Source of the DNA: Chryseobacterium binzhouense
GTDB lineage: Bacteria; Bacteroidota; Bacteroidia; Flavobacteriales; Weeksellaceae
Direction of reading: 5' to 3'
NCBI RefSeq assembly: GCF_007474545.1
Contig: NZ_VKOG01000001.1
Coordinates: 930,001 to 994,000 of the forward strand
DNA length: 64,000 nt
The notes below the pieces were generated by a model. The model worked only from the letters and a program-made list of their open reading frames with translations. It was not told the DNA's origin and searched no databases. A program made the position numbers and the translations under genes. Shown in pieces: positions 1-64,000 of the stretch (the stretch's first letter is position 1; every line of letters starts with the position of its first letter).

Positions 1-446
1 CTAAGGTCTTCGTTTTTATCAAATCTGAACAATGCTTGCATAGATTCTTTAATTGCTTTAGCATATCCAAATCTGGTTAATTCATCTAATGAATCAACTC
101 TCTGCTGAAAAAAATCTTTCACAGAAGTAGATTTTATCTTGTTACCTGCTGATTGTGTTAAGAATTTTGTAACAATATCATTTAAATTGTAATCAAGCTC
201 TTCGGATTCCAGTTCTATTATTGCTTCATTAAGACGGGTATCTAGTTTTTTCAGAGTTTCGTTAATTTCACGTGCTTTGCCATGAGACGATTTCACTTTT
301 TTATTTTTGGCATCCCATTGATTCTCCTGTACGGAAAATGGTGTAGTCAAAATTTTAGATTTATTGCCTAGATATACTTTAAAAACAATTGGAAGACTTC
401 CGTCTGCTTTAGGTTTATTTCGTAGCATTAGTTGTGTTGTTGCCAT
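1..446 (-). CDS. Tyrosine-type site-specific integrase, N-terminal part (runs off the window)
   Basis: Read on the minus strand from ATG at 446, an open frame of 148 codons continues past position 1. It begins MATTQLMLRNKPKADGSLPI and goes on with VFKVYLGNKSKILTTPFSV and a QWDAKNKKVK stretch, the arm-DNA-binding domain pattern of Bacteroidota integrases, followed at about residues 105-148 by the start of a SAM-like core-binding domain (SVKDFFQQRVDSLDELTRFG). The catalytic domain lies outside the window. The gene points away from the tRNA fragment at 585, with its start 139 bp from it, a usual position for an integrase beside its own attachment site. I infer that it belongs to a second element lying to the left, not to the 20 kb element on the right. 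Confidence 0.85.
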   Translation of the reverse strand, partial: MATTQLMLRNKPKADGSLPIVFKVYLGNKSKILTTPFSVQENQWDAKNKKVKSSHGKAREINETLKKLDTRLNEAIIELESEELDYNLNDIVTKFLTQSAGNKIKSTSVKDFFQQRVDSLDELTRFGYAKAIKESMQALFRFDKNEDL

Positions 447-448
447 AG

Positions 449-498
449 GTCAAGTTATAGGTCAAGGTTGAAAGTCAAAAATAGTAAAAATAAGTCAA
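449..498. repeat. Four GTCAA motifs between integrase start and att site
   Basis: GTCAA occurs at 449-453, 461-465, 474-478 and 494-498; the first two lie in a repeated ATAGGTCAAG (12 bp apart) and the last two in a repeated AGTCAAAA (20 bp apart). The cluster lies just upstream of the integrase start and beside the tRNA-derived att site, where arm-type integrase or excisionase sites are expected. That role is inference; the tract is AT-rich and short. Confidence 0.35.
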
Positions 499-584
499 AA
501 TTCAAAATGAATTCTTGTTATAAGTGATTGAAAAACAGTATTATTGTAAATAAAAGTAAGCTAAAGTAAATACCGTGACCCCTT

Positions 585-629
585 ACTCATAATCAGGTGG
601 TCCCTGGTTCGAGCCCAGGTGGGACCACT
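585..629 (+). pseudogene. Displaced 3' half of a tRNA gene with anticodon CAU (att site of the left-hand element)
   Basis: ACTCATAATCAGG at 585-597 is an anticodon loop (CTCATAA) with the 3' anticodon stem, followed by a good T arm (CCTGG TTCGAGC CCAGG, 603-619) and acceptor strand TGGGACC plus discriminator A at 620-627. The 5' half (acceptor 5' strand, D arm) is missing: the bases before 585 do not form it, and the 5' anticodon stem base at position 584 no longer pairs. This is what remains when an element recombines in the anticodon loop and rebuilds the tRNA at its other end. The intact gene (elongator Met, or Ile read with lysidine) must lie outside the window. Confidence 0.85.
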
Positions 630-671
630 ACAAAAATTCGACAAGCCCCTATTTATGGGGCTTTTTTATTT
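616..671 (+). repeat. Left copy of 56-bp direct repeat (attachment site)
   Basis: This copy starts in the T arm of the tRNA fragment, runs over its 3' end and covers the terminator hairpin. It matches 21020-21075 at 55 of 56 positions (T at 637 against C at 21041). Weaker similarity goes on downstream: CGCTGAAATATA occurs at 684-695 and again at 21085-21096, so both copies carry old tRNA-downstream DNA. Together they bracket the accessory segment. Confidence 0.9.
643..667 (+). terminator. tRNA terminator, left copy
   Basis: AAGCCCC (643-649) pairs with GGGGCTT (657-663) and is followed by a T run; it sits 16 bp after the tRNA 3' end. It is the intrinsic terminator of the original tRNA, duplicated with the att site. 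Confidence 0.85.
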
Positions 672-930
672 GCCAAAATCGCAACGCTGAAATATACGCT
701 TAAACTTCCCCGGAAAAGCCTTGCTGGATTGACTTTGCAAGAATGTGTTTCTTTTTTAAAATAAATATTAAAATGATTATGTGATAATAAAAATTAAGAA
801 GTCATTTTACAAATTTATCTCAGAAATGTGTTTGTCTAAAGAGCATTAAAAAGTTTCCGTTTTCGTCAACTTGCAATATTTCCTTAAATTTCCATGAATA
901 TTTTTACCTTAGCCCTTCCAAAAGTCTTCT

Positions 931-1920
931 ATGCCAAAATATGAACGTATAAAAACTCATCTTACAGATCTTTCTCCTTTATCTGTTTCAAAGGTATTTG
1001 AGTTCTTGGATCAACTATATAGAAACGATTTGGAAAAAAGCTATTTCAGTGATAGCATTAAAAAGTATACGATTCAAGAACAATATTTTATATGCTATTA
1101 CGCTAAAATTTATTTCGGGGAATTAGATAACAGTTTTTTAAGTATAGAACTGGATAAAATATTTAAAACATCTGATGGTGAAAGAAATTCTGAAATTAGA
1201 AAATTAAAACATAATGCAGTTGATCTTTTACTGTATATTGATAATACACAATTTAAAACTCTGCAGAGAAGAGCAAAACTTATAAAAAAAAGAGCTACTG
1301 GCTTTGAAAAACATTTTTTTAAACCTAAAATGAGTAATTTAAGGTTTAGGCTTCCACTCTATTCTGTTCCTACAAAAATTACATACAAAGAAAATCCAGA
1401 GTTTGTTAGTAGCTTCTATTCTGAAGAAGATAAAGAATATGCTTTATCGACCGGAACAGAAATGTCAGTTATTGCATCTTCTGAATTTTTTGAGAATTTT
1501 AAAAATTATTTTTTTAGTGCTTTTGAAAATGAGTTAGATTATGAGCAGATAGGTATGTTATTTATCAATTCATTTTCTTTTACAGGTAATAATGATATTG
1601 TAGAGTTATTGGATTTAGAGTTTGATAATAGCACTGTAATTCACAATATTTTTTTCAAAATTTATAAAAAATATAATGAAATCCAATCAGAATTAACTGA
1701 TCATATAGCGAACCAGAGGGAAGCTACTAAGAACTTTAAAAAAGCACGTAAAAAATTGCTGAATAAAGTTCGAATATATACTGCTACAAAAAAGGATTTT
1801 ATGAAGGTTATGTATAATGCATTTCCTCAGATTCGAGAGTCTTATTCTTCGTTTAAGAAAAAAAATACTAAAATTACTCTGGAGCAATACTTGACTACCA
1901 AAAGCAGAAACATAAAATAG
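931..1920 (+). CDS. Hypothetical protein of the accessory element (329 aa)
   Basis: I do not recognise this protein. It is a soluble, lysine- and phenylalanine-rich sequence of 329 residues with no signal peptide or membrane segment. Residues 255-290 are strongly basic (IANQREATKNFKKARKKLL) and may form a helix or coiled coil; the C-terminus is also basic (SFKKKNTKITLEQYL). The start ATG at 931 is the first in the frame and is preceded by an AT-rich leader. It is the first gene inside the 56-bp repeat and reads the same way as the replication genes behind it, but 152 bp separate it from the next gene, so it is probably a separate transcript. A DNA-binding or element-maintenance role would be a guess. 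Confidence 0.75.
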   Translation: MPKYERIKTHLTDLSPLSVSKVFEFLDQLYRNDLEKSYFSDSIKKYTIQEQYFICYYAKIYFGELDNSFLSIELDKIFKTSDGERNSEIRKLKHNAVDLLLYIDNTQFKTLQRRAKLIKKRATGFEKHFFKPKMSNLRFRLPLYSVPTKITYKENPEFVSSFYSEEDKEYALSTGTEMSVIASSEFFENFKNYFFSAFENELDYEQIGMLFINSFSFTGNNDIVELLDLEFDNSTVIHNIFFKIYKKYNEIQSELTDHIANQREATKNFKKARKKLLNKVRIYTATKKDFMKVMYNAFPQIRESYSSFKKKNTKITLEQYLTTKSRNIK

Positions 1921-1982
1921 TTATTAGACTAGGTTTCAGAATTTTCTCAATCCCCCTCAAAAGGATTTTTACTTTTTATAAG

Positions 1983-2018
1983 TGCGTAAAAAATTCATTA
2001 AATTTTTGATTTTACGCA
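1983..2018. promoter_or_regulatory. Hairpin upstream of the HTH gene
   Basis: TGCGTAAAA (1983-1991) pairs perfectly with TTTTACGCA (2010-2018), and the AT-rich interior (AATT/AATT) extends the stem. It lies 54 bp before the HTH gene. TGCGTAAA recurs at the start of the helicase gene (2382-2389). It may be an operator for the HTH protein or the terminator of the preceding gene; the sequence does not decide. Confidence 0.45.
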
Positions 2019-2072
2019 TTTCACTTAAAATTTTCATTATTCTATATAAACTTGCATCAGCAAAATTGAGTA

Positions 2073-2381
2073 ATGGATACCAACGCACTAACATATCATC
2101 TAGCAAAAGTTTTTTCAGAACTGGAAGTTCGGATTGCGGAGAGAGTACTATCTCTGCTAACGGAGCAAGGTTTGGGATTGGCAGGGACGCCTGTGGGTCA
2201 GGAGAAGCTTTTGACTGATAAGCAGTTATGCGAACAGCTTCAGATCTCAATTTCACACTTCCACAATTTTAAGAGAACTCATTCCGGCTTTCCTTCTTAT
2301 ACGATCGGTAAGAATGTTAGGTATAAGCTTTCTGAGGTTTTGGAGTTCACTAAAATTCAATCATTAAAAAATAAGAAATAA
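2073..2381 (+). CDS. Small HTH DNA-binding protein (excisionase / MerR-like HTH_17 type)
   Basis: A protein of 102 residues. Its C-terminal half, LLTDKQLCEQLQISISHF followed by GFPSYTIGKNVRYKLSEVLEF, is the helix-turn-helix and wing pattern of HTH_17/excisionase-like proteins (xPxxxIGxxxRYxxxEV). The N-terminal half (residues 5-40) is helical, perhaps for dimerisation. Such proteins in Bacteroidota mobile elements act as recombination directionality factors or as regulators of the replication operon. Its stop overlaps the helicase start by one base (TAATG), so the two are translationally coupled and belong to one operon. The choice between excisionase and repressor cannot be made from sequence. 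Confidence 0.8.
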   Translation: MDTNALTYHLAKVFSELEVRIAERVLSLLTEQGLGLAGTPVGQEKLLTDKQLCEQLQISISHFHNFKRTHSGFPSYTIGKNVRYKLSEVLEFTKIQSLKNKK

Positions 2382-3946
2382 TGCGTAAAGTAAAAATACC
2401 CGCAGGGATCATTCTTGTGCCTTGGTACATAGTTGATGGGAAATATGTCAGAATAAAAACCATTGATTTTCTGAATTTCCTTGTCTTTCTAAATATTATG
2501 GTCGCTAAAATAGGCAAAGAAAGAGAATATGTATTTATTGAGAATAATATTATCAGAATCATTGAAGTGTCAGACATTGTACAGATGTTACTCCAATGGC
2601 TGGATGAGAATTTTGTAAAATTTGAAGCAGAAGTTCCTATAGATGATGTTAAAGAGGCTTTTATCATTAAATCAAGCATGTTGTTCGATAAGACAACGCT
2701 TTTTTTTCTGAAAGAAATTGAGTTCAAACAGAAATTTGACTCTAAGGATGAAAGCTATCTTTATTTTCTAAATACGGCTGTAAAAGTTAACAGGGATGGC
2801 ATTGATCTCATAAAATACAAAGACTTAGAATGGCTGATAATGGATGAGCAAGTTGTAAAACGTAATTTTTTCCTTCCGAAGAAAGCGATTACTAGGCTCA
2901 TTATTCCATATCAAATATTTATCTGGAATATCGCTGGACAAGACGAAGTAAGATACAAGGCTTTTATGTCCGTTATCGGTTATCTGCTTCATCGGTATCA
3001 GGATGCAGCTAATGCTAAAGCTATTAATCTTCTTGATGAAACAGAAGAAACTGATCTTGCAGAAGGAGGTAGAGGAAAATCGTTGTTTGTCAAAGCAATT
3101 GGGTTTATGGTTGCTGTCTGTGCGTTATCAGGTAAAGATTTTACAGGAAACAACATTTTTGCTTTCCAAAGGGTCAGCCGTTATACAGCTGTTTTATTAA
3201 TAGATGATGCAGGGCATAACCTGAGATTTGAAGTTTTTTATAATCGGATCACTGACGGCTTTACAGTTAATGTCAAATATAAGCAGGAATACCACATTCC
3301 TTTCGAGGAATCCCCTAAGGTTGTGATTACCAGCAACCACATCTTGAAAGCTCTCGCTGGGAACAGTACAGACAGGAGAAGATATGAGATAGAATTGAGT
3401 TCACACTATGGAAAAGATTTAACTGTATATGATGATTTCGGACATTATTTCTTTACAGACTGGGATCAGAGGCAGTGGGACGAATTTACTTTGTATATGC
3501 TAAGCTGTGTTCAGCTGTATTTAACAGAAGGATTAATAGAAGCTCCATCTATCCACCTAAATGAGCGGAGATTGGTTTCTGAACTTGGAATTGAATTCTT
3601 GGATTTTATGGAAGAGGAACTACAAGGAAAAACCAAGCTTCATAAAAAAGAGCTGTTCAGCAAGTTTTCAAAAGGTGGGTATGTCAATCAAAGGTATCTC
3701 CCGAATCAGAGGACATTTACCACAAAGGTTAAGAAATATCTTGAATACAAGCAGATTCCTTACAGAGAGATTCCTCTGAATACCAAAATGTACTTTGAAA
3801 TTCTAAGTGAAAAGGACTTAAAGCCAATGATTACTATTGATAGCGTTGATACCGACTACAGGACAGTTGATACCGCTAATAAATTGACACGGCTGGTTAA
3901 TCAGTTACAGAAATTTTTCAGTACTGATAATACCACTAAAAATTAA
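2381..3946 (+). CDS. SF3-type replicative helicase (phage/plasmid primase-helicase C-terminal family)
   Basis: A 521-residue protein. The ATPase core has a Walker A motif EGGRGKS at about residues 228-234, Walker B VLLIDD at about 271-276 and an SF3 motif C-like strand VVITSNH at about 314-320, followed by an arginine-rich DRRRYEIEL. This order and spacing fit the D5/P4-type superfamily 3 helicases of phages and plasmids. Residues 1-200 show no motif of an archaeo-eukaryotic or DnaG primase that I can see, so priming may come from elsewhere; the C-terminal 120 residues may be a winged-helix segment. It is coupled to the HTH gene upstream and followed 18 bp later by the exonuclease gene, making a replication operon of helicase, exonuclease and polymerase. 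Confidence 0.85.
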   Translation: MRKVKIPAGIILVPWYIVDGKYVRIKTIDFLNFLVFLNIMVAKIGKEREYVFIENNIIRIIEVSDIVQMLLQWLDENFVKFEAEVPIDDVKEAFIIKSSMLFDKTTLFFLKEIEFKQKFDSKDESYLYFLNTAVKVNRDGIDLIKYKDLEWLIMDEQVVKRNFFLPKKAITRLIIPYQIFIWNIAGQDEVRYKAFMSVIGYLLHRYQDAANAKAINLLDETEETDLAEGGRGKSLFVKAIGFMVAVCALSGKDFTGNNIFAFQRVSRYTAVLLIDDAGHNLRFEVFYNRITDGFTVNVKYKQEYHIPFEESPKVVITSNHILKALAGNSTDRRRYEIELSSHYGKDLTVYDDFGHYFFTDWDQRQWDEFTLYMLSCVQLYLTEGLIEAPSIHLNERRLVSELGIEFLDFMEEELQGKTKLHKKELFSKFSKGGYVNQRYLPNQRTFTTKVKKYLEYKQIPYREIPLNTKMYFEILSEKDLKPMITIDSVDTDYRTVDTANKLTRLVNQLQKFFSTDNTTKN

Positions 3947-3964
3947 TTATTAAAACGTAACAAT

Positions 3965-4465
3965 ATGAATAAAAGAAAGATCCTTGTCATGGACTTGGAG
4001 ACTACGGGATTAGACCCATTTACAGACCATATAGTGAGTGTTGCTGTATCTGTTGAAAAAGGAAAGGGATTTAATATCGTTCTCCCTTTTTATAAAAATA
4101 AAGCCAAGGCTAAAGAGTTCTTACAGCCATTGCTTCCGATACTTGAAGATGAAACGATTACCAAAGTCTTTTCCAATGCTAAGTTTGAATTAAAATTCTT
4201 TCATCAGTACGGAATTGAAATTAAAGGTGAAATCAGGGATACCATGATTTTAGATTATCTCTTGGATCCTAACCGTAAAACCCACGGACTAAAGGAAATT
4301 TCAGAACGACATCTGCAATACCACCAAATTTCCTTTGAAGAAATGTTAAACGGTAGGGTTATCACCGAAGTTCCGAAAGAAGAACTCTCCAAATATGCCT
4401 GTGAAGATACAGACCTGACTTTACAATTGTATCATTACTTAACTCAACAACTAAATCATAACTAA
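3965..4465 (+). CDS. DNA polymerase I-type 3'-5' exonuclease domain as a separate protein
   Basis: A 166-residue DEDDy exonuclease. Exo I is DLETTG at residues 10-15, Exo II is SNAKFELKFF (Glu at the place where most PolA proteins have Asp), a further Asp lies in RDTMILDYLL, and Exo III is YACED near residue 145 with the Tyr-x3-Asp signature. The length is that of the proofreading domain alone; there is no polymerase part and no 5'-3' nuclease. The polymerase domain follows as its own gene one base after this stop, so the two are made together and presumably assemble as one proofreading polymerase on the element's DNA. The separation is not a frameshift artefact: the stop, the gap and the new ATG are clean. 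Confidence 0.88.
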   Translation: MNKRKILVMDLETTGLDPFTDHIVSVAVSVEKGKGFNIVLPFYKNKAKAKEFLQPLLPILEDETITKVFSNAKFELKFFHQYGIEIKGEIRDTMILDYLLDPNRKTHGLKEISERHLQYHQISFEEMLNGRVITEVPKEELSKYACEDTDLTLQLYHYLTQQLNHN

Positions 4466-4466
4466 A

Positions 4467-5738
4467 ATGGATATAGCTATTAATCAGTTAGAACACGATT
4501 TAATACGTGTTCTCGCTAAAATCGAATTCAGTGGTGTAAAAATAGACACGAAGAAATTAGAACGTGTAGAACATCAGCTATTGAATCGACTACAAATGAC
4601 CACTGAAAAAATATCAGAAATCGCGGGATCAGAAATTAATCTTAACAGCAATGAACAGCTGAGTACTCTGCTTTTTGAAACGTTAGAAATTCAACCGAAA
4701 GTTACTACCAAAGGTAAATCGGGATTGATTTCTGTTGATAAATCACACTTAGAGAAACTGAAAGAGGATCACGAAATTGTATCACTCATCTTGGATTATA
4801 GGAAAACCAACACTCTGTTAAACTTCTGTAATCAATTGAAAGAAATTCACCCGAAAACAAAAAGACTTCATTGCAACTTAAATCAGATAGAAACAGCTAC
4901 AGGACGATTTAGCTGTAGTAATCCGAATTTACAGAATATTCCTAATGTAAAACTTAAGGACAACGAAACTGATGAACTTAAAATTATCGCTTCCAAGTTC
5001 AGAGAGGTTTTTATTGCTGAAAAAGGATGTTTATTGATTGGTGCAGATTATTCGCAGATTGAACTTAGGGTTATGGCTGAGATAAGTCAGGACAGCTTTT
5101 TACTCCATGCTTATAATAATGGTATCGATATTCACGAACTAACGGCTTCTAAAGTGTTTAATTGTAAAATTTCGGAAGTAAGCGAAGAACAGAGGAAGAT
5201 TGCCAAAACAATCAACTTTGGACTAATCTACGGAATGTCAGCGGTAGGTTTAGCGGAATCTCTTACAGCAATTACAAAGAAACATCATTTTAAGGAAGAT
5301 GCTGAAAAAATGATGTCAGATTATTTTGCCGAGTTCAATGGAGTAAAATCCTGCTTGGAAGGATTAGTGGATTATGCAGATCATCATGGTTATTCCAGAA
5401 CATTGTTCGGACGTACTAGGCCAATTCCCGAACTGTCTTCTAATGATTTGAGTACTCGAGAGAAAGGAAAACGCCTTGCAATGAATTCTCCTGTACAGGG
5501 AAGCGCAGCCGATATTATCAAAATGGCAATGGTTAACTGTGACAAAGCGATGTCAGCAAAGAGGTTGCATTCAAAAATCATACTTCAAATTCATGATGAA
5601 CTACTTTTTGAAGTCCCTGAAGATGAAGTCGCGATTATGGAAAAAGTGATAAAATATGAGATGGAGAATGTTGTAAGGCTGTCTATACCTCTTACAATAG
5701 AGCTTGGTAAAGGTGAAAATTGGGCAGTAGCTCATTAA
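4467..5738 (+). CDS. Family A DNA polymerase, polymerase domain only
   Basis: A 423-residue protein equal in extent to the thumb-fingers-palm part of Pol I. Motif A is ADYSQIELRVMAEIS (catalytic Asp), motif B RKIAKTINFGLIYG (Arg, Lys, Phe, Tyr in the expected spacing), and motif C QIHDELLFEV (His-Asp-Glu); the upstream TATGRFSCSNPNLQNIP is the template-binding segment. The N-terminal residues 1-130 form the thumb. It has neither exonuclease nor 5'-3' nuclease domains; the exonuclease is the preceding gene. All catalytic residues are intact, so it should be an active polymerase serving element replication rather than the host polA, which is normally a single protein of about 900 residues. Confidence 0.93.
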   Translation: MDIAINQLEHDLIRVLAKIEFSGVKIDTKKLERVEHQLLNRLQMTTEKISEIAGSEINLNSNEQLSTLLFETLEIQPKVTTKGKSGLISVDKSHLEKLKEDHEIVSLILDYRKTNTLLNFCNQLKEIHPKTKRLHCNLNQIETATGRFSCSNPNLQNIPNVKLKDNETDELKIIASKFREVFIAEKGCLLIGADYSQIELRVMAEISQDSFLLHAYNNGIDIHELTASKVFNCKISEVSEEQRKIAKTINFGLIYGMSAVGLAESLTAITKKHHFKEDAEKMMSDYFAEFNGVKSCLEGLVDYADHHGYSRTLFGRTRPIPELSSNDLSTREKGKRLAMNSPVQGSAADIIKMAMVNCDKAMSAKRLHSKIILQIHDELLFEVPEDEVAIMEKVIKYEMENVVRLSIPLTIELGKGENWAVAH

Positions 5739-5770
5739 ATAATATTATTAATTCTAAAATCATAAAAAAA

Positions 5771-6484
5771 ATGACAGAAGTAAATTTTAAAACTGTAAAT
5801 ATTGGTAATGTAACCAATGTACAACAAAACAATTCGAATATGTCAAAATTCGAGACAGCCGACGATTTGTTATGGATTTCGAATATACAGCTAATCGTCA
5901 AAAATGTGAACTTAAAAAATATTTATTGGCGAAATCTAATAAAAAAGAAGTCTAAAGAAGAAGCTTTTAAGCTTGATCCTAATGTATATAGTTCGTATGA
6001 ATATGACCTACTTGTAAAATTCTCAAATGAAAAAATAGTACTTGATTTAGAAATGCCGGCATATTTCATTGATCTTATAGAAAATAAAACTGACAGGAAT
6101 TTGTGGGATAATCTAAGACATGTAATTATAAAACTTCTGAATATTGATATTTCTAGTGCTAAAGTGAAAGGTTTAAGATTTATATTGAGTAAATCGATTG
6201 AAGATGAAGCCCACTTTAATAACAAGATTGAACTTGAAGGATATACACAAGACTACGAAACAGCAAGTTCCAGAAAATTTATTAGTGTTGATAGAAAAAT
6301 AGAATATAATATATATAAATATTCTGTAAGCAATGAAATTGTTATTAATGAAGCTGTTACAATAAAAAAGAGACATGAATTTTTAAAATTACGTAATTAC
6401 TCAGATTTTATGAATTCATATTTGGAAACAGAAATGCGAGAAATCATTTTCGAGCATAGAAAAATGCTAAAAATCCACAACTAA
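5771..6484 (+). CDS. Hypothetical protein related to the next gene product (237 aa)
   Basis: I start this gene at ATG 5771, because the 17 codons before it overlap the polymerase end and look non-coding, and MTEVNFKTVNIGNV is a natural start. No family is recognised. The middle part (residues 60-145) resembles residues 75-150 of the next protein: a strand pair ending in MPAYF here and MPYFL there, then a helix with LLNIDISSAKVKGL here and ILNIDIEKSKILEF there. The two are probably divergent copies. There is no signal peptide or membrane segment. Its place directly after the polymerase suggests a replication or copy-control job, but that is context only. Confidence 0.7.
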   Translation: MTEVNFKTVNIGNVTNVQQNNSNMSKFETADDLLWISNIQLIVKNVNLKNIYWRNLIKKKSKEEAFKLDPNVYSSYEYDLLVKFSNEKIVLDLEMPAYFIDLIENKTDRNLWDNLRHVIIKLLNIDISSAKVKGLRFILSKSIEDEAHFNNKIELEGYTQDYETASSRKFISVDRKIEYNIYKYSVSNEIVINEAVTIKKRHEFLKLRNYSDFMNSYLETEMREIIFEHRKMLKIHN

Positions 6485-6515
6485 CTCCTAAGGCTTTATA
6501 AAATATTAAAATTTC

Positions 6516-6541
6516 AGCCTAATCTCACATTAGGTTAGGCT
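6516..6541. terminator. Hairpin between the two related hypothetical genes
   Basis: AGCCTAA (6516-6522) can pair with TTAGGCT (6535-6541), and, exclusively, CCTAAT (6518-6523) with ATTAGG (6529-6534). No long T run follows on either strand. It could be a weak terminator, a processing site or an operator. A longer inverted repeat with related TTAGG/CCTAA sequence flanks the far end of the next gene (7617-7664). Confidence 0.45.
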
Positions 6542-6577
6542 AATTATTTTCAAAAATATAAATAATTAAATACATAC

Positions 6578-7591
6578 ATGACAACAAAAGTAGAATTCAT
6601 AGGTAGTACAGCCGATTTGAATACCAACAAAGCAATTAACAACCACAAAAATTTTACAGCAATGGAAAAGTCAAAATCAATTAATTTCTACAATAATCAG
6701 GTAGATTTTATCTCACTACGAATCTCAAAAGAAGATTCAGCATCAATAAAAATGGAAAACCTTACCGAACATCCTGTTTTGAAAAACCAATATACCATCA
6801 ACAGTGAAGATGATGAGCATCTTAAAAATATTGCGCTGTACTTTAAAAAAGACGGAAGCATCATTTTGAAATCCAGCATGCCTTATTTTTTGTATGGACA
6901 CAATCACGTTAGATTTAACGAAGACAAAATCGCTGAATTTGCAAATAAAATCAGAGAGATACTGAATATTGATATTGAAAAATCAAAAATACTTGAGTTT
7001 GAATATGGTGCGTTTGAAAAGGTATCGATAGATATGAAATCATATCTAAATAATCTAATTGGACTTAAAGAATGGGACTTAGAGTATAATAAAGGTGGTA
7101 TGAAAATGTTCGGAAATTCAAAATTAGGTTTGCACTACAAAATTTATAATGCTGTTGCCAATGCTAAAATGAAAGGTACATTGATTAAAGGCTGTTTTCC
7201 TTCCGAGGGAATTATGAAGCATGAATTAAAATTCAGCAATCCAAAAAAATATTTTGGAATTGATCTTTATTTTGAAGATTTGATGATTAACGATTATACT
7301 GAAGAAGATTACATTATAGTTAACAGACTTAGTCGTTTATTATGTAAACTGCGAAATAGCTTAGTTGAGAAAGCAGATTATCAATTTTTTCCGCAGAAAA
7401 CAGATGTATCAAACATTCTTTATGCTGTTCTTAAAAATATTGAACAAATGAAAGACGTAGCATTCCAAATACCTATTTACAAAGAGATTTTAGAGCTTAT
7501 TAATATGATGGACTTATCACCGTCACAAAAAAGCAAACGAAAAAAATCTATAGAAGAGCTTGAAGATTCTTACGATCCTGCACCCTTTTAG
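6578..7591 (+). CDS. Hypothetical protein, possible replication-initiation-like protein (337 aa)
   Basis: A 337-residue soluble protein. The segment DGSIILKSSMPYFLYGHNHV (about 92-111) has the look of the N-terminal part of phage/plasmid replication initiation factors, in which a strand leads to a small-residue, Asn/His-rich loop; further on, GLKEWDLEYNKGGMKMFGN and LKHEL-type strands fit the same broad pattern. I see no HUH motif or clear Rep_trans tyrosine motif, so this is weak. It is similar to the preceding gene product in residues 75-150. The C-terminal 40 residues are charged. It lies between two hairpins and upstream of the integrase, in a replication region, which supports but does not prove the idea. 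Confidence 0.65.
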   Translation: MTTKVEFIGSTADLNTNKAINNHKNFTAMEKSKSINFYNNQVDFISLRISKEDSASIKMENLTEHPVLKNQYTINSEDDEHLKNIALYFKKDGSIILKSSMPYFLYGHNHVRFNEDKIAEFANKIREILNIDIEKSKILEFEYGAFEKVSIDMKSYLNNLIGLKEWDLEYNKGGMKMFGNSKLGLHYKIYNAVANAKMKGTLIKGCFPSEGIMKHELKFSNPKKYFGIDLYFEDLMINDYTEEDYIIVNRLSRLLCKLRNSLVEKADYQFFPQKTDVSNILYAVLKNIEQMKDVAFQIPIYKEILELINMMDLSPSQKSKRKKSIEELEDSYDPAPF

Positions 7592-7616
7592 ATAATTTTC
7601 AAAAAGTTAATGAAGA

Positions 7617-7664
7617 AACTTTAGCCCTAACTGTTGTAGCGCATAGTGGTTTAGGGCTAAAGTT
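7617..7664. repeat. 14-bp perfect inverted repeat upstream of the integrase
   Basis: AACTTTAGCCCTAA (7617-7630) and TTAGGGCTAAAGTT (7651-7664) are perfect inverted copies around a 20-nt spacer. No T run follows on the + strand. The position, 57 bp before the integrase start, fits an operator, a recombinase site or a terminator of the gene before. Confidence 0.6.
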
Positions 7665-7720
7665 ACCACAACAAAACTATGTCGCAAAATTTACAGTTAG
7701 CAATCTAAAAAATTAAAATA

Positions 7721-8968
7721 ATGGCAACATTTAAATTTATCCTGAGTAAGCTTGATTATCAGAAGAAAAAGAAAAGTCCTGAATCCCTTCTGATGCTGAG
7801 GTATACTCATAAAAAGAAGACAACTCATTTTTCAACTCATAAGAATATTGACGAAAAATACTGGGATGAAAGAACACAAATGGTAAAGAGAAGTTATCCC
7901 GGTTCTGACAGATTTAATATTTACATTAAGGGAATTCGTCAGAAAGTGGAAGATATCGTTAATGGTATGCTGATCGATGGCAATGATCCTACCACAGATT
8001 ATGTAAAGTCTGTTTACAATGCTGATAAGAATGGAACGGAGAAAAAGAAGCAATATACGTTCTTTGAATATGCTGAAAAGTACTTAGAAAATGGTAAAAA
8101 TCGTCTTACAGCAAGTACGATTAAAAGCTATCGTACTGCTTTACATAAGCTTGAAGATTATCAGGACTATAGCAGAAACAAATTAGACTGGATGAGTTTT
8201 GATATTGATTTTTATTATGACTTCATGGATTTTTATACAGGAATTGAAGGGCTGACTAATAATGGTTTTGGTAAAATCATTAAAAATCTTAAAGCGATTT
8301 TAAACTCAGCAACTGAGGACGGTTATAACACTTTCACAGGCTACCAGCATAAAAATTTTAAAACCGTAAGAGAAGACGTCAATAATATTTACCTCAGCGA
8401 AGAAGAGATTTCCAAGCTTTTAAAATTGGATTTAAGTAGTGATAAAACAATGGAAAGAACGAGGGATTTATTTGTCTTCGGTTGTTATACAGGGTTGAGG
8501 TTTAGTGATTTTAGCCAAGTAAAGCAGGAACATATTGTTGGTGATATTCTTAGAATCAAAACCATAAAGACGAGTGAATGGGTAAATATTCCGATTCTTC
8601 CAGCAGTAAGGGAGATCATGGATAAGTACAAAGATAATCCGAACAATCTTCCGAAATCTGTATCTAATCAAACAATGAATAGAAATTTGAAAGTGTTGGG
8701 TGACTTGGCAAAAATTAATGATAAAATTCTAAAAATTAGAAATAAAGGTAAAGAAAGGATTGAGGAAAATCTTTTAAAATATGAAATGATTTGTACTCAT
8801 ACAGCTAGAAGATCTTTTGCTACTAATATGTTTAAAAGGGGTGTTCCAACAAGGGTAATTATGAATATCACGGGGCACAGAACTGAAAAAGCTTTTAATA
8901 GCTATATCAAAATATCGCAGGATGAGAATGCAGAATTGTTAAAAGAATACTTCAGTAAATCAGCATAG
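7721..8968 (+). CDS. Tyrosine recombinase / integrase (complete)
   Basis: A 415-residue integrase of the type common in Bacteroidota elements. Residues 1-100 are the arm-binding domain (FKFILSKLDYQ, then YWDERTQMVK), 110-205 the SAM-like core-binding domain, and 225-410 the catalytic domain. The catalytic set is complete: Arg260 (GCYTGLRFSD), His360 and Arg363 (HTARRSF), His386 (GHRT) and Tyr395 (FNSYIKI). It should catalyse integration and excision of the surrounding element at the tRNA-derived repeats. It sits 7 kb inside the left repeat instead of at an end, which hints that this segment was assembled from more than one element. A good terminator follows. Confidence 0.95.
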   Translation: MATFKFILSKLDYQKKKKSPESLLMLRYTHKKKTTHFSTHKNIDEKYWDERTQMVKRSYPGSDRFNIYIKGIRQKVEDIVNGMLIDGNDPTTDYVKSVYNADKNGTEKKKQYTFFEYAEKYLENGKNRLTASTIKSYRTALHKLEDYQDYSRNKLDWMSFDIDFYYDFMDFYTGIEGLTNNGFGKIIKNLKAILNSATEDGYNTFTGYQHKNFKTVREDVNNIYLSEEEISKLLKLDLSSDKTMERTRDLFVFGCYTGLRFSDFSQVKQEHIVGDILRIKTIKTSEWVNIPILPAVREIMDKYKDNPNNLPKSVSNQTMNRNLKVLGDLAKINDKILKIRNKGKERIEENLLKYEMICTHTARRSFATNMFKRGVPTRVIMNITGHRTEKAFNSYIKISQDENAELLKEYFSKSA

Positions 8969-8984
8969 ATTTTTACATTAATAG

Positions 8985-9015
8985 TAAAACCTGCCAAATA
9001 AGCAGGTTTTTACTT
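8985..9015 (+). terminator. Terminator after the integrase
   Basis: AAAACCTGC (8985-8993) pairs with GCAGGTTTT (9001-9009) around CAAATAA, ending in a T-rich tract. It is a standard intrinsic terminator 17 bp after the integrase stop. Confidence 0.85.
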
Positions 9016-9502
9016 TTTGTTTTCTTTCAGTGTCTTTTTTTTTAGGAGGAAGGCACTCAAAGAAACTTGGGCTTACCTGCGGATCCAAAACTTAAGAACA
9101 AACAAACTTAGAAAGAAATATGACATAACCTCCTGTTAAATATAGTTTGCAAACCTTTGATTATTTAACACGACGAAGTCCAGAAGTACTTTTGAATTAC
9201 ACAACATCAGTTAATTATAATTCCAAAATATTGAAAAAGAATCCAAACTGAAAATTTAATAATTTCTTTTGTAGGAAATGTTTTCAGCGATGTTCTACAT
9301 AATCATATGTAAAATCCAATAGAGATTCTCAATTAAAAGTTTTCCAATGGAGAATAATGTTTAAAATCAATGACGTGATTTGTTTAATTTCATTTATTCA
9401 AAGGAACATTATTAAAACAGTTCAATACTATCTAATTCCAAGAGCTACTAATTGTTAAAACGACAAACCCTTTTATTGATATTCCGAAGGAGAAAAAAAA
9501 GA
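9016..9502. other. Non-coding stretch between integrase and iterons
   Basis: About 490 bp with no open frame worth calling on either strand. I see no tRNA, rRNA or CRISPR-like pattern. A short palindrome GTTTGCAAAC is at 9147-9156. The AT-rich part may belong to a replication origin together with the iterons that follow, but nothing specific (such as a clear DnaA-box cluster) was found by eye. Confidence 0.5.
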
Positions 9503-9521
9503 GAGGCGGTTTTACCGCCTC
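9490..9521 (-). terminator. Intrinsic terminator facing the minus strand
   Basis: GAGGCGGT (9503-9510) and ACCGCCTC (9514-9521) form a perfect 8-bp stem with a three-base loop. On the + strand it is preceded by an A run (9492-9500), so read on the minus strand it is a GC-rich hairpin followed by T residues. No minus-strand gene is evident to its right up to 9931, so it may end an untranslated RNA made from the iteron/leader region. A second T run downstream on the + strand (9539-9548) makes two-way use possible. Confidence 0.65.
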
Positions 9522-9595
9522 CAGTCAGTTAACAGTCATCTTTTTTTTAATTATGGTTTTTAATTGAACTGTTTAATTATGTCATTAATTATAAG

Positions 9596-9727
9596 TGCAT
9601 GATTGGTGAAAATGTAATGCATATTTGGTAAGAATGAAATGCAAATTTGGTGATATTGAAATGCAAGATCGTTCAGATTGAAATGCAATATTAGGTGAAT
9701 TAAAATGCACAATTGGGTATAAAGTAG
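9596..9727 (+). repeat. Iteron array: six tandem 22-bp repeats
   Basis: TGCA begins a repeat at 9596, 9618, 9640, 9662, 9684 and 9706, exactly 22 bp apart each time. The approximate consensus is TGCAWATTTGGTGATATTGA followed by AA; copies 1-3 agree best, copies 4 and 5 are divergent in the middle, and copy 6 is partial. A 22-bp step is two helical turns, as in plasmid iteron origins bound by winged-helix initiators. The array lies about 200 bp before a gene for a protein with two winged-helix-like units. I take this as a replication origin and/or the autoregulatory operator of that gene. Confidence 0.85.
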
Positions 9728-9931
9728 TACTGTTACTCCCTGAAAAAAGTAATAATGGTAGTAGTTTTTACGAAAGTAGTCATATTAAACCTCTCAGATA
9801 CAACAAAGGAATCGAGTGGTACTACAATGAAAAAGGACATGAATTTTTTGAGTCTGTAGTAAATTAAACCTCTTGAACTCACTACTACTATCAGTAAGGA
9901 AACAGAATTTATCACATAAAAAAATAGTACA
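9728..9931 (+). promoter_or_regulatory. Leader region with repeated GTAGT and TTAAACCTCT motifs
   Basis: Between the iterons and the next gene, GTAGT or its complement ACTAC occurs at least eight times (for example 9724-9728, 9759-9763, 9776-9780, 9856-9860 and the ACTACTACTA run at 9881-9890). Two longer direct repeats, GTAGT, three or four bases, then TTAAACCTCT, start at 9776 and 9856, 80 bp apart. The region has no credible gene. It is probably regulatory DNA for the downstream gene or part of the origin. Confidence 0.5.
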
Positions 9932-10570
9932 GTGAAAAGATATACTGAAGGGAACTTTGAAGATGAGTTCGCACCGCATTTAGGATTTACAAAGAAATTG
10001 ATAATAGAAATTCCTTTTGAAATCTTATCAAATAAAGAATTGTCCCTAAATGAAAAGCTGATGTTGGGCTTGGATTTTTCCCTGAAAAAGAAACTCGGAT
10101 TTAATCAAATGACAAATAAAAAGATTGGGGAATTACTTAATTTACATCCTAATATTGTTGGGAACTGTCGGAAAAATCTCGTAGAAAAGCAATATTTACT
10201 TAAGAAGGGAAGACAATATTTTTTAACTGACCACTATAAAAATATTCAGGAGTTAGAAATTAATGATGCTGAAAGAGTAGAAAATAAAGACAGGAGAAAC
10301 ATAAAGCTACCTATTGAAATTTACTCCCATAAAGATTTAAAAACAGGAGAAAAACTGCTTTGGGGAGAGTATAATTCAATTAGCAAAGGAATTATAGAGT
10401 ATTTTGCAAAAAGGGAGTATACTGCAAAACGATTAGAGGTAAGTGTGGAAAGCATTTCAAATTGGACAAAAGCTCTTTATGAAAAAGGTTTACTTGAGGA
10501 ATACAAAGTTATAAGTGGATACTGCGTTAGGCGAAAAATAATTATTACTTGCAGCTTTGATAAAAAGTGA
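9932..10570 (+). CDS. Two-unit winged-helix protein, candidate iteron-binding replication initiator
   Basis: A 212-residue protein starting at GTG; no better ATG exists in frame. It has an internal duplication: residues 23-97 and 124-205 share the order I-(P)-x-E-I-x-S-x-K-x-L-x-x-x-E-K-L, a variable helix, a Thr-x-K-x-x-x-L helix, a recognition-like helix and a K-x-L-x-E-K-x-x-L wing start (NKKIGELLNLHPNIVGNCRK in unit 1, TAKRLEVSVESISNWTKALY in unit 2). Each unit looks like a winged helix as found in phage replication proteins and Rep_3-type initiators, which also bind 22-bp iterons as two winged-helix domains. The iteron array lies just upstream. Function as initiator or iteron-binding repressor is inferred; direct family membership is not shown. 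Confidence 0.7.
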   Translation: MKRYTEGNFEDEFAPHLGFTKKLIIEIPFEILSNKELSLNEKLMLGLDFSLKKKLGFNQMTNKKIGELLNLHPNIVGNCRKNLVEKQYLLKKGRQYFLTDHYKNIQELEINDAERVENKDRRNIKLPIEIYSHKDLKTGEKLLWGEYNSISKGIIEYFAKREYTAKRLEVSVESISNWTKALYEKGLLEEYKVISGYCVRRKIIITCSFDKK

Positions 10571-10890
10571 AATTAAAATACAAAACTGGTGCTTTAAAAT
10601 GCTCCTTTATATAAACATTGTTTTTAACAAAGTAGATTAATTTATAACTGGGTTTGATGCCAGACACCCAAATTGAAATAAAACCCGATTTTTGAACCGA
10701 GAACACTACTCAAATTAAGTTTTATCCTTATTGAGATTGAAGAATATTGAATTGTTATTAAGGTTAAAACATAAAAATGTTGTTTGAAACTGTTAAAATT
10801 AATAGCTTTACAACAGTAAAAAAAACAAATTATATAAGATTAGAAATATTTAAAAATTAAATAAACATATTACATTTCGCAAACTGACGT
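10571..10890. other. AT-rich intergenic DNA
   Basis: About 320 bp with no supportable gene on either strand. I see no clear promoter or terminator apart from the structured element that begins at 10891. Confidence 0.5.
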
Positions 10891-11010
10891 CTGTCTTTGA
10901 AAGGTCGAAAATTCAAAAGTACAACAGGATAAAGTTTAGCAAAATGTTCAGGCTTGGGCTTGGGCATTGCTTTACTTTGTTGTACAGGGCTTCGACCCCC
11001 TCAAAGACAG
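10891..11010. repeat. 120-bp imperfect palindrome with GC-rich loop
   Basis: Three nested arms pair in order: CTGTCTTTGA plus GGTCGAA (10891-10909) with TTCGACC plus TCAAAGACAG (10991-11010); GTACAACA (10919-10926) with TGTTGTAC (10978-10985); and AAAG/GCAA with TTGC/CTTT further in. The apical loop repeats GGCTTG twice (10951-10962). It is richer in G and C than its surroundings. The fold suggests a structured RNA leader, a mobile palindromic element of REP/MITE type or a remnant recombination site. No transposase or reverse transcriptase lies nearby. Confidence 0.75.
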
Positions 11011-11038
11011 GTAGAGATAATGTTTCAAGCCTGTTTTT
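10949..11038 (+). terminator. Alternative terminator-like hairpin overlapping the palindrome
   Basis: CAGGCTTG (10949-10956), in the loop of the palindrome, can instead pair with CAAGCCTG (11026-11033), which is followed at once by a T run. The two folds share bases and exclude each other, the usual layout of an attenuator. The lipoprotein start lies about 80 bp further on. Confidence 0.4.
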
Positions 11039-11118
11039 TGTTTTCATATATCATTACGGGTTTCAGTAAGGAATATCAGATAAAAGTCTATAAGATTGAA
11101 AACCTAATAAATAATAAA

Positions 11119-11766
11119 ATGAAAACGAAATTTTCTACATTACTACTTATTCTATTTACTTCATTAGCCCTCATCAACTGCAATAAACAATCAACCAATA
11201 ATGAATTAGATACCTCATATCTCAATGAAGATGGAACAGAAAAATTTTTAGTCGAAAAAAATAAGTTCAGTAATTTCATTGTATTAAGCAGTTCGATAGG
11301 AAGAAATAACAATCCTGTATCTACACTATATGCATTCAAAGGCATTCTAAAAAATAATACCAAAAATATTTACAAAACTGCTACTATTGAAGGAGAAGTT
11401 ATTCTTGTTCTTGATAATGGGAATGAACTTAATTGCAGAAGTATGTCTGATTCTTTAGATCCCGTCTTGAGTTCTATTGCAAATTCCAAAACTAAGTACA
11501 ACTGGAAACCAAATGAAAACTGGGTAATAGATGAGTTGAAATCATGTATTATTCCTGTAGAATATTTCAGTTATCCAGTGAAACAGGTATTTACCCAGTA
11601 CTATATCAATACAGAAGACCAAATCAATGATACCTCCGAAAGAATACTGGTGTCTCAAAGAGATGTAACAGACCGATGGTTAAAAGCAAAAAAGAAAGCA
11701 GAAAAAAATATTCCAGACTCTGATGATTATTCATTTAGTATCTCAGAGTATCTTGAAACCAAATGA
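11119..11766 (+). CDS. Lipoprotein of unknown function (215 aa)
   Basis: I place the start at ATG 11119 and not at the earlier in-frame 10954, because the protein then begins with a lipoprotein signal: MKTKFSTLLLILFTSLAL followed by the lipobox LINC with Cys21, and the upstream codons fall inside the palindrome. The mature part (residues 22-215) is polar, with a region of alternating strands around FKGILKNNTKNIYKTATIEGE and a charged C-terminus. No known domain is recognised. It should be anchored in a membrane, facing the periplasm or the surface. It is isolated, between the replication module and the defence island, and shares no operon with either. Confidence 0.75.
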   Translation: MKTKFSTLLLILFTSLALINCNKQSTNNELDTSYLNEDGTEKFLVEKNKFSNFIVLSSSIGRNNNPVSTLYAFKGILKNNTKNIYKTATIEGEVILVLDNGNELNCRSMSDSLDPVLSSIANSKTKYNWKPNENWVIDELKSCIIPVEYFSYPVKQVFTQYYINTEDQINDTSERILVSQRDVTDRWLKAKKKAEKNIPDSDDYSFSISEYLETK

Positions 11767-11930
11767 TGCTATCAAAATACAATAGCGTTATTGTTATATA
11801 GACACTATCATATTCAATATGAAAAAATTAGTAATTGCTTTTTCTCAATGTATTTTTGGGTATTCAAATTATATATTCATGAAGAACTAATTTTATTCTT
11901 AATTTAGTATGTAATATTTAAAAAAATCTC

Positions 11931-13544
11931 ATGCAGTTAAATCCTAAACAATATGACATTACTCTTCAAAATTTTTTATCTTCCTGGAGTCTGGAACGAA
12001 TAAAAGTCATGACAATTGATGAATATGCTGACTTGTCAAATCACGATTCATTGTGCTACTGGTTAGAGTATGGGACTAAAAGTCTAGGAGAGATTGGTGG
12101 TATGCAAAGCAATAAATTTGAATTGTGGAAACCACAAGCAGGTGAAAATAAGCAATTCAAGGATGGTCGATTTACTATGGAAGGTAAATATGCTTACAAG
12201 AGTAAACGTGGGGCTACATTAAATCAAGCTTTTGAAACTATAAGAAATTTAATTATTGATATTGTACATAATTCTTTAGAAGAGAATTGGGAGGCTATAG
12301 TTGATAATGAATTTCATGCAATTGTTAAATGGAAACTTGCATGTCTCTTTTCAAAAAAGCAGCTACTTTCAATATATAGTAGAAGAGCATTACTATCTAT
12401 TGCTAGAGGACTGGGTTATTCCTTTACCAATGGGGATAATATTTTAGTTATTCAACAGGCAATTATCAGCAAAAAAACTAATGATGAAGATATTGTAGAT
12501 TTTGCGTATAGAGTTTACTCAGAATTTGCAGAACGTGATAAGACCGATAAAAGGAATTATTTTATAATTGGTAGTAAGTATAGCGACGATGAAGGCTACG
12601 ATACAGTTTCTGTTATAGATAAATTTATTGATAATCGTTGCATCGCAATAGGCTGGTTAGATTGGTTAGATTTTAGTAGCTATATGGGAAAGAAGCATAA
12701 AGAAGTTGACGACTTTGTTGAGAATAATTGGAACAGTGGCTCGCCAGCTATTAGTAAAATCAAAAGTTACTTTCGACATTTATCTGATATGAAAGCAGGT
12801 GATATTATAGCTGTCAAATCTCAAGGAGCCTACGGAAAATTGACAATAATTGCATATGCACAGGTGGTAGAAAGGGAAGGGGGAATTTATTGGCATGATG
12901 ATAGCCTTTTAGGACATCATATTAATGTTGAATTTTTGGAGGTGGGTTTTTCTCATGAAACTGGAGAAACATATGCAGGCACAGTTCATAAGCTAACTGC
13001 TGATAAGGATGGTGAGAGGTTTAGTAAAGTATTCGGATGGCACGCTGCTGATTGGCAAGAGGATAGTGAGGAAGAGGATGAATACGGAGAGATTGTTGTT
13101 TTTGATGAACCTGATGATGAAGGATATAGAGTTAAAATAGAAACAAGTTTTCAAAGAAGTGCAATAGCTTCAGTCACAGTAAACCGTATACACAATAGGA
13201 TTCAAAATCGTTTTGTTGAATATTTGAATACACAATATCCAGATGATGCATGTTCGGGAGAAAAAAGATATATCGATGCCAAACGGATTACTGCAGATAA
13301 AATCTTTATATATGAAATAAAGCCTTTTACTAGTGCATATTCTTGTATTAGAGAAGGTTTAGGTCAGTTGTTTGATTATATGTATCGAGAACATACTAGT
13401 AAAGAAAAAAGGCTTGTTATAGTGGGCCCGAACGAACCTAATCCAACAGATGAAAGATTCCTGAAACATATTAGAGATATTTTAAAAATACCATTCTCTT
13501 ATATTGCTTTTAATGAATCAGAAATGATAGCAAAGGAATATTAG
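11931..13544 (+). CDS. Putative modification-dependent or type II-like restriction protein (McrB-N, EVE-like, PD-(D/E)xK nuclease)
   Basis: A 537-residue three-part protein. Residues 1-190 (FLSSWSLERIKVMTIDEYAD, then FCYWLE-type LCYWLEYGTKSLGEIGG) match the N-terminal domain of McrB-like restriction proteins. Residues 208-350 (NYFIIGSKY, then CIAIGW, then MKAGDIIAVKSQ) have the strand pattern of an EVE/PUA-like modified-base-binding domain. Residues 405-530 form a PD-(D/E)xK nuclease with Asp449, Glu462-x-Lys464 (FIYEIKP) and REGLGQLFDY. It has no ATPase. I infer a nuclease that senses modified DNA, or the nuclease partner of the methyltransferases downstream. It is the first gene of the defence island. 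Confidence 0.75.
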   Translation: MQLNPKQYDITLQNFLSSWSLERIKVMTIDEYADLSNHDSLCYWLEYGTKSLGEIGGMQSNKFELWKPQAGENKQFKDGRFTMEGKYAYKSKRGATLNQAFETIRNLIIDIVHNSLEENWEAIVDNEFHAIVKWKLACLFSKKQLLSIYSRRALLSIARGLGYSFTNGDNILVIQQAIISKKTNDEDIVDFAYRVYSEFAERDKTDKRNYFIIGSKYSDDEGYDTVSVIDKFIDNRCIAIGWLDWLDFSSYMGKKHKEVDDFVENNWNSGSPAISKIKSYFRHLSDMKAGDIIAVKSQGAYGKLTIIAYAQVVEREGGIYWHDDSLLGHHINVEFLEVGFSHETGETYAGTVHKLTADKDGERFSKVFGWHAADWQEDSEEEDEYGEIVVFDEPDDEGYRVKIETSFQRSAIASVTVNRIHNRIQNRFVEYLNTQYPDDACSGEKRYIDAKRITADKIFIYEIKPFTSAYSCIREGLGQLFDYMYREHTSKEKRLVIVGPNEPNPTDERFLKHIRDILKIPFSYIAFNESEMIAKEY

Positions 13545-13564
13545 ATAATGACCAATATAATCAT

Positions 13565-13852
13565 ATGGATACAACTGATTTAAAATTGAAATTTGAATTT
13601 CAACTAGCAAAAAATGTTTCGGAAATGAAAAAGATTCATTCATTTAAGCAATTGCAAAGAATGTTAGATGAATATGGGTATTTTGAAGGGGCGACAAAAT
13701 TGATAGATGGTCATGGGACCTCTGGACTAGCGGACTTGCTAATGGCTGGTAGAGAAGATTTATCAATAGAGCATTTAGCTTTATCTGAAGAGTTTCAGTT
13801 ATTGTTTAATGAAAATCAATTAAAGAAGTGTAAACAAAAGCTTGGTTTTTGA
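13565..13852 (+). CDS. Small protein of unknown function in the defence island (95 aa)
   Basis: A 95-residue soluble protein following the nuclease gene after 20 bp and preceding vsr by 54 bp, all on the same strand. The first half is helical with alternating charges (FQLAKNVSEMKKIHSFKQLQ); the centre has the glycine-rich stretch LIDGHGTSGLADLLMAGRED. I recognise no family. The spacing suggests co-transcription with the nuclease, so it may be an accessory or control protein, but no feature shows this. Confidence 0.6.
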   Translation: MDTTDLKLKFEFQLAKNVSEMKKIHSFKQLQRMLDEYGYFEGATKLIDGHGTSGLADLLMAGREDLSIEHLALSEEFQLLFNENQLKKCKQKLGF

Positions 13853-13906
13853 TCTACTTTTAATCTATCAGGATCTATATTACTTTTCATAATCAAAATT
13901 AACAGC

Positions 13907-14326
13907 ATGAAAGATAAGTTTTCAAAAGAAAAGAGAAGTGAGATAATGAGCAAAATTAAAAAGACAAATACGAAGCCTGAAATGATTGTTCGTAAGTTTC
14001 TCTTTAGTCAAGGATTGAGATATAGAATTCATAATAAGAAATTAATTGGAAATCCAGATATCGTGCTTCCAAAATATAAAACAATAATTTTTGTAAATGG
14101 TTGCTTTTGGCACGCTCATAATAACTGCAAATTGAATAGGATGCCTAAAAGCAATACAGATTATTGGATACCAAAGATATTGAGAAATGTTGAAAGGGAT
14201 GAGATAAATAGAGTTGAGTTAGAAAAGTTAGGTTGGAATGTGATTACAGTTTGGGAATGTGAACTAGGCGTTAAAAAAAGAGAAGATACATTAATAGAAT
14301 TATATAATAAGATTAAAACTGAATAA
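13907..14326 (+). CDS. vsr: Very-short-patch repair endonuclease (Vsr)
   Basis: A 139-residue protein with the full Vsr pattern: RSEIMSKIKKTNTKPEMIVR at the N-terminus, then YRIHNKKLIGNPDIVLPKYK with the catalytic Asp, FVNGCFWHAHNNC (metal and zinc ligands), and WNVITVWECEL at the end. The length is normal for the family. Vsr nicks 5' of the T in T:G mismatches that arise when 5-methylcytosine deaminates inside a methyltransferase recognition site. Its presence fits the two cytosine-5 methyltransferases that follow, and it supports the view that they methylate the host genome continually. A 271-bp gap with a hairpin separates it from them. Confidence 0.93.
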   Translation: MKDKFSKEKRSEIMSKIKKTNTKPEMIVRKFLFSQGLRYRIHNKKLIGNPDIVLPKYKTIIFVNGCFWHAHNNCKLNRMPKSNTDYWIPKILRNVERDEINRVELEKLGWNVITVWECELGVKKREDTLIELYNKIKTE

Positions 14327-14443
14327 GATTATAAATTATTTGAGATTGAGGAAATACATTTAAGTTTCTTTAATATTATACATCGATAGCCAAATAATTA
14401 TACAATGCTATTTTATCATTACATTAAATTCTAATTTATTTAT

Positions 14444-14466
14444 AAAGCGACATGTTTTGTCGCTTT
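14444..14466 (+). terminator. Hairpin after vsr
   Basis: AAAGCGAC (14444-14451) pairs with GTCGCTTT (14459-14466) around ATGTTTT. The T-rich tail is short. It probably ends the nuclease/vsr transcript and makes the methyltransferase operon a separate unit. Confidence 0.65.
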
Positions 14467-14521
14467 ACTATTATAGCTTTGTTTTTACCAGTCTAAAATT
14501 AATAGCTACAGTGATTTTGTC

Positions 14522-14620
14522 ATGAAGAATAAAAATCTTAGTCAAGATAAAACGCTTATCTTTGTTGGTTATAATTTAGGAATAGAGGTTGAAGAGTATG
14601 AGAAATATAAAAAGAGATGA
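14522..14620 (+). CDS. Possible 32-residue leader peptide overlapping the methyltransferase start
   Basis: ATG at 14522 opens a 32-codon frame (MKNKNLSQDKTLIFVGYNLG and twelve more residues) ending in TGA at 14620, 23 bp past the ATG I use for the methyltransferase in another frame. It could couple translation into the methyltransferase gene, or be a chance frame. No ribosome-binding site stands out, as is usual in this group. Confidence 0.25.
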   Translation: MKNKNLSQDKTLIFVGYNLGIEVEEYEKYKKR

Positions 14621-15719
14621 CTTTAACGATAAAAACTTTACTGCAAATGATAAGGATACTTTTGAAAAAAGTGCTGAATCAAAGATTAATGCAATTAGTT
14701 TCTTCTCAGGGGCAGGAGGCTTAGATATAGGTGCTCAGTTGGCTGGAGTAAATGTTATTTCAAGTTTAGATTTTGACAAAGATAGTGTTGAAACAATGAG
14801 GAGTAATAAAATTTTTAAAAATTCTACTCACTTTCATGAGGATATAAGAAATGTTTATGGCTCTAATTACTCAAATATATTAAAAGAAAATAGTTCTGAT
14901 AAGCTAATATTGATTGGAGGACCACCTTGCCAGCCTTTTTCGAAGGCAGGATATTGGGCTAATAATAGATTGGGAGATAAAGATCCACGAAATATGATTG
15001 GTGAATATTTAAGAATTATTTCTGAATTGCTTCCAGACGGATTTTTGTTAGAAAACGTTGAAAGTATTTTACATCCCAAGAATAAAATTGCTGTTGAGCA
15101 AATCCAAGAATTTGCAGACTTACTGGGATATAATTTAATTGTTTATAGGGCTAATGCATTAGATTTTGGTGTTCCTCAAAAAAGAAAAAGAGTTTTTTTT
15201 ATTGGTACAAGAAAAAAAATTAAAGGAGAGCCTCAAAAGACGCATGGTTCTCAATTGGAGATATTTGCTAAGAATGATGTAAAGCCCTATGAAAAGGTTG
15301 TTAATTGGATTGGTAAGTATGATGAAGAAAAATATTTTGAAAAAGAAGAGTTGACTATTGGTAAAACGTATGATGAAGCATTAAAAATGATACCACCTGG
15401 CGAAAACTATTTTGCTTTAACAGAGCGTAATGGAAATCCAAACCCAATGTTTAAGGCAAATACAAGATTTTGGAACTTTCTGCTAAAGCTTCATCCTGAA
15501 TTGCCTTCTTGGACAATAGCTGCTCAGCCAGGACCTTGGGTAGGGCCATTTCATTGGAATGATAGGAGGTTGCGAGTTCCAGAGATTGCAGCTATACAAA
15601 CCTTTCCAGAAGATTATATTTTCAAGGGAAGTCGTAGATCAATTCATAAGCAAATTGGTAATGCCGTGCCACCATTATTAGGAAAGTCTATGGTGGAATT
15701 TTTAATTAAAAACATTTAG
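14598..15719 (+). CDS. DNA cytosine-5 methyltransferase 1
   Basis: I prefer ATG 14598 to the TTG at 14589. The protein (373 residues) has the ordered motifs of C5 methyltransferases: I, FFSGAGGLDIGAQLAG; IV, GGPPCQPFSKAGYW with the catalytic Cys; VI, ENVES; VIII, PQKRKRVFFIG; X, KQIGNAVPPLLGKS. The target recognition region lies between about residues 225 and 320. It transfers a methyl group from S-adenosylmethionine to carbon 5 of cytosine in a specific site. It is the first gene of a five-gene operon; the next gene, a second C5 methyltransferase, starts 8 bp after its stop. The recognition sequence cannot be read from the protein. Confidence 0.95.
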   Translation: MRNIKRDDFNDKNFTANDKDTFEKSAESKINAISFFSGAGGLDIGAQLAGVNVISSLDFDKDSVETMRSNKIFKNSTHFHEDIRNVYGSNYSNILKENSSDKLILIGGPPCQPFSKAGYWANNRLGDKDPRNMIGEYLRIISELLPDGFLLENVESILHPKNKIAVEQIQEFADLLGYNLIVYRANALDFGVPQKRKRVFFIGTRKKIKGEPQKTHGSQLEIFAKNDVKPYEKVVNWIGKYDEEKYFEKEELTIGKTYDEALKMIPPGENYFALTERNGNPNPMFKANTRFWNFLLKLHPELPSWTIAAQPGPWVGPFHWNDRRLRVPEIAAIQTFPEDYIFKGSRRSIHKQIGNAVPPLLGKSMVEFLIKNI

Positions 15720-15727
15720 TTAGTAAT

Positions 15728-16792
15728 ATGAACCCTAAAATCGTAAGTGTTTTTTCAGGAGTAGGAGGTATAGATGAAGGATTTCACAAAGCAGGATTTG
15801 ACGTAGTTTATGCCTCAGATATATGGGATGTTGCTTGTAAGTCCTTAAAAGAGAATTTTCCAAAAACAGAGGTTGTATGTGATTCAATAGAGAATGTGAA
15901 TTTTAGTGAAATTCGTGAAAAGTATGGTGCTATTGATGGTCTTGTAGGAGGACCGCCATGCCCTCCATTTTCTAAATCACGATTTTATAGGACTGAAAAA
16001 AAGAGAGGTATAAATGATGATGATGGATCTATGACTGTCTCAAATTATTTTAGAGCAGTAGAAGAATTGAATCCATCGTTTTTTTTATTTGAGAATGTTC
16101 ACGGATTTATCTATAAGCCTCATAAGGATGCTCTTGAGTTTGTTGAAGCTGAGTGTGAGAGGCTTGGGTATAACTTATATTATGACGTATTAAATGCCGC
16201 AGATTATGGCATTCCTCAAACTAGAATGCGATTCATAGCAATTGGAGTTAAAAAAGGAATGAAAGAGTTTGTATTTCCTGAGAAAACAAACTTTGAAAAA
16301 GCAACACCCCGTTGGGTTACTGCGGGTGATGTATTATTTGATATTGATTTTGATTTAGATGAAGATAGTAAAATGCAAGCAGGATCAAAGCATAAGCATT
16401 TGTTAAAAGAAATTCCTCCTGGAGATAATTATCTTTTTTTTACAAAAGAAAGAGGACATGAGAATCCAGCTTTTAAATGGAGATCAAGATATTGGTCTTT
16501 TTTACTAAAGCTTTCACCAGATAGACCGTCTTGGACAATTCAGGCTAGCCATTCTAATAATATGGGACCTTTCCATTGGAAGAATAGGTTTTTAAGAATT
16601 TCGGAAATTAAAAGATTACAATCGTTTGATGATGAATATATTATTTTAGGCTCCTTCAAGGATCAATGGAGGCAAGTGGGAAATGCTGTTCCTCCTAAGT
16701 TAGCTTTAATTTTGGCAAGTCAGATAAAATCTTTATATTTTGAAGATGTTTTGGAGGTTGTTAAAAAAAATAATGTAAAAGAAAAAGCTTAA
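15728..16792 (+). CDS. DNA cytosine-5 methyltransferase 2
   Basis: A 354-residue C5 methyltransferase with motif I VFSGVGGIDEGFHKAGF, motif IV GGPPCPPFSKSRF (Pro instead of the usual Gln after the catalytic Cys), motif VI ENVHG, motif VIII PQTRMRFIAIG and motif X RQVGNAVPPKLA. The C-terminal part is close to the first methyltransferase (PSWTIQAS here, PSWTIAAQ there; GPFHWK here, GPFHWN there), so the two are old duplicates. Paired C5 methyltransferases often modify the two strands of an asymmetric site, which would suit a system that must protect both strands. The next gene follows after 7 bp. Confidence 0.94.
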   Translation: MNPKIVSVFSGVGGIDEGFHKAGFDVVYASDIWDVACKSLKENFPKTEVVCDSIENVNFSEIREKYGAIDGLVGGPPCPPFSKSRFYRTEKKRGINDDDGSMTVSNYFRAVEELNPSFFLFENVHGFIYKPHKDALEFVEAECERLGYNLYYDVLNAADYGIPQTRMRFIAIGVKKGMKEFVFPEKTNFEKATPRWVTAGDVLFDIDFDLDEDSKMQAGSKHKHLLKEIPPGDNYLFFTKERGHENPAFKWRSRYWSFLLKLSPDRPSWTIQASHSNNMGPFHWKNRFLRISEIKRLQSFDDEYIILGSFKDQWRQVGNAVPPKLALILASQIKSLYFEDVLEVVKKNNVKEKA

Positions 16793-16799
16793 TTAAAAA

Positions 16800-18896
16800 A
16801 TGATAAGATATGAAGCTAATTTAGACGGTACTTTAGTTATAGGAGAGCCGTTTACTGATTTTAGTGAGTTGGAGATATTAAAGGATATTTTCGATGAATT
16901 AGGCTGGAAAAATTCATTGCGTGGAGACGGAAGAGGTGGGTATTATGTATTCGATATTGAATTGAGGAACGAAAAAAAAATCAGACTACATATTTATCTA
17001 AAGAGAGTGACCTTTGGAGGACGAGAGTCAAGACCTAAAGAAAAAAGAGTTCAATTTTCTGCTGCATTAGAAAGAAAAGGGTTTTTAAATTATAATGAGG
17101 AAACAGAAAATGAATTTAGTCTTATATTAGGTATCTATAAAAATAAGAATTATTCTGACGTTATAATTTGTGCATGGGACATACATGACTGGGGTCATAA
17201 TTTTGGAAGAGCCTTCAATTGTTTCGTTGATGTGACTACTATATCAAAAGCTTTGAAAAATGGTTTTGCCCAACATAAAACATCTAAGGGGCAGATTGTT
17301 TGTTGTTTTAGACCACAAGAGTTTAAATACTATTTAGATAATCGTAAAATATTACATTCTGAAATTCAAAAAGATATTCACAGTGAATATTTTGAAAAAA
17401 TGGAAGAATTAATAACTGATCTGAAAAGTTATTCTGATGAAATTCCTAATTATCCAGATTTATTTCAAGTAACAATTGATATTCTAAAAAATCATAATGG
17501 AATTACGAATATTAATAGAATAGAACTTGAGGCAGGTGATAGTTTAAAACTAACAGATGAAGCAAGATTTAAAATTCATAATCATAATGAAGGTTTTAGA
17601 ACTGAATTAGGATATCAGTTGGCCTGGGCTAGATTTTATTTAAAAAAAGCAGGATTAATATCTAGTCCTAAAAGAGGGATATGGGAATTGACTAATAGTG
17701 GATGGAATCAAATTGTTAATAAAAGCTTTATAATGAAAGCTGCCACTCAAAGAGAAATTCAAAATGAGATTAATCAAGATATACAGTTTGAAGATGATAT
17801 TGAGATAGAGACAAATATTGACAATCAAATAATAGAAAATCCTTTTAATTCAAATGATGTTGACATTAGAACAAAGACAATGTCTTTAGATCTTCTTATT
17901 AAGCGTTTAAGAACAGATGCGATTGATATGAACACAAGCTTTCAGAGAAAAGCAAATTTGTGGGATATAACTAAGCAAAGCCGATTAATTGAGTCAATTT
18001 TAGTTCGATTTCCTCTACCCGCATTTTATTTTGATGGTTCTGATGATGATCATTGGCTTGTAGTTGATGGGCTTCAGAGATTGAGTTCTTTGCATAATTA
18101 CGTTAATTTGGAGGCTTTTGGATTAGAAAACTTAGAATTTTTAACTCAGTTTACAGGAAAGAAATTTTCAGAATTGCCTCCTTCTCTACAGCGTAGGATT
18201 GAAGAGTTTGAAATAACTTCTTATATTATTGCTGCAGGTACTCCAAAAGTTTTGAAATTTAATGTGTTTAAAAGAATTAATACCGGAGGACTAACGCTAA
18301 CTACTCAGGAGATTAGAAATGCATTATATCAAGGCAAAGCTACAGAAATAGTGCAGAGACTTGCTGAATTACGATCATTCAAGGTTGCCACAGCCCACAC
18401 AATATCGGAAGATAGAATGTTGGATCAAGAGTTTGTTACTAGGTTTTTAGCATTTTATATCTTTTCGTATGATAGTTATAATGCTGATTTGGATTCTTTT
18501 CTTAACAATGTCATGGATAGTATAAGTTCAGGTGTTATAAATTTTTCTGCGGAAGAAATAATATTAGATTTTGATAAGGCTATGAATGCAGCTTTTGCTA
18601 TTTTTCAAAGTCATGCTTTTAGAAAAAGATATGAAGTCAATGGAAGAAGAAAGCCTATAAATAAAGCTTTATTTGAAGTGTGGTCAGTTCTTCTTAGTAA
18701 GCTTGAGCAAGACGAATTAGATTTTTTAATAATAAATAAAAATCTTGTTGTAGAAAAGTTTATTAACTTATTAAATACAGACGATTACTTTAACCAATCT
18801 ATTACATCTGCTACAGGGGATAAATCTAGGGTTAAAAAGCGTTTTACAGAGATTAAAAAAATTATTGAATCAACATTATTGGAATATGATTACTAA
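16800..18896 (+). CDS. Fusion protein: unknown N-terminal domain, Mrr-N winged helix, DUF262
   Basis: A 698-residue protein in three parts. Residues 1-195 are an unrecognised alpha/beta domain with conserved-looking acidic and aromatic patches (IICAWDIHDWGHNFGRAFNC). Residues 215-305 match the Mrr N-terminal winged helix (GYQLAWARFYLKKAGLISSP then KRGIWELT). Residues 355-690 are DUF262, the N-terminal domain of GmrSD-type proteins, with the hallmark VVDGLQRLSSL (423-431 region) and FKRINTGG (490-497). There is no HNH/DUF1524 nuclease domain at the C-terminus, where GmrD-type proteins have it. The ATPase gene overlaps its end by 11 bp. I infer a DNA-sensing or nucleotide-using core of a defence complex. 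Confidence 0.8.
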   Translation: MIRYEANLDGTLVIGEPFTDFSELEILKDIFDELGWKNSLRGDGRGGYYVFDIELRNEKKIRLHIYLKRVTFGGRESRPKEKRVQFSAALERKGFLNYNEETENEFSLILGIYKNKNYSDVIICAWDIHDWGHNFGRAFNCFVDVTTISKALKNGFAQHKTSKGQIVCCFRPQEFKYYLDNRKILHSEIQKDIHSEYFEKMEELITDLKSYSDEIPNYPDLFQVTIDILKNHNGITNINRIELEAGDSLKLTDEARFKIHNHNEGFRTELGYQLAWARFYLKKAGLISSPKRGIWELTNSGWNQIVNKSFIMKAATQREIQNEINQDIQFEDDIEIETNIDNQIIENPFNSNDVDIRTKTMSLDLLIKRLRTDAIDMNTSFQRKANLWDITKQSRLIESILVRFPLPAFYFDGSDDDHWLVVDGLQRLSSLHNYVNLEAFGLENLEFLTQFTGKKFSELPPSLQRRIEEFEITSYIIAAGTPKVLKFNVFKRINTGGLTLTTQEIRNALYQGKATEIVQRLAELRSFKVATAHTISEDRMLDQEFVTRFLAFYIFSYDSYNADLDSFLNNVMDSISSGVINFSAEEIILDFDKAMNAAFAIFQSHAFRKRYEVNGRRKPINKALFEVWSVLLSKLEQDELDFLIINKNLVVEKFINLLNTDDYFNQSITSATGDKSRVKKRFTEIKKIIESTLLEYDY

Positions 18897-20061
18897 AATA
18901 CAAGTTCAAAATTTTAAATCCTTAGAAAACCTCTCTTTGGATTGCAGTTATTTAAATGTGCTAACAGGACTTAATGGTATGGGTAAATCCTCAATAATTC
19001 AAATCCTTTTATTATTGAGACAATCTTATGAAAGAGGATTACTTCAAGAAGGATTAGCTTTGAATGGAGATTTAGTGCAAATTGGACTGGTTAAAGATGC
19101 TTTATACGAATTTGCTGATATTGAAGAACTAAATTTCAAGCTTGATTTTTTTGTCAATAATCAAGAAATTAAAAAAGACTGGCGTTTTATAAGAGATGTA
19201 AATGACATTGATAATCCAGAAGAAGAAAGGACATATTCAGGCTCTGACTTTATGCCTTATTCTACAGAAGAAGATGCCGATAAATTTAGAGATTTAAAAG
19301 ATCTAAATATACTTTCCCTCTTTAAGCATAATGCTTTCAAATATTTAAATGCTGATAGATGGGTTAAAAATGAATATGAAACATCAGATTTTAATGTTGT
19401 AAGAAATAAAAACTTAGGAAAGCACGGTCAATATACTGCTCATTATTTGGATTATTTCGGAACGCAAAAAGTATCTGATGAATTAGTTTTTGAGGGTACT
19501 GATAATAATGAATTAGCATTTCAGGTATCTGCTTGGATGAGTTATATAAGTCCTGGTACAAAAGTTAAAACAGAGAGGGTTTCTGGTTCTGAATCTATAA
19601 AATTGAGATATGTATTTGAAGAAGATGGAATTAATACAACTGAATTGAAGCCATTAAATGTTGGCTTTGGTATTACTTATATTTTACCAGTTCTTGTTGC
19701 GCTATTAAGTGCCAAAAAAGGGGATATTCTTGTGATTGAGAATCCTGAATCTCATGTTCATCCAAAGGCTCAATCCATAATAGGGCAGTTAATTGCAAAA
19801 GTTGCTACAATTGGTATTCAGATTTTTGTAGAAACTCATAGTGATCATTTATTGAATGGAATTCGAATAGCTGTAAAGAATGGTGTATTTAATGAATCGA
19901 TTAAATTATTCTTTTTTGACAGAATAAAATCTAAAGAAAAAGCTAAAATATATTCTACTTATCAATCACCTGTAATAGAACAGGATGGTAATGTCAGTTT
20001 CTGGCCTGATGATTTTTTTGATCAAGCAGTAAAAGATTTAAATTATTTATTTGATATATAA
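18886..20061 (+). CDS. AAA/ABC-type ATPase, DUF3696-like (RecF/OLD ATPase class)
   Basis: I start at ATG 18886 (MITKIQVQNFKSLENLSLDC), which gives the usual strand before the nucleotide fold; the earlier frame start adds seven unlikely residues. Walker A is GLNGMGKSS at about residues 28-36; the Walker B region is GDILVIENPESHVHP; the H-loop region is IFVETHSDHLLNG. The C-terminus (YSTYQSPVIEQDGNVSFWPD then DFFDQ) is typical of DUF3696 ATPases. The protein has 391 residues. It overlaps the DUF262 gene by 11 bp and the next gene follows after 3 bp, so the three are made in step. ATPases of this class drive sensing in many anti-phage systems. Confidence 0.88.
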   Translation: MITKIQVQNFKSLENLSLDCSYLNVLTGLNGMGKSSIIQILLLLRQSYERGLLQEGLALNGDLVQIGLVKDALYEFADIEELNFKLDFFVNNQEIKKDWRFIRDVNDIDNPEEERTYSGSDFMPYSTEEDADKFRDLKDLNILSLFKHNAFKYLNADRWVKNEYETSDFNVVRNKNLGKHGQYTAHYLDYFGTQKVSDELVFEGTDNNELAFQVSAWMSYISPGTKVKTERVSGSESIKLRYVFEEDGINTTELKPLNVGFGITYILPVLVALLSAKKGDILVIENPESHVHPKAQSIIGQLIAKVATIGIQIFVETHSDHLLNGIRIAVKNGVFNESIKLFFFDRIKSKEKAKIYSTYQSPVIEQDGNVSFWPDDFFDQAVKDLNYLFDI

Positions 20062-20064
20062 TTT

Positions 20065-20886
20065 ATGGAGATTTTTTTAAACGAATCTTCATTAGATTCT
20101 CAATATAAAAATGAGTATGAATTTGCGGAAGCTATAAGATTCTTTGTAAGTTCAATATCGAGAATAAGTAAACACTCTGAAACACAGCGAAAAACATTTA
20201 ACAGTGATTATTTGTTTTATCGTATAGGTTTTTCGGATACTATGTTAGGGTCAATGCTTAAAAAAAATCATGCAATAAATTCTCTTTTTATTCAAAATCT
20301 TAATCTTATTAGTCCCAAAATATGGCAAAAAGAACAACAGCACGATTCAGATATTTTATATGAATATAACGATATTCCATATCAAGGTTTTTCTCCTGCT
20401 GAATTAGCTGAACGTAAATTACAGAATAATGATTTAAAAGGATTTCTCTTAAACTTTGTCAATTCTGAGTTTAAGGATTTTGATAATATCAAAGTTATAA
20501 AAAATAAAGTTGATACTATTGAAATTGACTGTGTAGTTTATGAATCTAATGTAGAGGATTGGCTTATAAAAAATGGATTTTATAATCCTGATGATCAATA
20601 TGATATTAAATCCGGAATAGCTCCAAGAGATTCACAAACAATACTCAAAAACGAAAAGGTGTTTGTTAAAACTAATCATAAAAGAAATAAGGGAAGGGTT
20701 GTATATAAGAAAATTGGAACTAATCAATTATGGGTAGTAGATGGATCTTCTAAGCATGCTGGAGTAAAAGCGCACATTGAAGTTTTTGATGAGAATACTA
20801 GAAAACATTTAGGTACATCACTATACTTTGAGGATAGCTTAAATACTAATTTTAAGGTTGATAATAGAGAAATATTTTTAGAATAA
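20065..20886 (+). CDS. Defence-operon protein with E3-RNase-like C-terminus (candidate effector)
   Basis: A 273-residue protein, last gene of the defence operon. Residues 1-160 are unrecognised, helical and polar. The C-terminal 75 residues (NKGRVVYKKIGTNQLWVVDG then HIEVFDENTRKHLGTSLYF) resemble the closing part of colicin E3/cloacin-type ribonuclease domains, where a Tyr/Trp strand is followed by an H-x-E-(V/L)-(F/Y)-D-x(n)-HLG signature. This is a resemblance seen by eye; the usual DP-x-TG tail is not preserved. If right, the protein would be a toxic effector held in check by the ATPase/DUF262 proteins. It could also be an unrelated DNA-binding or adaptor protein. Confidence 0.6.
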   Translation: MEIFLNESSLDSQYKNEYEFAEAIRFFVSSISRISKHSETQRKTFNSDYLFYRIGFSDTMLGSMLKKNHAINSLFIQNLNLISPKIWQKEQQHDSDILYEYNDIPYQGFSPAELAERKLQNNDLKGFLLNFVNSEFKDFDNIKVIKNKVDTIEIDCVVYESNVEDWLIKNGFYNPDDQYDIKSGIAPRDSQTILKNEKVFVKTNHKRNKGRVVYKKIGTNQLWVVDGSSKHAGVKAHIEVFDENTRKHLGTSLYFEDSLNTNFKVDNREIFLE

Positions 20887-20930
20887 GTATTATTTTCTTA
20901 AACACGCTTAAACCCATCTACATCTACAAC

Positions 20931-20988
20931 ACTCCATACAACTCCAATATTTTTATAGATAGTTGATATAAAGTAAATATAACTCCAT
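20931..20988. repeat. Three ACTCCAW motifs beside the right attachment site
   Basis: ACTCCAT (20931-20937), ACTCCAA (20941-20947) and ACTCCAT (20982-20988) lie within 60 bp, about 30-90 bp inside the right repeat. Such short direct repeats near att sites can be arm-type binding sites for the integrase. This is context only. Confidence 0.35.
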
Positions 20989-21019
20989 CTAATACCACAT
21001 AAATACACGGGGGACATTA

Positions 21020-21075
21020 CAGGTGGGACCACTACAAAAACTCGACAAGCCCCTATTTATGGGGCTTTTTTATTT
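21020..21075 (+). repeat. Right copy of 56-bp direct repeat (attachment site)
   Basis: Matches 616-671 with a single difference (21041). It starts within the T arm of the tRNA (CAGGTGGGACC), so only a dozen tRNA bases are left here, against 45 in the left copy. DNA to the right has the look of ordinary chromosome. The two copies define a 20.4 kb segment. Confidence 0.9.
21047..21071 (+). terminator. tRNA terminator, right copy
   Basis: AAGCCCC (21047-21053) and GGGGCTT (21061-21067) with a T run. It is identical to the terminator at 643-667 and insulates the chromosome from element transcription. Confidence 0.85.
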
Positions 21076-21164
21076 CCCAATCATACGCTGAAATATAAAG
21101 CATATTCAGATACCACAATTTTACATCATCAGACTTGGTTAAAGCATCTTTTCACTTGGTGAAA

Positions 21165-21198
21165 TTGTTTTTCGGTAATATAGATATGTATATCTTTG
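21165..21198 (+). promoter_or_regulatory. Promoter of the sensor kinase gene, probably giving a leaderless mRNA
   Basis: TATCTTTG at 21191-21198 fits the Bacteroidota -7 element TAnnTTTG; TTG at 21165-21167 is a possible -33 element at 23 bp spacing, slightly long. The ATG at 21203 is only four bases after the -7 element, so transcription would start on or next to the start codon. Confidence 0.55.
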
Positions 21199-21202
21199 TG
21201 TT

Positions 21203-22987
21203 ATGAAATGTTTTCGAATAATTCTTTTAATCATCCTGATCTTTTCTGCGAATAATCTTTATTCACAGGAGGATGTGGCAAAGGAGGTTGTAGCAGAAAC
21301 ATCTAAACTGAAAAAGGCAGTAAGAACCAAAGACGAACCTGCAGAAGCTGAATCGTATTATAATATTGGGGAATCATATTTTAAAACCGGAAACTACTCT
21401 AAGAGCGAAGAATACTTTTTAAAATCAAAAAATATTTACGAAAAGATCAACGATAAAAAAAATCTTGAAAAAGTAACCCGGAAACTGGCACAGTCACAGG
21501 AAAATCAAAATAAACTGAAGTCTGCACTCAGTAACTATGAATCGGCATCAAAAATAGGGTACTCCAGGACAGGCAGAAATATAAACTCTAATGATGTTTC
21601 CAGAATTTCGGCTCCTACTTCTGTGCAGAAAGCTGAAGCAATCCGCAGTAATCTTGTCATCAGCGAAAAAGAAAATAATAAAGAAGATCTTGCTACCGGT
21701 TACAGCCAGATGGCAGATGTCAATATCGAAAATAAAAACATTCCTAAAGCAGAAGAAAATCTTAATACTGCGTATAAAATTTCAAAGGAAGAGGCGCCAC
21801 AGCAGGCGTTGGCGATCAATCAGAAACTAACCGATTTTTATGTTGAAAATAAAAATTTTGATAAAGCCATTGAAGCAAAAAAATCGGTTTTAGAGGAAAA
21901 TTTTGTAAAAGAAAACTCGCAGAAAAAAGTTGAGCAGATTCAGGAGCTTGCCGAAATTTATATCATGAAAAATGATCCAGAGGAAGCAATAGCTTTATTG
22001 AAAAATGCGTACAAAATTGCTTTACAGAAAGGGCATACTTTGGAGGCACAGAAAACGGTTAAAAAGCTCGATAGCTTATATCAGACATCACAAAATATTG
22101 ATGCTTCTGTAAATTTGTATCGTGATTTTTTGGGAAAACTGCCCGATTTGGTTTCTAAAGATAAAAGTCTGGTAGATGAAAAAATTTTGGAAGACACTGA
22201 AATGAAGATTGAGCAGCTGGAACAGGAAAAAAAGCTTAAAGATGAACTAATCCGAAAGAAAAATATGTTCAATTACAGTTTAATTGCGGCATTAATGATT
22301 TTATCAGGATTAGTAATCTTTATTTTCAGAACACTTAAAAAAGTACAGGTCAAAAACAAAAAAATCGCCCTTCAGTCGCTTCGACGTGAGATGAATCCGC
22401 ATTTTATCTTTAACAGCTTAAATTCTGTAAATCATTTTATCGCTACCAATAATGAGCTGGAAGCTAATCAGTATTTGACAAAATTTTCAAAACTGATGCG
22501 TGGTGTTATGGAGAATTCTACGGAAGATTTCATTCCGTTTCAGCAGGAGTTAGACTTGCTGCACAACTATTTGTCTTTAGAGAAAACCCGGTTTACGGAT
22601 AAATTCGATTATGAGATAGAAGTTGATGAAAGCCTCAATGTTCAAAGTTTAAAAGTTCCCGGAATGTTGGTGCAGCCTTTTCTTGAGAATGCAATCTGGC
22701 ACGGTTTAAGATACCGCACGGAAAAAGGGTTTTTAAGTTTAAAGTTTGAAAAAAATAATGATTTTCTCAATATTTTGATAGAAGATAACGGCATCGGAAT
22801 TGAAGAAAGTAAAAGGCAAAAAACAGAACATCAGAAAAGCCGTAAAGGTCGCGGTATGAAAAATACGCTGGAGAGAATTGCTTTACTGAATGATCTGTAT
22901 CAAAAGAATATTGATTGTGCCATTACTGATAAGAAAGATATACCGGGAGTACGCGTTAAAATTTCTTACAAGTTGATAAATGGTTGA
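21203..22987 (+). CDS. TPR-containing sensor histidine kinase (LytS/YehU-type)
   Basis: A 594-residue membrane kinase. A signal peptide (MKCFRIILLIILIFSANNLYSQ) leads into a periplasmic region with tetratricopeptide repeats (AESYYNIGESYFKTGNYSKS, residues 50-85, and several copies to about 300). A coiled coil and one membrane helix (about 352-374) precede a His_kinase domain, LRREMNPHFIFNSLNSVNHF with the phosphoacceptor His, and an ATPase domain with ENAIWHGL and EDNGIGI. It should sense an unknown signal and phosphorylate the LytTR regulator encoded 23 bp downstream. It is the first chromosomal gene after the element. The -7 box lies right before its ATG. Confidence 0.92.
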   Translation: MKCFRIILLIILIFSANNLYSQEDVAKEVVAETSKLKKAVRTKDEPAEAESYYNIGESYFKTGNYSKSEEYFLKSKNIYEKINDKKNLEKVTRKLAQSQENQNKLKSALSNYESASKIGYSRTGRNINSNDVSRISAPTSVQKAEAIRSNLVISEKENNKEDLATGYSQMADVNIENKNIPKAEENLNTAYKISKEEAPQQALAINQKLTDFYVENKNFDKAIEAKKSVLEENFVKENSQKKVEQIQELAEIYIMKNDPEEAIALLKNAYKIALQKGHTLEAQKTVKKLDSLYQTSQNIDASVNLYRDFLGKLPDLVSKDKSLVDEKILEDTEMKIEQLEQEKKLKDELIRKKNMFNYSLIAALMILSGLVIFIFRTLKKVQVKNKKIALQSLRREMNPHFIFNSLNSVNHFIATNNELEANQYLTKFSKLMRGVMENSTEDFIPFQQELDLLHNYLSLEKTRFTDKFDYEIEVDESLNVQSLKVPGMLVQPFLENAIWHGLRYRTEKGFLSLKFEKNNDFLNILIEDNGIGIEESKRQKTEHQKSRKGRGMKNTLERIALLNDLYQKNIDCAITDKKDIPGVRVKISYKLING

Positions 22988-23010
22988 ATCTCAATTTTAA
23001 TCTCAAAGAA

Positions 23011-23745
23011 ATGAAAATAAGAGCTGTAATTGTAGACGATGAAATGATCGCAAGAGAAGTTTTAAGAAACTATCTCATCAAATACTGTCCGCAGATTGAG
23101 GTTTTAGGCGAAGCGGAAAATATTAAAGAAGCTGTTCCGCTGATTGTCGAAAAACGGCCACAGCTTGTTTTTCTAGATGTAGAGATGCCTTTCGGAAATG
23201 CTTTTGATGTGTTGGAAGCAACGAAAGATTTCTCTTATGAAACGATTTTTATTACTGCATTTTCTCAATATTCTTTACAGGCTCTGAACAAATCTGCCAG
23301 TTACTATATTCTGAAACCGATTGATATACAGGAATTGATTGTTGCTGTTAATAAAGTGGCAGAAAGTATTCATAATAAAGAAGAAATCAACCGTAATAAA
23401 GTTCTTCTGGAAAATCTGAAGCTGAAACCGGAAAAGCAACAGCTTATTCTTCCTACTTTACAAGGATTTGACGTAGTAAAAACAGAAGACATTCTCAGGT
23501 TGCAGGCAGATGGAAATTTTACGCAGGTGTATCTCACAGATGGTTCCAGAAAAATGGTGTGCCGTTTTCTTAAACATTTTGATGATCTGCTGGAACATCC
23601 TTTTATCAGGGTACATCGCTCTCACATCATCAACAGCAATTTTGTGAAATCATATCATAAAAGTGGTACAGCAACGCTTTTAGATAATACCGAAATAGAG
23701 GTTTCGGGAAGTTTTAAAGATCAGTTTCTTAAAGTTTTTTCTTAA
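23011..23745 (+). CDS. LytTR-family response regulator
   Basis: I use ATG 23011 (MKIRAVIVDDEMIAREVLRN), the classic start of a receiver domain; an earlier TTG at 22984 would overlap the kinase. Residues 1-120 are the receiver with acidic pair DDE, phosphoacceptor Asp in LVFLDVEMPFG and Lys in ILKPID. Residues 140-243 are a LytTR DNA-binding domain (DILRLQADGNFTQVYLTDG, then HPFIRVHRSHIINSNFV). It is the output partner of the kinase before it. LytTR proteins bind promoter DNA through loops, not a helix-turn-helix. The targets are not visible here. Confidence 0.94.
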   Translation: MKIRAVIVDDEMIAREVLRNYLIKYCPQIEVLGEAENIKEAVPLIVEKRPQLVFLDVEMPFGNAFDVLEATKDFSYETIFITAFSQYSLQALNKSASYYILKPIDIQELIVAVNKVAESIHNKEEINRNKVLLENLKLKPEKQQLILPTLQGFDVVKTEDILRLQADGNFTQVYLTDGSRKMVCRFLKHFDDLLEHPFIRVHRSHIINSNFVKSYHKSGTATLLDNTEIEVSGSFKDQFLKVFS

Positions 23746-23856
23746 TGACGAATGTGTTCGACTGATCCAACATTGATGATTCATTTAATGTTGATTATCG
23801 TATTAAGATCATCTAGGCATCATTTTTGAATTTTTATCTCTATAAAAATAGACGAT

Positions 23857-24402
23857 ATGAAAACCCTACAAAAAGTTGCCATTCCTGTTTCTTTAGGAAT
23901 TTTAGGATTATTTATTCTTAGTTCTTGTTCAGTAGGAATTCCTAAAGGAGCGACTGCGGTAAAAAACTTCAACTCTAATAAATATCTGGGAAAATGGTAC
24001 GAAATTGCCCGTTTTGATTATAAGTTTGAAAAAAACATGGATAATGTAACGGCTACCTATTCATTAAATCCTGATGAAACCATCAAAGTACAAAACAGAG
24101 GGTATAATTATGTGAAAAAAGAATGGAAAGAATCGGTTGGCGAAGCGAGATTTGTCAATGGTAAATCTGAAGCCAGACTTAAAGTTTCTTTTTTTAAACC
24201 GATATGGGCTGGTTATAATGTAATTGATATTGATGAAAATTATCAATACGCTCTCGTTGTAGGAAACAGCACGAAATATATATGGATTCTTTCCCGAACT
24301 ACACAAATTCCCGAAAGCTATAAACAAAGATTTATTGAAAAAGCTCAGAAATTAGGATATAATACAGATGATTTGATTTGGGTAAAACATGATAAGCAAT
24401 AG
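23857..24402 (+). CDS. blc: Lipocalin family outer-membrane lipoprotein (Blc-like)
   Basis: A 181-residue lipoprotein: the signal segment ends in the lipobox LSSC (about Cys24). The lipocalin signature follows, NKYLGKWYEIARFDYKFEK with the invariant G-x-W, then a calycin barrel and closing motif LVVGNSTKYIWILSRTTQIP. Length and motifs are those of bacterial Blc, which binds fatty acids or lysophospholipids at the outer membrane. It is a single gene, 111 bp after the response regulator, with an imperfect hairpin (CAACATT/AATGTTG, 23768-23793) in between, so it is probably transcribed alone. Confidence 0.92.
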   Translation: MKTLQKVAIPVSLGILGLFILSSCSVGIPKGATAVKNFNSNKYLGKWYEIARFDYKFEKNMDNVTATYSLNPDETIKVQNRGYNYVKKEWKESVGEARFVNGKSEARLKVSFFKPIWAGYNVIDIDENYQYALVVGNSTKYIWILSRTTQIPESYKQRFIEKAQKLGYNTDDLIWVKHDKQ

Positions 24403-24508
24403 TTTTTCTTTTAAAGTAACAAGATAAATAGCTTAGAATATTCGCCCTTATAAGATAAATGTAAGCCGTAATTAATTTTATTTTAACATTTTAATTTTAT
24501 TTTCTCAA

Positions 24509-24538
24509 TTTGAGATAATAAAATTTTTTGTAATTTTG
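24509..24538 (+). promoter_or_regulatory. Promoter of the GH3 gene
   Basis: TTTG at 24509-24512, 18 bp, then TAATTTTG at 24531-24538: both elements of the Bacteroidota housekeeping promoter at correct spacing, 23 bp before the ATG. Confidence 0.75.
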
Positions 24539-24561
24539 AAATTAATTAATAATAGTTTTTT

Positions 24562-26823
24562 ATGCTGAAGAAAACTGCCTTTATTGGCTTATTTGCTTTG
24601 ATGACAAGCCCTCTTATGGCTCAAGATACAAAAACTCCTGTTTATCTGGACGAAACTAAACCTGTGGAATTAAGGGTGAAAGATGCTCTTTCAAGAATGA
24701 CTCTTGAAGAAAAAGTAGCCATGCTTCACGCACAGTCAAAATTCAGTTCACCCGGCGTACCAAGATTGGGAATTCCTGAATTCTGGACCACAGATGGTCC
24801 GCATGGAGTTCGTCCGGAAGTAATGTGGGACGAATGGAATCAGGCAGGATGGACGAATGATTCAATTATAGCTTATCCTGCTCTCACTGCTCTTTCTGCA
24901 ACCTGGAACAAAAAAATGTCATGGAATTACGGAAAAGCTTTGGGTGAAGAGGCGAGATACAGAAAGAAAGATATACTTTTAGGTCCCGGAGTAAACATTT
25001 ACAGAACTCCTCTTAACGGAAGAAATTTTGAATATATGGGCGAAGATCCGTATTTAACTTCCAAAATGGTGGTTCCTTACATTAAAGGGGTACAATCTAA
25101 TGGCGTAGCAACTTCTGTGAAACATTTTGCGATGAACAATCAGGAAATGTTCCGTCATACGAGCAATGTAATTGTAGATGACAGAGCATTATATGAAATT
25201 TATCTTCCGCCGTTTAAAGCCGCAGTTACAGAAGGCGATTCCTGGACGATTATGGGAGCTTATGATATGTACAAAGGTGAGTATGCGAGTCAGAACAAAT
25301 ATCTTTTGAATGATATTTTGAAAGGTGAATGGAAATACAAAGGAGTGGTAGTTTCTGACTGGGGTGCGGTAAATGACACACAGCAGGCTATTCATAACGG
25401 ATTGGATCTTGAATTCGGAAGTTGGACCAACGGACTTTCGGCAGGGACAAAAAATGCTTACGATAATTATTATCTGGCAAAACCTTACTTAGATTTAATT
25501 AAATCCGGAAAAGTAGGAACCGCAGAGCTTGATGATAAAGTGACAAGACTTTTAAATCTGGCTTTTAAGACGACAATGAATACCAAAAAACCTTTTGGGA
25601 ATATTGCTTCTGAAGAGCATAAAGCTATTGCCAAAGAGATAGGAGAGGAGGGAATTGTATTATTGAAAAATCAGGGAAATGTTCTTCCGATTGATATTAA
25701 TAAGGCTAAAAAAATTGCAGTAATTGGGGAAAATGCAATCAAAATAATGACTGTTGGAGGTGGTTCTTCTTCGTTAAAAGTGAAATATGAGACCCTTCCT
25801 TTAGACGGAATCAAATCAAGATTCGGAAAACAGTCTGATGTACAGTATGCAAGAGGCTATGTAGGAGATATTGGCGGAGAATATAATGGCGTAAAATCTG
25901 GTCAGGATCTTAAAGATGACCGTTCTCCGTCTGAATTGCTGAATGAAGCAGTAGAACTGGCAAAAAATTCTGATTATGTAATTTTTGTAGGAGGCTTAAA
26001 TAAAGCTGATTTTCAGGACAGTGAAGGAAACGACAGAAAAAGCTACGGACTTCCGTACAATCAGGATAATGTAATTTCGGCATTAGCTAAAGCGAATAAA
26101 AATCTTGCGGTAGTTCTTGTTTCAGGAAATGCAGTGGCAATGCCGTGGATTAAAGAAGTTCCTACTGTTGTTCAGGCTTGGTATTTAGGTTCAGAGGCTG
26201 GAAATTCAATTGCATCAGTTTTAGCAGGAGATGCTAATCCGTCCGGAAAACTTCCGTTTACTTTCCCTGTAAAACTGGAAGATAATTCTGCTCATCAATT
26301 AGGAGAATATCCGGGGAATAAAGAAGAATTGGCTGCCGGAAAAGGAAAAGATCAAAAAAATCTGATCAATATTACGTATAATGAAGGAATATTGGTGGGT
26401 TACAGATGGCATGATACCCAAAAAATTAAGCCTTTATTCAGTTTCGGACATGGTTTAAGTTATACGACATTTGAATTTGGTAAAGCTAAAGCTGATAAAA
26501 CTGCCATTTCACAAAATGATCAGATAACTTTTACGGTTTCAGTTAAAAATACCGGCAAAAAAGCAGGTTCAGAAGTGGTTCAGTTATACATCAGTGATTT
26601 AAAATCATCATTGCCTCGTCCTTTGAAAGAACTTAAAGGTTTTGAGAAAGTATTTCTAAATCCGGGAGAAGAAAAGCAGGTTTCGATTACTATTGATAAA
26701 TCGGCTTTAAGTTATTTTGATCCTGAAAAACATGACTGGATTGCAGAGCCGGGCGATTTTGAAGCACACATCGGAAATTCTTCAGACAATATTAAGACAA
26801 AAATAAAATTTACGTTGAAATAG
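24562..26823 (+). CDS. bglX: Periplasmic beta-glucosidase, glycoside hydrolase family 3
   Basis: A 753-residue secreted enzyme with signal peptide MLKKTAFIGLFALMTSPLMA. The order is GH3 N-terminal barrel (about 50-345), GH3 C-terminal sandwich (about 385-620) and a fibronectin type III-like domain (about 660-745). GVVVSDWGAV carries the nucleophile Asp, and the barrel motif NNQEMFRHTSN carries substrate contacts. It splits terminal beta-linked glucose or xylose from oligosaccharides in the periplasm. It stands alone, behind its own promoter, with no SusC/SusD genes nearby, so it is probably a general glucosidase and not part of a polysaccharide locus. Confidence 0.92.
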   Translation: MLKKTAFIGLFALMTSPLMAQDTKTPVYLDETKPVELRVKDALSRMTLEEKVAMLHAQSKFSSPGVPRLGIPEFWTTDGPHGVRPEVMWDEWNQAGWTNDSIIAYPALTALSATWNKKMSWNYGKALGEEARYRKKDILLGPGVNIYRTPLNGRNFEYMGEDPYLTSKMVVPYIKGVQSNGVATSVKHFAMNNQEMFRHTSNVIVDDRALYEIYLPPFKAAVTEGDSWTIMGAYDMYKGEYASQNKYLLNDILKGEWKYKGVVVSDWGAVNDTQQAIHNGLDLEFGSWTNGLSAGTKNAYDNYYLAKPYLDLIKSGKVGTAELDDKVTRLLNLAFKTTMNTKKPFGNIASEEHKAIAKEIGEEGIVLLKNQGNVLPIDINKAKKIAVIGENAIKIMTVGGGSSSLKVKYETLPLDGIKSRFGKQSDVQYARGYVGDIGGEYNGVKSGQDLKDDRSPSELLNEAVELAKNSDYVIFVGGLNKADFQDSEGNDRKSYGLPYNQDNVISALAKANKNLAVVLVSGNAVAMPWIKEVPTVVQAWYLGSEAGNSIASVLAGDANPSGKLPFTFPVKLEDNSAHQLGEYPGNKEELAAGKGKDQKNLINITYNEGILVGYRWHDTQKIKPLFSFGHGLSYTTFEFGKAKADKTAISQNDQITFTVSVKNTGKKAGSEVVQLYISDLKSSLPRPLKELKGFEKVFLNPGEEKQVSITIDKSALSYFDPEKHDWIAEPGDFEAHIGNSSDNIKTKIKFTLK

Positions 26824-26934
26824 TCGGTAAATCATTAAAATTCTGATTATAACGAAAAATTATCATAAAGTTTATTGAGCATTCTGTTCAGTAAACTTTT
26901 TTTTATAGGTGAAATTAATAGTTAAGATTAAATT

Positions 26935-26942
26935 TAATTTTG
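26935..26942 (+). promoter_or_regulatory. -7 element upstream of the patatin gene
   Basis: TAATTTTG matches TAnnTTTG and lies 31 bp before the ATG. I see no convincing TTTG at the matching distance. Confidence 0.5.
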
Positions 26943-26973
26943 AAAGTTTGCAGCATTTTTATAATTTTATTCA

Positions 26974-27777
26974 ATGAAGGATGAGAAAATAGGACTTGTT
27001 TTATCAGGTGGCGGAACCAAAGGCATTGCTCATGCAGGAGTTTTAAAGTTTTTGTCTGAGAAAAATATTGATATTGATATTCTTTCCTGTTGCAGTGCAG
27101 GTTCAATTGTGGGTTGTTTATATGCAGTCGGGAAAAAGCCGGAAGAAATTCTTGATTTTTTTCAGTCAGTATATTTTTTCAACTGGAAACATTTTGCTTT
27201 CAATCAGCCGGGATTGGTTTCATCAGTGATTTTTAATAATTATCTTAAACCTATTTTTAAAGACATGAAAATAGGAGATCTTCCAAAAGAAGTTAAAATT
27301 GTTGCTACAGAATTGGTTTCGGGGACAGAGAAAATATTTGAAAAAGATTTTCTGGTTTCTGATGCAATTATTGCTTCGTGTTCTATTCCCGGAATTACTA
27401 CGCCGTATGTATTGGCTGATGAAATGTTTTGTGATGGCGGTGTACTCAATAATTTTCCGGCAGATATCATCCGTAAAGACTGCGATCAGCTGATCGGAGT
27501 GTTTGTATCTCCGCCCAATGATATAAAAATCAATGATTTGAAGACTATTAAAGCTATTGTTTCACGATCTTATGATTTGCTTTCCTACAGAATAGAAAAA
27601 ATAAAATTTGAGCATTGCGACTGGCTGATTTCTTCTCAGGAACTTTCAAAATACGGAACTTTTGAACGTAAAAAAGACAGATTGGAGCAGATTTTTAATA
27701 TTGGCTACCAAGCAGCCAGAGAAAGTTTTTCAGAAAGTCATTTTTTTAGTTCTTTAAAGAATACAGCTGAAAATTAA
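26974..27777 (+). CDS. Patatin-like phospholipase
   Basis: A 267-residue cytoplasmic-type patatin. The oxyanion loop is LSGGGTKGIAHAGVL (residues 10-24), the nucleophile elbow is SCCSAGSIVG with Ser41, and the second catalytic residue is Asp in FCDGGVLNNFPAD. The elbow departs from Gly-x-Ser-x-Gly: the first Gly is Cys here. The family hydrolyses acyl chains of phospholipids. There is no signal peptide and no outer-membrane barrel, so this is the short soluble form. It is a single gene with its own -7 element. Confidence 0.9.
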   Translation: MKDEKIGLVLSGGGTKGIAHAGVLKFLSEKNIDIDILSCCSAGSIVGCLYAVGKKPEEILDFFQSVYFFNWKHFAFNQPGLVSSVIFNNYLKPIFKDMKIGDLPKEVKIVATELVSGTEKIFEKDFLVSDAIIASCSIPGITTPYVLADEMFCDGGVLNNFPADIIRKDCDQLIGVFVSPPNDIKINDLKTIKAIVSRSYDLLSYRIEKIKFEHCDWLISSQELSKYGTFERKKDRLEQIFNIGYQAARESFSESHFFSSLKNTAEN

Positions 27778-27957
27778 TGATACTTCAGTTTAATTCAGCA
27801 TAAAAAGTCGGCAGCGTATTTTTATAATTTGTAATCCATATTCTCTCATTGTCAGTAAGAAGTTTTTTGCTGAAAAGTTTCAGGCAATAAAATGTTTTTT
27901 TTATGGTTCTAATAATAATAGTGAGATTTAATTAAATCAAAAAACTTACGAATTGCC

Positions 27958-28776
27958 ATGAAATATGTTATCTTATTTTTGATTGTATCAATGAAACTGT
28001 ATGGTCAGATGATGACATCTGTTTATTTTCAGACTAATTCTTCCGGGCTTGATAACGAATCAATCAGAAAACTAGATAGTTTGTCGCTGCTTAATAAAAG
28101 TCTGAAATTTAAAATTTTTGGTAATTGTGATTCTTCTGGAAGTGATGCTTACAATATGAAGCTTTCTGAAAAAAGAGCATTGGCTGTTGCAGAATATTTA
28201 GCAATAAAAAGTAAGGATAACATAAAAGTAGTAAGCATTAAGGGGCTGGGAGAGCAAAAGCAGATCAACGACAACAGTACAGAAGAGCTTAAAAGTAGAA
28301 ATAGAAGGGTTGATATTTTCATTGAAAAAATTTTTAAAGACAATGAAAAAATTCAAAAAAAGCTTTTACCGGATTTCATAAGTACGGATGTTTCAAAAAT
28401 GAAAAAAGGTGATACTCTCTCTATACAGAATATCAATTTTGAGGGTGGTCGTCATATTTGGCTTCCAAAAGCTAATCATTCGCTGATTCTTTTTGTAAAG
28501 AAAATGCGTGAAAATCCTTTGCTTAAAGTGGAATTGCAGGGGCATATTTGCTGTGATTATGATAATTTTGACGGGCAGGATCTTGATCTGGGAACCTACA
28601 ACCTTTCTTTCACAAGAGCAGATGCAATTAAAAAATATCTGGTAAAATACGGCATCAGTCCGGAAAGGATTCAGGTAAAAGGATTAGGACATCTCAATCC
28701 TATAGTTTATCCCGAAAAATCGGAAGCTGACAAAATAAAAAACAGAAGAGTTGAAGTCTTAATTGTTGATAAATAA
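27958..28776 (+). CDS. Secreted protein with two OmpA-like peptidoglycan-binding domains
   Basis: A 272-residue protein with an N-terminal signal (MKYVILFLIVSMKLYGQ). Residues 20-125 form one OmpA-type domain (VYFQTNSSGLDNESIRKLDS, then ELKSRNRRVDIFI), and residues 145-270 a second (LQGHICCDYDNFDG, then ADKIKNRRVEVLIVDK). Each ends in the N-R-R-V signature that binds diaminopimelate of peptidoglycan. There is no beta-barrel or lipobox. It would sit in the periplasm, bound to the wall at two places. The first domain lacks a clean TD-x-x-G-x-x-x-x-N motif (GNCDSSGSDAYN), so its binding may be weaker. It is a single gene. Confidence 0.85.
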   Translation: MKYVILFLIVSMKLYGQMMTSVYFQTNSSGLDNESIRKLDSLSLLNKSLKFKIFGNCDSSGSDAYNMKLSEKRALAVAEYLAIKSKDNIKVVSIKGLGEQKQINDNSTEELKSRNRRVDIFIEKIFKDNEKIQKKLLPDFISTDVSKMKKGDTLSIQNINFEGGRHIWLPKANHSLILFVKKMRENPLLKVELQGHICCDYDNFDGQDLDLGTYNLSFTRADAIKKYLVKYGISPERIQVKGLGHLNPIVYPEKSEADKIKNRRVEVLIVDK

Positions 28777-28884
28777 ATTTAAAATCGCTAAAACTTCAAT
28801 TAATGTTAATGCTTTTGCAGATAAAAATTTGAAAAGGTTACGTTAAAAAAATCTTCAATATAATTAAAATGGATATCATAAAAA

Positions 28885-29895
28885 TTAATCTTTCGCATGT
28901 CTTCTGCTAAATGAAAACATCAGATAAAACAAAAACGGCAGAATAAAAACACAGCCAATCATCAAAGCCCAGGCTAAAAAATTAATTGTTTTTTCGGGAG
29001 CAATGTTTTCAGTTAAAGATAAATGATTGCCATTCTGAAGAAGGATGATATCCGGATAAAGCTGATAGGTTGCGGCAACAAGAATCATCAGAATCTGCGC
29101 GCCTGCCAAAACTCTTACCAGAAGCAGTCTTTTGGTTTTAATAAAGAGAAAAAGCATCGCCAGAAAAACACTTGCGGTAACAACCGCAGAAATGCCAATC
29201 CAATGTCCGAAAACTCTTTCAAGTAAAGGAATTCCCGATACATATGCTGCAATAAATACTAAAATACCTGTTACTACTACAAAAATCATCGATTGTTTTG
29301 CTTTTTTTATCATCAGATTGAGATTGTAGCCTGCTTTTGTTTCCCGAAGACTAAAAATAGATGCGAGATAAAAACAAATAGCAACTGTAAACAATCCAAC
29401 ACTGATTCCAAAAAAATTAAACCAGTTCAGTATATATAATTCCACAAAACTGTTTGCGTCTGGATTCAAAGTTCCTGATATGGAGGATGCACCAATCATT
29501 CCTAAAAAAAACGGTGTCAGAAGACTCGAAAAATAAAAAATGTGTGTATAAACCGTCTGCCATTGGTCTTCTACAGCATCATAATGTCTGAAAGTAAAAG
29601 CTGTTCCTCTTGCAATGATTCCCACAAGCATTAAAACCAGAGGAATATGAAGATAGGTGGAAGCGAAGCTGTAAATATCAGGAAAACCCACAAACAGAAT
29701 GACAATTGCAATAATCAGCCACATATGATTGGCTTCCCAGATAGGAGCAATAGATTCATACATTATTTTTTCGGTAAATTTTCTTTCTTTTTTCCGGCTG
29801 AAAAACTCAACAATTCCCGCTCCGAAATCGGCCCCTCCTAAAATGATATAAAGACATATAGAAAGCCAGAGAAACCCAATGACAATATAACTCAT
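28885..29895 (-). CDS. cydB: Cytochrome bd ubiquinol oxidase subunit II
   Basis: A 336-residue membrane protein with eight to nine helices. The start (IGFLWLSICLYIILGGADFG) is typical of CydB, as are YESIAPIWEANHMWLI and FRHYDAVEDQWQ. With CydA it forms the high-affinity terminal oxidase that reduces oxygen to water at low oxygen tension. It overlaps cydA by four bases (ATGA), so the two are coupled. No cydX-like short gene is seen downstream. Confidence 0.95.
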   Translation of the reverse strand: MSYIVIGFLWLSICLYIILGGADFGAGIVEFFSRKKERKFTEKIMYESIAPIWEANHMWLIIAIVILFVGFPDIYSFASTYLHIPLVLMLVGIIARGTAFTFRHYDAVEDQWQTVYTHIFYFSSLLTPFFLGMIGASSISGTLNPDANSFVELYILNWFNFFGISVGLFTVAICFYLASIFSLRETKAGYNLNLMIKKAKQSMIFVVVTGILVFIAAYVSGIPLLERVFGHWIGISAVVTASVFLAMLFLFIKTKRLLLVRVLAGAQILMILVAATYQLYPDIILLQNGNHLSLTENIAPEKTINFLAWALMIGCVFILPFLFYLMFSFSRRHAKD

Positions 29896-31235
29896 AATTT
29901 TTTGTTTTTAGAAATAAACTCACTATCGGTAGGATCATACAGTTTCGGAACCATTTTAATCTGTCTTTTCAGAAGAAATAAAATAATTAACGATAGCGAA
30001 ACGAAAATAGCAGTAAAAAAGTAGAAAGAATACTGTATTCCCGGCATTGGAGTGACTGCGTCTGCGGTTCTCATAATTCCGTAGATAATCCAGGGCTGTC
30101 TTCCGACTTCGGTTACTGTCCATCCCGCTTCTAAAGCGATATAGCCGAAAGGAGTTGCCCATAAAAAAGTTTTCAGGAGCCAGTTTTTAGTAAGCCATTC
30201 TTTTTTGAAAAATGATGCATATAAATAGATACTGCCGATAATAATCATCACAACGCCAAAGAAAATCATAATCTGGAAAGCATAATGAACAACTGCTACA
30301 GGCGGCCATTCGTCTCTGGGAAAGTCATTTAATCCTTTTACTTCAGAATTGAAGTCACTGCTTACCAGAAAACTCAATACTTTAGGAATTTTTAATGCGT
30401 AATTGATTTCGCCTTTTTCTTCATCAGGAATTCCGCCAATGACAAAAGCAGCACCTTTTTCAGTTTCAAAATGAGCTTCCATCGCTGCCAGTTTTATTGG
30501 CTGTCTTTCCGCAACAGATTTCGCAGCTACATCACCGCTCAGCGGCGCACCAAAAGCCCCGATCAATGCAAAAGAAGCTGCAATCCTGAATGCTTTTGTA
30601 TGAAATTCAACGTTTTTCTTTTTTAAAATTAAATAAGCATGCACTCCTGCAACTGCAAAACCTGTTGCGCAAAATGCTGCAACCGTCATATGCAGCGCCT
30701 GTGAAAACCATGCATCATTGAACATTGCTTTTACAGGATCAATATTAGTATACTGTCCGTTTATATAATCGAAACCAGTAGGAGAGTTCATCCAGGCGTT
30801 TGCTGCAACAACCAGAATTCCGGAAGCCAAACCGCTCAAGCCTACCAAAAAGCCACAAAACCAGTGAAACCATTTGTTAAATTTATCCCAGCCATAAAGG
30901 AAAAAGCCGATGGCAATTGCTTCTATAAAAAATGCGGTTCCTTCCAGAGAAAAAGGCATCCCGAAAATTGGACCGGCATGTTTCATAAAGCCGGGCCACA
31001 ATAAGCCTAATTCAAAAGAAAGCATTGTTCCGGAAACTGCACCCGTTGCAAAAAGAATAGCAACACCTTTGCTCCATGCTTTGGTGAGACCTTTATACAT
31101 CTCATTTCCTGTTTTAAGGTATTTCCAGTGAGCAAATGCCATCAGAAAAGGCATAACCATTCCTACACAGGCAAATATTATATGAAAACCTAAAGAAAGA
31201 GCCATCTGCGCCCTTGCCGCAATAAAATCATCCAT
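29892..31235 (-). CDS. cydA: Cytochrome bd ubiquinol oxidase subunit I
   Basis: A 447-residue membrane protein. ARAQMALSLGFHIIFACVGM holds the haem b595 His, and GRQPWIIYGIMRTADAVTP is the conserved GRQPW block; KLAAMEAHFETEKGA carries conserved acidic ligands. The length is that of the short Q-loop type: the roughly 60-residue insertion of the E. coli form is missing between the GRQPW block and helix 6. It is the first gene of a cydAB operon read leftward. The promoter must lie in 31236-31488, shared with gyrB on the other strand; no clean TAnnTTTG was found for it. Confidence 0.95.
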   Translation of the reverse strand: MDDFIAARAQMALSLGFHIIFACVGMVMPFLMAFAHWKYLKTGNEMYKGLTKAWSKGVAILFATGAVSGTMLSFELGLLWPGFMKHAGPIFGMPFSLEGTAFFIEAIAIGFFLYGWDKFNKWFHWFCGFLVGLSGLASGILVVAANAWMNSPTGFDYINGQYTNIDPVKAMFNDAWFSQALHMTVAAFCATGFAVAGVHAYLILKKKNVEFHTKAFRIAASFALIGAFGAPLSGDVAAKSVAERQPIKLAAMEAHFETEKGAAFVIGGIPDEEKGEINYALKIPKVLSFLVSSDFNSEVKGLNDFPRDEWPPVAVVHYAFQIMIFFGVVMIIIGSIYLYASFFKKEWLTKNWLLKTFLWATPFGYIALEAGWTVTEVGRQPWIIYGIMRTADAVTPMPGIQYSFYFFTAIFVSLSLIILFLLKRQIKMVPKLYDPTDSEFISKNKKL

Positions 31236-31434
31236 AAGATTAATTTTTCACAATAAAGTTATGCATAAATTATTTTGCTTCAGTATGATTTAAAACATTC
31301 TCAACTTTTCGTATTTTTCTTATAACTTTAATGGTTTTATATTTTCTTTAGGCATAGAATTAATGATTATACAGATGCTTTTTTATCTTTCACAACTCGA
31401 AAAAAATCACGATATTTGTAAGCATTTTTATTAA

Positions 31435-33423
<1,989 letters not shown>

Positions 33424-33448
33424 CGTTTTTTTAAAATAATAATTGAAA

Positions 33449-33478
33449 GGTTTCACAATTCTGTGAAACCCTTTTTTA
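33449..33478 (+). terminator. Terminator after gyrB
   Basis: GGTTTCACA (33449-33457) and TGTGAAACC (33462-33470) with loop ATTC, then a T run from 33472. Confidence 0.9.
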
Positions 33479-33555
33479 TTTTCAGTCTTAATTATTTGAT
33501 TTTATTTAACTTTTTCTTAAGAATTTTTTTATTTTTGGGAAAAATTCTAACCTTG

Positions 33556-35448
33556 ATGAAAATTTGGTGTCTCGGGGCGCTTTCAATGGCGTCATTATAC
33601 TATGCTCAAAATTATCCTGTTTCTTCAATCAGTGATGTTTTAAAGAAAAATGCAAGTGCGGTAATCAGAAATGAAAGTACTGTACTTGAAATTAATAAAA
33701 TTGATGAAATAGTTTATCATAATTCTTCTGCAATTACGGTTATCAATAAAGATGCAGTCGGATTTTCTACTCCCAAAATTTATTATGATAAAGGGAATTC
33801 CATTTCAAATATTAAAGTGACTTTATATGATGAAAAGGGAAACAAAGTAAAAACTTTTTCTAAAAGCGACTTCAACGATATAGCTGCCAATTCGCAGGGA
33901 TCGTTCTATTCAGATAACAGGATGATGTATTTGTCTTTTACTCCTACATCGTTTCCGTACACAATAGAGTTCAGCTACGATCAGAAGGATCAGAATACGG
34001 TTTTTATTCCGGACTTTACTCCATACCATGATTTTAATATTTCACTGGAAAAAAGCAGTTTTAAAATCATTAACAAATCAGGAATCAATCTTCGCTCAAA
34101 AGTGTATGATTCTCCTTTCAAATTTGCCGCCGTAAATTTATCTGATGAAAATGGGGCTAAAATTTACAGCTATCAGAATATTCCTGCTATTGACAATGAA
34201 GATATGGTTCCCAATCCTCAGAAAATATTGCCTAAAGTAAGTTTTTCGCTGGATCAGTTCAGTCTTGTAGGGAAAAAAGGGAATATTACAACTTGGAAAG
34301 ATTTTGGACTTTGGTATTACAATAATCTATTAACTCCGGTTTCGGTTTCCACGCCACAGATTAAATCTGAAATTGCTGCGCTTAATTTATCGGGATCTAC
34401 AGAAGAAAAAGTAAAAAAAATCTACCAGTATATGCAAAGTAAAACACGATATGTTTTCGTTGCATTGGGAATTGGAGGTTGGCAGCCGATGATGCCGGAT
34501 GAGGTTCAAAGAAAAGGATATGGCGACTGTAAAGGTCTTACCAATTATATGAAAACGCTTTTGGATGAAGCCGGGATAAAATCTTACTACGCAATTATTA
34601 ATTCTAACTCATCGCCGATAAGCTTCGATACAGAGTTTCCAAAAATGGGAGGCAATCATGTCATCCTTGTAATTCCTACCGAAAAAGGAAATATCTGGCT
34701 GGAAAATACTTCTCAGGAAATTGCGTATAATCATTTAAGCTACAGTACCACCGACAGAAATGCTTTAGCCGTAAAGCCTACGGGAATTGAGATTCTTGAA
34801 ACCCCAAGTTATAGTTCTGAACAAAATAAAGAAAAACAGATTTTAAACATCAAGATCAATCCTGATAAAACCATTTCAGGAAACGGAAAATTTTCCTATA
34901 CAGGAAATCAGTATGATTTTAATCTCTCGTATGCTTCTCTGGGACAGCAGGATAAAAATAATGCAGTAAAAAATGCCATTTCTACACTGCATTTGGAAAA
35001 TGTTGAAATGTCTAATTTCAAAAACAACAGAGATCTTGCAACTATTGATTTTGATCTGAATTTTAAAGCAGTCAATTATTCTAAAATGGTGGGTTCCAGC
35101 TATATTTTCCGTGCTGTTCCTATTTACGCCAATGCTGCTTTTCATAAAGATGAAAACAGAAATCTTCCGTTTGAAAACAGATTTGCGTATCAGGATGAAT
35201 ATGAAATCATTTACGAAGTTCCGAAAGACTACATTATCGAAGAAATTCCTGACAACGGAAACATCACTTCCGATTTTGGAAATTATAAAATTTCTTTTGA
35301 AAAGAAAGATGATAAGCTGATTGTAAAAAGGATATTTGAAATGAAAAAAGGGCTTTATTCGAAAGAAAAATATAACGATTACATCAATTTCAGAAAAAAA
35401 GTTCTGAATGCAGATAATGCAAAAATTCTTATTTCTAAAAAATCTTAA
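33556..35448 (+). CDS. DUF3857/transglutaminase-like exported protein 1
   Basis: I start at ATG 33556, which gives a signal peptide (MKIWCLGALSMASLYYAQ); the frame opens earlier at 33463 but that part overlaps the gyrB terminator. Of 630 residues, about 20-250 are DUF3857 and 255-420 a transglutaminase-like domain: Cys in KGYGDCKGLT, His in MGGNHVILVI and an acidic residue in WLENTS, where Glu replaces the usual Asp. The C-terminal 200 residues are beta-rich. Its substrate is unknown in the family; export to the periplasm is likely. A second family member follows after 44 bp, and they appear to form an operon. Confidence 0.85.
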   Translation: MKIWCLGALSMASLYYAQNYPVSSISDVLKKNASAVIRNESTVLEINKIDEIVYHNSSAITVINKDAVGFSTPKIYYDKGNSISNIKVTLYDEKGNKVKTFSKSDFNDIAANSQGSFYSDNRMMYLSFTPTSFPYTIEFSYDQKDQNTVFIPDFTPYHDFNISLEKSSFKIINKSGINLRSKVYDSPFKFAAVNLSDENGAKIYSYQNIPAIDNEDMVPNPQKILPKVSFSLDQFSLVGKKGNITTWKDFGLWYYNNLLTPVSVSTPQIKSEIAALNLSGSTEEKVKKIYQYMQSKTRYVFVALGIGGWQPMMPDEVQRKGYGDCKGLTNYMKTLLDEAGIKSYYAIINSNSSPISFDTEFPKMGGNHVILVIPTEKGNIWLENTSQEIAYNHLSYSTTDRNALAVKPTGIEILETPSYSSEQNKEKQILNIKINPDKTISGNGKFSYTGNQYDFNLSYASLGQQDKNNAVKNAISTLHLENVEMSNFKNNRDLATIDFDLNFKAVNYSKMVGSSYIFRAVPIYANAAFHKDENRNLPFENRFAYQDEYEIIYEVPKDYIIEEIPDNGNITSDFGNYKISFEKKDDKLIVKRIFEMKKGLYSKEKYNDYINFRKKVLNADNAKILISKKS

Positions 35449-35492
35449 TCAGATACAATATTAAAACAATTAACTACGATAACAAATTATAC

Positions 35493-37427
35493 ATGAAAGG
35501 TTTTATTAAAGTTTTCTTCTTTTCTATGAGCATTACTTTATCTGCACAAAATCAGCAGTTTTTGAAGATGCCTAAATTTAATAAAGAAGATTTGACCAAA
35601 GAAAAATCGGCTGTTGATCCTAAAGCTCCTGCCGAATTGCTTTACCGCTCAGTACATTACAGGATTGATAATAACAACGGATATCTAAAAAAGAAAAATG
35701 TTTACAGGATTAAGATTTATGAAAAAGATAAATCTGAAGAATGGCACAATCTGGAAATTCCTTTATATGATAATAATTCCGGTGACAGAGAAGTTTTAGA
35801 TAATATCAAAGCGGTTGTTTATAACCTGGAAGGAGATAAAGTCACCGAAACGAAAGTTGAGAAGAGCTCTAAATTTAAATCTAAAGAAAATAAATATTAT
35901 ACTGTCAATAAATATGCATTTCCTAATATCAAAAACGGATCTGTAATAGAATATCAGTATGAAGTTTCTTCTCCATTCACTTATGAAATTCCGCTGACTT
36001 ACATTGAGTTGGATATACCTTCGGTTTATACAGAATATGTTTTTGATACTCCGATTCAGGTTTCTTACAGTGTAGATTTTACAGGAAGTTTAATGCCTAA
36101 ATATAAGGTTATGAAAGAAGACGTTCTGTACGGTTCACAGCATAAAACATATCGTTTCGGATACGATAATTTAAAAGGATTTAAGACTGAAAAATATGTA
36201 AAGAATAATGATAACTACAGAACTAAAATCAGAGCGGAACTGCATTCTACTTATTTTGGAGAAAATTTAAAAATGTATACTTCAACATGGGAAGATATCA
36301 GAAAAAAATTATGGGATCACGAAGATTTTGGCTCGCAGTATAAGAAAGACCGTTTGGTAAAAGACGTGATGCCCGCAGGAATAATGGATGAGAAAAACGA
36401 ACTCAACCGTGCCAACAAAATTTTAGATCATGTAAAAGCAAATTATACATGGAATTACAACAACGGTTTTTATGCAGAAAACGGAATCAGAGAGGTTCTC
36501 AAAACAAAGACAGGAAACACAGCCGATCTTAATCTTTTATTGATTTCAATGTTCAGAAGTGCAGGAATCAGCTCTAGTCCGATTTTAATTTCCACGGTTA
36601 AAAACGGAGCGCTGAATCTGGGTTTTCCTAATTTGGGTAACTTTAATTATGTAATTGCAGGAGCAGAAATTGATGGTAAATTTTATCTTTTTGATGCTAC
36701 TTCAAAACAATCTCAGGCAAATCTTTTACCTTCAAGAGTGTGGAATAATAATGGACTTCTTATAAAAGATGATAAGGCAGAGGTGATTAGTATGTTTAAT
36801 GCAAAAATGAGTTACGCCAACCTTACAGCAAAAGTGAAATTCAATGAAGATGGCTCAATATCCGGAAGATATTTTGACCGTGACGCCGGACTTTTGGCAT
36901 TGAATGCTAAAGAAAGCTACGACGAAAATCCTGATAAATATAAAAAGCAATACAAAGAGAACTTTTCACAGGATTTTACCGATATTACTTCAACTGTTCT
37001 GGCTAATGGAGACTTTGAGTCTAAAATGAGCTTCAGTTCTCAAAACCTTATTGATAATGTTGGAAAAAAGAGAATTTTCAATCCTCTTTTGTTTCTTAAT
37101 CAGTCTGGAACAGATTTTAATGAAACCGAAGAAAGAAAATATATGATCAACTTTGTGTCGCCTTTTGTAAGAGTGAAAAAAGTTGAGATAGAAATTCCTG
37201 AAGGTTATACCGTTTCAGATCTTCCGAAAAGCAAAAAGATTACAACAGATGATAAAGAAATTTCCTACTCTTATATTGTAGAAAATAAAGACAACAAAAT
37301 TTTTGTAACATCAGAAGTGAAGATTGCAAGTGCAGATTATCCTAAAGAATATTATCCCGCATTCAAGCAAATCTGGAAAGTTATTTCAGAATCTGAAAGT
37401 CAGGTAATGAGTTTGATCAAAAATTAA
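35493..37427 (+). CDS. DUF3857/transglutaminase-like exported protein 2, catalytic residues lost
   Basis: A 644-residue protein with a signal peptide (MKGFIKVFFFSMSITLSAQ) and the DUF3857-transglutaminase architecture of its neighbour. At the place of the catalytic G-D-C-K-G-L it has GNTADLN, so the Cys is lost, and at the place of G-N-H-V it has NFNYVI, so the His is lost; only the Asp (LFDATSK) remains. It cannot work by the usual transglutaminase or protease mechanism and is probably a binding partner. It ends before a good terminator. Confidence 0.85.
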   Translation: MKGFIKVFFFSMSITLSAQNQQFLKMPKFNKEDLTKEKSAVDPKAPAELLYRSVHYRIDNNNGYLKKKNVYRIKIYEKDKSEEWHNLEIPLYDNNSGDREVLDNIKAVVYNLEGDKVTETKVEKSSKFKSKENKYYTVNKYAFPNIKNGSVIEYQYEVSSPFTYEIPLTYIELDIPSVYTEYVFDTPIQVSYSVDFTGSLMPKYKVMKEDVLYGSQHKTYRFGYDNLKGFKTEKYVKNNDNYRTKIRAELHSTYFGENLKMYTSTWEDIRKKLWDHEDFGSQYKKDRLVKDVMPAGIMDEKNELNRANKILDHVKANYTWNYNNGFYAENGIREVLKTKTGNTADLNLLLISMFRSAGISSSPILISTVKNGALNLGFPNLGNFNYVIAGAEIDGKFYLFDATSKQSQANLLPSRVWNNNGLLIKDDKAEVISMFNAKMSYANLTAKVKFNEDGSISGRYFDRDAGLLALNAKESYDENPDKYKKQYKENFSQDFTDITSTVLANGDFESKMSFSSQNLIDNVGKKRIFNPLLFLNQSGTDFNETEERKYMINFVSPFVRVKKVEIEIPEGYTVSDLPKSKKITTDDKEISYSYIVENKDNKIFVTSEVKIASADYPKEYYPAFKQIWKVISESESQVMSLIKN

Positions 37428-37475
37428 TAATTTCATGTTATATGTGAAAAACTGTTTAGATTTGCTGTATATTAA

Positions 37476-37505
37476 AACACTAAAGATATCTTTGGTGTTT
37501 TTTTA
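37476..37505 (+). terminator. Terminator after the DUF3857 pair
   Basis: AACACTAAAG (37476-37485) pairs with CTTTGGTGTT (37490-37499) with one G-T pair, followed by a T run. Confidence 0.8.
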
Positions 37506-37643
37506 TGTAAAAAATCTCAGATCAGATTCGTGAATAATTTGAAATATTTTATCTTAAGAACTTTATAACATCTTAGATTGAGAATTATCAAAAATATTTT
37601 AATTTTAATAAAGTAAAACAAAAACTACAATCGTCATAGCAAT

Positions 37644-38222
37644 ATGGAGGTTGTCGAAAAAATATCAATGCCGCAAAAGGAAAAAGAAAGCATCATTTCT
37701 CAGACTGTATCTAGTTACGGAGGTAAACTGATGTCTTTCATCCGTCCTAAAGTAAAAAATACCGAAGATGCAGAAGATATTCTGCAGGAAGTCTGGTATC
37801 AGTTCAGCAGTCTTACCAACCTTTCTGAAATTGTGAATGTTGGTGGATGGCTCTATAGAGTAACGGCAAATAAGATTACCGACAAATACAGGAAGAAAAA
37901 AACAGAAAATCTGGAAGACTTTGTTTATGAAGATGAAAACGGTGAATTTTCTATTAAAGATATTCTGCTGATGGATGAAAGTGCCGGTCCGGAAATCAAG
38001 ATGTTTCAGGATGAAATCTGGAAAAAACTTTTTGAGGCGCTGGATGAGCTTCCCGAAAAACAAAGGCTGGTTTATACAGAAAACGAGCTTAATGATAAAA
38101 CTTTACAGCAGATTGCAGATGAGCAGGGTGAAAATATTAAAACAATTATCAGCAGAAAAAACTATGCGGTAAAGCATCTAAGAAACCGATTGAGAAAATT
38201 ATACGAAGATTTAAACAATTAA
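37644..38222 (+). CDS. ECF-type RNA polymerase sigma factor
   Basis: A 192-residue sigma-70 family protein. Region 2 is at about 15-85 (VKNTEDAEDILQEVWYQF, the hallmark -10-binding and core-binding helix, then GGWLYRVTANKITDKYRKKK), and region 4 at about 125-185 (LPEKQRLVYTENELNDKTLQ then IADEQGENIKTIISRKNYAV). It lacks regions 1 and 3, so it is of the ECF group. No FecR-like anti-sigma gene follows; the next two small genes, one with membrane helices, are candidates for control or target functions. The nearest gene downstream starts 9 bp away, so they share a transcript. Confidence 0.93.
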   Translation: MEVVEKISMPQKEKESIISQTVSSYGGKLMSFIRPKVKNTEDAEDILQEVWYQFSSLTNLSEIVNVGGWLYRVTANKITDKYRKKKTENLEDFVYEDENGEFSIKDILLMDESAGPEIKMFQDEIWKKLFEALDELPEKQRLVYTENELNDKTLQQIADEQGENIKTIISRKNYAVKHLRNRLRKLYEDLNN

Positions 38223-38230
38223 AACTGAAA

Positions 38231-38578
38231 ATGAAAAATAAAAATAAATATCGAAAAGGTTGGTGGTTCTGCATTATTTTATGTCCTCCGATTATTTTCT
38301 TGTTGATTTCATGGATCGTCATGTTGCTTTGGAATTGTCTTTTGCCGGAAATTTTAGGTGTTAAGGCAATCAGTTTTTGGCAGGCAATGGGAATTTTGGT
38401 ACTAAGTACAATTCTGTTTGGCGGTTTTCATGGGAAATTCGGACAGGGGATGAGACAGATGAAAGAAAAACATCTTCAGCATAAAATGGAAGGAATGACA
38501 CCGGAGGAAAAAGAAAAATTTAAAGAAGTCTGGAGACAAAAATGTTCCGGAGGTTTTTTTAACAAAAATAACGAGTGA
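38231..38578 (+). CDS. Small membrane protein in the sigma factor operon (115 aa)
   Basis: A 115-residue protein with two hydrophobic helices (about residues 11-34 and 45-63, the second ending VLSTILFGGFHG) and a charged, Lys/Met-rich cytoplasmic tail (MRQMKEKHLQHKMEGMTPEE). I recognise no family. It follows the sigma factor gene after 9 bp, which suggests an anti-sigma-like or sensor function, but it has no known anti-sigma domain. Confidence 0.75.
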   Translation: MKNKNKYRKGWWFCIILCPPIIFLLISWIVMLLWNCLLPEILGVKAISFWQAMGILVLSTILFGGFHGKFGQGMRQMKEKHLQHKMEGMTPEEKEKFKEVWRQKCSGGFFNKNNE

Positions 38579-38657
38579 TTTTAATTTTTGAAGTAGTAAA
38601 AGTAAAATTAAAACAGATTCGTCTTTATAAAAAAGTAGTAAAATTTAAAATTAAGAA

Positions 38658-38927
38658 ATGAAAAATTCAGTAGTAAAAGGTGCTTTAGGAGCACTTGCTG
38701 TAGCAGGTATTGCTATGATTGCTAAAAAAGCAATTCAGAGAAAAAAAATTGTGAAAGGTATTTTTGAAGAATACGGAATCAAAGAAAAATCTCCTTTTGG
38801 TTTTGCGGATAAAATCAGAGAGATGAATGATGAGGATTATCAGGAATTAAAAGGAAAACTGAAAAAAGAATTTGCTTCAAAATGCTGTAAGAAAGAGTTT
38901 AAAAAAGAAAATTTTGTTGAAGCATAA
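38658..38927 (+). CDS. Small hypothetical protein (89 aa)
   Basis: An 89-residue basic protein. Residues 5-25 are a glycine- and alanine-rich helix (GALGALAVAGIAMIAKKAI) that may insert in the membrane; the rest is charged, with two Cys in SKCCKKEF near the end. The 80-bp gap to the previous gene leaves open whether it belongs to the sigma factor transcript. A strong terminator follows. No family recognised. Confidence 0.65.
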   Translation: MKNSVVKGALGALAVAGIAMIAKKAIQRKKIVKGIFEEYGIKEKSPFGFADKIREMNDEDYQELKGKLKKEFASKCCKKEFKKENFVEA

Positions 38928-38958
38928 TTTTTTTAATAACTAAATTGAAATTGTTGAT

Positions 38959-38996
38959 TTCGCCCCGAAAAGCTGAGCTTTCGGGGCGAATTTTTA
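38959..38996 (+). terminator. Terminator ending the sigma factor operon
   Basis: TTCGCCCCGAAA (38959-38970) and TTTCGGGGCGAA (38979-38990), a perfect 12-bp stem, then a T run. Confidence 0.92.
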
Positions 38997-39042
38997 TAAA
39001 AATTACCATATTCAAATATGCTTACATAAAAATGAAATTCCT

Positions 39043-39050
39043 TATTTTTG
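39043..39050 (+). promoter_or_regulatory. -7 element of the DnaJ-domain gene
   Basis: TATTTTTG matches TAnnTTTG; the ATG is 10 bases after it, so the mRNA leader would be very short. Confidence 0.55.
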
Positions 39051-39059
39051 TAGGATTCA

Positions 39060-39707
39060 ATGAAAGATTACTATTATTTTCTCGGGATTTCTCATGATGC
39101 TTCAGAAGAAGACATCAAAAAATCATACAGAAAACTTTCACTAAAATATCATCCTGATAAAAATGAAAACGATGTTTTTTTTGCAGACCGTTTTCGTGAA
39201 ATTCAGGAAGCTTATGAGACGCTGAATGACAGAGATAAAAGAAAGACTTACGATCAGAATCTGGAAAATCATCAGAAAAGTTTCAGGTATAATATTCCGC
39301 CTTCTATTAAGACATTTACCGCCAATAAAATTCATGCTAAGAAAGGGGAGGAGATTATCCTCAACTGGCAGACTCAGAATGCAGATGTGGTGAAGGTTTT
39401 GCCTTTCGGACTGGAGAAAGCTTACGGTGAAAGAATTTTCAAAATTACTGAGTTTAAAGACGGGAAATTCCAGATTCTGCTTCATGCAACCAATTCACTG
39501 CTGCACAAAACTGTGGTGCAGGGAATTACCATTACAGAAGTTTTTGAAAACGACGGGGAGAAATTCAGAGATAAGGCAGAAGATTTATTCAAATCTCAGC
39601 CAAAAACTGCTGCAAATCCATCCGGTCAACCGAAAGTTTTTAGAATTATTGCGGCTGTAATTTTGCTTTTGCTGGCAATTTATTTTCTCATCAAAAGCTT
39701 TAATTAA
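39060..39707 (+). CDS. Membrane-anchored J-domain protein
   Basis: A 215-residue protein. Residues 1-65 are a J domain (YYYFLGISHDASEEDIKKSY then KLSLKYHPDKNEND with the His-Pro-Asp motif) that would activate a DnaK-type chaperone. Residues 75-165 form an unrecognised beta-rich domain, and residues 193-212 a membrane helix (IIAAVILLLLAIYFLIKSF) at the C-terminus. There is no zinc-finger or substrate-binding DnaJ domain, so this is a specialised co-chaperone held at the inner membrane. It overlaps by 4 bp the end of a small gene on the other strand. Confidence 0.88.
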   Translation: MKDYYYFLGISHDASEEDIKKSYRKLSLKYHPDKNENDVFFADRFREIQEAYETLNDRDKRKTYDQNLENHQKSFRYNIPPSIKTFTANKIHAKKGEEIILNWQTQNADVVKVLPFGLEKAYGERIFKITEFKDGKFQILLHATNSLLHKTVVQGITITEVFENDGEKFRDKAEDLFKSQPKTAANPSGQPKVFRIIAAVILLLLAIYFLIKSFN

Positions 39708-39856
39708 GCCATTTTTTTCCTTCCTGGGCATTTTTTGCATCTTTTGCCTTTCTTAAATTTTTTACAGCAGGATTTTTTTTCACAAAACATCTCTTCGTTT
39801 CCGGATGACAATGCCGGAGTCAGAGTCGGAACTTTAAAAGGAATAATTGCATTCAT
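39704..39856 (-). CDS. Small Cys/Lys-rich protein (50 aa)
   Basis: A clean 50-codon frame on the minus strand, ATG at 39856 to TAA at 39704. The first half is neutral (MNAIIPFKVPTLTPALSSGN). The second half has five cysteines in a basic setting: FCEKKSCC, then KKGKRCKKCPGRKKMA. The spacing suggests a metal- or nucleic-acid-binding knuckle. It converges with the DnaJ-domain gene, overlapping its stop by 4 bp. No family known to me; coding is supported by composition and a tight fit in a gap with no other gene. Confidence 0.6.
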   Translation of the reverse strand: MNAIIPFKVPTLTPALSSGNEEMFCEKKSCCKKFKKGKRCKKCPGRKKMA

Positions 39857-40094
39857 GTGACAAATATATTAATTTAGAATAAATATAATTAATTTTTTTT
39901 ACTGATTTTTCACCATGATAAATCTATAAGAGCTATTGACGAAATTTAACTGTAATGATCTGATTGTTAACTAAACATTCATCTATCATTTCCGTATTCA
40001 TAATCTATTTTGATTGTATGATTCTCTATTGTATAGTCATCGGAAAAAGCGTAATTTTACGAACCTTTTTTACAATCAAAATCTAATATAAAAA

Positions 40095-42953
40095 ATGAAT
40101 ACAGAACAGTTTGTGAGCCGTCACATCTCCCTTAATGAAGCCGATAAGCAGGCAATGTTGGAAAGAATTGGCGTTTCAGATATTGAGGAATTAATTTCTC
40201 AGACCATTCCTTCGTCTATCCGTTTAGAAAAGGATCTTGAAATTTCGGAACCGCTCTCGGAATACGAAATGTTGAATCATTCTAAAGAGCTGGCTTCTAA
40301 AAATACAGAATTTACAAGCTACATTGGGTTCGGATATTACAACACCCTTCTTCCTTCAGCTATTCAGAGAAATATCTTTGAAAATCCGAGCTGGTATACT
40401 GCTTATACACCTTATCAGGCAGAAATTGCACAGGGCAGATTAGAAGCTCTTCTTAATTTCCAGACTGTTGTGTGTGATCTTACGGGTTTTGCTTTGGCAA
40501 ATGCTTCATTGCTGGATGAATCTACAGCTGCTGCAGAAGCAATGCATATGTTTTTCAACAACAGAAGTAAAGACCAGAAAAAGTCAGGAGCCAATAAGTT
40601 TTTTGTATCTGACCTGGTATTACCACAAACCGTTTCTGTTCTAAAAACTAAAGCACAAGGTTTGGAAATCGAAATTGTAATAGGAGATCACCAAACTCAT
40701 TCTTTTGATGAGTCTTATTATGGTGTTTTGTTACAGTATCCGGGTAAAAACGGAATTGTTCTGGATTATACCGAAAATATTTCTGAATATAAAAAGCTGG
40801 ATTTGCAGGTTGTGGTTGCCTGTGATCCGATGGCATTGGTAAAATTAAAATCTCCTGCTTCTATGGGAGCAGATTGTGCTGTAGGAACTACTCAAAGATT
40901 TGGGATTCCAATGGGGTACGGTGGTCCTCATGCGGCTTTCTTTGCCTGCAAAGAAGATTATAAAAGAGATATTCCGGGAAGAATCATCGGAGTTTCTCAG
41001 GATGCTTACGGAAAACGTGCGTTGAGAATGGCATTGCAGACCAGAGAACAGCACATTAAAAGAGAAAGAGCTACATCTAATATCTGTACAGCCCAGGTAC
41101 TTCTGGCTGTAATGGCGGGAATGTACGCTGTATATCACGGACCAAAAGGTTTAAACTATATTGCAGACCAGATTCATTTTAAAGCAAATGCTTTGAATAA
41201 TGGTTTGAAAACTTTAGGCTATCATACTGTCGAAGAGCCGATTTTCGATACTGTAAAAATCCTGATGAGTGAAGATGATAAAGCAAGACTGATGAGAATG
41301 ATGAAAGATCATAAAATCAATCTTAATTATTTCACTGAAGGAGTGGTAAGTATTGCCATCAATGAAAGTACAACCATTGAAAAGCTTAATTATCTGATGA
41401 CTTCTTTTGCTAGTTTTAAGGATAAACAGGCTTTTAAATTAGAACTTAAAGAAGAATACAGCATTCCTTCGGATATTCTGAGAAAAGACGAAATTCTTAC
41501 GGAAGAAGTATTCAATAAATATCACACGGAAACAGAATTGATGCGTTACATCAAGCGTCTCGAAAGAAAAGACTTGTCTTTAACGCATTCTATGATTTCT
41601 TTAGGATCTTGTACCATGAAACTAAATGCGGCTACTCAGATGCTGCCTCTTTCTTGGGATAACTGGGGAAGTGTGCATCCTTTTGTGCCGGTAGAGCAGG
41701 CGAAAGGATATCAGGAAATGATCCATGAGCTGGAAAAAGATCTTGCAGAAATTACAGGTTTTGCAGGAACTTCTTTACAGCCAAATTCAGGAGCTCAGGG
41801 TGAATATGCAGGTTTGATGGTGATCAGACAATATCATATCTCAAGAGGTGAAGGTCACAGAAATGTAGTTTTGATTCCTCAGTCAGCGCACGGAACCAAT
41901 CCTGCGTCTGCTGCAATGGCAGGAATGAAAATCGTAGTTGTTAAGAATCTTGAAAGTGGTGAAATTGATTTTGAAGATTTGAAAGCTAAAACAGAGCAGC
42001 ATTCTGCTAATTTATCTTGTGTAATGATCACTTATCCTTCTACTTATGGTTTCTTTGATGCCAATATTAAGGATATTACAGGTTTGATTCACGAACATGG
42101 CGGACAAGTGTATATGGACGGAGCCAACATGAATGCTCAGGTTGGTTACACAAGTCCGGGAAATATTGGAGCGGATGTTTGTCACCTGAATCTGCACAAA
42201 ACTTTTGCCATTCCTCACGGTGGAGGAGGTCCTGGAGTGGGTCCGATCTGTGTTGCGAAACATTTAGTTCCATTCCTGCCAACCAATGCTAATATCAATG
42301 TAGGATCTAAAGATGCTATTGACGGAATTTCAGCAGCGCCTTACGGATCTGGTCTGATTTTGAATATTTCTTACGCTTACATCAAAATGTTGGGAACTGT
42401 TGGCTTGAAAAAGTCAACCGAACATGCAATTCTTAATGCTAATTATCTGAAAGAAATTTTGGCTGAACATTTCCCTATTTTATATTCTAACGAAAACGGA
42501 AGAGTAGCTCATGAATGTATCGTAGATTTCAGACAGTTTAAATCTTTAGGAGTTGAAGTTGCAGATGTAGCGAAAAGATTGATGGATTATGGTTTCCATG
42601 CTCCTACAGTTTCTTTCCCTGTTGCAGGAACATTGATGATTGAGCCTACTGAGTCTGAAGGCAAGGCAGAAATAGACCGTTTTGCAGAAGCTCTGATTGC
42701 TATTAAGCATGAAATTGATGAGATTGCTAACGGAGAAGCAGATCCTTCAAACAATGTATTGAAAAATGCACCTCATACAGAGCAGATCGTTGTTTCAGAT
42801 TCTTGGGACAAACCATATAGCAGAGAAAAGGCAGCTTATCCTCTAGATTGGGTAAGAGATCACAAATTCTTTGCTTCAGTTTCCAGAGTAGATGAAGCGT
42901 ATGGCGACAGAAACCTGGTTTGTACCTGTGAGCCTATTGAAGCTTATATGTAA
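40095..42953 (+). CDS. gcvP: Glycine dehydrogenase (decarboxylating), P protein of the glycine cleavage system
   Basis: A 952-residue single-chain GcvP of normal length: N-terminal half with SYIGFGYYNTLLPSAIQRNI and ENPSWYTAYTPYQAEIAQGR; C-terminal half with the PLP-binding Lys in HLNLHKTFAIPHGGGGPG. It decarboxylates glycine and passes the aminomethyl group to lipoyl-GcvH. No gcvT or gcvH is in the window, though lpdA, the L protein, is 16 kb to the right. No glycine riboswitch is visible in the 240 bp upstream. A perfect 12-bp terminator follows. Confidence 0.97.
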   Translation: MNTEQFVSRHISLNEADKQAMLERIGVSDIEELISQTIPSSIRLEKDLEISEPLSEYEMLNHSKELASKNTEFTSYIGFGYYNTLLPSAIQRNIFENPSWYTAYTPYQAEIAQGRLEALLNFQTVVCDLTGFALANASLLDESTAAAEAMHMFFNNRSKDQKKSGANKFFVSDLVLPQTVSVLKTKAQGLEIEIVIGDHQTHSFDESYYGVLLQYPGKNGIVLDYTENISEYKKLDLQVVVACDPMALVKLKSPASMGADCAVGTTQRFGIPMGYGGPHAAFFACKEDYKRDIPGRIIGVSQDAYGKRALRMALQTREQHIKRERATSNICTAQVLLAVMAGMYAVYHGPKGLNYIADQIHFKANALNNGLKTLGYHTVEEPIFDTVKILMSEDDKARLMRMMKDHKINLNYFTEGVVSIAINESTTIEKLNYLMTSFASFKDKQAFKLELKEEYSIPSDILRKDEILTEEVFNKYHTETELMRYIKRLERKDLSLTHSMISLGSCTMKLNAATQMLPLSWDNWGSVHPFVPVEQAKGYQEMIHELEKDLAEITGFAGTSLQPNSGAQGEYAGLMVIRQYHISRGEGHRNVVLIPQSAHGTNPASAAMAGMKIVVVKNLESGEIDFEDLKAKTEQHSANLSCVMITYPSTYGFFDANIKDITGLIHEHGGQVYMDGANMNAQVGYTSPGNIGADVCHLNLHKTFAIPHGGGGPGVGPICVAKHLVPFLPTNANINVGSKDAIDGISAAPYGSGLILNISYAYIKMLGTVGLKKSTEHAILNANYLKEILAEHFPILYSNENGRVAHECIVDFRQFKSLGVEVADVAKRLMDYGFHAPTVSFPVAGTLMIEPTESEGKAEIDRFAEALIAIKHEIDEIANGEADPSNNVLKNAPHTEQIVVSDSWDKPYSREKAAYPLDWVRDHKFFASVSRVDEAYGDRNLVCTCEPIEAYM

Positions 42954-42979
42954 TCAGATTGCAGATAATTAATAAATTG

Positions 42980-43016
42980 AACCCTGAAAATCAATATTTT
43001 CAGGGTTTATTTTTTA
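42980..43016 (+). terminator. Terminator after gcvP
   Basis: AACCCTGAAAAT (42980-42991) and ATTTTCAGGGTT (42996-43007) with a T-rich tail. Confidence 0.92.
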
Positions 43017-43027
43017 GATTTAATGCT

Positions 43028-43050
43028 AAAAAAATCCGGGAAAAACCGGA
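43028..43050 (-). terminator. Terminator of the minus-strand gene
   Basis: TCCGG (43035-43039) and CCGGA (43046-43050); the A run before it on the + strand gives T residues after the hairpin for minus-strand transcription. It serves the gene at 43077-43646. Confidence 0.7.
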
Positions 43051-43076
43051 CTTTATAATTAATAAAAATTATTTTT

Positions 43077-43646
43077 TTATTTAACCAAAGTATCGAAAGG
43101 AGCCAGTTTAAGATCATCAGATTTTACCTGCTCAAAATAAGAAGATTTGCTGTTGCCTTTCAGTTTTTTCATTGCTTTAGAAGCTGCAAGAAAGTCGGTA
43201 TCAACTTTGGTAGCAATTTCTGTCGGCTTAAAATCCAGCTTTACAGATTCGTCTTCTACTCCCAGATAGCCATTTTTCTTTGTAATATAATTTACGTAGT
43301 TATTATAGTTACCTAAAGTATTTCTGAAATACAAAGTATGATAATTCATGCACTTTGTAGATTTTTTTGGCTTGTTGACAATGCAGCTCGCCATATTGCC
43401 TCTGTAAAGGTCAAATTCCAAAGCAACAGTTTCATATTCTTTTTTCAAAGCAGCTTTACCATTCGTATAAATAGAACTATCACCTTGCGCTTCACTTATT
43501 TTTTTAAGATGTTCCAATACGACAGGAACGGTGTTTTCAATTTTTGATTTTGCTTCAGTTACAGATCCAAAAACTGAGGATGACTGTGCTGAAACCACAT
43601 TAAAAAATAATAGTAATAATACAGAAAATAGCGAATATCTTTTCAT
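43077..43646 (-). CDS. Exported hypothetical protein (189 aa)
   Basis: A 189-residue protein with a signal peptide (MKRYSLFSVLLLLFFNVVSA, cut before QSSS). The mature part is helical and charged, with two Cys close together in MASCIVNKPKKSTKCMNYH that could form a disulfide. No known family. It is a single gene between two terminators, with the promoter probably just upstream of 43646 in AT-rich DNA. Confidence 0.75.
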   Translation of the reverse strand: MKRYSLFSVLLLLFFNVVSAQSSSVFGSVTEAKSKIENTVPVVLEHLKKISEAQGDSSIYTNGKAALKKEYETVALEFDLYRGNMASCIVNKPKKSTKCMNYHTLYFRNTLGNYNNYVNYITKKNGYLGVEDESVKLDFKPTEIATKVDTDFLAASKAMKKLKGNSKSSYFEQVKSDDLKLAPFDTLVK

Positions 43647-43854
43647 GAGTAATTTTTAAAGCACTAAAATAAATATATTTTCTCATTTTAGCCGTATTCA
43701 TTTTGATTTTATTTAATATAATTTAACAAATTTTAAGGATTTTGCCTAAAAGTGTGTGTTTTTATATTAACTTGAAATTAGATTAGCCTTAAAATCAGAT
43801 ATTACCTTTAATTTAATTATTTGATAATCAGCAAAATATGTAATTTTAACAATT

Positions 43855-43923
43855 TATAACTATAAAAATAGTTGTATGGATTAAAATAATTTCTACATTT
43901 GTATAACTAATTGATTAGTGATA
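43855..43923 (+). promoter_or_regulatory. Promoter with two identical-geometry dyads (candidate BlaI-type operators)
   Basis: A Bacteroidota promoter is formed by TTG (43872-43874), 19 bp, and TACATTTG (43894-43901). Two dyads flank it: TATAACTA-N6-TAGTTGTA (43855-43876), covering the -33 element, and TATAACTA-N6-TAGTGATA (43902-43923), covering the expected start of transcription. Both have 8-6-8 geometry and begin with the same eight bases, 47 bp apart. The operon behind encodes a BlaI/MecI-family repressor, which is the natural candidate to bind them. The rest of the 325-bp gap (43647-43971) is AT-rich with nothing else seen. Confidence 0.75.
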
Positions 43924-43971
43924 ATAATTTGAAAGAATAAAATATTACAATAATTAAAAACTTTAACCATC

Positions 43972-44328
43972 ATGAAATATTTAACAATTTTAGCTTTATA
44001 TTTTGGATTGAATGCTGACACTAATTTTGAATATAAAAATCTTTTGGGCTCATGGAGTCAGAAATCTATTGCCAATACAAAAGATACGGGAGTATTTATT
44101 TTCAGGGCAGACAGCACAGCTTCTTTCGAAATGAGAAAAGGAAATACAGATCATCTCATTGCAGGAATGGAAGGTCCTTACAGCATTGGCAGATCAAAAG
44201 GTATTTTGAAAATTTCAATGTTGGGAAAAGAAAAAGTTTTTAAACTAATCAAGTTATCAAAAGATTCCTTAATTTTTACCAACGTACTTGAGAACAGAGA
44301 ACCGCAGATTTTCGTGCGAATCAAATAA
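43972..44328 (+). CDS. Small hypothetical exported protein, first gene of the BlaI/BlaR operon (118 aa)
   Basis: A 118-residue protein with a weak N-terminal hydrophobic segment (MKYLTILALYFGLNA). The rest is a small beta-rich domain (NLLGSWSQKSIANTKDTGVF, then LKISMLGKEKVFKLI) of a kind like the lipocalin-like/DUF families that begin with a Gly-x-Trp strand; I cannot assign it. It lies directly behind the double operator and 26 bp before the BlaI gene, so it is the first gene expressed when the operon is induced. Confidence 0.7.
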   Translation: MKYLTILALYFGLNADTNFEYKNLLGSWSQKSIANTKDTGVFIFRADSTASFEMRKGNTDHLIAGMEGPYSIGRSKGILKISMLGKEKVFKLIKLSKDSLIFTNVLENREPQIFVRIK

Positions 44329-44354
44329 TCATTTAATATAATTTAATTAAAATA

Positions 44355-44720
44355 ATGAAAATCCAGACTTTAACAAAAGCAGAAGAACAGGTAATGCAGT
44401 TTTTATGGAAAATACAAAAAGGTTTTCTGAAAGATGTTTTGGATTTGTACCCAGAGCCAAAGCCTCATACAAATACGGTTTCTACGATCCTGAAAGTACT
44501 GAAAGACAAAGAATTTGTAGATTATGAAGTTTTTGGAAGACAGCACCGGTATTTCCCTTTGATTACAAAAGAGCAGTATTCGGGTAAAACTATGAAAAAT
44601 CTTGTGAAAAATTATTTCAAAGGATCTTATAAAAGTGCCGTTTCTTTTTTGGTTGAGAAAAACGAAATGAGTGTTGAAGATCTGGAGATGCTGCTTAATG
44701 AACTTAAAAACAAAGATTAA
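44355..44720 (+). CDS. BlaI/MecI/CopY-family transcriptional repressor
   Basis: A 121-residue winged-helix protein (IQTLTKAEEQVMQFLWKIQK then HTNTVSTILKVLKDKEFVDY, the recognition helix and wing, then AVSFLVEKNEMSVEDLEMLL, the dimerisation part). Family members bind dyads at their own promoter and leave when cut by, or on signal from, an M56 peptidase; that gene is next, 2 bp away. It is the likely ligand of the two dyads at 43855-43923. Confidence 0.93.
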   Translation: MKIQTLTKAEEQVMQFLWKIQKGFLKDVLDLYPEPKPHTNTVSTILKVLKDKEFVDYEVFGRQHRYFPLITKEQYSGKTMKNLVKNYFKGSYKSAVSFLVEKNEMSVEDLEMLLNELKNKD

Positions 44721-44722
44721 CG

Positions 44723-46675
44723 ATGGAAACTTTCTTTTTTTATTTAGGTAAAGTAATTCTGTGTTCCGGTGTAATGTTTCTGTATTATCAGTTGTCTTTA
44801 AAAGACAGAACATTTCATCATTACAACAGGTTTTATCTTTTATCGGCAATGGTAATCTCCATTTTACTGCCTTTAATAAAAGTAGAAGATTTTACCATTG
44901 AGGTGAGCAATAATCTGTTTTTGCTGATCAGTCAGTTTCAAAATATAAACCAGGAAAAAACTATAAACAATGACTACATTTATCTTACAATTATTTTTTC
45001 AGCTCTGGGAGTGGTTTCTCTCTATTTTTTAGCAAAATTTCTCTACGGAATTTTCAGAATCCGACAGCTGAAATCCCAGTTTAAAAAGGAAAGCTTTGAA
45101 GGGGTAAACTTTTATCAGACCGATCTTTCGGAAGCTCCTTTTTCTTACTTCAAAAATCTTTTTTGGAAAAATACCATTATGCTGAATTCTGATATAGGAA
45201 AACAGATTCTGAAGCACGAAATGGTACATATTGAGCAGAAACATTCTGTTGATAAAATTATTGTGGAAATCATTACTTCTGTATTTTGGTTCAACCCGTT
45301 TTTTCACATCATCAAAAAAGAAATTAACCTTATCCATGAATATCTGGCTGATAAAAAAGCCGTAAAACAATCGGACACTAAAGCATTTGCGCAGATGCTT
45401 TTGGCAAGTCACTTTTCCGGAACACAGTTGCCTGCAACAAGTCCGTTTCTTAGTTCAAACCTCAAAAAAAGACTTAAAATGTTACAGAAACCTAAAACAA
45501 AATTCGGGTATGCGCGAAGGATTTTTGCCTTACCAGTGCTATTTACCGTTGCTTTTGCCTATATGGTAAATGCTAAAAATAAAGAAATTAAGGAAACCAA
45601 TACTGAAATTGATAAAGCAGTTGCAGAGATTAAGAAAGATACGCTGTCTCCCAAAAATGAAATTGATCAGATCGTAAAACTGCAGCAGGAAAAAATTTTA
45701 AAAGCCAGTGAAAAGCTGAAAGTTCAGTCCGAAAAGCTGAAAACATTAAGTGAAAAATCAAAGGAGAAAGCATCTGAACTTCAGAAAATTGCCAAAGAAA
45801 AAGGCGATAAAAGTTATGAATTTGAATTGAAAGCTAAAGAATTAAAACAGCTTTCTGGTGAAATGGATAAAATTGCCCGCGACAAACAGTTTTCTGCAGA
45901 TTTTGAAGATTTACTTAGCAGAAGAGATAAAATACTGGCAGAAAAAGATGCAAAAGTTATTCTTAAAGATCTGAGTTTTAAAAGAGTTTTTCCAGATGGA
46001 GATAATTATAAAATAAGTGTAAATGGAGAAAGTATCGACTTTGATAAATTGTTTGATTCTAAAGAGTTTAAAGATTTAGGTTTAAGCGAAGATAAAATCA
46101 AAGCAATAAAATCAAAATTTAATTCACCTGAATTCAAAGAGAAATTTGATCGTATAAATAAAGTTTATATAAACGGGAAGGATCTGTCTCCCAATGTTGA
46201 AGAATTAAGAAAAATTTCCAACGGATTTAATCTTTTTGACGGCACAAACAGCTTTTCTAAAAAAGAGCTTACCAAAAAAGAAAAAAGAAAACTTGAGAAA
46301 TTGACTAAAGAAAGAGCAGAAGCTGAGAAAAAACTCCAGGAAATAAGAAAGCAGCAAAGAGAATTGCAGGGAAACCCATGGATGCTTTCTGTTGATGCTC
46401 ATGCGCCTAAAAATATAGTGAAGTCAAATTATTCTATAAATTTTGAGAATGATAATACTAAACTACTCGCCGCTGCAAAAAAATATAAGGAGATAGAGAG
46501 AGCAACCATTCTCAAATCTAATTTTGAAGATGATGCCATAATCTATATCAACGGAAAAATTGCTACAAGAAATGAAGTAGACGCTTTAAGTCCTAAAGAG
46601 ATTTCAAAAATTAATATTAATAAATCGAACAATAATGGTGATAGAAAAAATGAAATTCGTATAGAAACAAAATAA
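44723..46675 (+). CDS. BlaR1/MecR1-type M56 membrane peptidase with long charged extracytoplasmic region
   Basis: A 650-residue protein. Residues 1-275 contain four hydrophobic segments around the M56 metallopeptidase core: HEMVHIEQKH (165-174, zinc-binding HExxH) and LIHEYLADKKA. Beyond the last membrane helix (about 265-285) lies a Lys/Glu-rich probable coiled coil (about 300-400, for example KASEKLKVQSEKLKTLSEKS), more polar sequence and a second charged stretch at about 525-560. A penicillin-binding sensor domain as in BlaR1 is absent. The signal sensed is therefore unknown and probably not a beta-lactam. It should inactivate the BlaI-type repressor encoded just upstream. Confidence 0.9.
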   Translation: METFFFYLGKVILCSGVMFLYYQLSLKDRTFHHYNRFYLLSAMVISILLPLIKVEDFTIEVSNNLFLLISQFQNINQEKTINNDYIYLTIIFSALGVVSLYFLAKFLYGIFRIRQLKSQFKKESFEGVNFYQTDLSEAPFSYFKNLFWKNTIMLNSDIGKQILKHEMVHIEQKHSVDKIIVEIITSVFWFNPFFHIIKKEINLIHEYLADKKAVKQSDTKAFAQMLLASHFSGTQLPATSPFLSSNLKKRLKMLQKPKTKFGYARRIFALPVLFTVAFAYMVNAKNKEIKETNTEIDKAVAEIKKDTLSPKNEIDQIVKLQQEKILKASEKLKVQSEKLKTLSEKSKEKASELQKIAKEKGDKSYEFELKAKELKQLSGEMDKIARDKQFSADFEDLLSRRDKILAEKDAKVILKDLSFKRVFPDGDNYKISVNGESIDFDKLFDSKEFKDLGLSEDKIKAIKSKFNSPEFKEKFDRINKVYINGKDLSPNVEELRKISNGFNLFDGTNSFSKKELTKKEKRKLEKLTKERAEAEKKLQEIRKQQRELQGNPWMLSVDAHAPKNIVKSNYSINFENDNTKLLAAAKKYKEIERATILKSNFEDDAIIYINGKIATRNEVDALSPKEISKININKSNNNGDRKNEIRIETK

Positions 46676-46680
46676 CTTTA

Positions 46681-47511
46681 ATGATACAAAAACTATTTGC
46701 CTTCCCGATTTTATTCTTAATTCTGTTTTGCAATGCTCAAAATAAACGCTTCAGCTACGAATACCGCTTTATTCCGGATTCTGCTAATATTTCCGATGTA
46801 AAAACCGAAATGATGAATCTTGATGTTTCATCTGAAGGATCCAAATTCTACAGTTATACTGTTCATGAAGGTGATTCTGTGGCAAAAGCCGAAATTGCAA
46901 AACAATTGGAAACAACGAGAATGATTAAAATGAGAGCAGATATGCATAAAGGATTAATTAAGTATTCGGTTACTAAAAAATATCCTAGCTATGATGTGGC
47001 TTTGCATTCTAAAATTTTTCTGGATCAATATAAAGTGGCAGAAACAAGACCGATGAAATGGAAGATCATTTCAGAAAACCAAAAGATCGGGAAATGGAAT
47101 GCTCAAAAAGCAGAAGCAGATTTTGCAGGAAGACATTGGATAGCTTGGTTTACAACAGAAATTCCTATTCAGGACGGACCTTACAAATTTCACGGTCTTC
47201 CGGGACTGATCGTAAAAGTTGAAGACCAAACAAAGTCGCACCAATTTACATTAAGAGCTATCAAAAGCATTGGTTCAGCACCTATAATTTTAAATTTTAA
47301 TAAAGAAATTCCTGTTAATTTAAAACAGTTTGAAAAACTTACTAAAGACTACGAAAAAGATCCCACAAAAGGATTGAAACAAATGCAAATGGGAGGCTTT
47401 ACAATGATTATGGAAAGCGGACAGAACAATCATATGAAAGATCATGAAGCCCGTTTAAAAGAAAGATTTAAAAAAAATAACAACAGAATAGAGCTTAATA
47501 CCGTACAATAA
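46681..47511 (+). CDS. GLPGLI family exported protein 1
   Basis: A 276-residue protein with a signal peptide (MIQKLFAFPILFLILFCNA) and the family hallmark GPYKFHGLPGLIVKVED at about residues 172-188. The family is widespread in Bacteroidota and of unknown function. The C-terminus is basic (LKERFKKNNNRIELNTVQ). It follows the M56 peptidase gene after 5 bp and is probably controlled by it; the last base of its stop codon is the first base of the next start. Confidence 0.93.
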   Translation: MIQKLFAFPILFLILFCNAQNKRFSYEYRFIPDSANISDVKTEMMNLDVSSEGSKFYSYTVHEGDSVAKAEIAKQLETTRMIKMRADMHKGLIKYSVTKKYPSYDVALHSKIFLDQYKVAETRPMKWKIISENQKIGKWNAQKAEADFAGRHWIAWFTTEIPIQDGPYKFHGLPGLIVKVEDQTKSHQFTLRAIKSIGSAPIILNFNKEIPVNLKQFEKLTKDYEKDPTKGLKQMQMGGFTMIMESGQNNHMKDHEARLKERFKKNNNRIELNTVQ

Positions 47512-48407
47512 TGAAAAAAATATCTTTAGCTTTAATGATCGTATTCGGATTTTTCAGTTTTGCCCAAAACCGTTTTTTCTATGAGTACAAGTTTATTCCG
47601 GATTCTACTAATAAAGCTGATATAAAAAAAGAAATGATGCTTCTGGATATTGATAAAAACGGCTCAAGCTATTACAGTCAGGACAAATTTATCGCAGATT
47701 CTACCATGAAAGCTGATATGGAAAAACAGCTGAAAGCAGCTTCAGGAAATTTCACCATCAACCGTACCGAAAGACCGGGACAGGTTGCGTATAAAGTCAC
47801 TAAAGCTTATCCTGACTTTAAAACTTTTCTTTTTCTGAAAATTTCTACAGACAGTTATAAAATTGAAGAAGATCAAAAACCGGAATGGAAAATACTTCCG
47901 GAAAAGCAGAAAGTAGGAGAATACAATGCCCAGAAAGCGACTACGACATTCGGGGGAAGAGAATGGACGGCTTGGTTTTCCACCGATCTTCCTTTTCAGG
48001 ACGGACCATATAAATTTTACGGGCTTCCGGGTCTGATTGTAAAAATTGAGGACAAAACAGGTTCGCATTCGATGACTTTGGTAGGAAATAAAACCTTTCA
48101 GATCGCAAATAACGAAGAACCTCAGCTTCCGCAGGGAATTCAGCTCTTCGGAATGGGCGGAAAAGATGTCGAAACCAACAAAAAACAGTTTAAGAAAGTC
48201 TGGAAAGCGTATGTAAATGATCCTGCAAAAAACATGCGTGAAATGATGATGAAAAATACAGACACCAATAGAGTTGTTTTTAAAACACGATCGGCAGACG
48301 GAAGGGAAATTTCAGATCCGAATCAGGTTTTCAGGGAAATGGAAAAAAGAGCAAAAGAAGGTTTTAAAAAGAATAATAATCCTATAGAACCGGATTTGTA
48401 TAATTAA
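47511..48407 (+). CDS. GLPGLI family exported protein 2
   Basis: A 298-residue paralogue of the preceding protein: signal peptide MKKISLALMIVFGFFSFAQ, shared start of the mature part (FFYEYKFIPDST here, FSYEYRFIPDSA there), hallmark GPYKFYGLPGLIVKIED, and the same C-terminal FKKNNNPIE. It has an insert around GMGGKDVETNKKQFKKVWKA. It ends the operon before a two-way terminator. Function unknown; periplasmic or outer-membrane location is likely from the signal peptide. Confidence 0.93.
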   Translation: MKKISLALMIVFGFFSFAQNRFFYEYKFIPDSTNKADIKKEMMLLDIDKNGSSYYSQDKFIADSTMKADMEKQLKAASGNFTINRTERPGQVAYKVTKAYPDFKTFLFLKISTDSYKIEEDQKPEWKILPEKQKVGEYNAQKATTTFGGREWTAWFSTDLPFQDGPYKFYGLPGLIVKIEDKTGSHSMTLVGNKTFQIANNEEPQLPQGIQLFGMGGKDVETNKKQFKKVWKAYVNDPAKNMREMMMKNTDTNRVVFKTRSADGREISDPNQVFREMEKRAKEGFKKNNNPIEPDLYN

Positions 48408-48422
48408 TTTTGAAGTAGTAAG

Positions 48423-48458
48423 AAAAAGGCTGTCCAAAGATTTTTGAACAGCCTTTTT
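48423..48458. terminator. Two-way terminator between converging genes
   Basis: AAAAAGGCTGT (48423-48433) and ACAGCCTTTTT (48448-48458): A run on one side, T run on the other, so it works for both strands. It ends the GLPGLI operon and the M61 peptidase gene. Confidence 0.9.
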
Positions 48459-48461
48459 GTT

Positions 48462-50318
48462 TTATTTTTTTCCGGTCAGCCACTGATTTTGCAGTTTTTG
48501 CTCTACAGCCGTAGGATTAGGTTTAAACTCCAGAGTTTCTAAAACTGTTTTTTCAAGGACGGCTTTGCCTTTCAGATCAATTTTATCAGTTTTATCTCCA
48601 TTTTTGCGAAGAACAGTTACGGTAACGTTTTGTCCGTCTTTGATGGATTGCGCATAGCCGATAAACTCCTGAATGTTCTGCACATTCACCGTTTTTCCGT
48701 CTAAAGCAACCACTTCGTCGGTAATCTTGAATCCGATGCTTTTTGAGAAAGCCGAAAGTGCAGAGCTTTCATCAAAAACAAAGGTGTTGTTTTTCTCATC
48801 ATAACCGGTCTGCTCAGGATTTTTAATAAACCAGAACATTGGCGGTGTTTCCTGTTTTTTGATGTCGACACCCACCATATTCAGATATTCTGCATACGGA
48901 GTAGGCTGGCTTCCGGCAATATACTTATTATAAAAATCTTTTACCTGCGGATAACCAGTGATAGAAACCAGTTCGTCAATCAGCTTATCATCTTTAAATG
49001 GCTTGTTTTCTCCGAATCTTTGTGAAAGCTTTCGGATCATGTCACGATAACCCATTTCTCCGTTAGAAAGTTTTCTCAGCTCAATATCCAGACACATGGT
49101 AAGAAGCGTTCCTTTTTCGTAGACGTTTCTGTACTGGTCTTTATATTCATCCAAAAGAATATTTTTGCTCATCACCGTAAAAGGCATGGTGTCGTTATAA
49201 TTTTTGGAGTTTTTAATTTTATCGCTCATTCTCTGCAAGAACTGCTCTTTGGAAATCAAGCCCTCCTGTATCTGAAATAAATTGGCAAAATATTCGGTTC
49301 CTCCTTCGTACATCCAGAGATGCTGAGACATTTTCGGATTGGCATAATCGAAGTAATGAATTTCTTCAGAATGCGTTTTCAGAGGATTTACCGTATGGAA
49401 AAACTCATGGGAAACCACATCTACAATCGCTTCGTCTATCGCTTCTTTCGGCATCATCTCATGAAGCACTACGCTGGTTGACTCATGATGTTCCAGCGCT
49501 CCGAATCCTTTGATCTGCGGACCGGTTAACCCGCCCAGATAAAGCATGATGGCGTATTTTTTATTGGTATTCATATCACCCAGAAATTTTTTCTGAGCGA
49601 CGACCATTTTTTCTAAATTTTCTTTAAAATCAGCAGCTTTATATTTTCCGGTTGGGGAGTAAACACCTAAAACCAGATCCATTCCGCCTGCATTGAAGGT
49701 AATATAATCGGGTTTGGAATACATCAGCGGAGAATCGGTAAGCTTAGCATAATTTGCCAGTGTAAACGTATCTGTCGCTTCAGATTGATCTTGGTCTACC
49801 AAAGCGGTAGTTCCGTAAAAATCTGTTGGCTTTTTGATGATCAGCTGATAAGGAACATCCTGCATATTTTCAATATATCCTACAAAACCATGAGTATTGA
49901 TAAGATACACTTTGCCTTCTTCAATATTGGTTCCGGATGGTGAGAATACGGCTTTGTGTTTTGATGTGTCCTGTTCTTCATCAAAACTGTCATTTACAAG
50001 ATAGGTTATTTTGCTTAAAGACTGCGCATTTTTCAATGAATAGGTGTTATCATTTACTTTAGTAAAAGCCAGCTCTTTTCCTTTATTGTCAAAAAATTTT
50101 ATTCCTTCTACAAATCTTCCGTAATCATCTACCGAATAGGTTCCGGGAACGGTTTTTGGGAAATGAAACTTTACATCTGCCGATTTCATTTTCGGAAACT
50201 CCATGGTTACGGCTACTTTATCATCTTTTACATTCACAAGATCAATATTGGTCTTAATTGACTGTGCATTAAAAAACAATGCGCCCAATAACGCCAAGCT
50301 TATTGCTGTTTTTTTCAT
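48462..50318 (-). CDS. M61 family metallopeptidase with PDZ domain
   Basis: A 618-residue exported protein (signal MKKTAISLALLGALFFNA). The N-terminal beta-sandwich is followed by the catalytic domain with VSHEFFHTVNPLKTHS (HExxH, about residues 300-305) and the downstream Glu in MYEGGTEYFA; a PDZ-like region is at about 520-600 (KSIGFKITDEVVALDG). M61 peptidases favour short residues such as glycine and act in the periplasm. The gene is followed by the two-way terminator and preceded by a short hypothetical gene 66 bp away on the same strand. Confidence 0.9.
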   Translation of the reverse strand: MKKTAISLALLGALFFNAQSIKTNIDLVNVKDDKVAVTMEFPKMKSADVKFHFPKTVPGTYSVDDYGRFVEGIKFFDNKGKELAFTKVNDNTYSLKNAQSLSKITYLVNDSFDEEQDTSKHKAVFSPSGTNIEEGKVYLINTHGFVGYIENMQDVPYQLIIKKPTDFYGTTALVDQDQSEATDTFTLANYAKLTDSPLMYSKPDYITFNAGGMDLVLGVYSPTGKYKAADFKENLEKMVVAQKKFLGDMNTNKKYAIMLYLGGLTGPQIKGFGALEHHESTSVVLHEMMPKEAIDEAIVDVVSHEFFHTVNPLKTHSEEIHYFDYANPKMSQHLWMYEGGTEYFANLFQIQEGLISKEQFLQRMSDKIKNSKNYNDTMPFTVMSKNILLDEYKDQYRNVYEKGTLLTMCLDIELRKLSNGEMGYRDMIRKLSQRFGENKPFKDDKLIDELVSITGYPQVKDFYNKYIAGSQPTPYAEYLNMVGVDIKKQETPPMFWFIKNPEQTGYDEKNNTFVFDESSALSAFSKSIGFKITDEVVALDGKTVNVQNIQEFIGYAQSIKDGQNVTVTVLRKNGDKTDKIDLKGKAVLEKTVLETLEFKPNPTAVEQKLQNQWLTGKK

Positions 50319-50384
50319 GTTACATTAATTATAGATAAGTAGTTGACTGTAAATTGAATTTGTTACAGAATATCTTTAAAGTGA

Positions 50385-50936
50385 TTATTTTTTCTTTAAA
50401 AAATTTTCTACTTCAGTAAAATAATCAGAACCGTAGTATTTCAAAAATTCACCAGTGGGCTTTAATATAAAAAATGCTCTGCAATTTTCCTGCAATGTAA
50501 ATATGGTTTGAGCAAAGAAACCGGAATCTTTTATGTAATTTTCTCTTTTTTCAAATCTCTCTTTATTCAGTGCATCGTTTGTGAAAACAAAAAAATCAAC
50601 AGCATGATAAGTTGTACTCATTTTTGATGATAACTTAATATAATTATCTATCAATTGGTTGGCATATTTTTCTTTCAGATTGTATTCGCTGCAGTTTTTT
50701 CCGTATTGAAAATAATTGATAAGTATTGATTTATCTTCTTCAATTTCTACTTTTAATTCATTGCTAATTAAAGTCCTGATTTGTTTTAACTGCACAGAGT
50801 CTAATTTTCCATGAAATTGTTTTCGGCTTAATAAATAGCTTTCGTTAATTTTTGTGTTTATTTTATCTGGTTTCTTTTGTGCTTTGTAACTAATAAATAA
50901 ATTTAAAATAAGAATTAATAATAATTTTCTTTTCAT
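50385..50936 (-). CDS. Exported hypothetical protein (183 aa)
   Basis: A 183-residue protein with an N-terminal hydrophobic signal (MKRKLLLILILNLFISYKA). The mature part is polar and helical with a strand-rich C-terminal end (FFILKPTGEFLKYYGSDYFT). No family recognised. It lies 9 bp after the M1 peptidase gene on the same strand, so the two are probably co-transcribed, perhaps with the M61 gene as well, which would link two periplasmic peptidases and this protein. Confidence 0.7.
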   Translation of the reverse strand: MKRKLLLILILNLFISYKAQKKPDKINTKINESYLLSRKQFHGKLDSVQLKQIRTLISNELKVEIEEDKSILINYFQYGKNCSEYNLKEKYANQLIDNYIKLSSKMSTTYHAVDFFVFTNDALNKERFEKRENYIKDSGFFAQTIFTLQENCRAFFILKPTGEFLKYYGSDYFTEVENFLKKK

Positions 50937-50945
50937 TTGTATTAA

Positions 50946-52592
50946 TTAAACTTTTTTATATCTGATATAATAATTCCTGTTAAACTGTACCGGGTTTGAG
51001 CTGGTAAGTTTTAAGCTTTGCCATTCTTCTGTAGGAGAAATGGTCTGATCACCAACTTTTAGGGGAAGCTTTAGGTTTTTTACAGTATTAGCATATCGGA
51101 ATTTAAGCTGATTACCCTTTTGAGAATATTCCAGAACGGGAACGTTTGTTGTTCTGAGATATTGGTCGAAAACAGTCGAAAAATCAATACCCGCTTTTTC
51201 AGAAATATAATTTTCAATTTGCTGTGTAGTAACGGTCTGATGATAAAAATCTTTATTGATTCCTCTCAGAATCTGACGGAATTTTTCGTCATTATTGATC
51301 ATTTGCCTGATGGTATGTACCAGACTTGCGCCTTTAGGATACATATCGCCGCTGCCTTCATTGTTTACGCCATATTTTCCGATAATCGGAATGTCGTTTT
51401 CTATATTATTCTGAATTCCCTGCGCATAAATTTCTGCTGATTTTTTATCCATATAACTTTCGGTAAACAATACTTCAGAATACATGGTAAATCCTTCGTG
51501 AATCCACATGTCGGCTTTGTCTTTTGCCGTGATATTATTGGCAAACCACTCGTGTCCGCTTTCGTGGATAATGATATAATCCCAGTTGAGTCCCACTCCT
51601 GTACCGGAAAGATCTGTTCCCAAATAACCGTTTGTGTAGCCGTTTCCGTAGGCAATGTTGCTTTGGTGTTCCATTCCAAGATAGGGAGATTCCACCAGTT
51701 TATAAGAGTCTTCGTAAAACGGATAAGGGCCAAACCAATATTCAAACGACTGAAGCATGGGTTTTACCTGCTGAAATTGCTTTTTAGCTTTATCTAAATT
51801 ATAATCTATCACCCAGTAATCCAGATCAAGTTTTCCTTTCTCACCTTGATAAGCATCTTTAAAATTTACATATTTACCAATATTTGGAATGATAGAATAA
51901 GCATTGATAGGGTTTTTCACTTCCCATGTCCATACCATTCGGTTGTCTCCGATAGAGTTTCCGATTTTTACTTTTTCATCAATTAATCTTCCGTTTCCGA
52001 TACCTACCAATCCCATGGGTGTGATGATATTCATAACTACTCCTTCATCCGGTTCGTCACTCCAGATATCTTTTACAGGAAGCCAGACAGAAGCACCAAT
52101 CCCTTCATCGGCAACACTCATCCAGGGATTTCCTTTTTCGTCTGTTGTAAATATCCATCCGCCATCCCACGGAGCATTTCTGGCAATAGTTGGCTGACCC
52201 GAATAATCTACATTAATGGTAAATTTCTCTCCTTTTTTAAAGTTTTTATTGGATGGTATAAAAATAAAATCACCTTCTCTTGTAAATGATTTCGGTGTAG
52301 GAAAACTGCACTGCACTGCGTCAGCTTTCATAGGCTGTTGAAGATCAATCTGGAATACAGGATTGGAAATGTCTTTGGTGATCTCAAACGTAATTTTGTT
52401 ATTTCCTGAAATGCTTTTTTGCTCAAAATCTGCTTCAACGGAAAGCTCATATTTTTTTACGTCCCAAAAGTTCCGATATTCAGTGTTGGAACCTTTTAAA
52501 GTATCAGATTTGGTAAAGGATGTATTATGGCTAAACAACTGACCAAAATAAAGGCTTGAGCTGAGTATTAAAGCAAAGGAAATGATTTTCAT
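50946..52592 (-). CDS. M1 family metallopeptidase (aminopeptidase N-like)
   Basis: I start at ATG 52592 (MKIISFALILSSSLYFGQ), a clear signal peptide; the frame's earlier ATG adds nine residues. Of 548 residues, the N-terminal half is the beta-saddle; the catalytic part has IIHESGHEWFANN (HExxH) and, 18 residues on, MWIHEGFTMYSE (third zinc ligand Glu), and the exopeptidase loop is GMEHQSNIAYGNG (instead of the common GAMEN). The C-terminal helical domain is short. It is a periplasmic peptidase that trims peptides from the N-terminus. Confidence 0.9.
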   Translation of the reverse strand: MKIISFALILSSSLYFGQLFSHNTSFTKSDTLKGSNTEYRNFWDVKKYELSVEADFEQKSISGNNKITFEITKDISNPVFQIDLQQPMKADAVQCSFPTPKSFTREGDFIFIPSNKNFKKGEKFTINVDYSGQPTIARNAPWDGGWIFTTDEKGNPWMSVADEGIGASVWLPVKDIWSDEPDEGVVMNIITPMGLVGIGNGRLIDEKVKIGNSIGDNRMVWTWEVKNPINAYSIIPNIGKYVNFKDAYQGEKGKLDLDYWVIDYNLDKAKKQFQQVKPMLQSFEYWFGPYPFYEDSYKLVESPYLGMEHQSNIAYGNGYTNGYLGTDLSGTGVGLNWDYIIIHESGHEWFANNITAKDKADMWIHEGFTMYSEVLFTESYMDKKSAEIYAQGIQNNIENDIPIIGKYGVNNEGSGDMYPKGASLVHTIRQMINNDEKFRQILRGINKDFYHQTVTTQQIENYISEKAGIDFSTVFDQYLRTTNVPVLEYSQKGNQLKFRYANTVKNLKLPLKVGDQTISPTEEWQSLKLTSSNPVQFNRNYYIRYKKV

Positions 52593-52676
52593 CTTAAATT
52601 TTATGAATTTGTCGTCCAAAAATAAAGAATATTATTTAAAGGAATGCAAAATCAGTAATGATTGATTCACTTTTTT

Positions 52677-52710
52677 ATGAAAAGAGCGGTAAAATATTTG
52701 ATTTTACCGC
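52677..52710 (-). terminator. Hairpin after tatC
   Basis: GCGGTAAAAT (52686-52695) and ATTTTACCGC (52701-52710) form a perfect 10-bp stem. The A-rich sequence before it on the + strand gives a T-rich tail on the minus strand. It probably ends tatC. Confidence 0.7.
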
Positions 52711-52732
52711 CCATAAGTATATTTTTAAGAAA

Positions 52733-53557
52733 TTATTTTGCTTTTTCCAGCCCCATTTCACGTTTAAGAACTTTCTTGTAGGTGTAAGAACACATCACGA
52801 TACTGAATTCGTAAAGCAGCAAAAGAGGAAATGCTGCCATAAGCATACTTAGAACATCTGCAGGAGTAATGATGGCTGCAATAACCATAATAAGTACAAT
52901 AGCATGTCTTCTGTAAGTTTTCATAAAAGTGGGGTTCAGAATTCCGATATTGGTAAGGAAATAAATAAGAACCGGAAATAAAAACACAACTCCCATTCCT
53001 AAAACAACCTGCAGGAAAAGAGTGGTATAATCACTCAGATCATACAAAGGAATAATGATATCTGAGATTTTAAATATAACCCCAAAGTTGACTGCAAATG
53101 GTAAAATAAGGAAATATCCGCATAAAACTCCTGTCATAAAGAGAATCCAGACCGAATTGATGATAAAAATAGAGTTCTTTCTTTCATTAGGATGCAGGGC
53201 AGGACTTATAAATCTCCATAATTCCCAGACTATATAAGGAAAAGCAGCTACAACACCTCCAAAAATAGAAACCGCCATCATTACATTAAACTGCTGATAT
53301 AAACGCTGTACACGAACGGGAAATTCTGCGGGCAGAGTAATGCTGTCTTCTCCCAAAACCCAGCGTGAAAACTGATTGACAATTTTAAAAGTTGGAAAAT
53401 CATTTCTGGTAGGACCGAAAAAAATATGATCCATAATCCAGTTAATATTAAACCCAACAACAATTGCTGCTATAATTATGGCAAGAATAGATCTGATAAG
53501 ATGTCCTCTTAGTTCTCCAATATGTCCAAGAAAGGACATTTCTTTTTCTTCGCTCAC
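52733..53557 (-). CDS. tatC: Sec-independent protein translocase subunit TatC
   Basis: A 274-residue protein with six membrane helices. MSFLGHIGELRGHLIRS is the conserved N-terminus (H-L-x-E-L-R), and FGGVVAAFPYIVWELWRFIS carries the conserved F-P-x-x-x-x-E-x-W region, followed by GLHPNERK-type ALHPNERK. It receives folded proteins with twin-arginine signals. No tatA/B gene is in the window. The next gene on the strand, kdsD, ends 103 bp upstream of its start. Confidence 0.96.
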   Translation of the reverse strand: MSEEKEMSFLGHIGELRGHLIRSILAIIIAAIVVGFNINWIMDHIFFGPTRNDFPTFKIVNQFSRWVLGEDSITLPAEFPVRVQRLYQQFNVMMAVSIFGGVVAAFPYIVWELWRFISPALHPNERKNSIFIINSVWILFMTGVLCGYFLILPFAVNFGVIFKISDIIIPLYDLSDYTTLFLQVVLGMGVVFLFPVLIYFLTNIGILNPTFMKTYRRHAIVLIMVIAAIITPADVLSMLMAAFPLLLLYEFSIVMCSYTYKKVLKREMGLEKAK

Positions 53558-53660
53558 AGATAAAAATTTAATGTTTCAAATTTAGTTAAAAGTTTGTTTA
53601 TACCGGAAGCAGAATATTTGATTCCGGAAATTGCAAATCTTGTTTAATCTAATACCAAAT

Positions 53661-54620
53661 CTAATTAATTCCCTCATCCAACAATTTGTGCAGATCAATA
53701 ATTCCGAAATATTTTCCGTTTTCTGTGACTACAAGCTGTCCTATATTATTGTCTTTTAAGATTTTCATTGCTTCTTTTGCCAGTGCATCTTTCTCAATTG
53801 TTTTTGGCTGTGAAGACATAATGTCTTTTGCCAAAGTTTCAGATATGTCATTGCCGTTTAAAAGCATTCTTCTTAAATCTCCGTCTGTGATAACGCCTAC
53901 AAGCTTTTCACCGTCTGTTACAACCGTTATTCCGTGGCTTGATGCACTGATAGATATAATTACATCTTTTATTGACGCATTTTCAGACACATACGGTTTC
54001 TGTGAAGATAAAAACTGCTCAACTTTTGCCGTTAAATTTTTTCCCAGGCTTCCACCCGGATGAAATTTGGCAAAATCATTTTCCTTAAAATCATTCAGCT
54101 CCATCAGGCAGACTGCCAAAGCATCTCCCAAAGCCATTTGGATGGTGGTTGAACTTGTAGGAGCCAGTTTATTGGGACAGGCTTCCAGATCAACATGTGT
54201 ATCCAGAATTACATCAGCATATACGGCTAATTTGCTTGTTCGGTTTCCGGTCATCCCAATAAGTGCAGAAGAATAATCTTTAAGATAGGTAACCAGATTG
54301 GCAATTTCAGGAGAATTTCCGGAATTGGATATGCACAAAACAACATCCTGTTTCTGGATAACCCCCAAATCGCCATGAATCGCTTCAGAAGCGTGTAAAA
54401 ACTGAGCAGGAGTCCCCGTCGAATTTAATGTTGCCACAATTTTATTGCCTACATGAGCAGATTTCCCGATTCCTACCACAATTAATTTTCCTTTAGCCGA
54501 ATGAATAATTTCTATGGCTTTCACAAATTCGTCACCAATTCTGTCTTTCAGTTTTTCTAATTCGGAGATTTCAATTGAAAGGGTGTTTTTTGCAATTGAG
54601 ATAATCGAGTCTCTTTCCAT
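53661..54620 (-). CDS. kdsD: D-arabinose 5-phosphate isomerase
   Basis: A 319-residue protein with a SIS domain (about 30-175: VVGIGKSAHVGNKIVATLNS, then VLCISNSGNSPEIANLV and LAPTSSTTIQMALGDALAV) and two CBS domains (about 205-318). Length and order are those of KdsD/GutQ. It makes arabinose 5-phosphate from ribulose 5-phosphate, the first step to Kdo for lipopolysaccharide, and acts in the cytoplasm. It starts divergently from recQ, with 143 bp between. Confidence 0.95.
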   Translation of the reverse strand: MERDSIISIAKNTLSIEISELEKLKDRIGDEFVKAIEIIHSAKGKLIVVGIGKSAHVGNKIVATLNSTGTPAQFLHASEAIHGDLGVIQKQDVVLCISNSGNSPEIANLVTYLKDYSSALIGMTGNRTSKLAVYADVILDTHVDLEACPNKLAPTSSTTIQMALGDALAVCLMELNDFKENDFAKFHPGGSLGKNLTAKVEQFLSSQKPYVSENASIKDVIISISASSHGITVVTDGEKLVGVITDGDLRRMLLNGNDISETLAKDIMSSQPKTIEKDALAKEAMKILKDNNIGQLVVTENGKYFGIIDLHKLLDEGIN

Positions 54621-54700
54621 TATTGTTTAAATTAAAATGCAGATTACCAAAGTTTTTAGTTTATACACTGTATAAATAGAGGGCTTAAAAAATCTATTGC

Positions 54701-54731
54701 TTTTGTTTTAACTAAAATTTTTATAACTTTG
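54701..54731 (+). promoter_or_regulatory. Promoter of recQ
   Basis: TTTTG (54701-54705), 18 bp, TAACTTTG (54724-54731): good -33 and -7 elements, 32 bp before the ATG. Confidence 0.75.
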
Positions 54732-54763
54732 GATTGGATGCAAATTTAGCAATACAAAATTAG

Positions 54764-56968
54764 ATGAGTGCAAAAAAAGCCAATTTATCAGGCGAATTGA
54801 AAAAATACTTTGGGTTTTCTACCTTTAAAGGACAACAGGAAGAAATCATCAGTAATCTTTTGGATGGAAAAGATATTTTTGTGCTAATGCCTACCGGTGG
54901 CGGGAAGTCGCTGTGTTATCAGCTTCCGGCTCTTATTTCCGAAGGTACTGCAATAGTTGTTTCACCTTTAATAGCCCTGATGAAAAATCAGGTAGATGCG
55001 GTGAACGGATTATCGTCAGAAAGCGGTGTTGCGCATGTTCTGAACTCTTCTCTGAACAAAACACAGACCAAACAGGTCTTTGATGATATTAAAAGCGGAA
55101 AAACAAAACTTTTATATGTAGCTCCGGAATCACTGATTAAGGAAGATTATCTGGATTTTCTGAAAGATGTAAAAATTTCTTTCTTTGCGATAGACGAGGC
55201 TCACTGTATTTCAGAATGGGGACATGATTTCAGACCCGAATACAGAAATTTAAAATCAATAATAGATAAAATTGCCAATGTGCCGGTAATTGCCTTAACG
55301 GCAACTGCAACTCCTAAAGTACAGGATGATATTCAAAAAACTTTAGGGATGACCAATGCTTTGGTTTTTAAAGAAAGTTTTAACAGACCCAATTTGTTTT
55401 ACGAGGTAAGACCGAAAGTAAATATTGATAAGGAAATTGTAAAATTCATCAATAAAAATAAAGGAAAATCGGGGATTGTATATTGCCTGAGCCGAAGAAA
55501 AGTGGAAGAATTTGCCCAGCTTCTTCAGGTAAACGGAATCAATGCGCTTCCTTATCACGCAGGTTTAGACCAAAAGGTAAGAGTTGCCAATCAGGATAAG
55601 TTTCTGATGGAAGAGGCAGATGTAATTGTAGCAACCATAGCTTTTGGAATGGGGATTGATAAGCCGGATGTCCGTTTTGTAATTCATTATGATTTCCCGA
55701 AATCTCTGGAAAGTTATTATCAGGAAACGGGACGGGCAGGACGCGATGGAGGCGAAGGGTACTGTCTTGCCTTCTATGATCCGAAAGATATTGAAAAGCT
55801 TGAAAAATTTCTTGCCCAAAAACCAGTCTCCGAAAGAGAAATAGGTTTGCAGCTGCTGAATGAAGTGGTAGGTTATGCAGAAACGTCAATGAGCAGAAGA
55901 CAGTATATTTTGTATTATTTTGGTGAAAAGTTTGATCCTGTAAACGGTGACGGAGCCAATATGTGCGATAATTCTGCAAATCCGCCTAAGCTGAAAGAAG
56001 CAACAGAAGATCTGAAAAAAGTTTTACAGCTGATTGATGAAACTAAAGAGAAATTTAAAGCAAAGGATTTAATTTCTGTTATTGTCGGAAAAGAAACCGC
56101 TGTTACCAAATCTTATAAATTAGAACAAAGCTCTTTTTTCGGTTTTGGAAAAGAAGAAAAAGACAACTACTGGAAAACTATCCTAAGACAGGCAACGGTT
56201 CAGAATTTTTTAACCAAAGATATTGAAACATACGGCGTTTTAAAGATTGCCGAAAAAGGAAAAAAAGTATTAAGCGGAGAGTGTAAAGAAGCATTCCAAA
56301 TCGCTGAAGACCGCGAATTTGATTTAACGCAGAGCAAAGCAGAAAGCGATCAGGTTCAGATGCAGTCAGGAGGCGGATTAGATCAAAATCTTTTTGCCCT
56401 TCTGAAAGACTTGCGGAAAAAAATTGCTAAAAAACATGAGATTCCGCCGTATACGGTTTTTATGGATCCAAGTCTGGAAGATATGACCGTGCAGTATCCT
56501 GTCACTGTAGAAGAAATTGCAAAAATTTATGGAGTAGGAGAGGGAAAAGCCAAAAAATACGGGAAAGAGTTTGCTGATTTTATAGCAAAATATGTGGAAG
56601 ATAATAATATTGAACGTACTCAGGACATGGTTCTGAAGCAGGTTGCAAACAAATCCAGCCATAAAGTTTTTATCATTCAGAATACCGATAAAAAAATTGA
56701 CCTTGAAGATATTGCAAGAGCCAAAAATCTTTCGATGAGTGAGCTTCTTAAGGAAATGGAACGTATCGTTTATCAGGGTACAAAGTTGAATATTGACTAT
56801 TATATCGAAGAGAATTTTGATGAAGATATTGTGGATGATTTTATGGAGTTTATGCGTGAATCGGAAAGCGACAGTATGAAAGTCTTGCTGGATGAGTTTG
56901 GTGATGAGCTATCTGATGATGAGGTAAGAATACTCAGAATTAAATTCATTTCTGATGTCGCTAATTAG
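54764..56968 (+). CDS. recQ: ATP-dependent DNA helicase RecQ
   Basis: A 734-residue protein. Walker A is [17 protein letters not shown], motif II is [17 protein letters not shown], the aromatic loop follows, motif VI is [12 protein letters not shown], and the RQC region (about 350-520) and an HRDC-like part (about 545-620) come after. The RQC zinc site is abnormal: the Cys cluster of typical RecQ is reduced to one Cys in GANMCDNS. The C-terminal 100 residues are an extension rich in acidic residues. It unwinds 3'-5' at broken or stalled forks. Confidence 0.94.
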
Positions 56969-57171
56969 ACATGATTTTAATTTCAATGTTAGAAATACGA
57001 CAAAAAAATTAATATAGTTTGGTAAAAGTTTTTACGATACAAAGCAAATAACAATCCTTCTTGTAAATATTTTTTGACCAGAAGAAGAACCGATTTTTAA
57101 TTAATTATATCATCAATAATCATTCTTCAAAATTTGAGGATTTATTTTAAAGTCAGTAAATTTATCATTAC

Positions 57172-57179
57172 TAATTTTG
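57172..57179 (+). promoter_or_regulatory. -7 element right before the glycosyltransferase ATG
   Basis: TAATTTTG ends four bases before the ATG at 57184, so the mRNA would begin at or next to the start codon. No TTTG at the usual distance was found. Confidence 0.45.
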
Positions 57180-57183
57180 CAGG

Positions 57184-58266
57184 ATGAACAAGAGAATTAC
57201 CGTCATATTTATTTTGCCCGATTTGGAAACCGGTGGAGCAGAAAGAATTGTTACCACTATTGCCAATCACCTGTCAAGAGATTTTTTTGACCCTAAAATT
57301 TTATTGTTGAGAAAACAGGGCGGTTACTTGGATTTACTGAAAAAAGATGTTGAAATTATTGATATAAAAACTGAAAGAATAAGACACTCTTTAAAGCCAA
57401 TTCTGAAAGAAATTTACAAACGAAAGCCCGATATTGTTTTTTCCGGATTTGGTGAAGTTAATGCTTACCTGTCATTATTTATAAAGCTTTTTCCTAATAC
57501 AAAATTTATTGCCAGAGAAACCAATGTGGTTTCAGAGCACGTTACCCGAAAAGAAATCAGATTTTTCTATAAATTTTACAACAATTATCATCAGATCATT
57601 GCCCAAAGTGACGATATGATGAAAGATTTAACGGGTAATTTTGATGTAAAACCATCTAAAATTGTTAAAATTAATAATCCTGTCGATTTTGATTTTATTA
57701 ATTCTAAACTTGCCATTTCCAATAAACCGGAAAGTTTCAGATACAATTACAAAAACGTTGTGGCAATCGGTAATCTATCTGCCAGAAAAGGTTTTGATAA
57801 TTTGCTGAAAGTTTTTTCCCGGCTCAAAAATGAAAACATTCTGCTTCATATTTTGGGTGATGGGCGAGATAAAGAAATACTTCATCAGATGAAAGATTTT
57901 CTTGGTTTGAAACATGTAATTTTTCACGGTAGACAAGAAAATCCGTATCGGTTTTTGAAATTTGCAGATCTGTTTATTCTCTCTTCAAGGTATGAAGGGT
58001 TTCCCAATGTTTTGCTTGAAGCCGGAGCTTGTGGCACATACGCCTTAGCGAATAACTGTCCGGGAGGAATTAATGAAATTATTCAAAACGGAATCAATGG
58101 CGAAGTTTCGGATATTGATAATCATGAAGAGTTTTCGCAGATGATTTTGCAGGCTTTACATCGGGAACATGATGCTGATGCTATTAAAAATTGCATTAAA
58201 TCAAGATTTTCTAAAGAAATTATTTTAGATCGTTATGAAAATGTTTTAAAAGATGTTTTGAATTAG
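57184..58266 (+). CDS. Family 4 glycosyltransferase (GT-B)
   Basis: A 360-residue GT4 protein. The N-terminal domain opens with FILPDLETGGAERIVTTIAN (donor/acceptor loop), and the C-terminal domain has VAIGNLSARKGFDNLLKVFS, LHILGDGRDK and the E-x7-E motif in SSRYEGFPNVLLEAGACGTY. It transfers a sugar from a nucleotide donor, presumably to a lipid- or cell-surface glycan. The acceptor cannot be told; no other glycan gene is adjacent. kdsD is 2.5 kb away but in a separate unit. Confidence 0.93.
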   Translation: MNKRITVIFILPDLETGGAERIVTTIANHLSRDFFDPKILLLRKQGGYLDLLKKDVEIIDIKTERIRHSLKPILKEIYKRKPDIVFSGFGEVNAYLSLFIKLFPNTKFIARETNVVSEHVTRKEIRFFYKFYNNYHQIIAQSDDMMKDLTGNFDVKPSKIVKINNPVDFDFINSKLAISNKPESFRYNYKNVVAIGNLSARKGFDNLLKVFSRLKNENILLHILGDGRDKEILHQMKDFLGLKHVIFHGRQENPYRFLKFADLFILSSRYEGFPNVLLEAGACGTYALANNCPGGINEIIQNGINGEVSDIDNHEEFSQMILQALHREHDADAIKNCIKSRFSKEIILDRYENVLKDVLN

Positions 58267-58323
58267 ATAAAACATTTAATATTCCTAAATTTACGCTCAA
58301 TTTCGTTAAACATTATTTCGAGT

Positions 58324-58674
58324 ATGAAAAAACTTCCGAAATTAGGTTGTGTCTGTGAAAAACACGATCTGATTGAATCTGAATACAGAACTTCAACGGT
58401 GGGAACTGATTTCACCGATGGCAGAAATGCTGAAATAAGTATTATTCAGTGCAGACTTTGTCAGAGAATCTGGCTTAAGTATGAAATTGAGTCTCCGGAT
58501 AATCCCCAATATTCAAGATGGTACAAAGGAATTATTGCCAAAAAAGAAGTTGCCGTAATGAAACCGGAAAACGCAGTTGAATATTTGGAAAATCTTGACT
58601 GGTACATTTGTGGTGGTCCTTATTTTGGAAATAAAGAAGTTTTTAGACAGGGTAATCTCAGTTTTGATATTTAA
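58324..58674 (+). CDS. Hypothetical protein with possible zinc site (116 aa)
   Basis: A 116-residue soluble protein. Two cysteine pairs, GCVCEKH near the N-terminus and IQCRLCQRIW at about residues 42-51, could hold one zinc ion as a small rubredoxin-like or ribbon fold. The middle includes an aromatic stretch YSRWYKGIIAKKE. No family recognised. It is a single gene, 57 bp after the glycosyltransferase, which might place both on one mRNA. Confidence 0.75.
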   Translation: MKKLPKLGCVCEKHDLIESEYRTSTVGTDFTDGRNAEISIIQCRLCQRIWLKYEIESPDNPQYSRWYKGIIAKKEVAVMKPENAVEYLENLDWYICGGPYFGNKEVFRQGNLSFDI

Positions 58675-58709
58675 AATTCTCTTTTAAATAAAGTTGTAAT
58701 TATTTTCAA

Positions 58710-59192
58710 ATGAATGCAAAATTTTTACTAATAATCTTTGGAACTATTATTTTAGTCGGATGTAAAAGTCCAAAAGATAAAATCACAGATACTGTTCTTT
58801 ATCAAGATAGTGTTGGTTATTGGAACTATGAATGGGATAGAACAGGAGTTGAAGATTATGGTTTTACTTTTAAATTTTTAAGGAAAAATAAGCTTCAAAA
58901 GTTATCATTTAATAAAATTAAGAACAAAAGATGGATGTGGAATGATTATCCATATGATGAGTCTATTTATAGATGGGGCGTTACTGATGATTCAATTTTC
59001 ACTTTCATGAATTATGACTCAAAAATAAAAATTACCAAATACAATAATGATACAATCTGGCTTAATGATAAAGAAAGAAATAGGAAAATGCTTTTAATTA
59101 AGGTAAAGGGAGAATTAAATATAGAAAAGTCTATTGAAGTAAAAGCTGGGGACGGAGATGCAGGTAAAGAAATTCAACCGCTAGATATTTAA
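58710..59192 (+). CDS. Small lipoprotein of unknown function (160 aa)
   Basis: A 160-residue protein with a lipoprotein signal, MNAKFLLIIFGTIILVGC, and Cys18 in the lipobox LVGC. The mature part is polar with many Trp and Tyr residues (YWNYEWDRTGVEDYGFTFKF, then RWMWNDYPYDES), a pattern of a small beta-sheet domain. No family recognised. It lies 35 bp after the preceding gene on the same strand. Confidence 0.75.
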   Translation: MNAKFLLIIFGTIILVGCKSPKDKITDTVLYQDSVGYWNYEWDRTGVEDYGFTFKFLRKNKLQKLSFNKIKNKRWMWNDYPYDESIYRWGVTDDSIFTFMNYDSKIKITKYNNDTIWLNDKERNRKMLLIKVKGELNIEKSIEVKAGDGDAGKEIQPLDI

Positions 59193-59238
59193 TTCCCGTC
59201 ATCTGACATACCGCTCAAAAAAACCTGACAAAACTTAC

Positions 59239-59269
59239 TTTGCCTGTTCTAAATTATTCAGTAAATTTG
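59239..59269 (+). promoter_or_regulatory. Promoter of lpdA
   Basis: TTTG (59239-59242), 19 bp, TAAATTTG (59262-59269), an exact match to the Bacteroidota consensus, 41 bp before the ATG. Confidence 0.85.
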
Positions 59270-59310
59270 TAAGAATCAGTCAACAGATAATAAATAAATT
59301 AAAATATACA

Positions 59311-60714
59311 ATGAGTCAATTCGATGTTACCGTAATCGGTTCTGGTCCTGGAGGTTATGTTGCTGCTATTCGTGCAGCACAATTGGGTTTCAAAACCGCA
59401 ATTATTGAGAAATATCCAACTTTAGGCGGAACTTGTCTTAATGTTGGGTGTATTCCGTCAAAAGCACTTTTAGACAGCTCTGAGCATTTTGAAAACGCAA
59501 AACACAATTTCGAAAATCACGGGATTATCATTAATGAGCCAAAGGCAGACATCGCAAGAATGATTGCCAGAAAAAACGAAGTGGTAGAGCAGACAACAAA
59601 AGGAATTAACTTCCTGATGGATAAAAACAAAATTACTGTTTTTGAAGGTGTTGGAAGCTTCGAATCTGCAACTCAGATTAAAGTTACAAAAAACGATGGT
59701 TCTTCTGAAACTATCGATTCTAAATATACCATTATTGCAACAGGTTCTAAACCGTCATCCTTACCTTTCATCACTTTAGATAAAGAAAGAGTAATTACTT
59801 CTACTGAAGCTTTAAATTTAAAAGAAATTCCTAAGCATTTAGTCGTAATCGGAGGGGGGGTAATTGGTCTTGAATTAGGTTCGGTTTACTTAAGATTAGG
59901 TTCTCAGGTAACTGTCGTTGAATTTATGGATAAAATCATTCCTACAATGGATGGAGCTTTAAGCAAAGAATTGACTAAAGTTCTTAAAAAGCAGGGAATG
60001 AAGTTTATGCTTTCCACAGCGGTTTCTGCAGTGGAAAGAAGCGGAGATTCTGTAAAAATTACAGCAAAAGACAAAAAAGGAGAAGAGGTTACAGTTGAAG
60101 GAGATTACTGTTTGGTTTCTGTAGGCAGAAGACCTTTCACAGATGGTCTTGCTCTTGAAAAAGCAGGTGTTGAACTAGATGAAAGAGGAAGAATTAAAAC
60201 CAACGATCATTTACAGACAAACGTTGCCAATATTTATGCAATCGGTGATGTGATAAAAGGTGCGATGCTTGCTCACAAAGCTGAGGAAGAGGGAGTTTTT
60301 GTTGCTGAAACTTTAGCGGGACAAAAACCTCACATCAACTATAACTTAATTCCCGGAGTTGTGTACACTTGGCCGGAAGTTGCTGGAGTTGGAAAGACAG
60401 AAGAGCAATTGAAAGAAGAAGGAGTTGCCTATAAAGTAGGAACTTTCCCGATGAGAGCTTTAGGCAGAAGCCGCGCAAGCGGTGACGTGGATGGTTTGGT
60501 GAAGATTATCGCTGATGAAAAAACAGATGAGGTTCTTGGCTTCCACATGATTGGTGCAAGAGCTGCCGATTTAATTGCTGAAGGAGTTATTGCAATGGAA
60601 TTCCGTGCAAGTGCAGAAGATATTGCAAGAAGTTCTCATGCGCACCCAACGTATGCAGAAGCTATTAAGGAAGCTGCTTTGGATGCTACAGGCAAAAGAG
60701 CGCTTCATATGTAA
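59311..60714 (+). CDS. lpdA: Dihydrolipoyl dehydrogenase
   Basis: A 467-residue flavoprotein. FAD-binding VIGSGPGGYVAAIRAAQLG, redox disulfide GGTCLNVGCIPSK (Cys pair C-x4-C), NAD-binding VIGGGVIGLELGSVYLRLG, YAIGDV, and the catalytic His-x4-Glu in HAHPTYAEAIKEA. It reoxidises lipoyl groups of the 2-oxoacid dehydrogenases and of the glycine cleavage system. It is monocistronic, with its own promoter and terminator. Confidence 0.97.
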   Translation: MSQFDVTVIGSGPGGYVAAIRAAQLGFKTAIIEKYPTLGGTCLNVGCIPSKALLDSSEHFENAKHNFENHGIIINEPKADIARMIARKNEVVEQTTKGINFLMDKNKITVFEGVGSFESATQIKVTKNDGSSETIDSKYTIIATGSKPSSLPFITLDKERVITSTEALNLKEIPKHLVVIGGGVIGLELGSVYLRLGSQVTVVEFMDKIIPTMDGALSKELTKVLKKQGMKFMLSTAVSAVERSGDSVKITAKDKKGEEVTVEGDYCLVSVGRRPFTDGLALEKAGVELDERGRIKTNDHLQTNVANIYAIGDVIKGAMLAHKAEEEGVFVAETLAGQKPHINYNLIPGVVYTWPEVAGVGKTEEQLKEEGVAYKVGTFPMRALGRSRASGDVDGLVKIIADEKTDEVLGFHMIGARAADLIAEGVIAMEFRASAEDIARSSHAHPTYAEAIKEAALDATGKRALHM

Positions 60715-60756
60715 GAATAACAAAAGAACTGTTATTTACATTTTAAAATTATATAG

Positions 60757-60790
60757 AATGCAGAAATATTTTGATGTTTCTGCATTTTAA
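60757..60790 (+). terminator. Terminator after lpdA
   Basis: AATGCAGAAA (60757-60766) and TTTCTGCATT (60777-60786) with a T-rich tail. Confidence 0.75.
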
Positions 60791-60832
60791 TTTCAAATTA
60801 TGTAGTAATTTTGATAGGTTAAAAATTATTTT

Positions 60833-63061
60833 ATGAAAATAAAACGTTTACTCTGTTTATCAGTAATTATATTCTTATCTTCTTTAACGAAAGCACAAGA
60901 TTTTTTTACTGTATTTAATGAAAGAAGTATTTCAACCGATTCTAAATCCAGAACGGTACAACCGGAAAAATATCTTACCTATAAGCTCAATGTTGAAGAT
61001 TTGAAAGCTTATATTAAATCTGTACCGCAATTAAGTGATATGGATTCTAAAGAAAATGCAAGCATTATTGTATTACCGATGCCAAATGGAACAAAAGCCA
61101 AGTTTAAAATTTGGAAATCTTCTGTTATGGAGAACGAACTTGCAGCTAAATTTCCGAATATCGTGACATTTACGGGGCAGGGTGTGGATGACCGTTATGC
61201 AACAGTAAAATTAGATTTTACTGAGCTTGGATTCCACGCTCAGATAAAATCTGTGGTAACCGGAGATTTATATATTGATCCGTATGCACAAAATGACAAT
61301 ACTCATTATGTTGTCTATAAGAAAGAAGACTTAAGGGATAATCACGCTAGAAGTTGTAAAGTTCAGGATGATCTGCATGTCGAAAAAAAGATCGAGCAGA
61401 AAAGCGTAACTCCAAGCGTAGGTAATCAGATAAGAATTTTTAGACTAGCTGTTGCGTGTACAGGTGAATATGCCATTGCAGCAACCGGAAACCCTTCACC
61501 TACTGTAGCGCAAACTCTTTCTGCGATTGTTACTACAGTAAATAGGGTTAATGGTGTTTATGAACAAGATTTGGCGGTACGATTAATATTAGTGGCAAAT
61601 CAAACGAGTATCATTTTTACAAATCCTTCTACTGATCCCTTTACCGGAAATAATGATGCTTTTACATTAATAGATGAAAGCCAGATAAATATTGATGCGT
61701 ATATTGGTAATGATAATTATGATATAGGACATACCTTTAGTACAGGAGGAGGAGGTTTAGCAGGATTAGGCGTAATCTGTAATAATTCTTCAAAAGGAAG
61801 CGGAATTACAGGCTCACCATTTCCTGTTGGTGACCCTTATGATATAGATTATGTAGCACACGAAATAGGACATCAGTTTGGTGGACCCCATACTTTCAAT
61901 GCTACAACAGGCAGCTGTAATGGTAATAGGTCTGCGGCTAATGCAGTAGAGCCGGGAAGTGGGGTAACTATTATGGCATACGCAGGAATTTGCGGATCTA
62001 CAAATGATCTAGCTAATAATAGTATTGCAATTTTTCATACGCGTTCATTTCAATCAATAACTACAAAAGTTCAATCAACATTTTGTCAGGTGACAACCCC
62101 TGTGTCAAATACAGCTCCGGTAGTTAATGCCGGAAATGATTACACTATACCAGTTAATACACCTTTTAAATTAACGGGTTCTGCAACTGATGCACAGGCA
62201 AATGCGCTTACCTATTGTTGGGAGCAAAATGACACTGGACCTGCGGGAAACTGGAATGTTCCGACAGGAAATGCACCTTTATTCAGATCATATTTACCAA
62301 CGACAGTTCCACACCGTTACTTTCCAAGACTTCAGGATGTTTTGAACAATCAGGTAACAATAGGCGAGTTTTGGCCAAATTATGCAAGATCTATGGAGTT
62401 TAGATTAACCGTTAGAGATAATAATGCCGGCTGTGGCGGAGTGGCAAATGATGATGTTATAATTACTGTTAATGGTACTTCTGGTCCTTTCAGAGTAACA
62501 TCACCTTCTACAGCAGTATCATGGGCAGGTAACAGTTCTCAAACTGTAACATGGAATGTAGCAAACACAACTCTGGCGCCTGTAAACTGTGCAAATGTTA
62601 GTATTTTACTTTCCACAGACGGAGGTCTTACTTATCCTATTACAATTCTGGCTTCAACACCAAATGATGGTTCTCAGGTAATTACTGTTCCAAATGTCAA
62701 CACATCTCAGGCGAGAATTATGGTGGCAAGCGTAGGAAATGTTTTTTACCATATTAATCCGGCTACATTTAGTATTACCCAGACATTAAGTGTGGATGAA
62801 GCTTCAATGGATGATGATGCATTTGTAATATATCCTAATCCGAGCAAAGGGATTTTAAATGTAAAATTCACTAAGCAGAACGATAACCATGATATCACTG
62901 TTTATGATATGAGTGGTAAATTGGTTTTCAGAAAATTAAACAACACAGTAAACAAAGAAAGAATTGCAACATACAATTTAAGCAGTTTGATAAAAGGTGA
63001 ATATATAATCAGCATTAAATCTAAAACGATTGACAAATCAATAAAATGGATTAAAGAATAG
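60833..63061 (+). CDS. Secreted reprolysin-type zinc metalloprotease with T9SS sorting domain
   Basis: A 742-residue protein. Signal peptide (MKIKRLLCLSVIIFLSSLTKA), propeptide-like region (about 25-190), M12B/reprolysin-like domain (about 195-420) with the zinc motif HEIGHQFGGPH and the Met-turn IMAYAGICG, an Ig-like domain with VVNAGNDYTIPVNTPFKLTG, a beta-sandwich, and a C-terminal sorting domain (about 668-742: VIYPNPSKGILNVKF, then VYDMSGKLVFRKL, ending SIKWIKE). It should cross the outer membrane by the type IX system and act outside the cell. Confidence 0.93.
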   Translation: MKIKRLLCLSVIIFLSSLTKAQDFFTVFNERSISTDSKSRTVQPEKYLTYKLNVEDLKAYIKSVPQLSDMDSKENASIIVLPMPNGTKAKFKIWKSSVMENELAAKFPNIVTFTGQGVDDRYATVKLDFTELGFHAQIKSVVTGDLYIDPYAQNDNTHYVVYKKEDLRDNHARSCKVQDDLHVEKKIEQKSVTPSVGNQIRIFRLAVACTGEYAIAATGNPSPTVAQTLSAIVTTVNRVNGVYEQDLAVRLILVANQTSIIFTNPSTDPFTGNNDAFTLIDESQINIDAYIGNDNYDIGHTFSTGGGGLAGLGVICNNSSKGSGITGSPFPVGDPYDIDYVAHEIGHQFGGPHTFNATTGSCNGNRSAANAVEPGSGVTIMAYAGICGSTNDLANNSIAIFHTRSFQSITTKVQSTFCQVTTPVSNTAPVVNAGNDYTIPVNTPFKLTGSATDAQANALTYCWEQNDTGPAGNWNVPTGNAPLFRSYLPTTVPHRYFPRLQDVLNNQVTIGEFWPNYARSMEFRLTVRDNNAGCGGVANDDVIITVNGTSGPFRVTSPSTAVSWAGNSSQTVTWNVANTTLAPVNCANVSILLSTDGGLTYPITILASTPNDGSQVITVPNVNTSQARIMVASVGNVFYHINPATFSITQTLSVDEASMDDDAFVIYPNPSKGILNVKFTKQNDNHDITVYDMSGKLVFRKLNNTVNKERIATYNLSSLIKGEYIISIKSKTIDKSIKWIKE

Positions 63062-63086
63062 TTGATTTAAAATTAAAGCTAAACAG

Positions 63087-63114
63087 AAGAGAAGTATTTT
63101 TTGCTTCTCTTTTT
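63087..63114 (+). terminator. Terminator after the metalloprotease
   Basis: AAGAGAAG (63087-63094) and CTTCTCTT (63104-63111) with loop TATTTTTTG and a T run. Confidence 0.8.
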
Positions 63115-63173
63115 CATTTTAAATGATCTCTAATTGAATTGATTTAGATTAAACTCTCCAACTTATTTTTCCT

Positions 63174-63181
63174 TATCTTTG
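63174..63181 (+). promoter_or_regulatory. -7 element of the CvfB-like gene
   Basis: TATCTTTG matches TAnnTTTG, 18 bp before the ATG at 63200. The -33 element is not clear. Confidence 0.55.
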
Positions 63182-63199
63182 TCAGCTAAATAATCATTA

Positions 63200-64000
63200 A
63201 TGCAACCCGGAAAAACTCAGACTTTAAAAATTTCAGAAAAAAACAATTCAGGATGGATTTTAGAAGACAATAGCGGTGAAAAAGCTTTTTTGTCTAAGAT
63301 TTTCATTGATGAAGAAAAAGAAGTTGGAGAAGAAGTTGAAGTATTTATTTATCAGGATGATAATAAGCTGAAAGCAACAACAGAAATTCCGTTGGCGGAA
63401 GTAGGCGAGTTTGCGGTAATGAGCTGTGTGCAAAGCCTCCCTAGCGGAGCATTTATGGATTGGGGAATTATCAAGGATTTGTTTATTCCTTATAAGCAGC
63501 AGAAAACCAAAATTATTGAAGGTAAAAGATATCTGGTGTATTTGTACATAGATGAAGATTTTGAGTTAATTACCGGAACTACAAAGTTTAAACGGAATCC
63601 TCAATACGAAAATCTTCCATTTCAACAAGGGGATAAAGTGGATTTGATTATGATGAACGAAAGCGAACTGGGCTGGAATGTAGTCATTAATAAAAAATAC
63701 ATCGGTCTGATCTATGCCTCTGATGTTTTCAAAAAATTGTATCCGTTATCTGAAGAGCAGGGCTACATCAAAGAAATTCGTGAGGACGGAAAAATAGATG
63801 TTTCTCTTCAGCCTCAGGGTTTTGAAAATATTGATGAATTTAAGCAGAAAATTCTTACAAGACTTGAAGAAAATTTCGGATTACTTCATCTTTCAGATAA
63901 GTCTTCACCGGAGGATATCAAAGATGAGGTTCAGATGAGCAAAAAGAATTTCAAAAAAGCAATCGGCGGATTATATAAAGATAAATTAATAGAAATTCTT
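63200..64000 (+). CDS. CvfB-like S1 RNA-binding protein (runs off the window)
   Basis: ATG at 63200 opens a frame that is still open at 64000, giving 267 residues (MQPGKTQTLKISEKNNSGWI and on). It has the CvfB pattern: a first S1-like strand set (EKAFLSKIFIDEEKEVGEEV), then MSCVQSLPSGAFMDWGIIKD and LFIPYKQQ, then GTTKFKRNPQYEN with a further S1-like domain (WNVVINKKYIGLIYASDVFK), and the start of the winged-helix end (EVQMSKKNFKKAIGGLYKD). CvfB proteins bind RNA; their detailed role varies between species. Only the last residues are missing. Confidence 0.9.
   Translation, partial: MQPGKTQTLKISEKNNSGWILEDNSGEKAFLSKIFIDEEKEVGEEVEVFIYQDDNKLKATTEIPLAEVGEFAVMSCVQSLPSGAFMDWGIIKDLFIPYKQQKTKIIEGKRYLVYLYIDEDFELITGTTKFKRNPQYENLPFQQGDKVDLIMMNESELGWNVVINKKYIGLIYASDVFKKLYPLSEEQGYIKEIREDGKIDVSLQPQGFENIDEFKQKILTRLEENFGLLHLSDKSSPEDIKDEVQMSKKNFKKAIGGLYKDKLIEIL

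Follow-up and report, generated by a model that had tools for sequence, protein, structure and literature searches.

Paired methyltransferase genes followed by genes for a DUF262 protein, an ATPase and a putative toxin raise the question of whether this locus encodes an undescribed five-part defence system, as a sequence-only reading had proposed, or a known system with an unusual addition. The window analysed here is a stretch of 64,000 nucleotides, in which the operon geometry is as claimed: five genes lie on one strand at positions 14598-20886, with inter-gene gaps of 8, 7, -11 and 3 bp (Table 1). The start of NsnB was taken as the ATG at 18886, an alternative TTG lying 21 bases earlier. 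No Rfam match was found in window positions 1-24000. The 56 kb whose end lies within the element had no match in DNA of relatives, so comparison did not locate the element's left boundary.

Table 1. Features of the cassette and its upstream neighbour, in window coordinates
Feature	Position	Strand	Description
Vsr very-short-patch endonuclease	13907..14326	+	probably accessory; upstream, separated from M1 by 271 bp
M1	14598..15719	+	C5-cytosine DNA methyltransferase, 373 aa
M2	15728..16792	+	second C5-cytosine DNA methyltransferase, 354 aa
NsnA	16800..18896	+	698 aa; MTaX1 + Mrr_N + DUF262/GmrSD_N; proposed site reader and switch
NsnB	18886..20061	+	ABC/OLD-class ATPase, DUF3696 tail
NsnC	20065..20886	+	273 aa; proposed effector

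Identity of the five genes

Running PADLOC on the operon, as the sequence-only reading had advised, gave matches of the last three genes to named models, NsnA (residues 318-693, E 5e-137), NsnB (E 1e-106) and NsnC (E 1.6e-72), which we take to represent the Menshen system. Judged by these matches, genes 3-5 are the known trio NsnA-NsnB-NsnC in the order A-B-C and are not new, and their description as an undescribed system is rejected. Menshen (NsnABC) was reportedly presented by Millman et al. 2022, and Li et al. (NAR 2025) are said to treat Menshen domain polymorphism, which may cover part of the present findings; a literature search on NsnA/NsnB/NsnC returned nothing relevant. The available part of one account lists DUF262 and OLD-like proteins among the Menshen components and leaves the roles of the parts for future work (PMC10952713).

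What is unusual in this Menshen locus is the methyltransferase pair together with an N-terminal extension of NsnA that comprises MTaX1 (PF20296, 'Methylase-associated X1'; residues 62-179, E 3.5e-26) and Mrr_N (residues 220-303). The extension precedes a ParB-like core at about residues 345-693 with a GmrSD_N/DUF262 match at 380-510; GmrSD_N was the sole Pfam match there, and no nuclease domain was matched in NsnA. The structure model of the extension is of low confidence (pLDDT 60). Both MTaX1 and the upstream Vsr gene had been overlooked in the sequence-only reading.

M1 and M2 match the C-5 cytosine methylase family (PF00145, E 1.8e-53 and 6e-59), share 36% identity and both contain motifs I, IV, VI, VIII and X. 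Vsr repairs T:G mismatches arising from deaminated 5-methylcytosine, and the Vsr gene is well supported (TIGR00632, 150 bits against a cut-off of 97.85; Pfam Vsr, E 3e-33). NsnB matches PF13175 (AAA_15), PF13304 (AAA_21) and PF12476 (DUF3696) and has the Walker A motif GLNGMGKS.

The labels first given to the genes hold for the two C5 methyltransferases, the Mrr_N/DUF262 protein and the DUF3696 ATPase. For the fifth, called E3-RNase-like, a colicin E3-like RNase was not confirmed by Pfam (no E3-type cytotoxic domain at E 0.1), NCBIfam, PADLOC or PDB-sequence searches. Pfam, NCBIfam and PDB sequences gave nothing relevant for NsnC (best Pfam match a sub-threshold phage tail family, E 0.055), and a profile of its C-terminus had no PDB-sequence match at E 10. 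AlphaFold modelled the protein poorly (mean pLDDT 47.5), with five C-terminal strands in the AF2 model, four of them in blocks with mean pLDDT 60-84. A YoeB toxin domain occurs in 6 of 69 scanned proteins at the NsnC position, and we predict that NsnC is probably an RNase toxin.

Recurrence of the set and the extended NsnA

A GTDB scan gave 80 retained NsnA loci, among the matches listed, and two of them, L107 and L108 (Pedobacter and Sphingobacterium), show the same five-gene order. All five genes are alike in L107, and the fifth is dissimilar in L108; as the order recurs, the set is more than chance. Identities to L107 and L108 are 67% and 64% for M1 (against the first methyltransferase), 71% and 74% for M2, 56% and 50% for NsnA end to end, and 52% and 43% for NsnB, and NsnC is 45% identical to the fifth gene of L107 with no significant similarity to that of L108. 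The five-gene set is therefore rare but real, and its recurrence in two other genera is compatible with the claim that the genes act as one unit. Genes of a MORC-type arm lie upstream of the methyltransferases in L107 and L108 (Pfam was run on L107 only), and the methyltransferases there may serve that arm. No Vsr match was found in either locus; Vsr is close to the methyltransferase-Menshen loci L078, L083 and, by eye, L223.

The broader association was assessed in 131 non-redundant loci in which 700 bp or more precede NsnA, the window excluded; the NsnA core was found at E 1e-15 in 160 of 170 fetched neighbourhoods, from which 18 near-duplicates and 11 with less than 700 bp upstream were dropped. 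These loci are the best matches of homology searches, among the matches listed, rather than a random sample. Methyltransferases were detected with 14 seed proteins from these loci, drawn from both classes, and the DUF1156 protein of L166, presumably a methyltransferase, was counted as one on its DPPY motif. A methyltransferase gene abuts NsnA in 10 of the 15 loci with an extension of at least 150 aa, a cut-off picked after the lengths had been seen, versus 2 of the 116 without (Fisher p 6e-10). Pfam matches among the 37 abutting genes of at least 200 aa in the short-NsnA loci were Eco57I twice, N6_Mtase twice and DUF1156 once (best 25 of 42 families), with L073 matching both Eco57I and N6_Mtase; the short class may thus contain three or four methyltransferase loci, and setting it at 3 or 5 gives p 3e-9 or 3e-8. 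Because the 15 extended loci are partly non-independent, four carrying the same second domain, they were also collapsed by N-domain family, with L139 and L224 grouped by eye, which left 6 of 10 versus 3 of 116 (p 3e-6).

Five of the 15 extended NsnA genes lack an abutting methyltransferase (L083, L155, L159, L167, L087). One lies 3.2 kb upstream in L083 and 1.7 kb upstream in L155; none was found within 6 kb of L159 and L167 or in the 1.7 kb available for L087, and the extension of L159 may be a start-site artefact. The sequence-only reading had held that its proposal would suffer if the methyltransferases and the last three genes were mostly apart in other genomes, and had advised a search of other Bacteroidota for the neighbourhood. 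The outcome is divided: the set recurs, and most of the NsnA loci found here have no abutting methyltransferase, which makes methylation unlikely as the ancestral trigger. As the methyltransferase-linked form with extended NsnA is itself recurrent, we regard it as a variant rather than a chance juxtaposition.

MTaX1 and a second, unnamed extension family are also borne by HNH or LlaJI-type restriction proteins whose genes adjoin those of related methyltransferases. A methyltransferase stands beside each of the five MTaX1 genes found in 395 Bacteroidota genomes, the window's own included (that of L069 by eye). L067, where MTaX1-DUF262 is accompanied by HEPN, and L068, where MTaX1 is joined to HNH, have methyltransferases 66% and MTaX1 regions 43% identical. 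In Paracoccus (L260) a relative of M1 (53% over 347 aa) adjoins an MTaX1-HNH gene whose MTaX1 was detected by the Pfam model and missed by a profile built from the window, L107 and L108; in Hymenobacter (L261) an MTaX1-DUF262 gene has no abutting methyltransferase and a C5 methyltransferase lies about 5.4 kb off. The second domain is common to NsnA (L078, L083, L084, L223) and HNH genes (L078, L084, L223), and also occurs on the AAA subunit of the LlaJI-type systems L262 and L263, whose C5 methyltransferases are 56-58% identical to Menshen-linked ones. AAA_5 and RE_LlaJI genes lie between methyltransferase and NsnA in L083; the LlaJI AAA subunit there does not share the NsnA extension domain (E 0.83), and the two arms may hence recognise different sites. 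Searches with the NsnA N-terminus alone against genome contigs and with MTaX1 against viral contigs confirmed no relative, and the extension of L139 had no match in plasmids. Two other N-extensions were found in 0 of 198 genomes each, a set that held no genome with a known match and is hence uninformative.

A proposed mechanism and its rivals

We posit, with moderate confidence, that a restriction-modification front end has been plugged into Menshen, the trio serving as the restriction arm. In the host genome M1 and M2 would modify cytosines of a single target site, which is probably asymmetric, each enzyme serving a different strand as happens in LlaJI. The MTaX1-Mrr_N extension would read that site, and an unmethylated copy on incoming DNA would change the state of the DUF262 (ParB-like NTPase) core, which together with the NsnB ATPase would activate NsnC as a toxin, probably an RNA-cleaving one that halts the cell. 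What the sequences show is the domain anatomy, the conservation of the set, the association of NsnA extension with methyltransferase and the two extension families common to restriction proteins; the site specificity, the sensing of unmethylated DNA as foreign and the toxin chemistry are predictions. The roles originally suggested (methyltransferases marking self, gene 3 reading DNA, the ATPase relaying and the last protein acting as toxin) are likewise favoured by the comparative evidence.

A type IV or SspE-like action is unlikely. Here NsnA would read a methylated or otherwise modified base, and the mark would license or tune the response or modified phage DNA would be attacked, in keeping with the DUF262 proteins GmrSD, BrxU and SspE, which act on modified DNA according to the available parts of PMC10952713 and PMC12707154, and with Mrr_N-like matches in plasmids, 2 of 7 of which lie on genes annotated as restriction endonuclease. 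However, attack on the mark of its own methyltransferases would kill the host, and both MTaX1 and the second domain are found on HNH or LlaJI-type proteins adjoining methyltransferases, the ordinary restriction layout in which self methylation is protective. Independent action of two modules, an ordinary Menshen next to a modification half left behind by a MORC- or Vsr-type restriction system on a mobile island, is less probable still in view of the 7-8 bp gaps, an order kept in three genera, the excess of abutting methyltransferases beside long NsnA and the identity of two extension families as restriction-protein domains. That Menshen is a fail-safe watching the methyltransferases or a partner restriction enzyme and firing on a phage anti-restriction block is very improbable: PrrC offers a precedent with a type I system (available part of PMC3506569), NsnABC adjoins further restriction genes in L083, L107 and L108, and HsdS-like genes make up 3 of the 37 abutting genes in short-NsnA loci, but a guard needs no site-reading domain, no classical restriction subunit was seen among the Pfam-scanned neighbours in the window, and none was seen by eye upstream of NsnA in L078, L084, L139, L223 and L224 (L078, L084 and L223 do have an HNH gene downstream).

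Generalising from the restriction-modification front end, we tentatively hypothesise a class of systems in which restriction-modification kills by toxin, without DNA cleavage. Target-recognition domains of restriction enzymes, interchangeable and each accompanied by its own methyltransferase, would sit on a ParB-like NsnA core that converts an unmethylated site into an RNase-toxin signal via an ABC ATPase. If the Menshen sensor slot does accept such domains, the trigger of the methyltransferase-linked forms becomes predictable as the unmethylated site of the adjacent methyltransferase. The domain swap would then link restriction-modification to abortive infection: one genome would pair a methyltransferase and reader with a DNA nuclease, and another would pair their relatives with a toxin-type module.

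Comparison with known systems

DISARM and Druantia have a Drm or Dru helicase set beside a methyltransferase. Both were considered, and the matches listed give no clear support for either: M1 and M2 match DrmMII and DruM along with many other C5 models in PADLOC, and no other Drm or Dru model was among the matches listed for eight proteins (best 25 each). MADS (methylation-associated defence) was considered and is not supported, the MAD3-type ATPase model scoring 55.6 bits against a curated cut-off of 420; a literature search on MADS returned nothing relevant.

PrrC with its type I partner resembles the cassette in coupling an RNase-type toxin to a restriction system; in the available part of PMC3506569 PrrC guards a working restriction enzyme, whereas no classical one was recognised in the cassette. 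Classical type II restriction-modification has a dedicated DNA endonuclease for the site of its methyltransferase. Pfam recognised no endonuclease domain in genes 3-5; the methyltransferases are present, Vsr adjoins and NsnC is uncharacterised. The type IV enzymes GmrSD, BrxU and SspE have the DUF262 core in common with NsnA, which unlike them has no DUF1524/HNH nuclease domain and is accompanied by its own methyltransferases. Restriction operons of MORC, helicase and novel endonuclease genes (PMC2292703) are alike in their cytosine methyltransferases and, often, Vsr, and such genes adjoin the methyltransferase pair in L107 and L108. LlaJI (PMC1459862) shares two 5mC methyltransferases and an NTPase joined to a domain that reads a DNA site, and AAA subunits of the LlaJI type can carry the extension domain seen on certain other NsnA proteins. 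LlaJI uses a McrB-like GTPase and McrC-like nuclease, in contrast to the ParB-like core, ABC ATPase and toxin-like protein of the window, where no Pfam match to the AAA_5 subunit or RE_LlaJI nuclease was found in the cassette; both are present in L083.

The closest relative is Menshen itself. Apparently the same trio was published as ptuXYZ (available text of PMC11980606, in whose main text 'methyltransferase', 'methylase' and 'methylation' are absent), and the two are probably one system. Menshen/ptuXYZ and the window share the DUF262 protein, the ABC/OLD-class ATPase, a polymorphic third protein and the gene order, while the window differs in the MTaX1-Mrr_N extension on NsnA and in two C5 methyltransferases directly upstream.

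The cassette and its distribution

The five genes of the cassette lie on one strand with intergenic gaps of 8, 7, -11 and 3 bp, as the sequence-only reading had described. Genes 1 and 2 (M1 and M2) encode C5 DNA methyltransferases (MTases), both with the customary motifs (Pfam, motif check), and gene 3 encodes MTaX1, Mrr_N and DUF262 in that order (Pfam). PADLOC models assign genes 3, 4 and 5 to NsnA, NsnB and NsnC, respectively, so that the last three genes are not the undescribed components first proposed; we take NsnABC to be the PADLOC/DefenseFinder name of Menshen (Millman et al. 2022). The window's genome also holds a second, distant DUF262/NsnA-like gene (27% identity over residues 358-681, tblastn).

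Full-length NsnA gave tblastn matches in 8/59, 28/297 and 36/395 genomes (E 1e-3, 1e-10 and 1e-15) in overlapping samples that each count the window's own genome, with a few matches covering the Mrr_N part only. None of the listed matches outside that genome covers MTaX1, which tblastn can miss: genome G588 has MTaX1 by family search, yet its tblastn match starts at residue 332. The family search found MTaX1 in 5/395 Bacteroidota genomes, own included. An NsnA alignment, used as the query in a scan of 84,980 genomes, yielded at least 564 confirmed relatives, the best 80 of which include two full-length ones, from Pedobacter yonginense (L107) and a Sphingobacterium MAG (L108). In both loci the two MTases are followed by NsnA and NsnB, in the window's order, indicating that the unit exists outside the window's genome. 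The five-gene neighbourhood is complete in L107, with an NsnC 45% identical to the window's, but holds for only four genes in L108, whose fifth gene (293 aa) is not significantly similar to the window's NsnC (best E 0.55). The last gene of the unit is thus swapped, as expected for an effector. The protein at the NsnC position varies between loci; 6 of the 69 scanned contain a YoeB domain (from 96 in all, after setting aside the proteins from the first 40 neighbourhoods and six that were truncated or duplicates).

Features of the window and of compared loci
Feature	Source	Coordinates
Whole window	G000 (window's genome)	C1:930001-994000
Direct repeat, left copy	Window	616-676
3'-5' exonuclease	Window	3965-4465
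Family A DNA polymerase	Window	4467-5738
Tyrosine integrase	Window	7721-8968
DUF5906 protein	Window	
537-aa protein	Window	11931-13544
Vsr gene (NCBIfam, Pfam)	Window	271 bp upstream of gene 1
Five-gene cassette	Window	14598-20886
Direct repeat, right copy	Window	21020-21080
Intact tRNA-Met	G000 (window's genome)	C1:910122-910196
Distant DUF262/NsnA-like gene	G000	C9:59884-60876
MTaX1-DUF262 and HEPN genes	L067 (G588)	6054-9014
MTaX1-DUF262 and HEPN genes	L261 (Hymenobacter plasmid)	4986-7039
Vsr to NsnC-position gene	L083 (G532)	5589-14187
NsnA with PNP_UDP_1	L167 (cyanobacterium MAG)	7155-9143
C5 MTase to NsnC-position gene	L224 (IMG/VR contig)	4013-9115

Methyltransferases beside extended NsnA

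The pooled neighbourhoods comprised 40 from Bacteroidota, those of the 80 best relatives in the 84,980-genome scan and 50 from viral contigs; 160 had an NsnA core, 142 remained without near-duplicates and 131 had at least 700 bp upstream, the window not being counted. An MTase gene abuts 10/15 NsnA genes with an extension before the DUF262 core of at least 150 aa, a cut-off chosen once lengths had been seen, compared with 2/116 of those without (p 6e-10); among loci with NsnB the figures are 9/13 and 2/86 (p 2e-8). When the 37 short-NsnA loci whose abutting gene encodes at least 200 aa were scanned with Pfam, with 25 of 42 families shown, the short class rose to perhaps 3 or 4/116, and setting it to 3 or 5 gives p 3e-9 or 3e-8. 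In the same scan short NsnA occasionally adjoins restriction loci (three HsdS-like, one BsuBI/PstI-type, one DpnII/MboI-type).

Extensions and MTases are of several kinds. MTaX1 with Mrr_N accompanies a C5 pair (window, L107, L108), MTaX1 an N6_N4 MTase (L067) and DUF7226 a D12 MTase (L076). An unnamed domain has an abutting C5 MTase in L078, L084 and L223 and a non-abutting one in L083, while two further extensions, one in L139 and L224 (grouped by eye) and one in L227, also accompany C5 MTases. Among extended NsnA genes with no abutting MTase, L083 has its C5 MTase 3.2 kb upstream, L155 has an Eco57I-type MTase 1.7 kb upstream, L087 has 1.7 kb of upstream DNA covered, and the extension of L159 is possibly a start artefact. 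In L167 no MTase was found within 6 kb upstream, and its PNP_UDP_1 (nucleoside-phosphorylase) extension suggests that this slot of NsnA also accepts sensors or effectors of a different type. L083, in the order Vsr, C5 MTase, AAA_5, RE_LlaJI, extended NsnA, NsnB and NsnC-position gene, reads as a classical restriction arm and a Menshen arm within one locus. In a minimal form a HEPN gene comes directly after MTaX1-DUF262; an MTase abuts this pair in L067, beside which NsnB was not found, and none abuts it in L261.

A probable integrated element around the cassette

A 61-nt direct repeat (97% identity) frames 20.4 kb that includes the tabulated integrase, polymerase, exonuclease and DUF5906 genes. 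Its left copy overlaps an apparent 3' half of a tRNA gene (by eye), and the intact tRNA-Met lies ~20 kb further left. Fetched DNA of four same-genus relatives (15.5-17.3 kb each around the gene next after the cassette) matches the window only from ~21130 rightwards and nowhere in 1-21130. Comparison with relatives gave no position for the left boundary. The next gene occurs in 15/15 same-genus genomes searched, own included. Given the repeat frame, the integrase, the start of the relatives' match and the conserved next gene, the cassette probably forms the rightmost cargo of an integrated element. The 537-aa protein matches PADLOC PD-T4-1 at its N-terminus (E 2e-19) and PDC-S02 weakly; with the 95-aa gene that follows, it possibly forms a second defence unit on this element. 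Related MTase-Menshen sets were found in viral contigs L223, L224 and L227; that of L224 (C5 MTase, extended NsnA, NsnB, NsnC-position gene) lies amid apparent phage morphogenesis genes, with HNH-, terminase- and portal-like genes next to it (by eye), and is likely prophage-borne.

Proposed mode of action and relation to Menshen

In the simplest reading, which we hold with moderate confidence, M1 and M2 would protect host DNA at one site that MTaX1-Mrr_N of NsnA reads, and this site, when unmethylated on incoming DNA, would switch NsnA, NsnB and the putative toxin NsnC. The domain anatomy and the associations are observed; from these we infer which methylation state is sensed and what kind of toxin acts. 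Confidence is slightly lowered because the N-termini of the L083 AAA protein and NsnA do not match each other (E 0.83), and because a profile from the window, L107 and L108 missed the MTaX1 of L260, a Paracoccus MTaX1-HNH locus with an MTase related to M1. It is unlikely that NsnA instead reads a modified mark. Set beside the frequency with which MTases abut extended NsnA, the view that MTases and Menshen are two independent neighbours appears quite improbable, and a PrrC-like guard is very improbable.

Passages on Menshen describe a DUF262 gene, required for phage resistance, and a predicted OLD nuclease (PMC10952713). The ptuXYZ operon, described in 2025 (PMC11980606) as DUF262, PtuA-like ATPase and PIN'-YoeB, looks like the nsnABC trio under a different name; the main text of that paper contains neither NsnC nor the words methyltransferase, methylase or methylation, and its count for Menshen is 0. 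Among the listed papers on Menshen, titles and passages (for Li et al. 2025, the title) give no description of an MTase-linked, reader-extended form. The NsnABC trio is already known, and its combination with MTases and a reader extension represents a variant of Menshen.
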